Below, one piece after another: positions 1 through 64,000 of a DNA stretch of 64,000 bases. This DNA is from Hygrophila difformis (taxonomy: Eukaryota; Streptophyta; Magnoliopsida; Lamiales; Acanthaceae). Made by a program: the position numbers and the translations under genes. Below the pieces are notes generated by a model. The model worked only from the letters and a program-made list of their open reading frames with translations, was not told the DNA's origin and did no database searches. Every line of letters begins with the position of its first letter. The first letter of the stretch is position 1. Where the stretch lies: NCBI GenBank assembly GCA_030278955.1, contig JAOANR010000015.1:17221917-17285916 (forward strand). Reading direction: 5' to 3'.

Positions 1-2993
1 TGAGCATAGAAGATAAACAATATGGTACCTTGGAGGTTGGAAGTGGCAGAGAGACCTGTCTCCCAGCTTTTCCAATCTCAGTTGGATGTCGAATCTCCTC
101 AATTTGATGCGCAAAATCTTCTAAATGTTTCAACTGTATATTTTCTCTTCCTTTGTTCTCCCCGGAGAGGCCAAGTTTTTCCCTTCCATCTTGAATAAGC
201 TTCAGTCTCTCTTGAAGCCATCCAACCTCACTATCTATCCTCACCATTTGATGTTTCACTGGAGTTCTGGAACTTTGTCGCTGTTCAGAATGCAAAGATA
301 AACCCTTTGGGAAAATCGGTGGAAAGCCACTAGTTATCAATGAATGTCTCTTCTTTAAATCAAATTCAGTTTCCACACCATTGGAACTTGGAGAAACGGT
401 ATTACTTATACTTGCATTTGCCCCACTACATAAGTTCACTCCATCAATGTGAACATCAAGGTATGTGTCTTTTGATTGCGGCTTTATGCTTGGATCACAA
501 TGTCGATCGCCTGCCTCAGTGTCATGGCAACTCAAAATTACCTTTTCAGCCAGCTTGTGGTCTGGCTCCTGAATTTTCTCAAGTACTTCCCCTTTGAAAG
601 GAGGACATTTCTCAAATTTTGAGGGGACTCCACATTTCATTTGCATGTTGTTATTGACAGATATTATCTCCTTTTCTTGAAGGGCCACGATTCCAGCACT
701 CCTACAAATTGATGTCTGGGCAGATTGGTCATCTGAGTCTTCTTGTCTCTTGAAAAGAGAACTATCATTTCCAAAAACAAGTTTACTGGTAGGCATATCC
801 GTAGAAACATCTGAGAATTTATTTTCCACATTCAACTTCTCAGTAGATCCTTTTAATTTGTGAGGAATCATTGGTGAATAATCATTTGGACAAAAACCAT
901 CACCTGCTATTTGTTCATCTCCCTCAGAAAACATCTGTCTGTATTCCTCAACTTCCTTTTCTAGTAAGTGTTTCTCCTTTTCCCTTCTAATGAGTATTTC
1001 TTTTAGAATGGTCATTTCTTCGTCATCATAAACAGATTTCTCTTCTAATATCCGTTGATATTGCCGTGCTTCCATTTCGATGGATGCCTTCTCCTCCTGT
1101 AGGCGCAAAATCATAGCCATGGCCTCATCAGCAGCAATAGCAGCAGAGCTTCTCTCCTTTTCAAGCTCAATGTAAAGGGCAGCACGTGCAATGCGCTCTG
1201 CTTCAAGTCTTTGCTCCAACAGTTTTATTGCATTATTCTCATCACCACTGAAAATTTGAACACCTTCTTGATCATTTTCTATCTCTTCAATGGATAGATT
1301 TTTTGAATTCATGAAAAAATCCTCATCATGAGAACGATTTAGTTCAACATCAGGTACTGCTCTTTTTATCGCTCCCATTGTCATTGAAGCTTTATCATAA
1401 TCTACATTTGTAAACACGCCATAACAAGATTTCAGGTATTTGCTTTCAGTAAACCATCACTTATTTATGGTGAAAAACATTGCTCTATAGACACGACTTC
1501 AAGTGGATTTTTCTATGCAAAGATATTTGAGTCGCAGGTATTTCTTATAAAAATAATAAAGTATTGTAAGAAGAACAAAGATCATAAAGGAAGTTAAGGA
1601 TATGACTAATATTGAATTAATCCCCTATATATAGGTCAGTCATGTGTGTTTCATATACATGTGGTATAAGGTATTTTCATATTAAATTCTACCTGGGTCT
1701 TAAATTGAACTCAGATGGTTGAGCCATTGGCTATAAGACCTACTTGTCAATATTAAATTATTACGGCATGCTGAATTGAGTACACTAGCTTTAAGAAATT
1801 ATATCAGCCTCAACACTTAGATTAGTGGATCTGTTCAAGATCACGGACTCTGTCTATTTTTAAGTGTGTCAGTGATACTCTAATTCACAGAAATTGGGGT
1901 GTCACAGTTTAGGTGTTCTAAAATTCAGTCAAACCTCCAAGAGATGATACAGATGAAGAAATGTAATTCCAGTATGCACCATTGAAGTTACAAAAGCTAA
2001 TCTTCAAAAGTGCATTTATTTCTTTGATAAGTTGACCTAACACAATATGCAGGCTCTATGCATTTATGGTAAAATCAAATCCATAAAAACAAAGCATTGA
2101 AGACATACCAAAAAATAAGATGAGTAGAAAAATTGCACGCATTAATTTCTCTACTGAGTCATACACGAAAAGTTGGAGGCTATAGCTCTTTCTAGTGCAA
2201 TTAGAATACGCACGAAAAGTAGGAGGGTATAGCTCTTTCTAGTGCAATTACTATAGCTCTTTCTAGTGCAATTAGAATATGTTGATTGTGAGCAATAATC
2301 ATCTCAGTCAAATAGAAAATTAAAACCCACGAGACATTAAAACTTACATTCTGGGAAATGAATTTCATCATCATTGTCATTCATGTTGCCCTTAGAATGA
2401 GAATATGGTACCAAACCCAAGGCTACTTCATGTGCAGGAGGATCATGGGCCAGAGCCACTGAACTCTTTCCAAAACCTCCATTCCCAATCCCTTTACGAC
2501 GGTGACGAAATCGACTCCTAGGCCTATGACCAAGAACCCCCTTCCCCTTAAGATCGTACCTGTCGCCCCTTGGACTTAATTCCTGGATGAGAATCATATC
2601 CGCTGGTTTCCTAGCATCAGATACAGAACTACAAGATGCCTCACCCTCCATTTCAATAACCCCATTTACACAAATTTCAGCAAGGGCATCACAACTCCTG
2701 TTTTTCATAATGGATTGATGGAAAGGGAAATTCTGCTTAACAGAAAACAGCACATGCGACACTATCTGAGTTGGGAATTCAAGGAAAAGGGTGTTCAAGC
2801 AGAAACTCTTACTCCGGATGTTGAAAAGGATACCATCACAAGGGCAAGGTAAGTGCAGCCCAAAGAAGGCCAGGAACTTTGACGCCGAGTAAGCTACCGA
2901 AGATGCACAAAGCAACAAGTATGCAATTGCGAGATCAAGAAACGCAGCGACTAAGCCGATCAGGGTCCACGCTTGAACGGTTCGGCATGCCAT
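1..2993 (-). CDS. GTD-binding (DUF593, zein/myosin-binding type) membrane protein, 3' part cut by window edge
   Basis: Two exons can be read on the minus strand. Exon 1 is 2993-2348, with donor GT at 2347-2346. Exon 2 is 1401-1, with acceptor AG at 1403-1402, and stays open to the window edge. The splice phase (1+2) keeps the frame. The N-terminus starts MACRTVQAW and has one strong hydrophobic segment at about residues 10-45, followed by a Cys-rich stretch (LHLPCPCDG). That layout is typical of plant DUF593 proteins. Exon 2 encodes an acidic heptad-rich coiled coil around 1225-960 (LEQRLEAERIARAALYIELE), the signature of the GTD-binding domain that in this family binds the globular tail of class XI myosins. 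A second short coiled coil lies near 240-130. I infer an endomembrane-anchored myosin receptor or adaptor. The family is well supported; the exact paralog is not. The 945-bp intron has no recognisable gene; at 2170-2275 a short phrase containing AGCTCTTTCTAGTGCAATTA is repeated three times. Confidence 0.82.
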
Positions 2994-3236
2994 TTCTCAT
3001 TGAGATTAACCCTAACCACGGTCGAATATGAACAATTCGGAAATTGGGGAATCGCGGTTTCTAAAAGTTTCGCGTTCGCAAGAGAATACGATAGGACATG
3101 AAATGGAAAGCATAGGACGACGAAATGATGATTGTCATCAACCGACAAGCCAGATCGCTAAAATAAAAGGGCAAATACTCATTTGACATTTCGTTCACAA
3201 TATGCTTTCCAAATATTTCAAACTATGAAGTAAGTA

Positions 3237-3495
3237 CTACCTCCGTTACTTTTTAAATGCGCGTTTTGACTTTTGTTATTGTTCATTGAGTAACTTTGAC
3301 TCGACTTTCTAATACAATTATATAACATAAAATATAGTCAAGTGAGATCTTGTTGGATTCGTCTAATCGCATAGATTTAGAATATCAAATTTTCATAATT
3401 TTTACCTGTATGTAATTTGAGTTATTACGGATTAAAACCGTGTATTGGATTGCGTGAAATGTGAGTCCGTAGCATTTATTTAGGAACGGAGGAAG
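3237..3495. mobile_element. Stowaway-like MITE (259 bp)
   Basis: Terminal inverted repeats of the CTCCCTCCGT type (CTACCTCCGTTAC at the left, GGAACGGAGGAAG at the right) are flanked by TA at 3235-3236 and 3496-3497. This is the Tc1/mariner-derived Stowaway layout. The interior matches the outer element at 58814-59210 closely, including the phrase AGTGAGATCTTGTT. Confidence 0.75.
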
Positions 3496-3547
3496 TATTT
3501 GTTAAATTTGTTCCCGAATTTATTTTGACCAAAGATGTTGAACTATT

Positions 3548-3770
3548 TTTTTTTTTTAATGAAACAGCCTAAAGAGGCGAACAAATGAAAAGAAAAAAGA
3601 AAGGTAACAAAATGGAACTAAACACGAAGGAAAGCAACTCCATCCGCATCTCTAGCGATCAAATCCGCAACACCATCCGGGGGAATGCCCAAGTAGTGTA
3701 GAAATCTTCTGAGTTGATCATAGAACGAGCCATCCAATCAGCCACTTGGTTGCCTTCACGAAACACATGA
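3548..3770 (-). mobile_element. 5'-truncated LINE insertion, RNase H tail and 3' UTR only
   Basis: An exact 18-bp direct repeat, CAAAGATGTTGAACTATT, flanks the insert at 3530-3547 and 3771-3788. The insert begins with a T-run on the plus strand, which is the poly(A) tail of a minus-strand element. Reading the minus strand gives the end of a plant non-LTR RNase H domain (HVFREGNQVADWMAR) and then a stop and a short 3' UTR. The long TSD, poly(A) and 5' truncation are hallmarks of target-primed reverse transcription. It is a different LINE from the one at 7377-15964, whose equivalent motif reads IFRERNAMADSFAR. Confidence 0.85.
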
Positions 3771-3788
3771 CAAAGATGTTGAACTATT

Positions 3789-4515
3789 AAAAATGTGTTA
3801 AGTTTTTTTCCAAAAAAAAAAGAAAAAAAAAAGAAAGTGTTAAGTTAAAGAATTTACGAAGTCGTGTTTTTTATTATTATTTTTTTTAAGTACGGACACC
3901 ATCATAAGTTCACATTATTACTACGAGTCAAGTTGAGTCGAGCTCGAGTATTTTTTTTTACTACGAGCTCGAATTCTTTATTTTTTTTTAAACAAAGAGT
4001 TGCTCTTATCAAGCCCCGTATATGCTGGAGGGCATAGCCCCACGCCGCCATCATTAAATAAAGCACTAGTATTATGGAGGAAGTTAGGGTCATGATTCAA
4101 AAAAAATCCTGAACTGATGGATTTGGCATCTTTCCTGCTGCTAGGTGGTATTTTTGAAATGGGGTTCATACATTAATGGTTATACTTGGCGATTATGGTA
4201 TGTCTGAAATGATTTATTATTCAATTTTATTGCATAAATAAAATTATTCTAATTTGGGGAATATTCTATTAATTTGTAGAGGCGGATTGTGTGGGTATAT
4301 TTTTGGAAAATAAATTTTTGTTTATCTAGATTTCACTGTTAAAATATTGTAGTATTATTTTAAACGGTACACTCATTTTTTTCCAAAATGAGTGTGATCC
4401 GATGTTTAAAATATTGGATTAAAATTGTGTGGTCAATAAATTAAAATGTTGGATTTCACTATCACCATGGGATTTGATGCACGAAAAGGCATTTGAGGTA
4501 ACCCAGAGTAATTAG
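3789..4515. other. Intergenic, no gene recognised
   Basis: AT-rich DNA with several poly-T and poly-A runs. Short ORFs on the minus strand (3902-4169) have no recognisable protein character and are treated as chance. Confidence 0.6.
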
Positions 4516-4975
4516 TATGCTGAATTCTTCCTAACAAATGCGGATTCCTGTTAATTTCATGCTGCTAACTATAATCACATGCTCTGTCCTTTCCTACTGA
4601 ATTAGATAGATATTCTGATGAATTTAACTCATTTATTGCTGAATCCTATTACTCATATGTTGTGTTCTCACTTGTAATTGTGAATTTCAGTTCATGTCAT
4701 GCTGCTTGCTGTTAATCACATGTTCTATCCTTGATTGGCATATGCTGAATTCACCCTCACAAATGTGGAATCCAGTTTATTTCATGCTGCTAACTGTTGA
4801 TAACCTTTCATGCTGAATTAGATAGAAATTCTAATGAATTTTACGCATTTATTGCTGAATCCTATTAATCATATGTTGCGTTCTCACTTGCGTTGGTGGA
4901 TTCCAGTTTGTTTCATGTTGCTTACTGTTAACCACATGTTCAATTATTGATTGTCATATGTTGAATTACATACAT
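4516..4975 (+). repeat. Diverged tandem repeat, period about 220 bp
   Basis: The phrase TATGCTGAATTC (third copy TATGTTGAATTA) starts at 4516, 4741 and 4957, giving periods of 225 and 216. Within each unit TTTCATGCTGCTAACTGTT-like and TTATTGCTGAATCCTATTA-like phrases recur in the same order, so each unit looks like two related half-units of about 110 bp. No coding potential is visible. From 4976 to 5433 I see no gene; the 70-aa ORF at 4958-5170 runs out of the repeat and is not recognised. Confidence 0.7.
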
Positions 4976-5435
4976 GTTCCGATGGATTTACATTCATATA
5001 ATGAATCTTGTAGCTCGTATGTAATGAATCCTGGAAAGTCTCAGTGTCGTCATCGGGGATGCTCAGCATGGAAGACCATTGATATATCCTCGGGTTCTCC
5101 GCCTTCTGGAAGCAAATTCAAATCCATCATCTGCAAGACTATGCTACACGACATGATTTTGCATTATTGAAATATGCTTTGAGTGTTGCTGTCGTAGAAA
5201 GGCTTTAGAAATGGCTACTGCACAAATTAATTAACCCATTTAGATTCATGGAAAGTTGTAAATGCCCATAGTTAGTGGCAATAATGGGATATTAATGGAT
5301 TTCCTTACTATTTAAATTGAAATGGTATCCTTACAATATAAGTGTTGACCAGCATTCCACCATACTAATCCATCAGGTTCAGAACTAATCTGAATGTCCA
5401 ATTCAGGAGGGTAACCGAGTTGCTAGTATTATATA

Positions 5436-5923
5436 CTCCCCCCGTTCTGCAAATTGTGACCCATTTCTTTTGGGCACGGTAATTTATGTGGTGGGGTGTG
5501 GTGGGGTTTAGTGGTTAAAGTGATGTGGGTATTTGTATTTAAAATTTTAAGAAATTTTGACTTTCTTTATTGTTTAACTTTGACAAAGTATTATTGTAAT
5601 GATTTAATTAGAGAAAAATTCAAGTGTGATTTTGTTAGAATCGTCTAGACATCTAGATTTAGAATATATATTTTATATAATTTTTATTTGTACCAATTTT
5701 AAAATATAGAATTAAAGAAATGCAAGAGAATTTGTGTAGAAAAATAAAAGTGTATTGGGAGTTGTGCAGAATAGTAAAAGTGATTACTTTTAATGGGATT
5801 TAGAAACCATTAAGATTCTAATCATATTTATATTAATTAAATTTACCTAAAAAGGGAAAGTGGACACAATTCGTGGGACAGCCCAAAGAGGAATACGAGC
5901 CACAATTCGTGGGACGGAGGGAG
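5436..5923. mobile_element. Stowaway-like MITE, 488 bp family, copy 1
   Basis: The ends CTCCCCCCGTTCTGC and GTGGGACGGAGGGAG are flanked by TA at 5434-5435 and 5924-5925. The interior matches 57965-58452 along its length, including TTCTTTTGGGCAC and TAGTGGTTAAAGT-type phrases, in the same orientation. By my count both copies are 488 bp. Confidence 0.8.
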
Positions 5924-5942
5924 TAGTAATTTACCAATATAA

Positions 5943-6316
5943 AGTTTGTTATGCACGGAGAGCTGTAGCTGCAAGCTGGAGCTGTAGGGAGCTGGAGCTG
6001 TAAGGAGTTGTAAGGAGTTGTGGGAGCTGTAGCTGTCAGTTCTATTTAAGTGTTTTGTACAACTAGCTGTAGCTATGAAAAACTGTATGAAATGACATAA
6101 AATGACAAATATTTATGTAGACTATTGGGTAGTGGGTTGGTTATTGGGTTAAAATTGTAATTGCTCAAAAATAAGCTCCTAGCTAATTTTTTAATGCTAC
6201 TACAGGTAGCTTCTAAAAAGAAGCTTCCAAAAGCTCCCAAAAGCTAGTGTGCAGAACGGGGCTTTTATTTTGAAATAAAAGTTAAATCTCCCAAAAGCTG
6301 CGTGCAGAACAGACCC
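5943..6316. mobile_element. Candidate TIR MITE rich in AGCT-type repeats
   Basis: The left end (TTTGTTATGCACGGAGAGCT) is an imperfect inverted repeat of the right end (AGCTGCGTGCAGAACAGACC). Repeats of GAGCTGTAGCTG lie inside the left end and AAAGCTCCCAAAAGCT inside the right. This resembles common plant hAT-type MITEs, but I could not identify a convincing 8-bp TSD, so class and exact ends are uncertain. Confidence 0.45.
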
Positions 6317-6592
6317 ATAAACGTATACTCATATATACATCTATTAATTTATTAATGTAAGTATATGTTATTTAACAATATTTCCATTAATGTAAGTGTA
6401 AGCAAAAATCTGCTTTGGGAGAGATGTCCTTAATTGCCTTTGCAAATTCTCGAGGAGTTAGTCACATGTCCAATGTAGCCTGATAATACCCGGTTTAAAA
6501 TATATATATATTTCCACTAACAAAATTATGATCTACATTTATGTTAAGTTAGCTAAAATAGTTACCATAGTTCATTATTTACTAAATTACTA

Positions 6593-6939
6593 CTCCCTCT
6601 GTCCCACTATTTATGTCTCACTTTTCTCTTTTGGTTATCGCAACACTTTTGTTACATTTCTATTTTAGGAAATAATTAAATAGTATTAATCACTAAACCT
6701 ACCCCCACCACATCACATCAATAAATAAATACCATTAATAAATTCAAACACAACTATCACATCACATATAAATAAATCAATTAAAAATTCAAACTCATTA
6801 CAATCACATCACATAAATTCATAATTTAACCATAGCTACTTTAAACACTAATCCACCCCCATGTTAAATAGTACTAACTATCCCCACATAAAATACCGTG
6901 TCCAAAAGTTTTGGGACACAATAAGTGGGACGGAGGGAG
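6593..6939. mobile_element. Stowaway-like MITE (347 bp)
   Basis: The ends CTCCCTCTGTCCCAC and GTGGGACGGAGGGAG are flanked by TA at 6591-6592 and 6940-6941. Its left arm matches, in inverted orientation, the right arm of the interrupted Stowaway whose pieces lie at 15978-16045 and 16569-16584 (shared ATTTATGTCTCACTTT), so the two are members of one family inserted in opposite directions. Confidence 0.8.
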
Positions 6940-9652
6940 TATTAAGTTTGGTATTTATAAATGATAAATTTAGGGTATATTTACTATATTTATTCAGCAT
7001 GTGCCCAAATAATAGGTTTATTAATGTTATGTGCTAAAGTTTGTGGAGTGGGGTTTTGATTAACTTATGTGGACTCGTATTAAATGGGGATTGTGCATTT
7101 GTAATTAAGGGACTGGGACATACTATTTCCATCATATGTAACCGACAATTTTGGTAAATTTAATACCTTCCAAAATTTGATTAATTTGTACTCCCTCCAT
7201 CCCATTTATAGTGTTTCTATACTTTTGAGCACGGTATTTTATGTGGGATAGTTAGTATTTAATTTAGGAGTAAATTAATGTTTAAAGTATGTGTAAGTTA
7301 TGAATTTATGTGATGTGGTTGTAATGAGCTTGGATTTTTATTGATATGATGGGGGTAGATTTAGTGATTAATATTTTTTTTTTTTTGAGAGCATACGAAT
7401 ATTTTATTCCTTTAACCCAAAACAATGCCAAAAAGCATACAAGGAGCAGGAGTCCAGAGCTTCAATGACAGTGCTTTTCAAAAATCAAAGCAGAATAATT
7501 AACAACAGTCAACAGACCAAAGAAATAGGACATAAAACCGAGTCACCCTTCCAATCTCGCCAAACAGCTTCAGCCCCATTGCCACCCTGTTAATCTGGAA
7601 TTTGTCCCTCGTTGCCAATCCCAAAACTGACGCTCTCCAGTAGTGTGTCACAGAGGTATTCCGGACACTAGTTACAACCATCATATCTGCCCTGCTAATT
7701 TATTCAAAACCAATGCAACGAATCGTAGGGCCTATCGAAGAATCATGTGCGGGGTAAAAGCAATGATTGAGGACCGTTAAGTGACAAAGTGGGCTGGTAC
7801 GAGGAAATTAAGGAGCTATCTTCAAATGTGCATACTAAAAATCCACTGTTTTTGCCCATTCACTATCTCAGTCGGGAGTAACCAGACCATTCGTCATGAA
7901 ACACCCAATACCATAAGTCTCCTACCCATACTCTTTACCCCTTCTTTCAAATCTTCAATCCCACTAATACCAACCCTTTGCTAATCTCACTTTGGCAGCC
8001 CCTTTACTCTCCACAACATACCAAAAATTCTCTCTCTTTTTTTTTTTTTTTTACTTTTTCTTTTCTCTCCCTTTTTTCCTTTTTTCCTTCTTTTTTCTTT
8101 TTAATTGATTATTTTCTTTCCAAGGATTGTCCAAAACAGCCATATCCTCCCATCAAAATCCAAAAAACCTTACGACTCATACTACCAAAACACTTCTGCA
8201 TCCACATTAAAACCACTCATGTATCATCCCATTTTTCTTTTTGTAATCCCGCCCTCCCATTTAACAACATCTTCCTTCTCTAAATTTCCAGCAGCGTTAT
8301 TAGCAGCATCGACAGGATTTTCAATATGCACATTTACAGACAATTCCAAAATTTCCAGAAGGCAAAAGGCTCTATGCGGCTATAGTAGGGTATTGGCCAT
8401 TAATTCAGATTTTAAAAACTCAAAAGTACGAAGAGAGGGTACATCAATGAGGCTCAAAGGTGGTTCAGTAAGATTAGGTAGACAAAAAGGAGATGAAAAA
8501 TTCCAAAGGGGATTCATCCTAGTGCCCTTTTCATTTGCAATGCATTGAAGTGAACAGGAAGCAGGCTCAATATGTATGGTTGAAACTAGTTCTAGAATGC
8601 CAATGAAACCACCGCTTATGCATATATCAAAAGAAATTCGAATAATCAGATCTCACCGATTTGGCTTGACAACAGCTTTGAATATTCCTTGTACGCATCT
8701 TCTAACCCACCAAGTATGTCTTGCAGCAATTGCGTTATGTGGTTAAAAACTTCAACTCCCTTTTAGCATCATGTGGCTTGCAACCTTCAGCATCTTCTTC
8801 TTAGAACAACGTCCGCAGTATTCTTCCCAAGACACCAGCGTCCTCAACAATTTTTGTTTATCCAGTTAGCACCGGTGACCTGAGCTCCATCTAAATCAAG
8901 TTTTTGGTCCAGCAGCTGCATCCTTCAAGAAGCGACAGCTGCATTCTCCTCGAACAGCATTAACAGCACCAGCTTTTGCTTTTCCGGGTAACCCTCCTCA
9001 CATCTACACCCTCTGGAACGAAACTTGGACCTTGAGCAGCAGACCTACAATTTACGTCATCAGTATTCCTCTCGAACCATCAGCAATAGCAGCATCCGTT
9101 TTGGTTTTAGTTTAGCAGAATCTTTATATCTTCCAAGCCCGTATCCTTCTTCCAACCAGATGTTACTTCTCCGACAAATGCTATCTTTGATAATCCCAGG
9201 TAGCTATGGTAACTTCAACAGCCACTTTAGTCGAGCACTATACCACCGTCATCAACTTTCAGTATCAACAGCGGCACTCTCCACGAAGCATCAGTGATTA
9301 CCACTAATTTTAATTATCAAAGTATCGTCCGAATCATCCGCATCTTCTGTAGCATGTGTTGGAAACAGAACTCATCGACCATTATCAACATCGGCATCCT
9401 CCTCACGAATCACCAGCGTCAGCTACAACCTGAAAGAAAAACAAGATAACCAAATTTTGCACAATTATATTAATACAACAACTCCCTTGTGATTAATCGC
9501 TGTAGTTCCTTCTGTTCAAAGCCTTTCCTCCATCCCTCCCTTCTGACATCAATATATTATATCACTTCTTGATACACCAGCTTCTTTTATTTTTTTTCCC
9601 CCTTACCACAATGAGGCTGAACTGGTGCTCAGGATATCTACCACTCCACCCT

Positions 9653-12600
9653 CTATGATGACCATTCCTCCACTTTCGGTTCTCCTGCTGCTCCCCTCCT
9701 CGCAAAAGAATCGGCCATCGCATTCCGCTCGCGAAAAATATGTTTGATCCGAACCTCGCCACAGCAGCGGAAGACTGCCATAATGTGGATCAGTAAATTT
9801 GAGAATCTCACAGGAAATCGAGTCGGCTCTTTCAACCATCCCACCACGTTCGTCGAATCGCATTCAAAAACCAACTTTGGAAGCGGGAATCCTTGATCTC
9901 TAATTAACACCGAGCAAATTCTGCTGACCGCCAAAACCTCGGCTTCTGTGGAATCCGTGTGTCCAATAAATTCTGATAACTTAAAAATGACCTCTCCCTC
10001 TTCGTTTCTAATTACTCCACCTATCCCAGCCGGTCCGGGGTTTCCAAGTGATGACCCATCCGTATTCACCTTCCACCACCCCTTCTCCGGACGTTCCCAC
10101 ACCAAGCCAGCACGCGGACATCGCGGTCTTAATTCAGTCGGCCTAACCAGACCCCCTGGAAATTCATCAGACCAACAAACGTAATTCATATCAATCCCTC
10201 CGAAGTGAGCCTGCCACCATATACCCACTCTCCACCTAGCTTCTTCCACTACCGCATTCCTGTTGAAGCCTTGCCCTTCAAACACCACCTTGTTCCTATG
10301 TCTCCACACCGCCCAAATTAAGGCCAAGCATGACAGTACCCACGCCTCCCTGAGATGCTTCTTAATATAGACATCAAACCACCATGCAAGCATATTCTTT
10401 ACTCTGTTTGGTTTTACCCATTGAACCCCAAACATCTCTACTACTTTATACCATAGGTCCGATACCATTTCACAATTACACAGGAGGTGGTCTACTGTCT
10501 CTACTTCCTTATCACAGCACGGACAAGTAACATTCGTCGTTTGTAGACATCCCCTCGTGGCCAGGAAATATCTTACTGGGAGTGCATTCTTCATCACTTT
10601 CCACACCAAAATCTTTACCTTTGCCGGACATTTGCTCTTCCAAAGTCTGGCCCAAAACCAACACAACTCATTCTCCGCACCCTGTTCGCCTCGGAGCCAG
10701 CATGATCGAATTGAAAATATCCCATCACTCTCCTTATGCCACCGTACCCTATCGTTCATGAGCCTATTAAGCTGGTGCTTACCTAGCTCCACCATCAGAT
10801 TATTCCAAACTTCTATTTCCCAATCGAAAAGAGACCTTCTCAGCTGAATGCGCCATGTCCATACAAAACCGCACCATTCCCCGAATTCTGAAACTTTTCC
10901 TCCCTTATTAACTGACAGAGCGTATATTCGAGGATAAGCTTCACACAGCACCTGACCGCTCATCACCCATCTATCTAGCCAGAAACGAGTTGCATCTCCA
11001 TTTCCTACTTGAATTACTAAATTTCTCTCCACTCCTCGTGATTGCCAGCTCTCCCAAGCTTTACAGATATTACTCCATACAGTTCTACCCCTCCTTACCT
11101 CCGGTATTAATGGACTTTCTTTGGCATAGTATTTGGTGTCGATAACCTCTTTCCATAGTCCTTGTTCCGTCCCAAATCTCCACTTCCATTTAAACAAAAG
11201 CGTGTTGTTGAGATCTTGAATTTTCCTGATGCTCAGACCCCCTACCTCCTTTGATGAACAGATCGAGTCCCAACTTATAAGGTGCAGCCTCCTTTGTCCG
11301 TCCTATTCATTCCACAGAAATCTCCTCCTCAACCTCTCTAGTTGTTCGGCCACTGAATTTGGAATCTTGTATATGGATAAAAAATACAATGGAAGGCTGC
11401 TTACTACAGACTTGATGAGACAAATCCTCCCCGCTTGCGATAGGAGTCGGCCCTTCCACCCTGCTAGCTTTCTTTCAACTCGCTCAATTACCGGCTTCCA
11501 TATTTCAGTTCCATTTATCCTGCCTCCAATAGGAATGCCCAAGTATGACATTGGCCAAGTTCCTATTTTGCATCCCATCAGATCCGCAGCCAGTCCCACA
11601 GAATCTTGTGTACAGTTAATACCATAAATCACACTTTTTCCAAAGTTTATTTTAAGACCAGTTGCCAATGAGAAACACCTCATAATTCTTTTGATCACCG
11701 CAATCTGCTGGAGTTCTCCTTCACACAAAAACAAGGTGTCATCTGCATATTGTATATGAGTAATTTTCGGACCATTGTCTCTCGGCCCAAGGCCATTCAA
11801 CAGTCCCTGCTCCACTGCTCTATTGACAAGCCTGTTGAGGATTTCACCGATTAATACGAAGAGGTAGGGAGATAGCGGATCGCCCTGACGAAGACCCTTT
11901 TGTAGTTTAAAAAACCTTGTTGGAGATCCGTTTATAATTACTGCAGCGGAGGCAGAAGTGACGCACGCCTTTATCCACCTTATCCACTGCTCCTCAAATT
12001 TCATCTCCTCCAGGACTTTAAAAAGTGCTCCCCATGAAACGTTATCGTATGCCTTGGCGAGATCCAATTTAACTACGAATCCTTTGTTTCCCGATCTTTA
12101 GGTAGTATTAATGGTTTCCGCCGCTATCAGCACTCCATCCAATATTTGTCTCCCTTTTATAAAGGCCATCTGTGTCTGTCCTACTACACTATCCAGTATT
12201 GACTTGAGTCTATTTGCCAAAACCTTGGCTACTATCTTGTAAATACTACCGACAAGAGATATCGGCCTAAATTCTCCAAGCTCCACAGGATTATCAACTT
12301 TGGGTATCAGAGTTATATATGTGTTACCCACCTCCCTTGCAATGTCCCATCCAGCTCCAGCTTTCGGAATACCTCCATCACGTCGTCTTTAATAACCTCC
12401 CAATATTTTTGGAAGAAGCTTAAGTTGAAGCCATCTGGCCCCGGGGCCTTGTTCCCATCGCATCCTGCCACTGCCGCTCTTACTTCTTCAACTTCAAAAT
12501 TTCTCACCATCCACATCCTATCAGTCTCCCCTACACTTGGCAGTCCAAAATTTTCGAAACCAAAAATTTCTTCTTCTTGTTTGGAAAACAACCTCTGGAA

Positions 12601-13800
12601 ATAGCTAAAAGCCTCCTCCTTAATCTCACCCGGTTCTTCCACTACTACATCACCCACTTTGAGAAAACCAATGTGACTTTTACGCCGATGCAATGCCGTG
12701 ATCACACTAAAAAATTTAGTGTTTTGATCGCCTTCTTTAATCCAACTCAGTCTAGATTTCTGGAACCACCTTTGCTCTTCCGCTAGCAACAACCTTTTAA
12801 GGTCCCTTTTTTTCTCAAACCATAAGGACTGATCCTTCTCTTCAACTCCTCTTGATTGGAATTTGCCTTCGATCTCTTCAATATCTTCATGTGCCCTTTT
12901 AATTCTGTCTTCTAAATCCTGAGCTCCATAGCCACTCCAACTACGGATGTGAGATTTCAACAACTTAAGACGGCCGCTCAACCTGTTATCCCTCTGCCTC
13001 AACTCCTCAGCCCACACACCCCTCACTAAGTCCCCAAACCCTTTCTCCTTCATCCAATAATTATAGAATCGAAAAGGTTTGGGTCCCCATTCCCTCTCCC
13101 CCACCTCCAGACATACCGGGTAATGGTCGGACAACACGGACTCACATCTTTTTTGGATCACGCCCCTCCCTCCCAAGCTAAGCCAATTTGCCGAAATGAG
13201 GAACCTATCAAGACGACTACAGGCCTGCCCTCCTCTCCCAATCCAAGTGAAATGTGCACCTACCATTGGCAAATCCACTAGCCCCATCCTATCTATGAAC
13301 TCCCTGAAATCCCTAGACGAACCCACATCCACCCCCTCGCCAATCCTCTCACTGTCCCCCCTAACTGCGTTAAAATCCCCCGTTATGCACCACGATTCCC
13401 CATTGCCAGTGTTACATTTTTGAGATAATAAATCCCAAAAAGCCGCCCTCTCACTTCTAACGTTTGGAGCATGGACACAAACTATATTGGTAACCCCTCT
13501 TGCTTCCTCCAGAACGCCCTTTACCCAAATGTAGTTGTGAGCAGCCTCCACCAGTTTAAGCGCACCTCCATTAGCGTCCCAAACGACTAATAGACCACCT
13601 GAGTTCCCAGAAGCCTCCTGATAGCAAAAATCGCAACCTTTAGAACCCCAAAGTTTGTGCACCAATCTGGATGTAATATCTTGCATTTTGGTTTCCTGGA
13701 GACACATCACAGTAGGCCTATGTTTCCTACAAAGACGCATCACTGCCCTTCTTCCCACTCCCCCGTTCAGTCCCCTAACATTACAAGTTATCATCTTCAT
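9653..13800 (-). pseudogene. LINE ORF2: AP-endonuclease, reverse transcriptase, RNase H (broken)
   Basis: Domains in order. The endonuclease (13800 down to about 13100) has an N-terminal MKMITCNVRGLNGG, LQETKM, a GDFN motif and LSDHYPV. The reverse transcriptase (about 12450-11300) includes DLAKAYDNVSWGALF and the catalytic YADDTLFL. A zf-RVT-like region (about 10750-10450) has a CPCC..E..DHLLCNC pattern. A type I RNase H (about 10070-9680) has DGSSLGNPGPAG, an E in TEAEVLAV, D in FECDST and D in AMADSFARR, so all four acidic residues are present. Breaks: a frame change at 12313-12331, an in-frame stop at 12098-12100 and another at 11303-11305. The enzyme would prime on nicked target DNA and copy element RNA; this copy cannot make it in one piece. 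Confidence 0.88.
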
Positions 13801-13844
13801 ATTTCATATTCTAATACCCCAAACCCCCTCCCAACAGCCAGGCC

Positions 13845-14123
13845 TTATGCTTCCCTTCCCACTTCTTCCCTAATCCTTGCTAACGCCCTTTCCTTCTCGA
13901 CCAATCTACTCAACCCCAATCTGTCGGCTATCCTTAAAGTCTCTTCGGCCTCCGAGAAATCAACTAATTTAACCCCCTCCTTCACCCTTACTGTTGAGAA
14001 TTGAAGCCTAGCGAAACCGTCAGCCTCCTTAAACCTTGAGCTCGAACCAATCCCACAAACCACTTTCCCTTTCCCCCCTACCTTTGCTCCTTTCTTTGAA
14101 CCTTTCCTGCCCCCTTTACGCAT
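13845..14123 (-). CDS. Small basic ORF between LINE ORF1 and ORF2
   Basis: 92 aa, beginning 10 bases after the ORF1 stop and ending 45 bases before ORF2. The first 25 residues are almost all Lys, Gly and Arg (KGGRKGSKKGAKVGGKGK), followed by an acidic-basic helix-prone region. It could be the C-terminal RNA-binding tail of ORF1p, separated by a stop, or a reinitiated peptide. I do not recognise a family. Confidence 0.45.
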   Translation of the reverse strand: MRKGGRKGSKKGAKVGGKGKVVCGIGSSSRFKEADGFARLQFSTVRVKEGVKLVDFSEAEETLRIADRLGLSRLVEKERALARIREEVGREA

Positions 14124-14132
14124 CTTCCGCTC

Positions 14133-15926
14133 TCAACCACCGATGACTTGAGCTAAAGCTTTCTCCACCGCCTCTACATTTTCTATCGCCTCCCTTGCAT
14201 TCACCCCATCTTCGCATTGAATATCCCCTTGGATCACACCCCCATTCCCATCTATATCATTATTTTGATTATCTCCCAAATTCCGCTCTTCCAACCCCAT
14301 TCTTGATCTAGGAATTGTTGCCAACCCCTTCTCCGAAGTCTCTATTGTTTGGTGCCTAATCGATTCTTCCCCCAACTCTGGATGCCCCTCCCAATCCCTG
14401 TCTAAATTATTCTCTCCGGACACCTGCTCTAAAGAAGGCCCATTCATGCCTTGATCTGTATAGGCCCCTCTGAGCCCATTTGAATCTACCGTCAGCTTAC
14501 CCACCCTCCCATTGTCCGAAGCCCATTCTTTGGTGGGCCGTATTGATTGTGACCCAATACTCCCTTCTTGAACAATCTTCGCATAGCCCGAGTCCCTACC
14601 CTCATCTCTCCTATCCCCTGCTTGATGACTACATTTATTTCCCTCGATCTTAGAGTTACAATTATCAGCCGCCACATTCAAAATTTCCCCTCCCCTATTC
14701 GCATTCTGTTGAGCCCTTTCCGATTCCCCACGGCAGCAGATCCTGGCCCCTGGACCAATCGTACCCTCCTGGAACTCTTCTGCCCCAGTCGGTGTCGCTG
14801 GTGAAACGTTCACCTCCGGTAACGTCGGTGACCTCGCCGGCGTTTCCCCTACTCTATCCGCCTCAGAGTCAACGGATTCCACCACTCCTTCACAAAAGTT
14901 TGTCACTATTCGAACCGTAAAATCCTTCTCCCCCACTTGAATCTGAACCATCGATGGAATAGTAACATTCATGTTCCATGCAACTAACACCCTTGCCCGA
15001 TCGAATCTTTTATTCTCCCTTGTTTCTCTATCAATGTTCACTATCCTCCCCCAGTTGTTCACCACCTTTTGAAAATTGTCATCACTCCATGTTGCAAAAG
15101 GAAGTCCGAAAACGTAAATCCACACTAGTTGAAGTTTGGCTGCCACCTCCGTGGTCCATCTTCTTTTCCAGCCGGTTAACTGATAGTCTCTCCGATCCTC
15201 CAAAAACTTCTCCCTCTCCTCGTATGACTTGAAAACCACTACCACCATGAGACCTCCTCCATATATCACCTCCTCACATTCGCCATATTCTCTGAATATC
15301 CATTCTTGAAAGTCATACAACAGTCCATACTCTCTAACGTCAGCCACGGCTGATTTTTCCAGCCATGTTAGAGTGTTTTTCGCCTCCTCCAGCTTTACTA
15401 CACTCCTCTTCCCCTCCACCCGACCTACTTGTCTCCTCTCCCGAACTCCTTTTGTGACCTCCGCATAAGATCTCTCGTCCCTTAATGCATTAATATGTCG
15501 CTTCTGTTCCCCCTCTGTCCCTCCTTCTACTTCCTCTCGCTCATTGACAGAAACCCTAACCCTCCCAGCCCCTATGTCTTTTCGAGCTTCCACCCTCGAG
15601 AACCTCCTGCTAGGGAGTGCCCAGTTGGCTGTCAACTTCCTCTCCGACACCATCCTACCACTGAAGGCCTTCATTACCGACACCGCCTCCTCTCTATTCT
15701 GAAATCTGAAGAAGCCGAACTTAAAACCTTTCTCCGGCCACCTTCTTGTCGGGACAAACCATTCTCTAACCCTTGCCACCTTTTCCATTTCCCTTAGCAA
15801 AAAAGCAAAAGATACTCCAACTGAGATATTCCCCACGAACACACCAAACAACCTTCTCCTTTGGATAGTCTTTCCTCCGCTGCTTCCGCCTACACCGTTG
15901 CTGGTCGGTCTCAATCCTCTCTCCAT
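14133..15926 (-). CDS. LINE ORF1 protein with N-terminal RRM
   Basis: 597 aa, starting 38 bases inside the LINE's 5' end, as expected for a first ORF. Residues about 26-105 form an RRM: an RNP2-like strand LFGVFVGNI, an RNP1-like strand FKFGFFRF, and typical spacing. A middle region (about residues 185-345) is Trp-rich (W..R..Y.LTGWKRRW) and resembles the plant DUF4283/ORF1 core. The C-terminal 230 residues are low-complexity, with many Gly, Glu, Asn and Arg. I see no CCHC zinc knuckle. In L1-type elements ORF1p binds element RNA and forms the RNP with ORF2p. This frame is intact. Confidence 0.8.
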   Translation of the reverse strand: MERGLRPTSNGVGGSSGGKTIQRRRLFGVFVGNISVGVSFAFLLREMEKVARVREWFVPTRRWPEKGFKFGFFRFQNREEAVSVMKAFSGRMVSERKLTANWALPSRRFSRVEARKDIGAGRVRVSVNEREEVEGGTEGEQKRHINALRDERSYAEVTKGVRERRQVGRVEGKRSVVKLEEAKNTLTWLEKSAVADVREYGLLYDFQEWIFREYGECEEVIYGGGLMVVVVFKSYEEREKFLEDRRDYQLTGWKRRWTTEVAAKLQLVWIYVFGLPFATWSDDNFQKVVNNWGRIVNIDRETRENKRFDRARVLVAWNMNVTIPSMVQIQVGEKDFTVRIVTNFCEGVVESVDSEADRVGETPARSPTLPEVNVSPATPTGAEEFQEGTIGPGARICCRGESERAQQNANRGGEILNVAADNCNSKIEGNKCSHQAGDRRDEGRDSGYAKIVQEGSIGSQSIRPTKEWASDNGRVGKLTVDSNGLRGAYTDQGMNGPSLEQVSGENNLDRDWEGHPELGEESIRHQTIETSEKGLATIPRSRMGLEERNLGDNQNNDIDGNGGVIQGDIQCEDGVNAREAIENVEAVEKALAQVIGG

Positions 15927-16045
15927 GCTTCCCTCCCAATTCTACACCGTTGATAGTTAAATTTGTGATTAATATTTAATTATTTCCATAAAATGGAAAT
16001 GTGACAAAGTATTGGGACGGATAAAAAAGGAAAGTGAGACATAAA

Positions 16046-16560
16046 TAGAGCTGTAAACGAGCCGAACCGAACCGAGCTTCAAGTGTTTGAGCTCTGTTCG
16101 TTGAGCTTAACGAATGAACACGAACCGAGCCAAAAATCTTAACAAGCCAATTTTCATGTTTGAGCTCTGTTCGTTTAACCTTACAAACGAGCTAATAACG
16201 AATGAACACGAGCCTAGTCGAGCTCAATTAACGAACCATTTATTTTATTAATAAATTTATTTGTTTTAGAATTAAATTGGGTGTGAAAATGTAATGTATA
16301 TTGTAATATAATTTATGAGAGAAATGTGAAATTAATAAAAATGAAAAATGGAAAGAACAACTAGATAAAATTTTTATTTCTTATAATATATATTCCATTA
16401 AAAAAGAATTCCGAACTGTTCGCGAACTTACCGAACGAACACACAAACCAAATTATGTGTTTGAGCTCGGTTCGTTTAACTTACCGAACGAACTGTTTAC
16501 GAACAAACACGTGTTGAAACGAGCTCAGCTCACAAACTGTTTGTTTTATTTACAGCTCTA
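16046..16560. mobile_element. hAT-type MITE (515 bp)
   Basis: Perfect 12-bp terminal inverted repeats (TAGAGCTGTAAA / TTTACAGCTCTA) are flanked by an exact 8-bp TSD, GACATAAA, at 16038-16045 and 16561-16568. The 8-bp TSD is diagnostic of hAT transposition. Subterminal regions hold repeated GAGCTCGGTTCGTT-like phrases in both orientations; the interior is AT-rich with no ORF. It inserted into the right arm of the Stowaway MITE. Confidence 0.92.
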
Positions 16561-17052
16561 GACATAAATAATGTGACGAATGAGTATTATTGAGTTTCTA
16601 AATGTGATTTATGCAAAATTTGAAAAACCCTAAAGTACTCATGGTCTAATGATTATATGGTCTGCTCGCTGAAATATGCTTCTACACGTGATGGTGTTGT
16701 GTTGTGTGCTGACTTTATGTGTATCATGTGATATAACCTTAAAATTTTAGTGTGCTCCAATGTCAAATGATTCTAAAGTCTGCTCGCTCAATTATGCGTA
16801 CACACGTGATACATTTTTTGTTTTATGTGCTAATTTTTTGTGTAATCGGTGCTTAATTTAGTTGTGTCATGTGCTAATTTAATTTGTGCCGACAAGTGAC
16901 ACACAATGATTTCCTTATTTCCCATTAGGGTTTTCCATATTTTGCACAAGCTGCTTTTAGAAACTGAATAATACACATTAATTAGATTTTGAAAGGTATT
17001 AATTTTTCCAAATTAGTCGGTTACATATGATGGTAATAGAATATATTATTAC

Positions 17053-18665
17053 TGTAACACTCCAGTTTTCTCACCTTAAAATCACAGCGGAAGTTACCAA
17101 TAGAAAAGTCGGGATTGTTACCGACACACTTCCAATTAAGCTCGTCTTGCCCTTCCCTCGGCTAATTTAATTAAAAGTTCTAAGGCTATTAAAAATGATT
17201 ACAAACATTATTTAAATCAGTTACTAAGTTTAAAAATATATTTAATTCTGGAAAAATATCAGAGATTACAAAATGTGATAACTACGATCTAGTATTAGTA
17301 TTGCAAGTTTGCAACTTATTTGACATGTCATTTACTGTTGAGTCATATTTAGTTATTTTTGTCCAATGGATAAAAATTTATTTACTCAGCCGATGTACTG
17401 ATAAATGGGAAAAAATGATCTTTTAGTCCTTTTTCTTTTTAAAATATCCAAATCAGTCCGTTACTAATTTTTTGCCCCATATAGTCCTCTACGTTTGTTA
17501 ATTTTTTTCAATTCGGTCCTAATTATGTAATTAGCATGAGGTTGGTGATATGGCCGAAGTATATCACATTTTACATACACCGTGGCAAATTTGGAGTCCC
17601 CACACATAACACACTATTTTAATAAATGTTTGAAGGCTGTCATAACACATCACTACTCTAAAAAATGACTCTAGCGAGTCAATTGAACCATTTTTCACTG
17701 GGATGATGGGCATAGTTTCTACTTGGTTCGCATTGAGCCCTTCCTTATTGAGGTTATCCAACCCATAAAAAAAACACCAACAATTCATTTGCACGCATTA
17801 TATATCACAATTGGTCTCAATTTTCTTGAGAAACACCAAAAACCACCGAGATCGAAAAGAAAATGCACTGCGGTAGCTGTTGACCAAAACTCCTATGTTA
17901 TTGTTGTGAATGCTTGTTGTTTCTTTATGGTTGGGTAACCCAATGAGGGCTCAATGCGAATCATGTAGAAACTATGTCCATCATCCCAGTAAAGAAGGGT
18001 TCAATTGACCCACTAGAGCCTAGAGATATTTATTAGAGTAGTGATATGTTATGGCTGCCTTCAAATATTTATTTCAAACATTTATTAATTTGGTGTGTTA
18101 TGTATGGAGACTCCAGATTAACCACCGTGGATGTAAAATGAGATTTACTTCGGCCACGTCAGCGACATTAGGCTAATTACGTAATTAGGACCAAATTGGA
18201 AAAAATTAGCAAACGTAGAGGACTATATGGGGCAAAAAATTACTAACGGACCGACTTTGATATTTTGGAAAGAAAAATGACTAAATAATCATTTTTTCCA
18301 CTGATAAATGTTACTTACCATTTTTACAGGATTTGATATTTGAGAAGTTCATTAGCATCACGGGCACGGGCAGGGTGTTAATATCATTTCTGCACTGGTT
18401 ATTTAAATTTATGTTTTAATTTCGGTAAAATTGACATTTTAATAATAGATCGTAGTTATGGAAACTCTGATATTTTTCCAGAATTAAATATATTTTTAAA
18501 ATAATTAATTAATTTAAATAATGTCGCAATCATTTTTAATCACTTTTAATTAAGTTAGCCGAGGCAAGGACAAAGGGAGCTTAATTGGAAGTGTGGCTGT
18601 AACAACCCGACTTTTTTATTGGTAACTTCCGCTGTAATCTTAAGGTGGAAAAATGGGGTGTTACA
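17053..18665 (+). repeat. Left LTR-derived segment with inverted duplicate of the LTR end
   Basis: 17053-17300 (TGTAACACTCC...) and 18430-18665 (...GGGGTGTTACA) are inverted copies of about 240 bp. The plus-strand copy at 17053 matches 25484-25730 in the same orientation. The middle (17300-17407 and 18311-18430) matches 25740-25945 in inverted orientation. The segment is thus the terminal 450 bp of the LTR plus a flipped copy of its last 240 bp, later split by a MULE MITE. Confidence 0.65.
17408..18299. mobile_element. MULE-type MITE with long terminal inverted repeats (892 bp)
   Basis: An exact 11-bp TSD, ACTGATAAATG, lies at 17397-17407 and 18300-18310. The ends GGAAAAAATGATC and GATTATTTTTTCC-like pair, and inverted homology continues inward for about 370 bp each side (shared TTTTTTGCCCCATATAGTCC and CCTCTACGTTTG), leaving a loop of roughly 150 bp near 17781-17930. 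The TSD length and very long TIRs fit a foldback MULE derivative. The short ORFs on both strands are arm shadows. Confidence 0.88.
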
Positions 18666-18668
18666 AAT

Positions 18669-18680
18669 TGGTATCAGAGC
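18669..18680 (+). promoter_or_regulatory. LTR-retrotransposon primer-binding site (tRNA-Met)
   Basis: TGGTATCAGAGC starts three bases after the LTR terminus GGTGTTACA. This is the standard plant complement to the initiator tRNA-Met 3' end, and the same 12-mer occurs in the Copia element at 27818. Confidence 0.88.
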
Positions 18681-20322
18681 GTGAGTCAAACTTTCTTTTT
18701 AACTCAAAATAATTTTTTAGTAGAAAATTTTATAAAAAATTTTTTAAAGATATATATTTGTCCTTTTTAGTTAAAAAAACATTGGGATTGGACACTATGC
18801 ACTTGCATTAGGCACAATCCTTATTTGTTATTCATGTTAACTAGTATTACCTGCCCGCGCAATACACGGGAAGAAAATTTACATGAATTTCAAAGTTTAT
18901 TTTTATTTAAAGATTCAATGAAAAAATATATTATGTTTATGGATTGAATGAAAGACAATGTAGAAAGTAAAATAGTTGTGAATCGAAGCAATGAATAAAA
19001 ATTTAACCTCAAAGCCTTTCTTTAATTCTGTAACAATGAAAGAAAGGCTTTAACTTCAAAGTAGCACTCATCATATTTATAGTATGCAATGGCAACCATT
19101 GTTGAAACATCTACTTGAATACACAATTCGTTAAAAGAAATAAATCAATATTGGATACATGGCTAATTAAGATCGCCCAGGTTGGACGTTATTTGATGTG
19201 GTTCTTGACGAAGCATCATAGTTTGGCGGTTAAGACCTTTTATGGGATCCGCCACCACTGCTATTACCCGCTGGTTTAAAGCTTCAAAACTATGATGATG
19301 AAACAAACAACGGCAGTTATGAGAGCTTCAGTTATATACAAAATAGAACGGTGGTGTTAATAAAAAAATATCAAAGCATCAGTTTAAAAGTACAATACAT
19401 TACAGTAAACTGAAAAAGAAAAACAGAGTCAAAGAAATGTAGGAAGCTGATGGATTCTATTAATATCATTATAATAAGTTTAAAAAAAAAAACAGAAAAT
19501 GATAAGTCAACTGCACTTAAAATTATGAAAATTCGGGTGTCCCACATCATCTTCAAGTACACATTACAAACATGATCAGAAACACCACATATATAGTTGA
19601 GGAGTAACCTAGCTAAGTTTTATGTCAACCCTACAAAGCCAGGCATCCAAAACCAGGATGTGAATTATGCCAGCCAACCACCATATCAAAAACTCAAAAT
19701 CGTCATCATTCCTAAATCACAGATGCTAAAATTATCAACATAATTTCAAGGGGAAGCTAGCTATATTTTTCCAGCATAACATCCATCGTATGATATGATA
19801 TGAATATATGATGTTGGGGTGTTGGTGCCCACTTGCACAAACTTTAATTTTCACTAAACAATTGGCAGTATCCCCTGAAACACCATTTCAACTTTTCACA
19901 CCATATCATTTTTGTAAAATCAATTAGTATTTGGTTAGTTTGTTATTATATCAACATGGAGATTTTGTAGCTCAGTAATATATTTAATAAAGCATTATCA
20001 AAATTTGGCATCCAAATCAGTAATCTATACCCGTTTCTCACTGTCACTGTGGCACTGCAGGCTGCAGAGTCACAAAACTCCCATGTCAACTTTCCAACCT
20101 TCGAAAGAACAAAAAGGAATAAAACACCACAAGGGAGGGTGAGAGAAAAGCACATATAAATAAAAGTTTGATCTATGCATCAATGCACATTTTTAATTCA
20201 TCTGTACATGCATGATGCATCAGATCAAATATTAAAGACACAGAACATGGTAATTATCTTTTGGGTATCCATCGGCTTAGATAATATTTCAACACACCTC
20301 CAGTCTTCTTTGTATATACTTT

Positions 20323-21081
20323 TCAATTCTTTGTATATACTTTTTGGAGTACTTCTTTATACACTACATTCATTGTGGAGTTTCTATTGCTGAATCGATC
20401 GTGCATACTTAGAAATTTCAGTCCATCACGTCTCACGACACGTGAAGCTGCAACATATAGTTGCCCATGCATAAAGACAGGCTCCCTCAGAAAAACACCA
20501 ACATGCGTCAAGGATTGACCTTGGCTCTTATTTATTGTCATTGCATAACAGACCATAATTGGAAATTGTCTTCTCTTGAACTTGAAAGGAATCCGGTGAT
20601 CAGATGAAGTCACTGTCATTCGAGGAATTAACACTCTGTCACCAACCATATTTCCTGTGATAACTTTACCTTCCAAAACATTCTTTCCAAGTCCTGTCAG
20701 TGTCAATCTTGTTCTGTTGCAGAGTCCATTCACAGGGTCAATATTACGAATAAGCATGACAGGGGTACCAACTTTTAATTTCAACAAATGTGCAGGAAGT
20801 CCAGAACACTCAATAGAGTTTAAAAACTCCGGCGTATGAATTTCACTGAAACTACTGCTGCCTCCATCCAATTTGCTCGCCTTATCAGCACTCAAATACT
20901 CTATGGTTTCTGCTTCATTCATTGCCATTATGTAACTGTTGATGCATTCAACGTCCTTGATCGTAGGTGCAAGGATTGCCCTTTCCTTTAGGTATTTTGG
21001 ATCATGTAAATGAGATGTTAAATCAGGATAGATGATTGAAACAATGACATTTATTGGATCATCTAAATAATCTATAACCAT
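20323..21081 (-). pseudogene. Helitron PIF1-like helicase, C-terminal remnant
   Basis: 252 aa resembling the C-terminal third of plant Helitron Rep-helicase. It has [35 protein letters not shown] (helicase 1B spacer), [19 protein letters not shown] (motif V; the TINKSQGQS signature) and LYVAASRV (motif VI). Upstream, the frame continues to about 21180 but is broken by a stop just before IPRD. The N-terminal Rep (HUH) nuclease and Walker A/B motifs are absent from the element, so this copy cannot mobilise itself. Orientation agrees with the Helitron's own 5'-3' direction. Confidence 0.9.
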
Positions 21082-21197
21082 ATCACGAGGAATCTAAATT
21101 TGATCTTCCCCATCATTAGTCCCTCCTAATGAACCATCGCCAATCTCACGCAATCAGCTGGCAAATTCCTGGGTTAACTTTCCAATTAGTAATAATG

Positions 21198-23886
21198 TTT
21201 CTCAAATTATGATTTTTGGATCTAATAAAGTAATACACATTTTTCTTAAAATTTAAAACTGCGTATTTAGAATGGTTTATTTATAAAAAAATACATATTC
21301 TAATATTTAGTTTTATTTTTTATTTAATTAATATTTAGTTTCCAAAATATGGATATATTTAGTTGCCAATATAAATAAAATGAATCTAAAATATTGATAT
21401 ACTTATATGAAAAGATTTAGTTGCCATTAAAATTAAAACGATTCTAAAATAAAAATATATTTAAATAACTATCTAATGTTAAATCATCACAATATATCTA
21501 TAACTAAAATGAATCACAATAAATTGATTCTAAAATGATATGTTCAATTATTTCATTTAAAAATATAGTATCTATATTAAATCATCACAATATTTTTTTC
21601 CAAATTAATATTATAATAAACTTATTATTGCTATAATTAGCCAATTGCTATAATACAATTTTTTTAGAATTTAAATATAATATTTTAATTTAAAGCAATG
21701 ATTATTTAACATTGTCATATTTAAGTTGTAAGGACCAATTAATGTTATAATGAAATTTAATGTTAGTAAAAAGTCAATTAAAATTAATGACATAATAAAT
21801 TTATGGTTGGAATTATTTCTTTATTTATTTATATTAAAAAATTCCATTTTGTGAAATTGGGAATACAATCCCATAAATCTAAAATTGAATGGATTATTTG
21901 AATATAGAATTAATTTCACTTTTTGGGATTATTGACTAAAAATTAGCTAGTGGTTTTAGGCTAGAAACTTTTGCATATAATTTTAGGTTAATAAATGGAT
22001 TTAAGTGTAAATTGAATATTATTTATATAGATAAATAAATTCCTAATGTGGATTTATTATTCACCACAAATAAATAAAATATCGTATTTGTAAAAATTAT
22101 TGTAATAGTTGAAGGGCTAAATTATATTAATTATTCCTTATTTAAGGGTAAATTTATTAAATTACAGTCCATTGATCATCTCATCTTTTACGATTATTCT
22201 TTGCTCTTTCCATAATCATTTCATTGTCTATAGTCAACATTTCATTTTTGTTTATTTAATGAAAATCAACTTAATCAATATAATCAATGGAAATCAATTA
22301 CCCCATAATCTTTGCTTTATTTATGGGGTAATACTTAGTTTCCATTTTTTATTTGATATTGTATTTTCAAAATACGGATAAATTTATAAGAAAAGATTTA
22401 GTTGCAATATAATTAAAAATCATTTTATAGACAAATTATATTCAATATTTTATTTCCATCCATCATCCTCATTGTAAAAATTCAGCATCTGCTTTTCCGA
22501 TCACCGCAAATCTCATTTGCACAAATAAAATAATTAATACATATTACATACATATTTTATTACCATCATGTAGCTAAATATTTGCTTAGTTGCCAATATA
22601 AACAAATGACATTATATAGTATATAATGGGGAAATGAAATGTCAGATATAGAAATAAAAATCTTTTCATAAAAAAAGTATACGAATATCCTTATTAATTG
22701 TAATGGATATGTATAAAAATCTTTTGATAATCAATGTAAATCAATTACCCCACATCTTTGCTTTATTTATGGGGTAATATGTAGTTTCCATTTTTTTATT
22801 TTATATTGTGTTTTGAAAAAACGGATAAATTCATAAGGAAAGATTTAGTTGCCAATATAAATAAAATCATTTGATAGACAAATTATATGCAATATCCTAA
22901 ATATTTTATTTCCCTCCATCATTCCCATTGTAAAAATTCTACATCTGCTTTCCCCATCACCGCAAATCTCATTTGCACAAATAAAATAATTAATACATAT
23001 TACATACATATTTTATTACCATCATGATTTATCCTTCATGATTTTATTACCATATATTTAATAATTCATATTATATTTTTTGGTTAAATTAGATTTAATC
23101 TGTGCTATATTTTTGACATATTAATTTTTTCATCATCATTTTCTATTATTAATTAATCCCAAAAACTGTGCACTCAAATTGAGCAGCAGAGATCTCTTTC
23201 CAAATTATTCAAGGTGGCCAATATTGTAATAAATTATTTGCTATATACATAATAAAATAAATTTGCGATGATTAACATAAATATCAACAATATATTCATA
23301 AAATATATCGGATTCAATTATTTATTATCTATAACCTCTTTGAATTTGATATTAATAACACCTATGGTAACAGATTTTCAATAAAGTTTATAATTAGTTA
23401 TCTAATATTATAAGATCTACCAATTAAAATAAACTATCATTTTTAACTATCAAATTAGTAATAATGATTTCCAAATTACACCCTTTAATTATTTCATTCT
23501 CTATTAGTGTACATGATTTAAATATTTATGATTTTTGGATCTAATAAAGTAACATACATTTTTAAAATTAAAAAACACATTGTTAGAATGGTTTATTTTA
23601 AAAAATACATATTCTAATATTTAGTTTTTATTTTTTATTTAATATTTAGTTTCCAATATATGGATATATTTAAATGGAAAGATTTAGTTGCCAATATAGA
23701 TAAAATCCATTTAAAAACGTAGTATCTATATTAAATCATCACAATATTTTTTCTAAATTTAATATTATAATTAATAAACTTATTGGTATAATTATCCAAT
23801 TGATATAATAAAAAATTTGTTAGAATTTAAATATAATATTTTAATTTAAAGCAATGATAATTCAACATTGTCATATTTAACTTGAG
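21198..23886. repeat. Direct repeats inside the Helitron
   Basis: Two pairs are visible. Pair one is about 21203-21730 and 23526-23886, sharing ATGATTTTTGGATCTAATAA and GATTTAGTTGCCAATATA-type phrases. Pair two is about 22296-22570 and 22742-23028, sharing TCTTTGCTTTATTTATGGGG and CACCGCAAATCTCATTTGCA. They suggest internal segmental duplication during Helitron replication. No ORF crosses them. Confidence 0.75.
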
Positions 23887-24105
23887 AATATATTTAATTT
23901 GATATTAATCAATCATTGAATTGAGTAATTGAGAATAGAACATGGATAAAAATGATATAGACAAATTCGAAACTCTCTTATTGAATAAAATACAAAAGAT
24001 TCTGAGAAAATAATGCTATAACAAATAAAGTCATCCAATTATTTACACTCGGTGGAACAAATCTTTCAACAAAAAGAACAACCAAACAATTGATTTATTC
24101 TTTTG

Positions 24106-24518
24106 TGATTATGAATATTCCTTAGCTCTTCATCCATTCAAAATGTTCTTCGTCATTTGAGTTTGTACTATCGTTGTTCCAATACCTGTCACCAAAACAA
24201 CAACAAAAGAAAATAAAAATATTAGCAAAAAATGGAGAAAGTGGCATGAAATTGAATCATTAAAGCTATAAAATGGTGGGGAGATGTATTTGTCATAAAA
24301 GAAGATATCACAACAAATGATTTAATCTTTTATGATTATGAATATTCCTTAGCTCTTCATCCATTCAAAATGTTCTTCGTCACTTGAGTTTGTACTCTCG
24401 TTGTTCCAATAACTGTCACCAAAACAATAACAAAAGAAAACAAAGATATTAGCAAAAGAGGGAGAAAGAGACATGAAATTGAATAACAAAAGCTATAAAA
24501 TGGTGGGAGATGTATTTG
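24106..24518 (-). repeat. Tandem duplicate of an exon-like segment near the Helitron 5' end
   Basis: Copies at about 24106-24294 and 24330-24518 share TCCTTAGCTCTTCATCCATT and CAAAATGTTCTTCGTCA. On the minus strand each can be read as a T-rich tract and AG acceptor (GGTGACAG) followed by an acidic peptide (YWNNESTNSSDEEHFEWMKS) and a stop. The peptide is conserved between copies, differing at only a few residues. It may be a captured terminal exon; function unknown. Confidence 0.55.
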
Positions 24519-24873
24519 TTAAATGGAACAAAAGCTATAATATTGAGAGAAATGTTAGATGAAGATGTAAGGATATGATTTTGAGGTGGATTATAATACA
24601 CATATTTATAGGAGGAAAGGAATAAATGAGATGCAGGTTTAGTATAGAAAGATTATTGGAGCACGGTCCATAGCAAATTTGTAATTATCATCGATGTGGA
24701 GCACGGTCCAGTGGCAGAACCGTAAATAAGTTAGTGTGTGTGAGAGAGTGTAAAAAAATGAATTTTGTGAGGGGAAAAAGTTTGGGCGGGAAAGTGTGTG
24801 TGTGTTATACTATTTTGTTTTATATTATTATATAGATAATTGCTTTGTGTTTATAATAATGTTATTTCTTAGA

Positions 24874-25060
24874 TGGCCGATAATAACCCTTACGCTAGAG
24901 TAATGGAGATAGTCCCATAACTAATGCACGAGATAATAAGAACATGCGAGCGGGAATGTGCCCTAGCTGACAACTTTGAGCAGAAACTGAACAATTAAGA
25001 AGTTTCTTAAAAAGTTTTTTAAGTGTTTAGTTTCTTAAGTCAGAAACTTAAGTCTCAATT
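24874..25060 (+). pseudogene. Left-half retroelement ORF start, broken
   Basis: The reading begins MADNNPYARVMEIVP and meets a stop soon after. It is the plus-strand twin of the ORF at 25255-25073 on the minus strand. It precedes a run of AAGTTTCTTAAG-like repeats that leads into the palindrome centre. Confidence 0.6.
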
Positions 25061-25113
25061 GAGGCTCTTAAGTTAGTTTCTGAATTGAGACTTAAGTTTC
25101 TGACTTAAGAAAC
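25030..25113. repeat. Palindrome centre: perfect 31-bp inverted repeat
   Basis: The left arm 25030-25060 and right arm 25083-25113 are perfect reverse complements (starting GTTTCTTAAGTCAGAAACTT), with a 22-base loop at 25061-25082. Beyond this core the homology continues outward as the two halves of the retroelement. Confidence 0.9.
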
Positions 25114-25255
25114 TCATTAAGAAACTTCTTAAGCGTTCAGTTTTTGACTCAAAGTTGTCAGCTCGAGCACGTTCCCGCTCGCATGTTCTTATTATCTCAT
25201 GCACTAGTTCTGGGACTACCTTCATTATTCTAACGTTAGGGTTATTATCGGCCAT
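25073..25255 (-). CDS. Right-half retroelement ORF start (gag-like position), partial
   Basis: 60 aa beginning MADNNPNVRIMKVVPELV with an acidic/basic helix (RTCERERARADNFE), ending at the palindrome centre. It lies about 215 bases downstream of the PBS on the minus strand, the usual place for a gag start. Too short to assign; no zinc knuckle or protease is present in either half. Confidence 0.5.
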   Translation of the reverse strand: MADNNPNVRIMKVVPELVHEIIRTCERERARADNFESKTERLRSFLMSFLSQKLKSQFRN

Positions 25256-25367
25256 CTAACGAACAACATTATTATAAACACATTACAATAATTAACATAA
25301 ATAACAAATAAGGGCTGCACCTAATGCAAGTGCATTGTGTTCCATCCATTTTTTTTAACTAAAAAGG

Positions 25368-25373
<6 letters not shown>

Positions 25374-25401
<28 letters not shown>
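25374..25401. repeat. (TA)n microsatellite
   Basis: About fourteen TA units inside the retroelement's untranslated leader, between PBS and ORF. The matching position of the left arm (about 18748) has only a short ATATATAT, so the array expanded after the two halves formed. Confidence 0.9.
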
Positions 25402-25406
<5 letters not shown>

Positions 25407-25468
25407 AAAAAATTCTTATAAAACTCGACTTAAAAATTATTTTAAGTTAAAAAGAAATTTTGACATAC

Positions 25469-25480
25469 GCTCTGATACTA
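25469..25480 (-). promoter_or_regulatory. Primer-binding site of the right half (tRNA-Met, one mismatch)
   Basis: On the minus strand this reads TAGTATCAGAGC, one base from the canonical TGGTATCAGAGC, three bases from the LTR terminus. It points toward the left half's PBS. Confidence 0.8.
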
Positions 25481-25483
25481 ACT

Positions 25484-26530
25484 TGTAACACCCCGTTTTC
25501 CCACCATAAAATTACAGCAGAGGTTACCAATAGGAAAGACGGGTTGTAACCGCCACACTTCCAATTAAGCTCGTCTTGGCCTTCTCTCGGCTAATTTAAT
25601 TAAAAGTGCTAAGGTTATTAAAAATGATTACAAGCATTATTTAAATCAGTTACTAAGTTTAAAAATATATTTAATTCTGGAAAAATATCAGAGTTTACAA
25701 AATGTGATAACTATGATCTATTATTAGATTGACGACTTTACCGAAATTAAAACATAAATTAAATAACCAGTGTAGAAACGATATTGATACCCCTGCCTGG
25801 GCCCGTGATGCTAATGAGCTTCGCAAATATCAAATCCTGTAAAATTGGGTAAGTAACATTTAATAGCACACCGGCTGAGTAAATAAATTTTTAACAATTG
25901 GACAAAAATAACTAAATATGACTCGACAGTAAATGGTATGTCAAACCAGTTGCAATAATTCAATCCACGTGTAGCTCAACTATGATGCCTACACCTGGGC
26001 TATCTCATAAGACCTAACATGCCCTCATAATAACCGAAGCCAAAATATTAGTGTACAAGGACGGCCATTCCCTGTATCTAGAAAATGATTGAGACCCTTG
26101 ATCAACACAATCATGTTCATGGGAATCCGGAATCCCTTGGATAACCCACGAAATATCTCACGAAGATATTCACTCTGGAGTATATCTCGCATAATATAAC
26201 TCAATAATTCACATGCCATACACTGAAATTTAATTTTTCACATGCATGACCTAGCCTCAAAATCATTTAAACACACAATTGGGGAATACCTCTACATAAA
26301 TAAATTATATGAATAAACCCTAAAATTATTAAAACATGAAGGTATTTAAACATGCAAAAATTCCTACGACAAAACCCACAGCACGACCTGTCGACCTCCT
26401 TTCTCTCTATTTGTTGCTCTCTCTCTATTACTCTCTTAGTTGATCTCTCAATATCACCAGACTTCCCTTAGCTTCTCTCGTTTCACTTGATGGTTTAGTT
26501 TCAAAGTTCCATGTCCGTATTTATAGGGAT
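25484..26530 (-). repeat. Right LTR (minus strand), outer end unresolved
   Basis: The inner end is TGTAACACCCC (the LTR's 3' end in element sense). A TATAAATA box lies on the minus strand at 26525-26518, followed in element sense by a pyrimidine- and purine-rich leader, which fits U3 then R-U5. Between 26530 and 26964 there is no clear TG boundary. A (TTTA)n run lies at 26885-26914. Confidence 0.6.
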
Positions 26531-26969
26531 TAGGAGACCTGTTTGCTGTATTTTTTTTAACCCAATTAGCTTGGCCGAATCAGCCTAGCTACTCAGTAGC
26601 TTAGATGAATGGGCAAATTTACAGTATTACACGTATTTGCATGTATTTATACTAATGGCACGTACAATTCCTCAGAAACCTTATATCCAGCATTCACACG
26701 TGCAATTACCATAACAGGTGTAAATGTGCCTATCCAATCATGTCATGCCCTCCACATTAGATTTAAATTTATTTATTTTTTCATGCATATCTTGCATTTT
26801 ATTTGCTTCATTTGACATTTATCCTACATCTATTTTATTTGAAATATACAAATTTGCCTACACAATACTCTGCCTAGCTGTACTTTATTTATTTATTTAT
26901 TTATTTATTTATTTTTGAATTGAACTGGTTTATAGCACTACTTAGTTGATTTAGTTTTTTGGTCCATTG

Positions 26970-27815
26970 TGTTAGGGATATTTTTAGTATTGTGAAGATG
27001 TTCGTCATTTTGGCCGTTGTTGCAACATCGTGTCAACAACGCTTTATTATCTTCACTGGAAAAAGCACAGAATAGTACAGTGACGTGACATTTCCCCTAG
27101 CAGGCCTTAGAGGGTTTTAGATGGGCCTTAAACCCATATAAATACCTGTCTTCGTCCTTGAGGGTGTATGAGAGTTTGTAGCCGCAATCACAGTATACTT
27201 TACAGAGAATTAACAGCATCAAGAGCTGTGATTATGGCGTTTTGAGAGCTGAAGCAGGAGCCCCCTGGTTTTCGTTGTTTACAGAAGACACCCACAACCA
27301 TCCTGCTGCTGGTATATCTTTAGCTGTTGTGTCTTCTACATTTTTCATGGGGTAATTGGGATTGTGTTTAGGCATTTCTAAGTCTATTGTTTTGTAAACA
27401 CAATCCGTGTGTATTGTAGGTGTTTTAACACCATTAAGCTTAACTTGATTGATTAGCTAGGTTCCTCAAACACCACCTTAATACCTGCCAGTGGATTGCT
27501 TGCATTTGGGTAGATAGTTGATGCTCCCTTGTGTTCTTCTAATCTATTTGGGTAGATAGGAGAGTTCATTGGAATCTAAGGGTATGTAAGGTGTGGTTGA
27601 CTCTTGTTCAATCGGTGTGGTGGAGATCTAGTGAATCCCTGGCTTGGAGCCCCAGATGTAGATCAGTGGATCGAACTGGGTGATCAAATTCCTTGTGTTC
27701 TTACTTTATTCCGCACTCTGTTTTTTGTGTTTGCCTCTGGTTGTGGTTTGCATGTTGTTGAGACATCGCTCAAACAACGCTTACAGGGTTCTACGTATTC
27801 TGATTGGGCCTGTTA
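26970..27815 (+). repeat. Copia 5' LTR
   Basis: It begins TGTTAGGGATATT and ends GGGCCTGTTA; the 3' LTR ends GGGCCTGTCA, so the 5' copy has lost the canonical CA end by one substitution. It contains CCCATATAAATACCTGTC near 27132, a TATA box, marking the likely start of R downstream. Confidence 0.93.
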
Positions 27816-27817
27816 AT

Positions 27818-27829
27818 TGGTATCAGAGC
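27818..27829 (+). promoter_or_regulatory. Copia primer-binding site (tRNA-Met)
   Basis: TGGTATCAGAGC lies two bases after the 5' LTR end, complementary to plant initiator tRNA-Met. Confidence 0.93.
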
Positions 27830-27862
27830 GGGGCTCTAACGTTTAGCTGAGTCCGGTCCAAT

Positions 27863-30800
27863 ATGAATAGAGAAGGTGGCTCTGTCTCGAGACCTCCTCT
27901 GTTTGATGGTTCGAATTATCCATTCTGGAAGAATCGAATGAGGATATTTCTTAAGCATACTGGTGTAGATGTCTGGAATGCTGTTCTAACACCCTGGGAA
28001 CAACCTATGAAAGAGGTCCGCATGCCTGCTACTGAAACCTCTGCTGCCATTACGACTTTTGTCCCTGCTACTCAAGAAGAAATGTCAGCTGCTCAGAAGA
28101 ACAAGGAACAAGGGAACAACACGGCGTTGAATTGTCTATTCAATTCTGTGGATGAATCACAATATCACATCATTTCAAACTGTGAGACATCTTATGAAGC
28201 CTGGACTGCTTTGGAAGCAGCCTATGAAGGATCTGCTGATGTTCAAGCCTTGAAGCTTCAGAGAATTGAATCTGCTTTTGATAGTATTCGGATGCAAGAA
28301 GATGAGAATATTGCTGCTTATCATGCTCGGTTCAAGAAGTTAGTAAATGAAGCTCAGTCTTTTGGTTTGAAGTATGATGATGCAAAGTTCTGAAGATGCT
28401 GAGGACAGTTACTCGAAGATATCAATCGAAGGTGTCCACTCTTGAAGAACTTGAGAAGACCAAATCCTTTACTCTTGAAGCATTGGTTGGTTCACTTCAG
28501 ACTTTTGAAATGAACTACTTGGAGGAAGAGCCTACATGTAATCTAGCTTTCAAAGTTGAAGATGAGATTCAGTGCATTGACAATGTAGAAAAGGCTTACC
28601 TAACGAAGAAATTGGCAAGGATGTTACAGGACAAGAGATCCAAGAAGCTGAACTACAAGAAAGATGATAAAGGACGTTATCAGCGAGGTGTTTCATCATC
28701 TCGTGAACAACCTTCCAAGCACAAGTCAGACAATTCCTATGACATGAGGAAGGGTTATAAGAAGATGGATTTACCTGACACATTCAAGAATTTAAAGTGC
28801 TATGATTGTGAAGGTGTTGGTCATAAAGCCTGTGAATGCCCTACTGCTAAGAGAAGGATTGGAAAAGCTCTTCAAGCTACCTTAAGTGATGGTGAGGTCA
28901 GTTGTTCTTCCAAGGAGGAAGGAGATGACAGCGAGGATGAGGAGATGTTAGCCTTTACTGTGAAAGACATTGTTCTAACAACCGATGACACTTTGTCCAA
29001 ACATTTGTCTGATACAGAGTCTCATGAATCCGACAGTGATGCTAGTCGATATGATTATGATGAACTTCTTGCAGGTTTTGAATCGGTGAAAGAAGATCAT
29101 GCAGTTGTTGTTGCAGAGAACAAGAAATTGCTCGATCAGAAGGGAGATTTACTGGTTCTTATTGATGAGAAGGATGCTGAAATCACAAGTCTCAAGGAAT
29201 CTTTGGCTACTGTATCTACTGAGAGAGATACTCTATTGGAGGAAAACGCTGCTTTGCTTGCCAAGACCCAGAAGATAGATAACATGGTTAAAGGCAAAGA
29301 TAAGCTGGATGAGATCATTAATCAAGGGAAATCACCATCCAATAGAGAAGGTATTGGGTACAAGCGCAACTCTAGACCTAACAAGAAATCTGCACCTACT
29401 TTTGTGCGTGCAGGTACCCTTGAGACCAGCTCATCCAAAGCACCTGAGAAAGTTGATTGTCCAGAGTCCCCCAAGAAGAACAAAGACTGCCCTTATTGTA
29501 AATTCCAAGGTCATCCAGTTCAACTCTGTCAAAGACTTACTCAAGATCTTCTTGGTGGTCGCCCGGTTGTTTGGCCATCGCTGGAACTACAGAAGCAGGT
29601 CAAACTTACTATGATGTGGATTCCCAAATCCAAGATAGTCCCCAAGATGTGCCTTGTTGTACTTTCGGCTCAGAAAGGACCAAATGATGGTAAGTGGTAC
29701 TTTGACAGTGGCTGCTCTCGACATATGACTGGTAAAAAGGATTTTCTCTTTGATTATGTGAAATCTGATTGTGGGGAAGTACTCTATGGAAATGGAGCTC
29801 GTAGCAAAATCTGTGGATATGGGAAAGCAAAGGGTGCAAACATGGGTTTCTTGACTACAGTGTACTATGTTGCTGATCTATCTACAAATCTTATCTCCAT
29901 AAGTCAACTTTGTGATGAGAAATTCTTTGTTGGTTTCACTGATGCGGATTGCATGGTTATTGATCCTGCTTACAATTGTGTCATTAAAGGAGTACGATCA
30001 TCTAACAATTGCTATGTCTTAAAGCCTGCTGTGGAATCAGTCTTTTTGTCACAGGTTGAAACTGCAAAGTTGTGGCATCAAAGGTGTGGGCATATGAATT
30101 ACAAATCTCTTATTCAACTTAGCAAGTCTGGCGTTGTTCGAGGGTTGCCCAAACTACAGAGCAAAGCCAAGGTAGTCTGTGGTGCTTGTGCTAAGGGTAA
30201 ACAAATTCACTCCTCTCACAAAGTGGTGGATACCATTCAGACCACAAGGTGCCTTGAGCTACTGCACATGGACTTGATGGGACCAACAGAAGTGCCAAGC
30301 CTAGGTGGTAAGAGGTACATCTTTGTATGCGTTGATGATTTCTCTCGTTATACTTGGGTTGATTTCTTTAAATCCAAAGATGAGGCTGTTTCAGTGTTCT
30401 CTAAGCTATCTTTAAAGATCATGGCTGAAAAGGATCTCAAGATAGGGCGTATTCGATCTGATCATGGGAAAGAGTTTGAAAATCAGTTGTTCGCACAACT
30501 CTGCAACAACCTTGGTATTGCTCATGAATATTCAGCTCCCCACACTCCACAACAGAATGGCGTGGTTGAGCGTAAGAACCGTACTCTACAGGAAATGGCT
30601 CGATCTCTCCTCCATGCTAGTAATCTTGGGAAACGTTTTTGGGCTGAAGCTGTTAATATCTCTTGCTACATCATTAATCGAGTGTACATGCGACCTCAGA
30701 CAACCACTACTCCTTATGAGATTTGGAGAGGAAAGACTCCTAACATTTCTCACCTTCATGTCTTTGGAAGTATGTGCTATGCTTTGAAGGATCGAACTAT

Positions 30801-32676
30801 TGTCAAAAAATTTGATTCCAAATCTGATGAAGCCATTTTCTTGGGATATTTAGTGGATTCAAGAGCTTATCGTGTTTACTTGAAGAGATCTTCAAAGGTT
30901 ATTGAGACTATTAATGTTGTCTTTAATGATGCTAATCTCTCTGCAGGCTCTGTCTCTCCTCATGATGATGATGATGATCCTATTCGGATTATTCCTCATG
31001 TCTCCTCCAGTGCAAGTCCTGAAGTAATGCCTCCCTTAGATCCTATTGATGTTTCGGATACTGAAGATGGTGATCCGGTTGTTGATACAACTGGTGAACA
31101 ACCTTCAGCTCCAGATTCTCCTAAAAGGAGAGGTCCAAAACGTGGTCCACGAGCACCTAAGTATCACTCTAAGGATGATATTATTGGCGATCCCTCTGGT
31201 CCTAGACAGACTCGAGGTCATCAATTAAACATTTCTGAATTAGCCAATATGTGCTTTCATATTATGCATTGTTTTGTTTCATCTATTGAACCTAAGAATG
31301 CTAATGAGGCTTTGCAAGATGAGTTTTGGATAGCTGCAGTGCAGGATGAATTGCTACAATTCAAACGCAATGATGTTTGGGAGTTGATGGAACAACCAAC
31401 TGGAGTGAATGTCATTGGCACTAAATGGGTTTTTCGCAACAAAACTGATGAACATGGAAAGATTATTCGCAATAAGGCTCGCTTGGTTGCACAAGGCTTT
31501 ACTCAGATTGAAGGCCTGGATTATGATGAGACATTCGCCCCTGTTGCTCGCATCGAGGCTGTAAAGTTATTACTTGCTATTTCTTGCTCTCTTGGTTTTA
31601 AACTGTATCAAATGGACATCAAAACCGCCTTTCTGAATGGCTACATCAAGGAAGACATCTATGTGTCTCAGCCTATTGGTTTTGAATGCCCTGATCATCC
31701 TGATTATGTTTATAAGGTCAAGCGTGTTCTTTATGGTCTAAAGCAGGCTCCACGTGCCTGGTATGAACGCTTGTCCACATATCTCTTGGATAAAGGCTAT
31801 GTGCGTGGTAATGTTGATAAGACGTTGTTCGTACAACGTACAAACAACCATCTATTAGTAGCACAGATTTATGTGGATGATATTGTTTTTGGCTCTACTT
31901 CAGATGATCTTCGAGATGCTTTTGTACACTCAATGCAAACTGAATTCGAGATGAGTATGATGGGTGAGCTCACATTTTTCTTAGGGCTACAGATTAGGCA
32001 AACCTCTGATGGGATCTTTCTTAATCAAGAGAAGTACGTTGGCACCATGCTTCAGAAATTCAAAATGGAAGATTGCAAGATTGCTAAATCACCCCTAGGT
32101 CAGCATGATAAGATTTTCAAAGATGAATCCGGGATTTCTGTTAATCAGAAAATGTATCGAAGCATTATTGGAAGTCTCTTATATCTCACTGCTAGTCGTC
32201 CGGATATCTCCTTCAGTGTTGGTGTGTGCGCTCGATATCAATCAGATCCTAAAGAATCTCACCTTCGTGCTGTGAAAAGGATTCTTCGATATATTAAAGG
32301 AACTCCTGGCCTTGGTCTCTGGTATTCTAAATGCTCCTCACTTGAGTTAATTGGTTATACAGACTCTGACTGGGCTGGTTGTTCTGACGACCGAAAATCA
32401 ACCACTGGTGGTTGCTTTTATCTTGGTCAGAACTTAGTCAGCTGGTATTCTCCTAAGCAAAATGTTGTTGCTTTATCTACTGCGGAAGCTGAATATATTG
32501 CTGCTGCCCATTATTGTACTCAATTGATTTGGATGCGTCAAATGCTGTTGGATTATGGTATTTCCTTGGATGATTTCCTTATTCACTGTGATAACACCAG
32601 TGCCATTAATATTTCCAGGAATCCAGTCCAACACAATCGGAGTAAACATATTGACATTCGATTTCACTTCATCTGA
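27863..32676 (+). pseudogene. Copia gag-pol polyprotein with one frameshift and one premature stop
   Basis: Gag opens at 27863. The frame breaks at about 28391, where the first reading stops and the next opens at 28396 and runs to 32676 (1426 aa). Domains: Gag UBN2-type region; CCHC zinc knuckle CYDCEGVGHKACEC at about 28798-28840; a coiled-coil linker; protease DSGCSRHMTG at about 29705; the integrase HHCC zinc domain (HQRCGH, then CGACAKGK); a DDE core with LHMDLMGP, SDHGKEFEN and PHTPQQNGVVERKNRTL; RT with KARLVAQGFTQ, QMDIKTAFLNG and the catalytic YVDDIVFGS at about 31870; and RNase H with YTDSDWAGC, STAEAEYIA and HCDNTSAI. A stop at 32674-32676 cuts the last residues of RNase H; the same frame continues to about 32813. 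The domain assignments are firm. Confidence 0.93.
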
Positions 32677-33024
32677 AATTTGGTTGAAGATGGTTTATGC
32701 AAGATTCAGCATCTCTCGTCGTTGGAACAACTCGCAGACATCCTTATGAAGAACTTGGAGACTTCTCGGTTTGAATCATTGAGGCGCAGTTTGGGCCTCT
32801 GTTTTTCTCATTAATTGGGTATGTCTCGGGCGGGCCACTGCATTACTTGATTTCTTATTTTTTTTAGGCCCAGGCCCAGGCCCTGGGGGAGATTCTCTTA
32901 ACCGATTGAGACGGTCGCCTGTGCTCGCACTACTCACGCACGTCTCCACTCTCTCTCCCCAGTCGACTCTGCAGTTCCTTCCCCGTTTCCCCTCATTCTT
33001 GCAAATTCAAATTTTTCTCTCGCA

Positions 33025-34698
33025 ATGGCGTCGCCTTCCAGCTCCAATATTAATCCTGATGACGTTATTGATGCTCAGCCGTTTGCCGTCGATGACTCCA
33101 TCTATAAGGCTCGTCTTGCTGCAGCACAATCGCCTGGAGATGATCATTTTGAGGACGCTCAGGAAGACGTCGATGCTGCTATCGATGACTACTTTGTTGC
33201 TGACCCAGATGACGCGGATATGGAGGTCAATCCTGATACTGAGAAGGGTTCTCACCCTCAGCCTACTTCGGACAATGTCGAGACTCCTTCGGCTGGCGCA
33301 GATCCAAAAGCGGATGTTCCGACAACAGCAAACCCTAGCGCGGGTGCTGGAAGTTCGACATCTCCTCCGGTCCCTGCCCACGATGCGTCTCCGTCCGCTC
33401 CTGTCCCTCCTGGTGCCAGTTCACCTCTTTCGCCTTCGGCTGTTGCAACTGGTGATGGGTTGCTGATGTTGGACCCTGAGTTAAATGCTCCGCCTCACTC
33501 TGGGACTGCTCAACAAGTTCCATTTGGTGGGTCACCTACTGAGGATGTTCCAACTACTGAGGAACAACCATCTCGGGCTGATACTGATGATATCCCTTTG
33601 GATGAGATTAGGCGATCACTTCGTGAGAAGGGGAAGCGCAAGGCTGTTCCGACACCATCCAAACAACCTTCGAAGAAAAAGTCTAAGAAGGGCACTCCTG
33701 AGAAGAAGTCTGCCCCTGTTCTCAAGGAGACCGATGCCCATTCCCCTCTGTATTTCTCTGCTGATGGAGAAAGGTATGCCTTGGAAACCCTTCACTCTCG
33801 TGGTTTCATATCTGAGGAATGTTATGTGTATCCATATTATGATCAGATTGGTTTTTCTGAGTATTTGGAGAAGAAACATCTCTCTGTTTGGGCTACTTCC
33901 CTTAAGCGTTATTCCCCTACTGTTGATCGTGAATTCTATGCCAATTTGCATCCTGATATCCTTGATCCTGTTTCCCCCTGGTATTGTAAGATTTATCTTC
34001 GTGGAGAGTTGCTTGATCTTACTCCCTCTGTTTTCAATGAGTTGTTGGAACTTCCTACCAACACTGATATGAACAACCCCTTTGATCTGCTTAATGCTGA
34101 GCTAGCTACTATAGCCTCTACTATTTCTGCCTCGAAGAAATCTACTTTTGGTAGACGTGCTATGAGTCCTTTAGACCTTTCTATGAAATTCAACTGCCTG
34201 TTTAGGATTGGTGCTTCCAATTTCTTACCTACATCCAATGCTAGCCAGCTTAGTTCACATATGGGTAAATTCTTGTTTTCCATTGATTAATGTCCTGAGA
34301 TCCTCAACTATGGTTACCTGATCATTAAGCATATGTTGAGGTTCTCTCGTGACAAAATTGAAAAGAATACCCAGTTGCCTTATCCTGCTCTTATCACCCT
34401 GTTTGCCCATTCTTGCCACTTGCTTGCCTCTAATGAAACCTTCATTAAAGTCAAGAAACACTTACCTTCTGATAAGCTTAAAGGTCTCCATAATGACTTC
34501 AAGCTTGGTCCTCAAAAGCTTGGATCTGCTCTAGTCGATCATATCAGAACTGAGCTGCAACAGGTTGAGAAGGAGTTGGGTATTCTGAATGACAAGCAGA
34601 TGGGCTTGAAGATGAAGGTTCGAAAGCTGGTTGCCCTACTTCCACATTCTTTTGATGCTCCAGCTGAGGGGGAGGATGACTCTGAAGGTACTCCCTGA
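33025..34698 (+). pseudogene. Extra ORF between pol and 3' LTR (env-like position), one stop
   Basis: Reading from ATG 33025 gives 421 aa to a stop at 34290, and the same frame resumes for another 136 codons to 34698. The N-terminal 200 residues are acidic and rich in Pro and Ser. A Lys-rich patch (KKKSKKGTPEKKS) follows, then a globular region of about 200 residues with FYANLHPDI, KIYLRGELLDLTPSVFNEL and IGASNFL, which fits the 'putative plant transposon protein' family often found in plant retroelements. A C-terminal heptad coil (RTELQQVEKELG) ends the ORF. Sireviruses often carry an ORF here, called env-like by position. I see no signal peptide or clear transmembrane segment, so an envelope role is not supported by this sequence. 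Confidence 0.75.
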
Positions 34699-35045
34699 TC
34701 TGCCAAGTAAGGGGGAGTGACAGTGGAAAGGATCGCAGGGGTGCTGGTTGTTTTACTGCTGTTGGAACAACTTTGTGTATTTCTGGTTTTCAGACTATGG
34801 ATATTCTGGTTTTCTGTAATTGGTGGATATTTTGGATATTTCTCTGGTCTGTTATTGCTGAATACTCTCATGGATATTGGTATGGGATTATCTTTTATGA
34901 ATGGATGTTTTTGTCTATGCCTGTTCTTCTTCAGCTCATATAGTTTGTGGCATGCTTATTTGTTGAGATTCTACTGCTCTCTGATCTTATTATGACTCTC
35001 TGTGCTTTATCCACTGTTTTGACTACTTGGCCCGATCATCTCCAC

Positions 35046-35056
35046 AAAGGGGGAGA
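35046..35056 (+). promoter_or_regulatory. Copia polypurine tract
   Basis: AAAGGGGGAGA lies just before the 3' LTR start TGTTAGGG, the plus-strand priming site. A related phrase AAGGGGGAG also occurs at 34709, just after the extra ORF; duplicated PPT-like tracts are a Sirevirus trait. Confidence 0.88.
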
Positions 35057-35057
35057 T

Positions 35058-35903
35058 TGTTAGGGATATTTTAGTATTGTGAAGATGTTCGTCATTTTGG
35101 CCGTTGTTGCAACATCGTGTCAACAACGCTTTATTATCTTCACTGGAAGAAGCACAGAATAGTACAGTGACGTGGCATTTCCCCTAGCAGGCCTTAGAGG
35201 GTTTTAGATGGGCCTTAAACCCATATAAATACATGTCTTCGTCCTTGAGGGTGTATGAGAGTTTGTAGCCGCAATCACAGTATACTTTACAGAGAATTAA
35301 CAGCATCAAGAGCTGTGATTATGGCATTTTGAGAGCTGAAGCAGGAGCCCCCTGGTTTTCGTTGTTTACAGAAGACACCAACAACCATCCTGCTGCTGGT
35401 ATATCTTTAGCTGTTGTGTCTTCTACATTTTTCATGGGGTAATTGGGATTGTGTTTAGGCATTTCTAAGTCTATTGTTTTGTAAACACAATCCGTGTGTA
35501 TTGTAGGTGTTTTAGCACCATTAAGCTTAACTTGATTGATTAGCTAGGTTCCTCAAACACCACCTTAATACCTGCCGGTGAATTGCTTGCATTTGGGTAG
35601 ATAGTTGATGCTCCCTTGTGTTCTTCTAGTCTATTTAGGTAGATAGGAGAGTTCATTGGAATGTAAGGGCATGTAAGGTGTGGTTGACTCTTGTTCAATC
35701 GGTTTGGTGGAGATCTAGTGAATCCCTGGCTTGGAGCCCCCAGATGTAGATCAGTGGATCGAACTGGGTGATCAAATTCCTTGTGTTCTTACTTTATTCC
35801 GCACTCTGTTTTTTGTGTTTGCCTCTGGTTGTGGTTTGCAGGTTGTTGAGACATCGCTCAAACAACGCTTACAGGGTTCTACGTATTCTGATTGGGCCTG
35901 TCA
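35058..35903 (+). repeat. Copia 3' LTR
   Basis: 846 bp, beginning TGTTAGGGATATT and ending GGGCCTGTCA, followed by the TSD CATTG. It is nearly identical to the 5' LTR. Confidence 0.94.
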
Positions 35904-35908
35904 CATTG

Positions 35909-36411
35909 AATCACTTAAACCTTCTTTTAATTCTATAATCTATTTATTATCTTATCTTATTTTATTATTAAAAATATGTTGTAGAAAATAGAGTTTGAAC
36001 TCAGGGCTTATAGAATAGGTATCTGACATTACTATCAATAGAATATTGATAATTTTAGGTTAAATAAAAAGATTAACAATGCTTAATAATATAAAATCAT
36101 GTCAAAATCATATCTAACTAATACTATTGTCAAGTATTAATCTTTATTTCACATTTTCCATCTAATGAATCTATTACACTAATCATAAAATATATAACAA
36201 TTCCCTACTAATGCTCTCGAATGACTCCCCGGTAATCAACTTCTATTGTATTTATCTATTTATTTATTAATCTATTGCAAATTATATATCAATAATGTTA
36301 ATTAAAAATCATAGCTATGCATATGAGTGGGATCTTACTACCACTAGACTATTAGTGAATTTAAACAAAAGGAATAACTATAATTAATATAAAAGTTATT
36401 AGAAAATAATA
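35909..36411. other. Intergenic, no gene recognised
   Basis: AT-rich DNA. I see nothing assignable in it. Confidence 0.6.
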
Positions 36412-36658
36412 CTCCCTCCGTCCCAACAATCTTGTCATGTTTGAATTTTGTTTTATTGTTTACTATTTAATTTTGACTCAGTTATATTACAAGTATACAT
36501 TTGAATAAAATAATCGAGTTAGGTCTTGTTAGAATTTAGTTTTAGAATATATATTTTACATAATTTTTTACTGTACATATTTTGATATATTAAAGGTTCA
36601 AAAAATACATTGGATTGTGTACAGAAATAAAACAGGACAAGGTAAATGGGAGAGGGAG
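36412..36658. mobile_element. Stowaway-like MITE (247 bp)
   Basis: The ends CTCCCTCCGTCCCAAC and AAATGGGAGAGGGAG are flanked by TA at 36410-36411 and 36659-36660. The interior matches 52901-53160 in inverted orientation (shared CATTGGATTGTGT and TAATCGAGTT). Confidence 0.8.
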
Positions 36659-36660
36659 TA

Positions 36661-38427
36661 CTTAATTAATACTAGTACTATTATCCAATATTTTTCCCCT
36701 GAAAATATACTCGTATTTTAAGTTACTTCTCCAATGGAAAGAATGTATTTATCAAATTAACTAAATAATTATATAACGTTTAATATTACCCGTGGAAAAA
36801 TAATTCCTTTCTTTCCAAACAAATTATCCTTGAAAATATTAATTTATTTTTCAACTGAATTTATTTTCTTAGAAATAATACTAAATTATTTTTTTAGAAA
36901 ATATTATCAACATATCTAACTTTTAGGGTATTACAATTACCTTAATGAAATTTTGCTTGATTATAGAATTTTTATAAATAAAATACAACCTAGCACAATC
37001 TAAACTAAATAATACCACATTCAGCGCAACTTCAAATGGGACAATGATGCATGCTAACCGGTCTCGTAAATTTATATTTAATTCAAAATACCATATCAAA
37101 CTTGAATGTACTCTTTTGATAATATTGGAGTTGATACATTTGGATTGTAGAGTGTTAAGGATGATAAGTTTGTAGTCAAAGTTTGGGATGTATAGAATAT
37201 CATTCATGTATGTAGCATTTCAATATGTTCTATATCTTTATAATGATGAACTCTATATTTATATCTAAATAATATGACTCAATCATTTAACTGAGTTTAG
37301 ATTAATATTACATGATTTGTTCATTTGCTAACCCTAGCTATTTATATTTGCCCCCTAAATATTGAATCTGGCTCGGCTCCGCCCCTGGCTCTTATACATC
37401 AACGAATCTCTACCTTATCAATTTTCACAACTCTAGATTCAACCCATCGGTTTAAAAACTATATTTACATTTCGCGAAATACGATAGATCCATAATTTAG
37501 AAGAATCAAAACCGAAGATCGAGTAAACCCAAGGTCATTCAAAGCTCATATATTTCTGGAAAATCATAATAATAAGCGGATTTAGATGTTCTAAAGCTAG
37601 AATAAGATGCTCAGTACGACGACATGCATAGAGGGAGTGATGAGATTAAATGAACCTACATAGGTCCGAGAGCTAAAATGGGTTTGAAGGCGGCGGTGAT
37701 GGCGTTCAATTCTACAACTGATATAAATCTCAGTACAAACAAGATTTGACGACTCCAGAATCTTAAGAACCATATTAAGAGCACTTACCTTAACAGTGAG
37801 TTCAGGTGATGAGTTCAAACAAGAACAACAATGGCAACAAGGAGAGCCCGTGAGCTATTGCTTGCCTATTTTTTTTTTTTTTTTTTTTTATGGAGATAAA
37901 AAGGATATATATGGTGTTACTAGTGGGTTTCTCTTCAAGCAAAACCCCAGAACTTACAAAGAAATAGGGAGAAATTTTTTTAACTTTTAACAAAGGTTTT
38001 CCCGAAACTAACTTGCACAAGTGAGAGAGGGTGAAAATGATGTATGCTGTGGAAATGAGTTTTAGCATGTGCACAATTGACAGACTTCAGTGAGGCGTAA
38101 CCACTATGCCTTTGTGTGGTGGTAACATATTACCCGGTGCCCTCATTATATTCCGCTGCATTGATGGTTTCTTCATTCAGCTCAGGGTGGTTTTCTGTCA
38201 TCAGAACGAGTCCTTGCAGATTTATATATCCTCCTCCAACTTAAACCTTCATCTCCCTCACGAATGGTTCTCTCTCCATGTGTATTCTTCATCCTCTGCT
38301 CTCTCTTCTCCTCTCATTATATTCTAAAGTATGGTATATATGAATAATCCCTAGATAATCAATTTAATAGATTTGAGGGATTCAAAACCTTCTAGAAAAA
38401 TGCCGAATTATGTTAGTATGGTCATCA
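36661..38427. other. Intergenic, no gene recognised
   Basis: AT-rich with a long T-run at 37870-37888. A phrase GGCTCGGCTCCGCCCCTGG at 37369-37387 resembles the end of a common plant MITE but I found no partner. Short ORFs here (such as 37597-37818 minus and 38106-38327 plus) look like chance. Confidence 0.55.
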
Positions 38428-38591
38428 ATGACCCCATTTGGGGGTCATCATAAAAAGACAAGAAAAAATAATAAAAATAATGTTAAAATAAATAAAAACT
38501 CATGACCTTTCATTACATTGGTTGGATGGCCAACCCAAGGTCATGAGAGGATATCCAATCATACAATGCCAACTTGGCATTGTATGATTGG
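38428..38591. repeat. Cluster of three hairpin-forming inverted repeats
   Basis: Arms 38428-38435 and 38441-38448 (ATGACCCC / GGGGTCAT). Arms 38499-38509 and 38537-38547 (CTCATGACCTT / AAGGTCATGAG). A perfect 18-bp arm pair at 38555-38572 and 38574-38591 (CCAATCATACAATGCCAA and its reverse complement) with a single-base centre. It could be the folded core of a MITE; I see no matching terminal repeats or TSD. From 38592 to about 39309 I see only AT-rich DNA with GGGTTGGGTTGG-like runs at 38858-38960. Confidence 0.7.
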
Positions 38592-39309
38592 GTGATAAAT
38601 AAATATATATTTTTTGGTGAATTTTTATTAATTTTTATTTATATTAATTTTATTGTATTATTTTTATTAATTTTAATCTTAATATTTACTAATAAGTTAA
38701 GGGTTTATTTATAAGCTAATTTTTAAATTTATTTACTGCTATTAAATAAAATTAATTAAAAATTAAACAAGTTAAGAGTTAAGGTTAAATGTTTAATGGA
38801 ATGAATTTAAAAAATAAAGTAAAATAAAATTAAATTAGAATTGAGTTGGGTTGGGTTGGATTGGGTTACTGATGGCAGTAGAAATTAAATTTGGTTGTGA
38901 GTTGTGTAGGTGGAGGAGAGATAAATTAATATTATATTGAGAGGTTGGGTTGGGGTGGATTATTGATCACCATAGTCTTATGCAACAGTAACACACCAGT
39001 TGTCCTTTTTGTCCTTTTGCAACAGCATAGTTCGTTGTTTATTGTTGTGTCAACATCAGCTTACCAATGAATGAATATCGAAAAATGATTCTCCACCAAA
39101 TCTGTTGTAACAAATTTGGCCACGTCACCATTCTTTTTTGTCTTATTTACATAGGCAACTGGCGTTATTCATGAGTTATCATGACAACTGCAAAACAATA
39201 CTGATCATGTTCACAACACACCGCTCAAATACCTAACAACTTCTTTTGTGAGTGCAACACTGCATCCATAACCTTCTTCATGTTTCTTGTTGTGACATTG
39301 GGTATAGCC

Positions 39310-39672
39310 AGGGGCGAAAGTACCTTATGGGGAGGGAGGGCATGGGCCCCTCCATGATTTTGATAAAGTTAAGCTTAGGTATATAGACTATAGACTTCCT
39401 GTTCCAAATAAACAATTTAATATATTTATATAAAATATTTAACAAATATATAAAGTAAATTATATATAATAATTTAAATTATTAAAATTTATCAAATTTC
39501 CAATATGAGCCAATATTGTTTTTTTTTCAAATATTAAAATATGTTCAAAGAACTAATCGAGCTCAAGCCAATCCCGATTTATTTATTTTTATAGCTTCAA
39601 TATAAAGTTTTGGTTCCACCACTATAAAGTTTATTCGGGCCCTCCCTTCTTTTAATATCTAGTTTCGCCACA
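39310..39672. mobile_element. Candidate TIR element with GGGCGAAA / TTTCGCC ends
   Basis: The left end (AGGGGCGAAAGTACCTTATG, then GGGAGGGC) pairs imperfectly with the right end (GCCCTCCC, then AGTTTCGCCAC). The interior is AT-rich without an ORF. Common plant elements have such ends, but the TSD is unclear. From 39673 to 40519 I see no gene; a 118-aa ORF at 39761-40117 has no recognisable character. Confidence 0.4.
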
Positions 39673-40519
39673 TAGCGGCACCGGGTATTGAAGAGTTGCT
39701 CTTAGAGATGTTCTTCATGATTTTGAGGCCATTGAAATTCTTCAATACGAATAGTAGGAGATGAAAGACAAAAGGTTCTCACTTGGCGCGCCAAGATCTG
39801 TAGAGCAAGAAAATGCAATACAATTTTATTATTTTGCAAATAAAAATGCCTATAATTTACAAAATTTAAATATCAAAAGAAATGTAATAACATCAAAGTA
39901 TATGAGTTTGACTTCTATGACTCCTTTGATTCCTCAAACATTGAAGACTTTTAAGTGCTCTTGTTGCCTCTTCTCTGGCTCTTGGGATTTCTGCAGCGTT
40001 ATGGGTCGATTGTTGATGGGCGGACTCAACCTAGCTATACATTTGGTAGACAACATCACTAGGACTTATGTGGCATCATATCATTGGTCCATGTGGTACG
40101 CGAGGTTTTCATCTTGAACTAACGTGGCAATTCATAATTTGTCCATGTGGAATGAGGGCCCTCTATTTTTAAAGGCATATTTATTTATACACGTCATTTT
40201 TAATTGGCCCAATATTTCCAATTTTTTTTGTGGAATAGCACACTAATAATTATCTTAAATATTTAATTTATCAAAAATGCGAAAAATAATTAAAGAAATA
40301 TTTAAAATTACATGTGTCGCAGTTTTAAACGAATGGGGATCAAAGAGGTTAAGTTTAACAATGAAAGAATCCCCTAAACCACAAAATTTCTATAATTCTC
40401 ACAGCGCAAACAATTTGGTTTTGTGTGCTAGAAGCATTTCAATTTCAACCAACTAGAATTGTGATTACAAAGAGATTCCAGGACCTCCACAACTCACCTC
40501 AGAGTGAGCAACCTTATTA

Positions 40520-40774
40520 CTCCCTCCGTTACTAAATAGTTGTTTCTTTCAGCTCAATTTCAATAACCAAGGTTTCCATTAATTAACTCATAAATTTACA
40601 TTTTTACCCTTCAACTAAACTCATTCTTAATAAATGCCAAAAGATAGCATTTATGTAAAGTGAAGGTCAATATAGTAAAAATATAGCATAACTACCTATA
40701 ACCACCTAAAAATAACAACTATTGTGGAACACTTTTTAATTTCTAAAAATACAACTAAAAAGGAACGGAGGGAG
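40520..40774. mobile_element. Stowaway-like MITE (255 bp)
   Basis: The ends CTCCCTCCGTTAC and GGAACGGAGGGAG are flanked by TA at 40518-40519 and 40775-40776. It lies 20 bp outside the left TSD of the large MULE. Confidence 0.82.
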
Positions 40775-40804
40775 TATTTGATCAACGTTGTGGTGTTCAA
40801 CTAG

Positions 40805-40920
40805 CAATTTCGTTAGGGTGCAATCACCCTTTTTGACTTGATGTGCTGTGGGCATTTACAGCCGTTGATTGTCTTTAAAAATCGACGATTGAGATTAACT
40901 CTAAGGGTAGAAAAGTAATT
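40805..40920 (+). repeat. MULE left terminal region
   Basis: The conserved core GTTAGGGTGCAATC (40812-40825) is inverted at the right end. A second phrase, CTTGATGTGCTGTGG (40837-40851), occurs at the right end (52677-52691, one mismatch) in the same, not inverted, orientation. Confidence 0.65.
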
Positions 40921-41071
40921 TCATATATTTGCCATATTGTTCGCCGTTGGACGTCGTCTTCTTTGGATTTCCGAGTTCTCTTCTGTTTTTTTTTTTTTTG
41001 GTGACAAGTTCTCTTCTGTGTTTTGTTTGCTCTGTACGTGTTGCGGCGGTGTGAGGAAGTTGTTGGCAATT

Positions 41072-44000
41072 ATGAATGCGATTAGCATGTCGTTGAATGT
41101 GTCGGCAACGTTTTCAGATTCGAGTTCTGCGTCCAATGGTACTTTTTAGCATTTTCGAATTTTGAGTATTTTTATCGCAGATCGTCGTTTTTGATTTTAT
41201 GTATGTTTTTTGAGTTTTGAGTTCTTCTTTGATATGTTTCTCTTTTTTTATGTTTTCTGAAGTTTCATATCTATATGTTCATTTAAGCGTCAAAACGTTT
41301 GCACATGTGATTATGAGGGACAGAACCATTATATTTTCAGCGATGTAAGCTTAGCATTTTCAGCGATGCATCACTAGCATTTTCAGCGATAACTGTCTAG
41401 CGTTTTTGAGTTCTTCTTTGATATGTTTCTTTTTTTTTGTGTTTTCTGAAGTTTCATATCTATATGTTCATTTAAGCGTCAAAACGTTTGTACATGTGAT
41501 TATGAGGGATAGAACCATTATATTTTCATCGATGCATGCCTAGCATTTTCAGCGATGCATTTCTAGCTTTTTCAGCGATAACTGTCTAGCATTTTCAGCG
41601 ATGGACGTTAAGCATTTTAAGCGATGGTTTATGTCAGCTACGTGTATTTATTATTTTAATGGGAATTCTTTGTTTATTTCTTCACAGGCAACATAAATTG
41701 GAGTGAGTTAAGTTTTGTTACAGCTGATGATGCGTTTAGGTTTTATTGTGATTATGCTCATAGTTTAGGTTTCTCGGTAAGGAAAATGTATGAGAGACCA
41801 AAGCCACATGAAGTTGATAGATTGTTCTATTTACAATATGCGTGCAATAAGGAAGGTTTTCGTCGTGGTTGTTTGTTGGATAGTGATTCATCTTGTCGTT
41901 CTAAGAGTCTGAAATTTCGTAGGAGTGATGAAACCCGAACTGGTTGTGAAGCAAAGGTGAGGTTACATTATAAAACTGATGAAAAAGTTTATAGAGTTGT
42001 GTTTTTCTGTGGTGATCATAATCATGATCTGCATGGACCATCAAGGAAGCATATGTTGAAATCGAATAGAAGAGTTGATGAGTTACACAGTGTTGTTGCT
42101 GGTATACATGAAGAAGTTGGATTGTCATTGAAGTCATCGTATGACTTGTTGAGTATGGGTGCTGGAGGTAGTGGACTTGTAGGATTTTTAAAGGACGATT
42201 TGAAGAATGCACTTGTTAGAAGGCGGCAAAGAAATTTAAAAGTAGGGGATGCTGGTGTTGTATTGAAGTATTTCTCTGAGAAATGTGTCAGTAATCCATT
42301 TTTCTTCCATGAGTATGATCTGGATGATGATGAGAGAGTTACAAATATCTTTTGGTCAGATGCTGAAATGAGGATGGATTATCAAGCTTTTGGTGATAGT
42401 GTGACCTTTGATACAACGTATCGGACAAATAAAAATTACAGACCATTAGCTGTTTTTGTTGGATTCAATCATCACCGACAGACTTCTATTTTTGGAGCTG
42501 CATTGATGCTTGATGAAACTCAAAGATCATTTGAGTGGCTATTTAAAACATTTTTGAAGTGTATGGGGGATAAGGCACCTCAAACGATTTTCACAGATCA
42601 AGATTGTGCGATGGCACCGGCAATTAGGAAAATTTTGCCTAATACCTATCATGCTTTATGCAGTTGGCACATTATAGAAAATGCGAAAAAAAATTTGAGT
42701 CAACTGTACACACCAAGGTAAATATTTAGTTATTTTTACTTTCAATTGTTTTTTTTGATTTGGACATTGATATGTACATGTTGAACTCATTTTTTTAGTT
42801 TTGATAAGCTATTTCATCATTTGGTATATGATGTGAGGACAGAGATGGAATTTGAGGTGGAATGGGAATACATGCTATCAACTTGTTTCTCACAATCTGA
42901 ACATAGGTGGTTGTCGACTACTTATAATTTGAGAAGTCAATGGTCCGCTGCTTGGGTTAAAAATCATTTTACTGCAGGAATGAGGACTACTCAACTAAGT
43001 GAATCTTTTAACTCAGTTGTGAAACGGTATGAATAAATTTCGTTTTCAGTGATAGTTGAATAGTTATTTTCAGCAAGACAATACTGTTTTGATCAGCGAG
43101 AGGGTTCTATTTATTTCAGCGATGTGTGTTTGCTTTATGTAGTTGAGAATTTGATTTTCACATCCCCATATTGTGTTGACATTTCACAGGTTCTTAAGGC
43201 CAGTTGATAACTATGTTGAGTTCTTTGCACATTTTGAAAGGGTTGTGGAGTCAAGGAGGGATAATGAACGGATGGAAGATTTTAAGGCAGATGATAGACA
43301 AGTTTCTGCCAGGTTTATTATGAATCCACTATTGAAATATATAGCTGAGAAGTATACACCAAATGTGTTCAATATTTTCAACAATGAGTATGATTTGTCA
43401 TTTGGGTATGTGGTTGAGCTTCAACCAGATGCATTAATTTATCGTGTTTGCAAGAGAGAAGATGCAGATTCAAAGTTGATTGGTGATCATGTGAATGTTA
43501 ACATTGATGATGGTACAATTGGATGCAGTTGCAATATGTTTGAGAATATGGGGATTTTATGTTGTCATGCTCTGAGGGTGATGGATATTCTGTCAGGAAG
43601 TGGAGCAAAAGTGTTTCATACTATTCCAGATAAATATATTTTGCGGCGGTGGTCAAGGAATGCAAAATGTGATCTTAGTTATGTTGATGTTGGTGTTGGA
43701 AAAGAAACAAATGTGGTCAATGCAGCATCTAGATACCGGAAATTGTGTGGCTTGTTTTTGAAATCAGCAATTGTGTTGTCACGAAATGAGGATGCTTGTG
43801 AATCGTTTATGTATGACTTTGAGACATTGATGAAAACAAAGTATGACAACATTGATATTAACAAAGAGTCGGGTAATTTCTAATCAAAGACATATTTATG
43901 TTTTTGCTTTTTTTTAAATTAGTGTTTCTCAATGTTTTTGGTTTTTTTTTTTTTGCAGAGATTGGAAGTACATCAGATTACTCAAATTTGCATTTAAGGG

Positions 44001-44095
44001 AAAGAGAAACTTGTAAAGGGCGGAAGAAATCGAACAAGAGAATGGTCTCTATTTCTGAAGCTGTTCGGAAAAAAGAAAGATTTAGAACATCGTAA
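41072..44095 (+). CDS. FAR1/FRS-type MULE transposase (714 aa, five exons, intact)
   Basis: Exons 41072-41138, 41688-42717, 42799-43026, 43190-43872 and 43959-44095. All introns are GT-AG, phases agree, and the joined frame is 2145 nt with no internal stop. Residues about 32-125 form the FAR1 zinc DNA-binding domain (YACNKEGFRRG, a later C in RTGCEAK, then DHNHDL). The MULE transposase core spans about 255-450: first catalytic D at residue 264 (FDTTYR), second D at 326 (FTDQD), CSWH at 347, and an E in LSESFNSVV. A SWIM zinc finger follows at about 552-575 (CSCNMFENMGILCCHAL). The C-terminus is short and basic. The family includes host regulators FHY3 and FAR1 as well as transposases; its place inside a TSD-bounded element argues for a transposase. 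Introns 1 and 3 contain the element's motif, and exons do not. Confidence 0.9.
41214..41626 (+). repeat. Left motif array inside transposase intron 1
   Basis: Two tandem copies of a 189-bp unit (41214-41402, 41403-41591) each start TTTTGAGTTCTTCTTTGATA and end in motif clusters. TTTTCAGCGATG or TTTTCAGCGATA occurs at 41334, 41357, 41380, 41545, 41569 and 41592, then TTTTAAGCGATG at 41615. Spacing within clusters is 23-24 bp. A one-base variant (TTTTCATCGATG) sits at 41523. Related unit sequence recurs at 49440-49830. Confidence 0.85.
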
Positions 44096-44189
44096 ACGGA
44101 TGCAGAAATGAAGATTTTAGTTTTTTTAGAAATGACATGAAGTGTATTGTTCATTAATATTGTATTGATCGACTTAGTTCAGTGATAAC

Positions 44190-44620
44190 TAATGCAATTC
44201 AGCGATGATTACTTATATATGAAAGCGATGATCGTTATGCAATTCAGCGATGAAAGTTAGTTTTAATAAAAAAAATAACCGTGTAGTATTTAATAAGAAA
44301 ATGTTACAATGTCTCAGAAAATTGCGTAAAGAATGCAATTCAGCGATGATTACAAATGATAAAAAGCGATCGTCATAGTGCAATTCAGCGATGGAGATGA
44401 GTTAATAAAAAATAACAGTGTAGTAGTTAATAAAAATTTTACAATGTTTTTTCAGAATTCGCGTAATTAATAAAAAATAACCGTCTAAGTAATTAATAAG
44501 AAATAACCGTCGAGATTTCACCGTGTAGTATTTAATGTCAATTTAACCGCCAATTTTCAATTTATCACTGTCGATACTTTCTCTAGGGCTTTTCAGCGAT
44601 TTAGCGATTCTCTGCGTCTA
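44190..44620 (+). repeat. Motif cluster between transposase and PMD-Ulp1 genes
   Basis: At least seven AGCGAT cores on the plus strand (near 44201, 44224, 44246, 44340, 44365, 44386 and 44596), most as AATTCAGCGATG. They lie in the 590-bp gap between the two genes, so they cover the 3' flank of one and the promoter side of the other. Confidence 0.8.
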
Positions 44621-44688
44621 CGGCGAACGGCGATTGTTTTTCTACGGCGAACGGCGAACGGTGATACTTTACTTTTTGTTTATCAAGA

Positions 44689-47600
44689 ATGGCTGAAAAA
44701 GTGCATACTCAGGTCTGTTGCGTTCCATCTAGCATTTGTCTTTTAAATAATATCCTGAACGAGAGTGACGGAGATGGGAAGAAAGAGTTTATTCACGATA
44801 CTTGCTTCAGTTGTCTGCTCATGTTCAAAATGTGCATGCTCAAGGTTGATCCTGTTATAACTTTGATTAATCAGTGGAGCATTCAGGAGGAATGCTTTAT
44901 TATTGATAAAAACCGTCGATGGAGGTTTACAGATGAAGACATTCATAAAGTATATGGTTTGCCATGGGGAGTCGATAAGTTTATAATAGATTTGAAGAAT
45001 AATGAAATTGGTTATGATTTTGCTGATGAATTTTGTGAAAAGTATTCTCTTATTACGAATAAGAAGGAGCCTAATCGGATACCTGTTAAGGATCTTAGAG
45101 CTATTTTAGAGAATACGGAGAATAATGAAATTCCATTGGATGACTACTGGAGGATGTATGTTTTGTTTGCTCTGCAGAAAGTCTTTACTCCTAACTCAGG
45201 GAGGGTTGTAAACAAGAGGTATCTTCAGTTTCTTAGATCTCCGGAAGAAGCTTTAAGGTACAATTGGTGTCTTCATATTAGACAATTTCTTATCAAATCT
45301 CTGAATGAGTATAAGGCAAAATTGGATAAGGGAACCAGTGCTCAAGCACGCCCCTGTGGAGACCTGTTTTGCTTAATGGTAATTTTAATTTTGTGTTTTT
45401 TATGCAATTTATATTTGTTATGTGATATATATTGTTGATTATGGTCATTGTTTGTTGATTATGTATCTTGTTTGTTTTTGTTTTTTTCAGCACATGTTTT
45501 TTGATTTCTATGAGCGTGAAGAGCTTCATTTGGTTGGATTTACTTGTAAAAAGGATCGATACTTGGAGATGGTTGATATCTGGAAGGTTTTCCCTAATGC
45601 AAAGTATCCAGATATTGACTTTAAGAAGAAATCGAGGGCTACGAAAAGGACTGTGGAGGAAGATGACGATCGACTTAGCACTTTTGTTTCTGGTCTAAAG
45701 AAGAAAAGGAGGGGTGGGAAAGAAGTGGAAGATGAGGGTTTGAATTCTACTGCAAATGAACCAACTGCCAATCTTTCTAGGAGTGTGGATGGAGGAGGAG
45801 ATGAGCAGTTAGGAGAAAATGTGGATTTGAATGCTAGTGGAAATGAAGAAGCTGCCAATCTTTCTAGCTTGCAGCCTATGTATTCACCTGTTGTCCATGA
45901 AGCTAATGCAAATGAGACAACTGATTCTGAACCAGTTGTTCATCTTTCTGATCACACAATGGACTCTATTGTGAAGATTGCTTGCCAATATATGGATGCT
46001 GATGCTTCAGGCAATGTTGATCCTCTCATAGAAGCATCCAGAAATGATGTTGAACCTTCCCCACACCCCCCTGTGATCAAGATGCAGGTGAACTGTTGAT
46101 TAATGTGGGTCGACGTCGTGAAGGAGAACAGTCAAATAATCTTGATATAACTGCAAGCGAAGGAGAAATCTTGATGGGTATATTAGCAGGAGCAGGAAAT
46201 GTTGTGATGAGTCAAGGGGGTCCGGAGGTGACAAGTTTGCTGGAAGGAGGTGATGCAGATGTTGGGAATGTAAAAGACAAAACTGAAGAGAGAGTTGCCC
46301 CGGACACTGAAAATTTACCTGAAAATGTACCGAAGGTAGTTTTATAAATTTTGTACTTCATAATATTTTTTGAAGGTAGTTTCTGACATTCTTTTTTCTT
46401 TTTTGCTTTTTCTGTGTTGTTTATTTTTATTGCAGAGATCTTTATTTCGATTCCGAATCCCTTTCAGTTTCGATTCCTTGAATGTATGTACAGTGACAAA
46501 ATGTTTGCTATAGGGGGTTACTGTAACAAACTGTTTTGATATATTTTTCTTGTGTGATTTTTAGTTAGCACATGATGGGGCAAAGAAAGATGTAGCACAT
46601 GACGGGGCTGAGAAAGATGCTTCACATGATGTGGCTGAGAATGCAGAGGTACTGTACTAGTTTTCAGCGATGGTCTCTGTGTTTTTCAGCGATGATATTG
46701 ACCACATTTCAGCGATTTGGATATGATTGATATATTTTCTTGTGTGACTTTAGTTTTTAATAGTTTTTAGCTATATCAATTGTGATGTAACAAAATGTTT
46801 TGATATATTTTCCTTGTGTGATTTTTTAGTTAGCACATGATGGGGCTAAGAAAGATGTAGGACATGATGGGGCTGATAAAGATGCAACACATGATGTGGC
46901 TGAGAATCCAGAGGTACTTTAATAGTTTTCAGCGATGGTTTCTGTGTTTTTCAGCGATGAAATCTTTCACATTTCAGCGATTTGGATATGGTGATTGATA
47001 TATTTTCTTGTGTGACTTTAGGTTTTAATAGTTTTTAGCTATATCAATTGTGATGTAAATAGAGGTATTTTCTCTAATTTACTCTAGTATGTGTATAGAT
47101 GCATGGAGAAGATGTGCCAACCTTTTCTTTGGGCTTATCCGAGAATGAGAATGTTGTAAGAGATGAGAATCCAGAGGTACGTCAATAGTTTTCAGCGATA
47201 ATTTATATGTTTTTCAGCGATGACACTATTCATATTTCAGCGATGATTGATATATCATCTGTAATTTTCAGGAACAAGCTAAGACAGTTCATAGAGCTAA
47301 GACAATTGAGAAATTGAAGGAGAAGTATATGCCTCCTAGAGTGATGATGATTGATCTCCAGCCTATTGAAAAATGCAACAAGTTTACATTCATGGATATG
47401 ACTTATACCCGATTTAAAGAATATCCAGAATTTAAGGCGTCATATACCTGTACTCCAGAAGAGTTGAATGTGGCTGTTTGGGCAATCATTACAAATATTC
47501 TAGGAAAGGTTGAAGCGAAGAACACAATCGTTTATGATGATAAAGAAATGAACTTGTCGAAGCTTGACATCGAAACACTGAGGGTTGATAGTGATATTGC

Positions 47601-48512
47601 GGATATTGTTATAAACTGTTACGCGAAAGTGATCAACCGTCGTGAATTCGAAAGAGCCAATGGGAAACCAATGCTGAAATATTGTTTTTCATCATTATTT
47701 GCTGTGAGTCTGATATATATATACATACATATATATATATATTCAACTTCTTTTTGATGCATGATATGTTGTATCTTTTGAAACAGACATTTTCAGAGGC
47801 AGAGGTGGATGCAGATTTACCATTAAAAGATGGTGCAGAACTTGTTGATGCATTCGTGAAAGATTTCAAGTTTTTTCCTGAAGAAATGATTGATGTGGTG
47901 TTGAATGCAGAGAGTGTAAGATACATTTTTGTTTTGATAATTTTGTTTATATTGTTGATCATTTTTAGATTCTAATTATATGTTTTCTCAATGTTCCAGT
48001 TCTTCTTCCCATATTGTCGACAAAACCACTGGGTTGCTTTTTCTGTTGATATGAGAAAGAGAAGAATTTTTTACTTCAACAGCAAGAATGCTGAAGGCGG
48101 GTGGACAGCTGATTATAATGTTTTGAATAGGATATGGTATAACTTGAGGATGCTGGGAAATACACTGATGAAATCTGAAAAATGGTTTGCATCATATCGC
48201 ATGCTTTTCTCGCCGCTTGCAGAGCAGAAAGATGAGCACAGCTGCGGTGTTTTTGTCATGTCTTATATGGATTATTGGGAAGGATTAATTATGGATGACA
48301 TGTTGGCAGAAATGAAGAACAAGAGGTATAATCTGGCAAAAAGAGCCAAGGTCTGCGCTGAAATATTGATGTCAGATGTCAATCAAAAGAAAGATTTTGT
48401 GCTAGGAGAAGTGAGTAGAGAGATGCAGTTGGTTGCCCAGCATAGTCAGTCATTTGAGGTAAAGAAACCAGCACCACCTAAGCCAAAAAAGAGTCGGAAA
48501 AAGAAACAATGA
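44689..48512 (+). CDS. PMD/DUF1985-like plus Ulp1 (C48) cysteine protease gene, ten exons, one frame slip
   Basis: Exons 44689-45378, 45491-46335, 46436-46483, 46565-46648, 46830-46913, 47099-47176, 47272-47703, 47787-47915 and 48000-48512; the second includes a frame change, so nine blocks are certain and a short extra intron at 46088-46131 would make ten. The N-terminal 280 residues (LINQWSIQEECF, WRFTDEDIHKVYGLPWG, LRYNWCLHIRQFL) resemble the PMD/DUF1985 domain often found before Ulp1. An acidic low-complexity middle follows. The C-terminal protease has His at 48027-48029 (QNHWVAF), Gln at 48225-48227 and Cys at 48243-48245 (EQKDEHSCGVFV), a correct Q-x5-C. The usual catalytic Asp position reads Asn (YFNSKN, 48078-48080). 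Ulp1 enzymes cleave SUMO from proteins. The frame slips around a C6 run at 46066-46071, by indel or alternative splicing. Confidence 0.78.
46565..47260 (+). repeat. Tandemly amplified exon-intron modules carrying the motif
   Basis: Exons 46565-46648 and 46830-46913 (both 84 nt) encode near-identical peptides built on repeats of AHDGAKKDV and HDVAENAE. Each is followed by an intron starting GTACT with three motif copies (46661, 46683, 46706; and 46926, 46948, 46971). A third, diverged module is exon 47099-47176 with motifs at 47189, 47211 and 47234. The module period is 265 bp. Motif spacing is 22 then 23 in all three introns. Confidence 0.88.
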
Positions 48513-48679
48513 TGAAATGAAGTGTTTTTGATGAATGAATGAACTGTTTTTTTTATGCGATGGATGACATCGCTTAAATGTATATGTAAATTTTTCGTTG
48601 CTGAAATGTACATTGTTTCATCTGTTAAATGTCTATTGTTTAATCGGTTATATATATTGCACTTTTTGTGATCGCTTAA

Positions 48680-49273
48680 ATGTACATCTCTTTATTCTTA
48701 CATGGGCATTGTAAATTATGGAGTATTATTCTCTATTTGGCTGATTTGGAGCGATTCGGTCAGGTTGGGATAGCTGAAAAAGGAACTGATGTGGATCCTG
48801 AGGTTGGGATAGCTGAAAAAGGAACTGATGTGGATCCTGAACATGCTGAGCACATCAGACTTCTAAGGGAAAAAGTGCTACATGAGATAACGCGTAAGAA
48901 CTGGCCAGTGCTGAGAAAGAATGCAAGACAGTACAGATTGATGAACAAGGCTGAGGCAGAGGAGTATCTGAAATATGATCTGGCACAAGATATGTCTTAT
49001 TTAAAAGAAGCCCTGGAAAGAGACATGGTGTCCGCCATGATGGAGCGTTACAGAATTTCTTATCTCGAACTCCTCATGGAAATGGATCAGAAGGCCCTGG
49101 ATTATTGTAACACAGGAAATAAAAAGAAGATCATGCATTATGATTACAAATTCAGAAGTCTAATCTGCAAACGTATAAAAGGAGCATGGGAACTGATGCT
49201 GGTGAGGATCACCAATCCACAATTTGTGAGAGATTACTTGAGGTTTGTAGATAATCAGTTTGGCCAAAAGTAG
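48680..49273 (+). CDS. MULE-encoded protein of unknown function
   Basis: The open frame runs 48680-49273 (197 aa); the true start may be an exon boundary near 48763, because the first 25 residues are hydrophobic and unlike the rest. A 39-nt unit is repeated exactly in tandem from 48763, giving the peptide VGIAEKGTDVDPE twice. The remainder is helical and charged (LREKVLHEITRKNWPVL, YLELLMEMDQKALDY) with a basic C-terminal part. No known domain seen. It lies 250 bp after the Ulp1 gene's stop, on the same strand, and could also be a 3' exon of that gene in another splice form. Confidence 0.55.
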   Translation: MYISLFLHGHCKLWSIILYLADLERFGQVGIAEKGTDVDPEVGIAEKGTDVDPEHAEHIRLLREKVLHEITRKNWPVLRKNARQYRLMNKAEAEEYLKYDLAQDMSYLKEALERDMVSAMMERYRISYLELLMEMDQKALDYCNTGNKKKIMHYDYKFRSLICKRIKGAWELMLVRITNPQFVRDYLRFVDNQFGQK

Positions 49274-49314
49274 AAGAAAACAGTTTTGTGAAAACGTTTG
49301 TAGATGTGATTATC

Positions 49315-49910
49315 AATTTTTCAGCGATCAGTTGTAAGCATTTTAAGCGATGGTTGAATATTCTTTTCAGCGATGAATATGTATTCTTTTCAGCGATGTG
49401 TATATAGCATTTTTCAGCGATTTGTATATGAGCATTTTATGCGATTATATGTATGTGTTGTGATATGTTTCTCTTTTTATGAGTTTTCTGAAATTTCACA
49501 TTTATACATTCATTTAAGTGAGTTCTGAGTTATGTTTGTACATGTGATTATCAGCGATGTCAAGAGCAATTTTTTCAGCGATGTGTAAATGGCATTTTAA
49601 GCGATGGTTTTGTATATTTTTCAGCGACATAGAGCAAGCATTTTAAGCGATGGTGATAGATCGTCGTTTTTTGATTTTGTATGTATGTTTCTGAGTTCTG
49701 AGTTATGTTGAGCGATGGACATCAAGCATTTTGGGATATGTTTTCTCTTTTCTGAGTTTTCTGAAAATTTCGTATTTATACATTCATTTAAGCGACAAAA
49801 TGTTTGTACATGTGAATATAGCATTTTAAGCTATGGTTCTATATTGTTTTCAGCGATGATTGGTAAGTCTTTTAAGCGATGGGTCTATGTTGTTTTCAGC
49901 GATGGAAGGA
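49315..49910 (+). repeat. Motif array downstream of the unknown gene
   Basis: Plus-strand motifs start at 49318, 49341, 49364, 49387, 49411 and 49435 (last a variant), spaced 23, 23, 23, 24 and 24 bp. Further copies lie near 49548, 49574, 49595, 49641, 49707, 49851, 49870 and 49893. TTTTCAGCGATG and TTTTAAGCGATG alternate. Segments resemble the left 189-bp units (TTTCTGAAATTTCACATTTA, CATTCATTTAAG, TTTGTACATGTGA). Confidence 0.88.
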
Positions 49911-50102
49911 AATATATTTCGTTTTTATGGAGTGGCCTAAATGAAATGGGCCTAAATAAAATTAAATGGGCCTCGGAAAATTTTTTAAATTGTGAGCCTT
50001 ATAAAAGGAATCACATTCATTTCTCGAATCTTCATTTCTAAACCGTTTCTCAAAACCCTAATTTCTCAAAACCGTAATCGGAATCACCTTCATTTCTCAA
50101 AA

Positions 50103-51141
50103 ATGTCGTCCAAAAGAAGATGCACGGAAGAGAGTTCCAGTCGCACATCCGACTTGTTCACACAATGCTGGGAGATGTTCGGGAATTATCTGAAGGACAC
50201 ACATCCCACGTGTGACAATGCGCGCGGACTGAATGATTTGATAGAAAAAATGTTAAACGCTGGGTATGTGCCGAAGAAGCATCAGGATATTCTTATTGAA
50301 ACACAGGTATTTCTTATTGAAATTACAACTGAGTATGCTTAGGAACCTTTTGGTTGGAATTGTTTTGAACTGATTTATGGTTTTTAATGTTTTTTTGAAC
50401 TGATTATAGTTGTTCTAGGGTTACGAATTGTTTCAGTGTTTTATATTTGAACTGTTTGAACTGATTATGGTTGTTCTAGGGTTATGAGTTGTTTTAAGTG
50501 TTTTATGGTTGTTTTAGTTATTAATTGTTTTTTTACTGATTATTGTTGTTTTAATGATTTTGTTTTGAACTGATTATGGTTGTTTTTTAGTGATATGAAT
50601 TGTTTTTGTACTGATTATGGTTGTTTTAGTGATTGTTTTGAACTGATTATGTTTGCTTTTGTACTGATTATGGTTTTCTTTCTTATATTTACTTTGTTCT
50701 CTCAATTGTACTTATTGTTTCAGTGCTATGAATTGCTTTGTATCTTATATTTACATCTTATATGTTAATAAGCTATCTTTCTTATATGTTGAAACACAGG
50801 ATTTTCTGTTGAAAATTATAACTGAGTATCCTGATATTGAGGCTGCTGAAAGATCTTATAACATCATGTATCCCCACTTTGAAGCTCTGGATATTCATAT
50901 TGGTGTCCTCCAAAATGAAGGCAGATCTAATGGTGCTGATGTCAACAGACGTTCATTTGATCCCACACAGCTGCGTGAAATGTCAAATCACTATCGCAGC
51001 GTGAAAGTCTCATTTGCAAATACTCCAGCGCAGTTGAGAGAACGCAAAAAGGCTTTTACAAATATGTGGGAAGATCTGATTCATAGGCTTAGGGCGATGC
51101 ATCAAGCCATCTCTGATCCATCTAATATCCCGGCTGTTTAA
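50103..51141 (+). CDS. MULE-encoded small protein, two exons, unknown function
   Basis: Exon 1 50103-50306 and exon 2 50800-51141 join in phase to 181 aa. ATG 50103 follows an A-rich leader with repeated CTCAAAACC. The N-terminus is basic and Ser-rich (MSSKRRCTEESSSRTSD), then helical (WEMFGNYLKDTHPTCDNARG). Exon 2 carries helices such as LREMSNHYRSVKVSF and RKKAFTNMWEDLIHRLRAMH, possibly a coiled coil. No known domain recognised. The intron opens with a copy of the exon 2 start: GAAACACAG followed by a TTTCTTATTGAAATT-like phrase, then a stop, so intron retention would give a 79-aa protein. The intron body is a degenerate repeat of TTTTGAACTGATTATGGTTG. Confidence 0.65.
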
Positions 51142-51424
51142 TATGTTTTTGGAATGTGTTTTGAATGACTCTTGAATTGTGATGTTTTTGGAATGACTTG
51201 TTCTTTGTGAAGTTTTTGGATGTTTTTATGACTTTTTTTGAATGGTGGTGTTGAATCTGTTTTTGGATGTTTTTTGGATGTGTTATGACTGTGATTTTGA
51301 ATGGAATGTTGAAAGTTGAATGTTTGATTTATGGTTTGATTTTATGGTGTTGAATGTTTTATGACTTTGAATGGATTTAACTGGTTTTAGTGTCTACGAA
51401 TTGTTTCAGTGATTTGCGGTTTTT

Positions 51425-52450
51425 ATGCTCTATCGCTGAAAAGTACATAGTGAACTCGCTTAAAAGAATAGTTGTTCATCGCTGAAAAGTCATAACATCT
51501 CTGCAAAGTGTATTCGCTTAAAGGAATCTCAATCATCGCTGAAAATAATAGAACAATCTCGATGAAATGAAGCACATACCATCGCTGAAAAGTATAATGT
51601 TATATCGCTGAAAATAATGATACAAATTAATATGTTTTAATTAGGAATCAATAATTTCGTTAAAAATAGTATCTTAAAGAAAACAGTTGCACTTCATCAA
51701 TAGTGTACCATTATTTTTCAAGTCATCGCTGAAAATAATGGCACACTCTCGCTGAAATGAAGTTAGTTATATCGCTGAAAAGAATAACTATGTATCGCTG
51801 AAAATAATGATACAAATTAATATAATTTGTGTCAGTAATATGTTGTAATTAGGAATTAATAATTTCGTTAAAAATAAAAACATATGATGTATCGCTGAAA
51901 AGTACAAAGTGAAATCGCTTAAAGAGTATATCATTCATCGCTGAAAAGAGTAGTAAACATCGCTGAAAAGATATAATATCTCTGCAAAGTGTAGTATCTC
52001 GACGAAAACAATTGCACTTCATCGAGAGTGTACAATTATTTTTCAAAAGTCATCGCTGAAAATAATGACGCACTCTCGCTGAAATGAAGGGATATCCATC
52101 GCTGAAAAGAATAATGTTGTATCGCTGAAAATAATGATACAAATTAATATAATTTGTGACAGTAATATGTTGTAATTACGAATTAATAATTTCGTTAAAA
52201 ATAAAAACATATGATGCATCCTGCATTCTGCATCGCTGAAAAGATATAATATCTCTGCAAAGTGTATTAGATGCACATCTCGGAGAAAGGAATTTGAAGT
52301 CATCGCTGAAAATAATGTGGCATTCTCGCTGAAATGAATAACACTCCCTCGCTGAAAAGAATAACGTTGTATCGCTGAAAATAATGTTACACTCTCGATG
52401 AAATGAAGCATAGTGATGTATCGCTGAAAAGAATAATGTTTTAATTAGGA
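51425..52450 (-). repeat. Right motif array (reverse orientation)
   Basis: About nineteen copies of ATCGCTGAAAA (reverse complement of TTTTCAGCGAT), plus variants CTCGCTGAAAT, TTCGCTTAAAG and ATCTCTGCAAAG. Cores at 51433, 51456 and 51479, and at 51892, 51915, 51938 and 51960, are 22-23 bp apart. A longer unit containing AATTTCGTTAAAAATAAAAA recurs near 51660, 51865 and 52190. The array fills the space between the last gene and the right terminus. Confidence 0.9.
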
Positions 52451-52599
52451 ATTAATAATTTCGCTAAAAATAAAAGCATAGTGATTTTTAGTGATTTTTT
52501 CTGTTGTAAGATATTTTAGGATACAAATCCGTTTAAGATATGCAATAAATCCGTTAAAGATACGTACTAATCCGTTAATTTCGTAATTAATAAAACTGT

Positions 52600-52720
52600 T
52601 CCATATTTTAATTGGACAACTTTACCCTTTTGCATTTACAACCCTTGGATTTTAATTGGACGATCAAGATTTTCGCCTTGATGTGCTGCGGATTTGTTCA
52701 ATCGCACCATAACCGGACCC
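52600..52720 (-). repeat. MULE right terminal region
   Basis: Read inward it begins GGGTCCGGTTATGGTGCGAT, pairing with the left end. An internal phrase, CTTGATGTGCTGCGG at 52677-52691, has the same orientation as its left-end counterpart. Confidence 0.65.
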
Positions 52721-52900
52721 GTTCAACTAGAGCATCCTTATTGTGATTGATCTGATACGCAAGGCAGCGAAATGTTCATCTCAGATTCAGAATATGTAAA
52801 CAATTGTAGTACCATATATGGTTCGAGAATCTCTACTTGCATAAAATGACAATTTCATATCCTAATACACATTAATACTCCCTCTGTCCCAACTGAAATA

Positions 52901-53160
52901 CTCCCTCTGTCCCATTTAACTTGTCTTGTTTGACTTCTGCACACAATCCAATGCACTTTTTCACTTGTTAATATCTCAAAATATATACAATGAAAAATTA
53001 TGTAAAATATGTATTATAAAACTACATGATCATACGATTCTAACAAGATCCAACTCGATTATTTTTTTCATATTAAATACTTATAATAAAATTGAGTCAA
53101 AGCTGAACAATGAACAGTGCCAAAAAGTCAAACATGACATGTTTGGTGGGACGGAGGGAG
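52901..53160. mobile_element. Stowaway-like MITE (260 bp) with extra left end
   Basis: The ends CTCCCTCTGTCCCATT and GTGGGACGGAGGGAG are flanked by TA at 52899-52900 and 53161-53162. A second copy of the left terminus, TACTCCCTCTGTCCC, sits just upstream at 52876-52890. It matches 36412-36658 in inverted orientation. Confidence 0.8.
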
Positions 53161-53162
53161 TA

Positions 53163-53653
53163 TTTTACTTACTAGTATTTTTGAATGTTCCATCACAAAT
53201 ATCTACTTTCTATAAATAGAAATAATTTTTCCCTCTAACAACTACATGGACGTCATCATATACTCACAAATCAACTATATCGTAATTCTTGTGCCCAACA
53301 GTAATAAGACATTGAATGGGAAGGAGGTAGTATCTTCTATTAGTCCCCTGGGCTGTTGCTTCTCAGTCCATTGTTAAGACCTTTAGGCACCATAAAAGAT
53401 TGATACAAAGGCAATGCTAAAGACATTATGCAAAGAAGAAAGAAAATGTTCCCGATGGCCCCCAAACTCATGAATCTTATTATAATCTGCATAAAATGTA
53501 TTCTCAAATTTGAGGGAATCCAAACCGACACTCAAAACTTAAACTGTTGGCCAAATGCCAAATCTTGGAAGTACAGAGATTGACTTGTACTATACAAGAA
53601 ACTGATATATGTATAGATAAAGGACATTATATTGCTTACACAATCACAGAATT
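53163..53653. other. Downstream flank of the WD40 gene
   Basis: AT-rich; holds the probable 3' UTR of the minus-strand WD40 gene. No other gene recognised; the 63-aa ORF at 53340-53531 minus is unsupported. Confidence 0.5.
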
Positions 53654-54976
53654 TTAGCTAATGTTACACTCTCTCGAGTTCCCACCCTCATCTGAAGGAT
53701 CTCCATCTGAAAAACCCAAGACATATGCCTCAGCATCCTCATCATCATCATCATCATTATCACTCTCAGTATCAAATCTGTTGCGTCTTCTTTCGATATA
53801 CACTTGTGCTTGCCTCTGGTGCAGGTGTAAAACATGCATGATCACCTCAGGAGTGACCGTAACCCGGGAATGGCTATCCCCACCTAGCTTATTGTCTTCA
53901 ATTATCTGGTCACATTTTGGACAGATTGTAAGAAACAACAAATGGGATTGAAGCAGGGATTAAGAAGTGTCTGGATTAAAGTCTACCTCCTCAGCATTAT
54001 CGGGCAGAGGATTAACATCATCAGTTGATGGGCTCCAAAGCCTTATAGTTTTTTCTATCCCGCAAGAAGCAAGGATTGGGATTGTCGGGTGAGGTTCCAG
54101 CTGATTCACAATATGTCTATCACCGACCATCATACGGATGAGCTCACCGCCCTTTTTCTTCCAAATGAAAATATGGCCGCAGTCGGATCCACTAACAACA
54201 TATTCATCGTTCGGGCCAAAGAAATTCACTCCTTTGACTGTTTGCGCATTCCTATGACCTGAATAAACTTGTGGCTCTGCCACTCCATCTGTGCCTTCAG
54301 ATGATAAAGGCTGGGGACCTGAGCCATGTACGTTTTTCCTTGGAAACAAATATAGGAGCTCTTCATTATACGAGACAAGCAATTCACTCATTCTGGAGTA
54401 AGTTAATGAGGTAATGTGTGCTTCATCTTTCCCAGTAAGGTGATGGGGGCAAAAAGATTCAATAGGGGTTCCAGCTTTACATGATGCATTCATTTGGTAA
54501 TGCCTGATGTCATAAACACGAGCATACATATCAGCACCTCCTGCAGCAAAATAATTAGGATTTCTTGGGTCAATTGCAATGGAATTCAACCCAACAGGCC
54601 AGGTGTGTTCTGGATTTGCAGAGCAATAGAACAGCTTGGAAGCAGAATTGCTTCGTAGATCATACTGCAAAAGAATGCCAATCAGCACCTATTAGGTATG
54701 GAAAGAAAAAGCGGGATTGAACAGTTGCAGTAAAAAGGCATACATGTTGGACATAACCATCCTCCCCACAGCTGTAAAAGACATAAGGGCTTCCCGGTTC
54801 TACAGCAAGCTTGTGGACCCGACCTTGATGCTTGGATAATCTTTTTGTTTCTACTGAACCATTCTCCAGCACCTGGCTTAGCCTAACCTGAAGTAGGAGC
54901 ATATTTTAAAGAATAAGGACGTATCTCCTGCTCCTGTCACTCAGGCCAGTGAATGGGATTTTCAGATATTTATATA

Positions 54977-55015
<39 letters not shown>

Positions 55016-57727
55016 CAACTATTATTCCACGGCTACTAGGTTTCCCCTCAGAAACTAAATTTGCCACCAAATAATAATTACTATAAGAATGAGTCAGTGT
55101 TGTAAAAACTCTCAAATGCCAAATTACCTGGCAATCAGCAGATGAAGTTACTATTACACGATCATCACTGAATGGCATGAATCTGGTCTGGAATATGTTG
55201 TTTGAATGACCAGATGAATAAGAAAACTTAAGTTTCAGCCTTGCCCAGTCCCAGACCTTTACTTGTCTGTCATCTGAACCTGACACGAGAAGCTCACCAG
55301 TAGAGTTAAACTCAATAGCATTCACACAACCACGGTGGCCAGAGAGTTTTCCATACAAATCAATCTGCTTGATCAGGGTCTGCAACAGTCAAGAAAATGT
55401 GCAATCACTCACAAGATCATCATCCAGAAGTGAGACACTGGCCATTCAAAAACTCTAAATCTGAATATAATGCAGAAAAGAATTCGAGAAGGATATAGAA
55501 ATCCGCAGAACATGCTGTTAAAAGAATGGAGATCTACATGAGAATAATGGCTAATAACAATAAAAAAAAAAAAAAAAATAAACAAGGAAAGAACCACAGT
55601 ATCACATGTATAACAGACATAGTGACTGAAAAGAGAGAAATCACCATGAAGGAGCATATGTATTGATAATTTGTTGAAAGGAGAGTTAGGTTATGACTTA
55701 AGAGGTAATCATGCACAATCGTGAAGCACTGTACTTCTAGACAACCAAATATTACACATCACGTCTTTTTACCAGTAGGGCATATCATTTTCTATGAAGC
55801 TTAGTATTTATTCTCAATCAATTTAATAATGTTACACAACACAAGTTTAGCTGAAGGATAAAAATTCAATAATTCTAATTTTATACTCATTTTTGTAATT
55901 GAAACCTGGAATCAAAGTAAAGTTTAACTATGGTCTAGGCAGATATTAAAATCTTCTAAATAAGGATTTGAAATGTTTAACTATGAGATAAGATAAAACC
56001 ATCACAGCAATATTTTTCCTGGAAAATATGCAGAAACATTACCAGAGTCTTGTGTAATAGCCATAACCATAACCATAAACAATTCAATGAGATATACAGG
56101 CAACATCAGTATTGTAGGTATTAAGGACCCAGTTCTTGGGCAGTAAGAAGCAGCGACTAAAAAGGTTTGGGGAAGTTGATCATACGGTATGAGTAGCAAA
56201 GCCAAAAGCATAGAAACAATAAGATGAAAATGTCAAACTGATTTTAGAGAGTTGGCAGGTACAGTAATCACAGAAGATTACTGTTCAAGTTGCTTAGACA
56301 GATGGTAGACATCAGAAGGGTTATATACAGGCAACATCAGTATTGTAGGTATTAAGGACCCAGTTCTTGGGCAGTAAGAAGCAGCGACTAAAAAGGTTTG
56401 GGGAAGTTGATCATACGGTATGAGTAGCAAAGCCAAAAGCATAGAAACAATAAGATGAAAATGTCAAACTGATTTTAGAGAGTTGGCAGGTACAGTAATC
56501 ACAGAAGATTACTGTTCAAGTTGCTTAGACAGATGGTAGACATCAGAAGGGTTAGCTAATAGCCTAATACATACATATATGTCAAATCCCTAGTCCCCAG
56601 AAAAAAGGATTTTAAGAGATAAAAGAAGAGATACATTTGGTCTGAATAAAACGATATTTAGCGAACAAATAAGCATTGATCTATTGGTTAGTAAATCTTT
56701 TGTTTATCCTGTTGTAGTCATATTCAAATGAATGGTTTCTTGCAAAAGCCTTGTTATGATTAGAATGTTGCGATATTGCCTTCTAAAAGTAAAATAAATG
56801 CCATAGTGATGCAATCACAAATTTTGTAGTATACTGCATTTTAAGTGAAATGATAAAATAGAAGGTAACAATTGTACACCAGTGAAATAAATAAGTTGGA
56901 ATCTTAGGGACGACAGCCCATGTGTACTCCAGATGAATACATAAATATACACTAATATACTAATTTCAAATATCTGCAAATATGATACTCAAACTGCCCT
57001 GCAAATGGAAAATAATAACAAGGTTGGAAAACATGACTATAAAAACCTGCACACCTCTCCAGTCTTTTTGAGTAAACACTATACAACACTAAAAATGTAC
57101 TCCATTATCCTGTATTATGTTTGAAAGTTGAAAATACTTGTAAAGCATAGTGATTAACCAGAAAATCCTAAGCACCCATTCATAAATCTTCTAATTGTGA
57201 CGATTAGAAAACAACACACGCAATAATGCTTTTCGAAAAAATGAATCTACCTGACATACAGAGGTCCGTTAACTAGAAACACGGAAACAGAACCACCAGG
57301 AATAGCCAGCAGGGCTCTACAAACAGAACCACAGACAAAGAAATTCAGTACTCTAGCATCCAACTTAACATGATTTTCTCGTAGCTTCTCTCAACAGACG
57401 AATAACTCTAAATTCCTCGCGCATAAACCAAAAGACTCATTTGCATACCTAGAAGGACCAAAACAGACAATTCGAGATAGAAATACATCGACAAAAGTAA
57501 TTAAGCGCAAACAAACAAGTGCAGTGATTATCCAATCGCAATACCAAATCAAACATCAGTTCGCAGTCTTCACAAGATATATTCCCAAATCAGACAGGAA
57601 AAGCAGAGATCGGGTGCACCTGGGAAGCGGAGACGCGGCGAGAGAAAACCCTGGGGGAAGCAAACCCCGCCTCTCTCTTGAAGAATTCGAGCAAGCGGTT
57701 ATCGGAATTATTGAAATCCAGGCCCAT
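53654..57727 (-). CDS. DCAF8-like WD40-repeat protein (477 aa, five exons)
   Basis: Exons on the minus strand: 57727-57620, 55379-55128, 54887-54744, 54664-53987 and 53905-53654. All are phase 0 with GT-AG borders; total 1434 nt. The N-terminus, MGLDFNNSDNRLLEFFKREA then PRVFSRRVSAS, is typical of plant DCAF8 relatives. Seven WD40 blades can be read, including HRGCVNAIEFNSTGELLVSG, GHSNNIFQTRFMPFSDD, LAVEPGSPYVFYSCGEDG, GLNSIAIDPRNPNYFAAGG and PHPTIPILASCGIEKTIRLW. A YDLR at the exon 3-4 junction and VYDIR fit the WDxR-type DDB1-binding box, so the product is probably a substrate receptor of CUL4-DDB1 ubiquitin ligase. The C-terminus has an Asp-run (about ten acidic residues) and ends GNSRECNIS. 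Read-through of intron 4 gives an alternative stop at 53960. This is the best-preserved host gene in the window. Confidence 0.9.
54979..55012. repeat. (TA)n microsatellite in intron 2
   Basis: A run of about seventeen TA units between exons 2 and 3 of the WD40 gene. Confidence 0.9.
56092..56553. repeat. Perfect 231-bp tandem duplication in intron 1 of the WD40 gene
   Basis: 56092-56322 and 56323-56553 are identical base for base as far as I can compare by eye, starting ATATACAGGCAACATCAGTA and ending CATCAGAAGGGTT. No TIR or TSD. The intron (57619-55380, 2.2 kb) otherwise holds AT-rich sequence with no gene. Confidence 0.93.
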
Positions 57728-57964
57728 ATCGGGTGAAATTGGGGTTGCACGGAAAGGAAAACGATGGAAAACAGTGGATTGAAAGAGAGAAACTGATATG
57801 TCCAACAGTAAAAGGGAAGAAAGCAAAGAATCGAGTGGAGAGTGCGGTGTTGCACCATAGAAATAGAACGAAGACTGTGCTGTGGAGTCCGATTATGTAA
57901 ATAACAATGTTTTGTAGCATACCATCATTTCATTCATGTATTAAACATATATAATCCTAGTATA

Positions 57965-58452
57965 CTCCCTCCGTCCCACGAAATGTGGCTTTTTTCTTTT
58001 GGGCACCGTAATTTACGATAATTTAGGTAGTGGGGTTTAGTAGTTAAAGTGGTGTAGACATTTTGTATTTAAGATTTTAATGAATTTTGATACTGTTTAT
58101 TGTTTAACTTTGAGTTAATATTATGTAATGATATAATTAGAAAAAATATTCAAATTTGATCTTGTTAGAATCGTCTAATCGTGTAGTTTCATAATATATA
58201 TTTTATACAATTTTTATTTGTACCAATTTTAAAATATTAAGAATTAAAGAAATACTAGGGACTTTGGGTAGAAAAGTAAAAGTACATTGAAATTTGTGCA
58301 GAATAGTAAAAGTGAACACTTTTAATGTAATTTGACAACAATTAAAATTCTAATCAAACTTATATTATTGTAATTTATCTAAAAATGGAAAGTGACCAAA
58401 TTTCGTGGGACACCCCAATAAGGAATAGTGGCCAAATTTCGTGGGAAAGGAG
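57965..58452. mobile_element. Stowaway-like MITE, 488 bp family, copy 2
   Basis: The ends CTCCCTCCGTCCCACG and GTGGGAAAGGAG are flanked by TA at 57963-57964 and 58453-58454. Homologous throughout to 5436-5923, in the same orientation. It lies about 240 bp upstream of the WD40 gene's ATG, in its promoter region. Confidence 0.82.
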
Positions 58453-58567
58453 TATTTTTTAGTAGTAAGTACTTAGTTATTGTATGACGAGATCTTGTTA
58501 ATGCGTAAAAAAGAAAAAAAAAAAAAGAAAAAAAATGGGGGGTGGGGGGAGGAGTACATATTTTATA

Positions 58568-58808
58568 CCTCCGTTCTTGTGAAATTCCAATATTTCCCTT
58601 TTTGTTACTATTCATTATTTAATTTTAACTCAAATTTTTATCATAGTTATACAAGAAAAAATATAGTCGAATGATATATTATTGGAATCATCTTTTCTTG
58701 TATTTTTATAATTTTTACTTATACACAATTTGAGTTATTAATCGTTAAAAATGTATATTGAATTACGTGCAATTGGCGAATGTTGCACTTTTATGAAAAC
58801 AAAGGAAG
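58568..58808. mobile_element. Stowaway-like MITE (241 bp)
   Basis: The ends CCTCCGTTCTTGTG and AAAACAAAGGAAG are flanked by TA at 58566-58567 and 58809-58810. Interior phrases (ATAATTTTTACTTATAC, AATTTGAGTTATTA) match the family of 3237-3495. Confidence 0.7.
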
Positions 58809-58813
58809 TACTA

Positions 58814-59210
58814 CTCCGTAACTTGTCAACTTTTTAATATATTTATATAATACTCCCTCCGTTTCTAAATAAGTGTAATATAAAGAAATGACACGGTATT
58901 TAATTCAAGGAACAAAAGTAATTTAGTACAAGTTTTTTACCTTTGAAAGCATTCCATATAGATAATGTAACATTTATTATGAAACACCCAAAAAAGGAAA
59001 GTGTTACATTTAAAAAGAAACCGAGGAAGTATAAAATATAGTTAAGTGAGATCTTGTTTGATTCGTCTAATAGCATAGGTTTAGAATATCAAATTTTTAT
59101 AATTTTTACTTATATGCAATTTGAGTTATAAAGAATTAAAAATAAAAATGTGTGTTAGATTGCGTGAAATGTATAGTAGGTGCATAGCATTTAAAAAGGA
59201 ATGGAGGAAG
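58814..59210. mobile_element. Stowaway-like MITE containing a nested MITE
   Basis: The ends CTCCGTAACTTG and AATGGAGGAAG are flanked by TA at 58812-58813 and 59211-59212. Removing 58853-59029 leaves an element homologous to 3237-3495 (AGTGAGATCTTGTTTGATTC, TAGCATAGGTTTAGAATATC). Confidence 0.75.
58853..59029. mobile_element. Nested Stowaway-like MITE (177 bp)
   Basis: The ends CTCCCTCCGTTTCTAAATAA and AAAGAAACCGAGGAAG are flanked by TA at 58851-58852 and 59030-59031. It interrupts the element at 58814-59210. Confidence 0.8.
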
Positions 59211-59284
59211 TATATATTTTTTATTTTTATTATTTTAAAATAAGTGTATTCACATATTTTGAGTTAATTAGGTGTTCAAATTGG

Positions 59285-59475
59285 GAATGAGACTTGACCC
59301 AAGTGATCGTGCTTCCTGTCTTCCGACGATAGGTTGGTGGTTCGATTTCCACTCGATCCTTATCCATCCCCTTTATCCCCATTTGTAATTTGTATGGTTT
59401 AGATTCTCACACCTTTGTCGGTGTTTGGCTCGGGTGTAGCCAAGGACCTTTTTCTCCTCAAGGGAGGCTATCGGA
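59285..59475 (+). mobile_element. tRNA-derived SINE
   Basis: The 5' part has a Pol III box A-like phrase (TTGACCCAAGTGATCG) and, 33 bases on, a box B (GGTTCGATTTCC). A unique body follows with GTAATTTGTATGGTTTAGAT, TGTCGGTGTTTGGCTCGG and GTAGCCAAGGACC. This order is typical of asterid-type plant SINEs. The ends and TSD are not resolved. Confidence 0.6.
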
Positions 59476-60276
59476 AAAGGATCAAACTGATTACGGGTCC
59501 GGATTTACAATAATGCGCCCACAATTGACTGAATCTTCTTTGAATTGATCAGAAATAACAAGATACAACGGAGAATCTGCCTGTTGTTAAGAAACAACGG
59601 CGGAATTCACCAAAAACAGGGAACCAAACTACCAGCTGCTAAGGAGCAACGGTGGATTTGGAAATGGTAACCGCTACAAACTAGGCTAGATTCTAAGGAA
59701 AGCTGTAAAGGAAAGCTGTAAAGAAAGCAGTAAAGATAACAAGGAATTAAATTTGATAAAAGGAATTTGGGGGTTGGATTGATCTCTCTGATTTTGTGTG
59801 TGTCGACCCCTATTTATAGCCGGAGCTGGAGTAACCGCTCTCCGGCCGATCCTTACGAGCCGAATTCTTTCTTTCTTCATTTCGGTTGTTTTGGTTTCGG
59901 CTGTTCCCTTCCCATTTCGGCCGAAATCTCTATCAATCTCGGTTCCTTTCCTTCGACTTTTACTCTGGGCTATCGGCCTTACTGATCTTAAGCACATCTT
60001 CCTTTTGAACTCTCCCTTTCTTCTGGCCCATATCTTATGGCCCAATAGCTCTCTGCGGCCCATTATTTCATATGGCCCCAACAGATGCCCTCCTTACTTG
60101 GGCGAATTTCTTTCCTAGGAGAAGGAGCCCAAGTAATCTCCCTTTCCTTTTGGCGGTTATTTTCTTCTTCTCGAGGATACTCTCCATCACTCCCTTATTT
60201 ACGTAGCCTTCCACGTCTTTGGAGTAAACTGCCTTTCCAACTTCTCCGCTTTCTTTCTCTCTTTCCACCTTCTCCA
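59476..60276 (+). promoter_or_regulatory. Upstream region of the PMD gene with TATA box
   Basis: A TATTTATA box at 59811-59818 follows GACCCC and precedes a TC-rich leader. The leader ends ...GGCCCCAACA at 60082, a form common at LTR ends, so part of this could be an LTR; I found no partner LTR or canonical PBS in the window. Confidence 0.45.
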
Positions 60277-63200
60277 ATGGAGGATTCCCCTGCCCCTGTT
60301 ACTGCTCTTTCTGCTGATCTTCTCAGAGTTGAGAACTCTTTTGCTTCTCATTCCGCAGTTCGTCTTCTGCCTGAGGGCTTCTATTCCTTAGGTCCGTTGG
60401 GCATTCCTGAGGATATTGACGAATGTACTGCTCGGATCTTCGATAATCGTTCTGTCCTTCTGTATGGACCTTGTTTCTCTTCCAAGCTTTTCCCCTCATC
60501 TTTCGCTAATTGGTCTTCGGCCTCTCCCGATTATGTGGCGTGGTATCATCATCTCGAACCCCACTGTCATGACTCTTGGAATAAGTCGTATGTTCATCGT
60601 ATGATTTCTCTTAGTACCTTGCCACTTCCCACGGATCTTCGTCCTATTCAAGCCCTTCTTTGTTTTTGGAATCCTTCTGTGAACTGTTTTTGTTTCCCTT
60701 GGGGGATGATGACTCCCACCATTCAGGATGTGAAACTCCTCCTAGGCCTCTCTGTTCGTGGAGATTACCTTGCCATCATGTCGTTGCCCAAGGAGAAAAA
60801 TACCGGCTTTTCCTCTGGCGATTCCTTTGCCAATTGGATCATTTCCCATCAGAGTGATCCTGTTTCGCCTGCTCCACATCCTTCAGAACCTCTTGCTTTC
60901 ATGATGTACTTTCTTACGAAATTCTTCTGGTGTGTTCCTTCTAAGGGTGTTCTCCTCGAAACACACTCTCTGGCTTCGGCGCTTCTTAATCATGTGACTC
61001 TACCCTCAGCCGATTTCTTCCTTGCTCATCTATATGCGGGTATTTCGGCTACTGTGTCGGGTTGGGAAAAAGGTTCGTCTGATAAAGCCCGTGGTCCGTT
61101 ATGGTTCCTTCACTTGTGGTTGGTTTGGCACTTTCGCAACATTTCTCAATTTCCTCCCCATGATATTCGTCCTAATCATTTTATCGCCCCTGATCTTCTT
61201 AGAGCATCCCTTCCTCCCTTGTCGATTCCTCATTGGATCAACTATTTCTTAGGTCGTACTGCCGAACAATCCTTTTCCCATTATCACTACCGGAAAACTG
61301 ACTTTGCTTGGGTCAGGGAGATTGCGACTTCCCCATTCGGGGCTCCCCTTCCTTTAGCTCTTGCTCAAATCTGGAATAGGTGTATATTACCCCGTCCGAT
61401 CTTTAATGGTTCCACATTTGTGTCTGCTAAGTCTGCTATTCCTTTCGAAGTCTACAATCCCCATTTGGTCAGCCGTCAATTCGGCTTTGGTCAAGACTTA
61501 GTGGAAGCTCTCAGAGCCGGCAAACGCCTTTCTGCTTCTGCCAGCCGTCAGCAATGCTCCCTCTATCACAAGCGTTTAATCTCTTTTAAGGTTTGGAAGT
61601 TTGCTGTTCGTCCGGGATGTATTACCTCACGCTTTCAGTCCTGGTGGAATGGTGTTGCTGGAGCTTTTTTCAGTGCTAACCTTGATTCGGTTCTGCGGAG
61701 GGGTGGTTTCTCTCCTATTCTGGCGTTCTCTTCTTTCCCTTCATCATCTCCGGGCTCCACTCCTCAGCGCATCCTCGGTTCGTCGCCCAGGTACGTTTCT
61801 TTTCTTTCTCCTTCTCCTTTGGTCATTGCTTGTTCCTTTATTATTTTTTTTTGTCTCACTCATTCGATTCTTCACATGTTCCTCTCTCTTCTACTTCGGA
61901 ACCTAGTCGAAAGAGGCCTGCTTCGCCTTCGGCCTCCCTTATCGACTTTCTCCCTCCTACTCAGACCAGAAGGCGTTCATCTCATTCACCGCTTGGCAGA
62001 ATCCCTACCTATCTTTTTGCGGTTTGTTACACTACTCTTTTTCTTTTCCAAGCTCCTTTCTTTCGACTAATTTCTTTTTCTTACTCTTGCCAGGTCCCAC
62101 CTGTTTTGCCACTATCCGATGTTCCCCCACCTCCAACTGTGGTTTCGGCCCCTCCTGTAGCCGGATTTCGCACATCGGCCAGCACCAGTAATTTGGCTGT
62201 TTGTGCTGGTTCTTCTTCTGTTAACCCTCGGGGTTTGATTGAAAGTTCTACTCCGGCCGACCCTTCCGTCCCTCCTTCGGTCGATCTTCCTCAACCTATT
62301 ACGGACTCTGTCACACCCTCGTCTTCGGTCATTCCAAAACCGAATGCCCCCCCATTTAGTGGTATGATTGCTGATGAAGCCCCCGCCGATCAGGTCCTTT
62401 TATCGCCATTTCCTGATCGGCATGTTTTGGACGATTTCTTTTCTCCTGTCTCTCTAGTTTCTCGTCCGTCGGATCTTTCTGTTCACCTTGGCGATTGTTT
62501 GGCCAAGCTGTGTAATCTAATCGGCCGGCAATCTGATGTGGAATTCGTCAACCCTAAACCGATCCTTATTCTCTTGTCTCATCTTGAGCAACAATTTCAT
62601 GACGAGATGGTGTCCCTGAATCTAAATGGCACTCTTCAGATGATTACGAAGTCTGTCCTCTCAATGGATCAGGAACTCATGGCTCATCTGAAAATGCGGA
62701 ACAAACTTGCCGCCGAGCGTGAAGCTGCGGCTTCTTCACGAGCCATCTTCGACAATTATTCTGCAGAGTATCGGGCTCAAATGAGTAAGTTGTCCGAAGT
62801 GGAATCTCAGGAACACAAACAGTCCGAGGACCTTTCTTTGATTCGGTCTGAGATAGCCAAGCTCCAACGACAAGAGAAGGATTTGGAATTAATTTTGGCT
62901 CAGACTAAGCGAAAATCGGCCGATCTGAAACAGTCAATCAAAGCCCTTCGTCAATCGGCCGAGGCTCCCAGGGCCAAAATCTTGGATTCTCAGGAGGACG
63001 CTTCTTATCTGGCCATGCGGATCAGTTTTAACGATTTCATTCTTGGTACTTTCCAAGAAAAATGGGCGAAACCCAGTCTCTAGTCGGTCAGCTGGATTCG
63101 GCCATCAAAAGCCTTGGTGGGCAAAGTGTGGTTCATGTCTCTTCTCCACATGTTTTATTTCCTTTGGATCCTTCCGAGATAGAGTCCTCCCCTTCGGGCG

Positions 63201-63487
63201 ATAACCCACCTCTGCCAATCATTCCTTCAGGTACTCTGTTCTCTTCCATTTCCTGTTGTGATTCTTCTTTTATGGTCTCTTACTTATTATTCCCTTTTTT
63301 TTTCCTAGGGAAAACTGGTGCTTCCTGTGGTGCTGGTTCATCCACCGTTCGTCTCCCACCTGGTGAAGTTGCTGGCCCTCCTTCCTCAGCAAGTCCGAAT
63401 CTGATGACATCTTCAGTTAATCCCACTACCGCTGCTTCGCGAGGCTTAGATGATACTGTTCCTTTTGATGACCAGGAAGACCACTAA
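60277..63487 (+). CDS. Plant mobile domain (PMD, MAIN-like) protein with C-terminal coiled coil
   Basis: ATG 60277 (MEDSPAPVTALSADLLRVEN) is preferred to the in-frame ATG at 60085, whose first 64 residues look like translated UTR. Exon 1 60277-61790 encodes the PMD fold: PIQALLCFWNPSVNCFCFPW, GMMTPTIQDVKLLLGLSVRG, ARGPLWFLHLWLVWHFRN, VRPGCITSRFQSWWNGV. A likely intron 61791-61906 (GT-AG, phase 2) joins to a Pro/Ser-rich region. A second small intron ending at 62094 (CTTGCCAG) is probable. A heptad coiled coil (about 62580-62990, KLQRQEKDLELILAQTKRKS) follows. Near 63062 the frame moves to another reading that ends at 63487, by a slip in an A-run or an unseen splice. PMD proteins occur both as host silencing factors (MAIN, MAIL) and as transposon cargo; which applies here is undecided. 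Confidence 0.68.
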
Positions 63488-63792
63488 TTTGCTTTTGTAT
63501 ATCAATTCTGTGTTTTGACTTGTCTTTTGTCAAGTGTAAATTTCGGTCACTCTTTTTCTCTTGACAGCTGTAATCGGCCTTTTTGGACTATGTTGGCCGA
63601 TACATTGTACTTGGATTCGTATCTTTTGTATCTTCTGCAATGCGATTCGTATCCCGTTAATCCCACTATTTTCGGTCTCCTTTATTGCTGATTTCTGAAT
63701 GTTAGCAGCTTTTTCCGGGAATCAGCTGTAACATTTTCCCATAAATAACATTTACTATTGACCATTTCTTTCGCCGAACACTTATCTCTTCC

Positions 63793-63800
63793 TATAAATA
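63793..63800 (+). promoter_or_regulatory. TATA box of the gene at the right edge
   Basis: TATAAATA lies 57 bases before the ATG at 63857, followed by a pyrimidine-rich leader, a typical plant core promoter. From 63488 to 63792 I see only the 3' flank of the PMD gene. Confidence 0.6.
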
Positions 63801-63856
63801 CCCGGCATTGTTGATACTTATCTATCACTTCCTTTTTCTCTTTTTTCTATAACAAT

Positions 63857-64000
63857 ATGGATCTCCCTTTTCCCTTGCTCGACTTCCTGTCTCCAGTTCC
63901 TCCATGGTCTTTGACAAGTATTCTTGTGCAAGGATTTCCAGACGTGGTACGAAAATTTTTTGCTTGTGCAACACGAGTTCAACTAATGCCCCTTTCACCA
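63857..64000 (+). CDS. Start of an unidentified gene, cut by window edge
   Basis: 48 codons are open from ATG 63857 (MDLPFPLLDFLSPVPPW) to the end of the window. The ATG context is AACAATATGG, downstream of a good TATA box. Not recognised; too little sequence for a family call. Confidence 0.45.
   Translation, partial: MDLPFPLLDFLSPVPPWSLTSILVQGFPDVVRKFFACATRVQLMPLSP

Follow-up and report, generated by a model that had tools for sequence, protein, structure and literature searches.

A 23-bp-phased AGCGAT array in the non-coding DNA of a FAR1-type MULE: a candidate VANC-like self-protection system

Results

The stretch of Hygrophila difformis DNA analysed here (the window, 64 kb) contains a FAR1/FRS-type MULE whose introns and intergenic DNA hold an array of the word AGCGAT, and we confirm that both the enrichment and the phasing of this array are real. 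Judging from its layout and its likeness to known systems, we think it probable that the array provides the cis-acting part of an anti-silencing or activation system, sequence-specific and similar to the VANC system, by which the element protects itself, with the product of the second gene as the most likely binder.

The element and its target site are as follows (positions are those of the window).

40795-40804, no strand: left target-site duplication GTTCAACTAG, exact 10-bp match to 52721-52730
40805-52720, plus strand: MULE, 11,916 bp, degenerate inverted ends
52721-52730, no strand: right target-site duplication GTTCAACTAG, matching 40795-40804

Elements of the MULE superfamily make target-site duplications of 8-11 bp. 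Here the 10-bp GTTCAACTAG on each side adjoins degenerate inverted ends that pair in register, and 8-11 bp is also the length given in a published table, seen in excerpt (PMC6446971). By itself the 10-mer match is weak evidence, since further 10-mers are common to both flanks. Twelve of the 20 terminal bases match as an inverted repeat, as do 11 of 13 at positions 8-20, a stretch picked post hoc, after inspection; among random registers, at least 12 of 20 occurs at a frequency of 2.4e-3 and at least 11 of 13 at positions 8-20 at 5e-5. When the 400-bp ends were aligned by free local alignment, no inverted repeat scored better than random pairs (24, with a control median of 27), and a direct repeat in the same ends, CTTGATGTGCTG, scored 36 and did not exceed the controls, 95% of which scored 48 or less. 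The MULE ends thus draw their support from the in-register comparison and not from free local alignment. The analysis covers one copy of the element, for which BLAST against the remainder of the 64-kb window returned simple AT-repeat matches only.

Four genes, referred to as G1 to G4, are predicted within the element.

41072-44096, plus strand: G1, FAR1-MULE-SWIM transposase of 714 aa, from splice sites, frame and Pfam; exons 41072-41138, 41688-42717, 42799-43026, 43190-43872, 43959-44096
44689-48512, plus strand: G2, second gene, predicted 868-aa protein; exons 44689-45378, 45491-46087, 46565-46648, 46830-46913, 47099-47176, 47272-47703, 47787-47915, 48000-48512
48680-49273, plus strand: G3, 197-aa ORF, candidate independent gene or 3' exon
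50103-51142, plus strand: G4, predicted 181-aa protein; exons 50103-50306, 50800-51142

A sequence-only reading of this DNA had described the element as a FAR1/FRS-type MULE with a 714-aa transposase, and the Pfam matches of G1 bear this out. The protein has an N-terminal FAR1 domain (E 1.9e-15), a MULE core (E 1.6e-27) and a C-terminal SWIM domain (E 6.9e-6), the domain order of FAR1-type MULEs (Jittery group), and it agrees with all 34 columns of D/E/H/C/W/G residues whose conservation reaches 95% or more (60 of 120 fetched homologues). Domain content alone is insufficient for strict Jittery membership, as the excerpted table lists FAR1 also for half of a plant-containing Hop sub-group (PMC6446971). 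A protein search with G1 gave 650 matches at E <= 1e-3; among the 120 matches listed, identity was 34-42%, many were named FAR1-RELATED SEQUENCE, and those with an organism name were from plants. Relatives at this identity (120 listed of 650) are too distant for a comparison of non-coding DNA.

The predicted G2 protein consists of an N-terminal part without a Pfam match, a variable middle with a tandem peptide and exon repeat, and a C-terminal Ulp1 domain (Peptidase_C48, E 9.5e-9 in Pfam). Aligned with SENP2, it retains H, Q and C of the active site, which we take to be catalytic together with the D, and has N in place of the D. A duplicated exon and intron form a 265-bp tandem unit (exons 46565-46648 and 46830-46913) with three motifs in each intron, and a second open frame at 46060-46336 is taken as intron in the gene model. 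Residues 1-430 had no homologue at E <= 0.01 in a protein search and, the N terminus being without any Pfam family match, VANC homology was not found. The families DUF1985 and DUF287 gave no matches to the N-terminal G2 exon, G3 or the second G4 exon at E up to 10, or to the two G2 parts, G3 and G4 at E up to 1; HMMER filters, which drop most weak matches, limit the sensitivity of both searches. An AlphaFold model of the first G2 exon alone (mean pLDDT 38.9) was too poor for a fold search. G3 (48725-49273) had no Pfam match above the cut-off, a shorter piece matching Tma16 below it (E 0.041), and G4 had only a below-cut-off match to AKAP7_NLS (E 0.06) and no homologue at E <= 0.01 in a protein search.

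AGCGAT occurs 40 times on the plus strand and 27 times on the minus strand of the window. A scan with positions and strands places 60 of these copies (39 plus, 21 minus) within the MULE and 7, all single cores, in the other 52 kb. The number expected by chance, put at about six in the sequence-only reading, came out close to that when the element was simulated with a first-order Markov model (4.3 +/- 2.0, at most 11 in any of 300 runs). The longer form TTTT[CA]AGCGATG occurs 19 times on the plus and 10 times on the minus strand, every copy in the window lying between 41.3 and 52.4 kb. When k-mers were compared without bias between the non-coding part of the element and the remaining window DNA (45491-46336 taken as exon, giving a coding share of 51%), AGCGAT was the top-ranked 6-mer, with 59 copies where 0.9 were expected, and the six top 6-mers and six top 8-mers all overlap this word. 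The double motif was found at four single places in prokaryote genome contigs, all titled bacterial and two of them within 21-bp repeats, and at none in the viral contigs searched.

The copies are distributed over the element in the following blocks.

41334-41626, plus strand: array in G1 intron 1, seven exact AGCGAT copies with 23-bp spacing within each cluster
43113-43124, plus strand: one copy in the third G1 intron, with a degenerate one 70 bp upstream of it
44196-44609, plus strand: array of eight copies in the G1-G2 interval, upstream of the G2 start codon; six belonging to two diverged repeats of 141 bp, along with a pair spaced at 8 bp
46661-47245, plus strand: three 3-copy clusters in as many G2 introns, each cluster preceded by a small exon ending in GAG; two such exons are in the 265-bp tandem duplication
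48568-48681, minus strand: two isolated reversed copies in the G2-G3 interval
49318-49904, plus strand: array of 13 copies in the G3-G4 interval, upstream of G4, spacing mostly 23-24 bp
51431-52431, minus strand: array of 19 exact copies in the right arm, downstream of G4, all in reverse; also variants AGCGAG and AGAGAT

All 39 plus-strand copies lie from 41,339 to 49,898, with none past 50 kb, while 19 of the 21 minus-strand copies lie at 51,432-52,420 and the remaining two at 48,569 and 48,671. Estimates by eye of about 38 plus cores at 41.3-49.9 kb, about 19 reversed at 51.4-52.45 kb and a few reversed at 48.5-48.7 kb were therefore close to the true counts. Among 56 pairs of same-strand neighbours, 29 are 22-24 bp apart (six at 22, 21 at 23 and two at 24), one pair is 8 bp apart, and none falls at 9-21 or 25-45 bp. 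The 22-24-bp spacing claimed earlier thus stands and its description as about two helical turns does not, since B-DNA has 10.5 bp per turn; 23 bp make 2.2 turns and the sites are not on one helical face. Avoidance of exons was also borne out, with 59 of the 60 exact cores non-coding in the predicted gene models and the sole exception at 48,750, in ORF G3; a relaxed matrix cut-off gives 76 sites, of which 4 touch exons. The G4 intron holds a different repeat family and no AGCGAT. From the MULE ends the nearest copy is 534 bp away on the left and 295 bp on the right, at the relaxed cut-off as well.

Conservation is concentrated in the word. When copies are aligned on AGCGAT, information content is 0.65-1.7 bits at positions -5 to -1 and +6, and 0.01-0.38 bits at -18 to -6 and +7 to +18; the core hexamer is invariant because copies were selected by it, and a rise near +/-20 represents neighbouring copies. 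Adjacent pairs 22-24 bp apart (n=29) are 79% identical at flanks -5 to -1, 52% at +6 and 33% in the linkers, where random identity is 28%. Between left-arm and right-arm copies (n=779 pairs) the values are 81%, 41% and 28%, the linkers being at the random level (28%), so the two arrays have little in common beyond the 12-bp word. In five of 34 internal duplications, differences number 19 in 347 positions of the word, against 180 in 1143 positions elsewhere (Fisher p 1.3e-7), and all 24 of the 34 that cover more than one motif position, which overlap and are not independent, have the lower rate in the word. In a mask-shift test (121 shifts) the 12 lowest values all fell at 0 to -3, +/-21-24 or +44-46; shift 0 (0.055) was not the single lowest (+45, 0.050), and the median was 0.138.

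The ratio of observed to expected CpG is 0.39 in the array-bearing G2 introns, 1.03 in G1 intron 1, 0.53 in coding DNA and 0.98 in non-coding DNA more than 150 bp from motifs. Methylation leaves CpG depletion behind, and retained CpG could have marked protected DNA, but the depletion does not follow the arrays, and we do not count this mixed signal as support.

Discussion

In mechanism, the array is best matched by the anti-silencing that VANC proteins bring about in Arabidopsis VANDAL MULEs. Fu and colleagues reportedly described this system in 2013 for VANC21 and VANC6 of VANDAL21 and VANDAL6. In favour of a VANC-like reading, Sasaki et al. reportedly named motif sequence, density and helical periodicity as determinants in a 2022 abstract; that a 23-bp spacing does not place the sites on one helical face counts against it. 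In excerpts of the published work, VANC targets form one-orientation arrays in introns and in intergenic and terminal non-coding DNA, and VANC proteins have variable regions, tandem peptide motifs and repeat-associated exon/intron changes (PMC5735166). The present element resembles VANC21/VANC6 in its dense short motifs, with one orientation per region, in intronic, intergenic and terminal non-coding DNA, in their spread by tandem duplication, in a candidate gene (G2, in the one copy analysed) with tandem peptide repeats and repeat-driven exons, and in its poor inverted ends. It differs in its motif, which is TTTTCAGCGATG, with a CpG, where VANDAL21/VANDAL6 have YAGTATTAY or AGTTGTCC/AC (Hosaka 2017, PMC5735166), in its FAR1-type transposase, in that profile searches, as far as HMMER filters allow, detected no DUF1985 or DUF287 in G2, G3 or G4, and in that anti-silencing is here something we infer. 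The excerpted listing for VANDAL-group transposases gives SWIM and CCHC, with PMD and/or DUF in half, and does not include FAR1 (PMC6446971); by this listing the N-terminal FAR1 domain of G1 sets the element apart from the VANDAL clade and counts against a VANC-type reading. An internal array running through introns had been called unusual, a view to be qualified in that VANDAL MULEs have published VANC targets of this kind (PMC5735166). The literature excerpts examined report no such array from a FAR1-type MULE.

Other elements share parts of the gene layout. According to excerpts of a 2026 review, the VANC genes of VANDALs include some with an Ulp1 domain (KIU) that have non-coding motifs as their targets, and motif-based self-recognition is reported for KIU/Kaonashi (PMC13317346). 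The second gene here likewise has an Ulp1 domain, but the transposase is of a different type and the likeness is at the domain level. In KI-MULEs the Ulp1 domain is reverse to the transposase, whereas here the orientation is the same; Jittery-like MULEs of melon and grapevine have a FAR1/Jittery-type transposase with an Ulp1 sequence downstream, as here (PMC2528002, excerpt). A 16-kb mobile element of Kochia with an FHY3/FAR1-like gene also has four predicted genes, the first with FAR1 and SWIM, while its second is assigned to the Ubiquitin-like superfamily and not specifically to Ulp1 (PMC6808082, excerpt). The excerpts of these papers describe no motif array in the melon, grapevine or Kochia elements (PMC2528002, PMC6808082).

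In the mechanism we propose, a protein encoded by the element, most likely by G2, would bind TTTTCAGCGATG in head-to-tail clusters, with the protein footprint setting the 23-bp repeat. The bound regions would be introns, upstream regions and the right arm, and the clusters, once bound, would protect the non-coding DNA from being silenced through RdDM-directed DNA methylation, allowing expression of all genes of the element. Exon avoidance may be due to the word disturbing coding and to RdDM, which is reported to target VANDAL non-coding regions. We infer protein binding, binding by G2, and anti-silencing rather than plain transcriptional activation; the 868-aa G2 product, with its Ulp1 domain and tandem peptide repeats, is the likeliest binder, and G3 or G4 could equally be the binder instead.

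The sequence-only reading had offered sites for the FRS transposase or sites that tune expression of the element's genes. The array does behave like protein-binding sites and the second option is nearer the mark, while the motif-free ends make the transposase a less likely binder. A FAR1-domain transposase would use internal or subterminal sites for transposition-complex assembly or autoregulation, in the manner of TNPA on CACTA elements. G1 has the FAR1 DNA-binding domain this calls for, and the mirrored orientation, plus in the left arm and minus in the right, resembles inward-pointing arrays. However, sites for MULE transposases are expected at element ends, as the sequence-only reading itself presumed, and the outermost 534 bp on the left and 295 bp on the right lack the word, which speaks against a terminal site of this kind; in addition, the plus array spans 8.6 kb into mid-element G2 introns, where excision-complex sites are not expected. 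TNPA is a precedent in that, in the excerpted account, it recognizes subterminal repeats (12 bp in En-1) that are cis-determinants of transposition; the En/Spm repeats are likewise a short word arrayed in both arms and recognised by an element protein, but they are subterminal, whereas the copies here cross mid-element introns and spare the ends (PMC2613891). On balance we regard transposase sites as unlikely. Ordinary promoter or enhancer sites, through which a transcription factor of the host (or one encoded by G1-G4) would co-regulate the element genes with no anti-silencing role, would fit the arrays that precede G2 and G4 and the one in G1 intron 1, places where enhancers act. Yet 60 fixed-spacing copies, 19 of them downstream of the last gene, seem more than promoters would need, and in the excerpts on VANC21, the closest studied case, hypomethylation extends to copies without detectable transcriptional activation (PMC5735166); this explanation strikes us as quite unlikely.

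Tandem duplication did spread the copies, since Tandem Repeats Finder detects several arrays with a 23-bp unit as well as larger duplications (141, 189 and 265 bp); it would do so too in a neutral minisatellite whose functionless 23-bp unit expanded by slippage and unequal exchange. We rejected such an origin as very improbable because the word is kept while linkers between the arms are at random identity, which indicates a selected motif and not just a minisatellite. Divergence of the word is also about three times lower than that of the rest (five duplications), spacings below 46 bp are all 22-24 bp bar the 8-bp pair despite substitution-saturated linkers, both orientations occur, and exons are avoided. 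TTTTCAG resembles the 3' splice acceptor consensus and all intronic clusters are sense-oriented, so intronic copies might act as decoys that tune splicing. This was rejected too, as extremely improbable: the 19 right-arm copies, antisense to all four predicted genes, share the word equally, the conserved word extends through CGAT, which acceptors do not need, and many copies are intergenic. Double-stranded RNA between the arms was set aside because the arms share little beyond the 12-bp words.

Returning to the VANC-like reading, we also consider, more tentatively and as a real possibility, that FAR1-type MULEs developed or acquired sequence-specific anti-silencing outside VANDALs, based on a new target code that contains a CpG and is phased at 23 bp, and on a binder with an N terminus from no known family. 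If so, this logic would have had two or more origins, or the Ulp1 gene would have carried it from one MULE clade to another. The proposal makes a specific prediction, namely TTTTCAGCGATG, the 23-bp phase and the G2 protein, and may lead to a novel, sequence-addressed means of lifting silencing in plants. If it is right, coded self-protection landing pads would be a wider strategy of large autonomous MULEs rather than a VANDAL peculiarity, one that includes relatives of the elements ancestral to the FHY3/FAR1 transcription factors and relatives of the FAR1-bearing Kochia element that has been linked, in the excerpted account, to EPSPS gene duplication (PMC6808082).

A phased motif array within the element

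The 12-bp word TTTTCAGCGATG, with AGCGAT as its core, recurs across the non-coding DNA of the 11,916-bp MULE at 40805-52720, as the sequence-only reading had claimed: the window contains 67 AGCGAT copies, 60 of them inside the element and 7 across the other 52 kb. Simulation of the element under a first-order Markov model (300 runs) gave 4.3 +/- 2.0 copies, with a maximum of 11. When element non-coding DNA was compared with the rest of the window, AGCGAT was the top enriched 6-mer (59 versus 0.9 expected), and the six leading 6-mers and six leading 8-mers all overlapped the word. At equal cut-off a position-weight matrix picked out 76 sites within the element and 16 elsewhere, of which only the latter count is independent because the matrix was built from the same 60 element copies that it then scores.

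The proposed orientation split and phasing were also confirmed. Copies are on the plus strand in 39 cases and on the minus strand in 21, including all 19 beyond 50 kb. Among 56 neighbouring same-strand distances, 29 are 22-24 bp (22 bp, 6; 23 bp, 21; 24 bp, 2), five are 46 bp, one is 8 bp and none falls at 9-21 or 25-45 bp. This spacing had been described as two helical turns; 23 bp is in fact 2.2. Avoidance of exons, likewise claimed, is seen for exact cores (1 of 60 within a predicted exon, with 45491-46336 counted as exon) and for matrix sites (4 of 76 touching one). The word is missing from the element ends (outer 534 bp and outer 295 bp), and the copies are distributed among the predicted genes G1-G4 as follows.

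Positions of AGCGAT copies in the element
G1 intron 1: 7
G1 intron 3: 1
Upstream of G2: 8
Three G2 introns: 3 each
Between G2 and G3: 2, reversed
Within ORF G3: 1
Upstream of G4: 13
Right arm (minus-strand copies downstream of G4): 19, reversed

Element ends and genes

Features of the element
40795-40804 and 52721-52730: 10-bp target duplication, GTTCAACTAG, flanking 11,916 bp
G1: 5 exons, 714 aa; FAR1, MULE and SWIM domains
G2: 8 predicted exons, 868 aa; C-terminal Ulp1-type peptidase domain (E 9.5e-9)
G3: 197 aa; no family match above cut-off
G4: 181 aa; no family match above cut-off

In inverted register, the outermost 20 bases match at 12 of 20 positions (random frequency 2.4e-3) and positions 8-20, a stretch selected post hoc, at 11 of 13 (5e-5). 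Free local alignment of the two 400-bp ends produced no inverted repeat that scored better than controls, which marks the element, as judged from its sequence, as a MULE with degenerate ends. A direct repeat, CTTGATGTGCTGYGG, lies near both ends (40837-40851 and 52677-52691) and as an alignment is not above controls.

Aligned with 60 of 120 fetched homologues, G1 agrees at all 34 of the D/E/H/C/W/G columns that are strongly conserved, suggesting that the transposase may be active. In an alignment of G2 with SENP2 (E 0.00038), the active-site His, Gln and Cys are present and the Asp is replaced by Asn. G2 also has a tandem-peptide region, formed when a 265-bp unit of exon plus intron was duplicated; each of the two introns carries three motifs. 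A protein search returned no homologues at E <= 0.01 for G2 residues 1-430 or for G4, and a Pfam search did not find DUF1985 or DUF287 in G2. The open frame at 46060-46336 (92 codons), mostly inside a predicted G2 intron (46088-46564) and treated as intron, is out of frame with the upstream exon and followed by a GT; it may be a former exon, an alternative exon or a frameshift. ORF G3 contains a perfect 39-bp tandem duplication (48762-48840) that adds 13 codons and is presumably recent. The G4 intron at 50358-50700 has a different, degenerate family of repeats (CTGATTATGGTTGTTTT-like, with periods of 18 and 75), no AGCGAT and a CpG observed/expected ratio of 0.14.

Features outside the element
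2-1456, minus: ORF encoding a Zein-binding domain (E 3.5e-30), probably a host gene
9656-13803, minus: ORFs with Exo_endo_phos, zf-RVT and RVT_3 (non-LTR type)
20326-21093, minus: Pif1-type helicase fragment (Pif1_2B_dom), probably Helitron-derived
28381-32673, plus: open frame of 1431 codons with RVT_2, rve and gag_pre-integrs (copia-like)
53963-54688, minus, right of the element: WD40-repeat ORF; by strand, the element is downstream of it
56092-56554, right of the element: tandem duplication, 231-bp unit, 100% matches

Selection on the word

Flanking positions -5 to -1 and +6, which played no part in picking the copies, carry 0.65-1.7 bits of information, and positions -18 to -6 and +7 to +18 carry 0.01-0.38. 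Identity at flanks -5 to -1 is 79% within adjacent pairs (n=29; linkers 33%) and 81% between copies of the left arm (plus strand) and the oppositely oriented right arm (n=779; linkers 28%, random 28%); at position +6 identity is lower (52% and 41%, respectively). In internal duplications, differences affect 19 of 347 word positions and 180 of 1143 others, a count that rests on 5 hand-picked duplications among 34 found and whose p of 1.3e-7 is approximate because pairs have common members and duplications overlap. The word rate was lower in 24 of the 24 duplications (of 34) covering more than one motif position. Information, pair identity and duplications agree in pointing to selection of the word. 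With mask shifts between -60 and +60, the 12 smallest values all fell at 0 to -3, +/-21-24 and +44-46: conservation tracks the 23-bp lattice; shift 0 (0.055) is not the lowest, the minimum being 0.050 at +45 (median 0.138). Substitutions, unlike length changes, have reached saturation in the linkers, which suggests that spacing may be under constraint too.

Relation to known systems and interpretation

VANC proteins, the anti-silencing proteins of Arabidopsis VANDAL MULEs, are reported to have variable regions with tandem peptide motifs (PMC5735166), as G2 does, and some VANC genes (KIU) carry Ulp1 (PMC13317346). VANDAL non-coding regions of the same kind as the motif-bearing ones are targets of the DNA methylation pathway RdDM (PMC10398659). 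Published VANC systems are in VANDALs, and this element cannot be classified as one: unlike the VANDAL table entry, with SWIM/CCHC plus PMD or DUF domains, its transposase is FAR1-type by domains and homologues, and the table gives FAR1 for Jittery-type MULEs and for half of a plant-containing Hop sub-group (PMC6446971). Melon and grapevine Jittery-like MULEs contain Ulp1 sequences (PMC2528002), and in Kochia an element carries a FAR1-like gene together with one assigned to the Ubiquitin-like superfamily and two others (PMC6808082); the available portions of these two papers mention no motif arrays. Nor did the titles, abstract openings and passages surveyed on FAR1-type/Jittery MULEs with anti-silencing, Ulp1, DUF1985 or tandem repeats describe such an array in a FAR1-type MULE, a sample that leaves absence unproven.

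The array is real and under selection, and its copies are most likely sites to which a protein encoded by the element binds. The sequence-only reading had proposed binding sites, a part that stands, with the transposase as the binder, a part that does not fare as well; its other proposal was sites that tune expression. That the array comprises sites of G1 is unlikely, since the word is missing from both element ends and this weakens the transposase as the reader of the motif. CpG observed/expected varies by region, does not follow the arrays and helps none of the readings. The most economical mechanism, which we consider reasonably probable, is VANC-like anti-silencing with G2 as the candidate binder. 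By analogy, the array system would work like the VANC system: the G2 protein would bind the motif array in the element, and binding would confer VANC-like anti-silencing on it.
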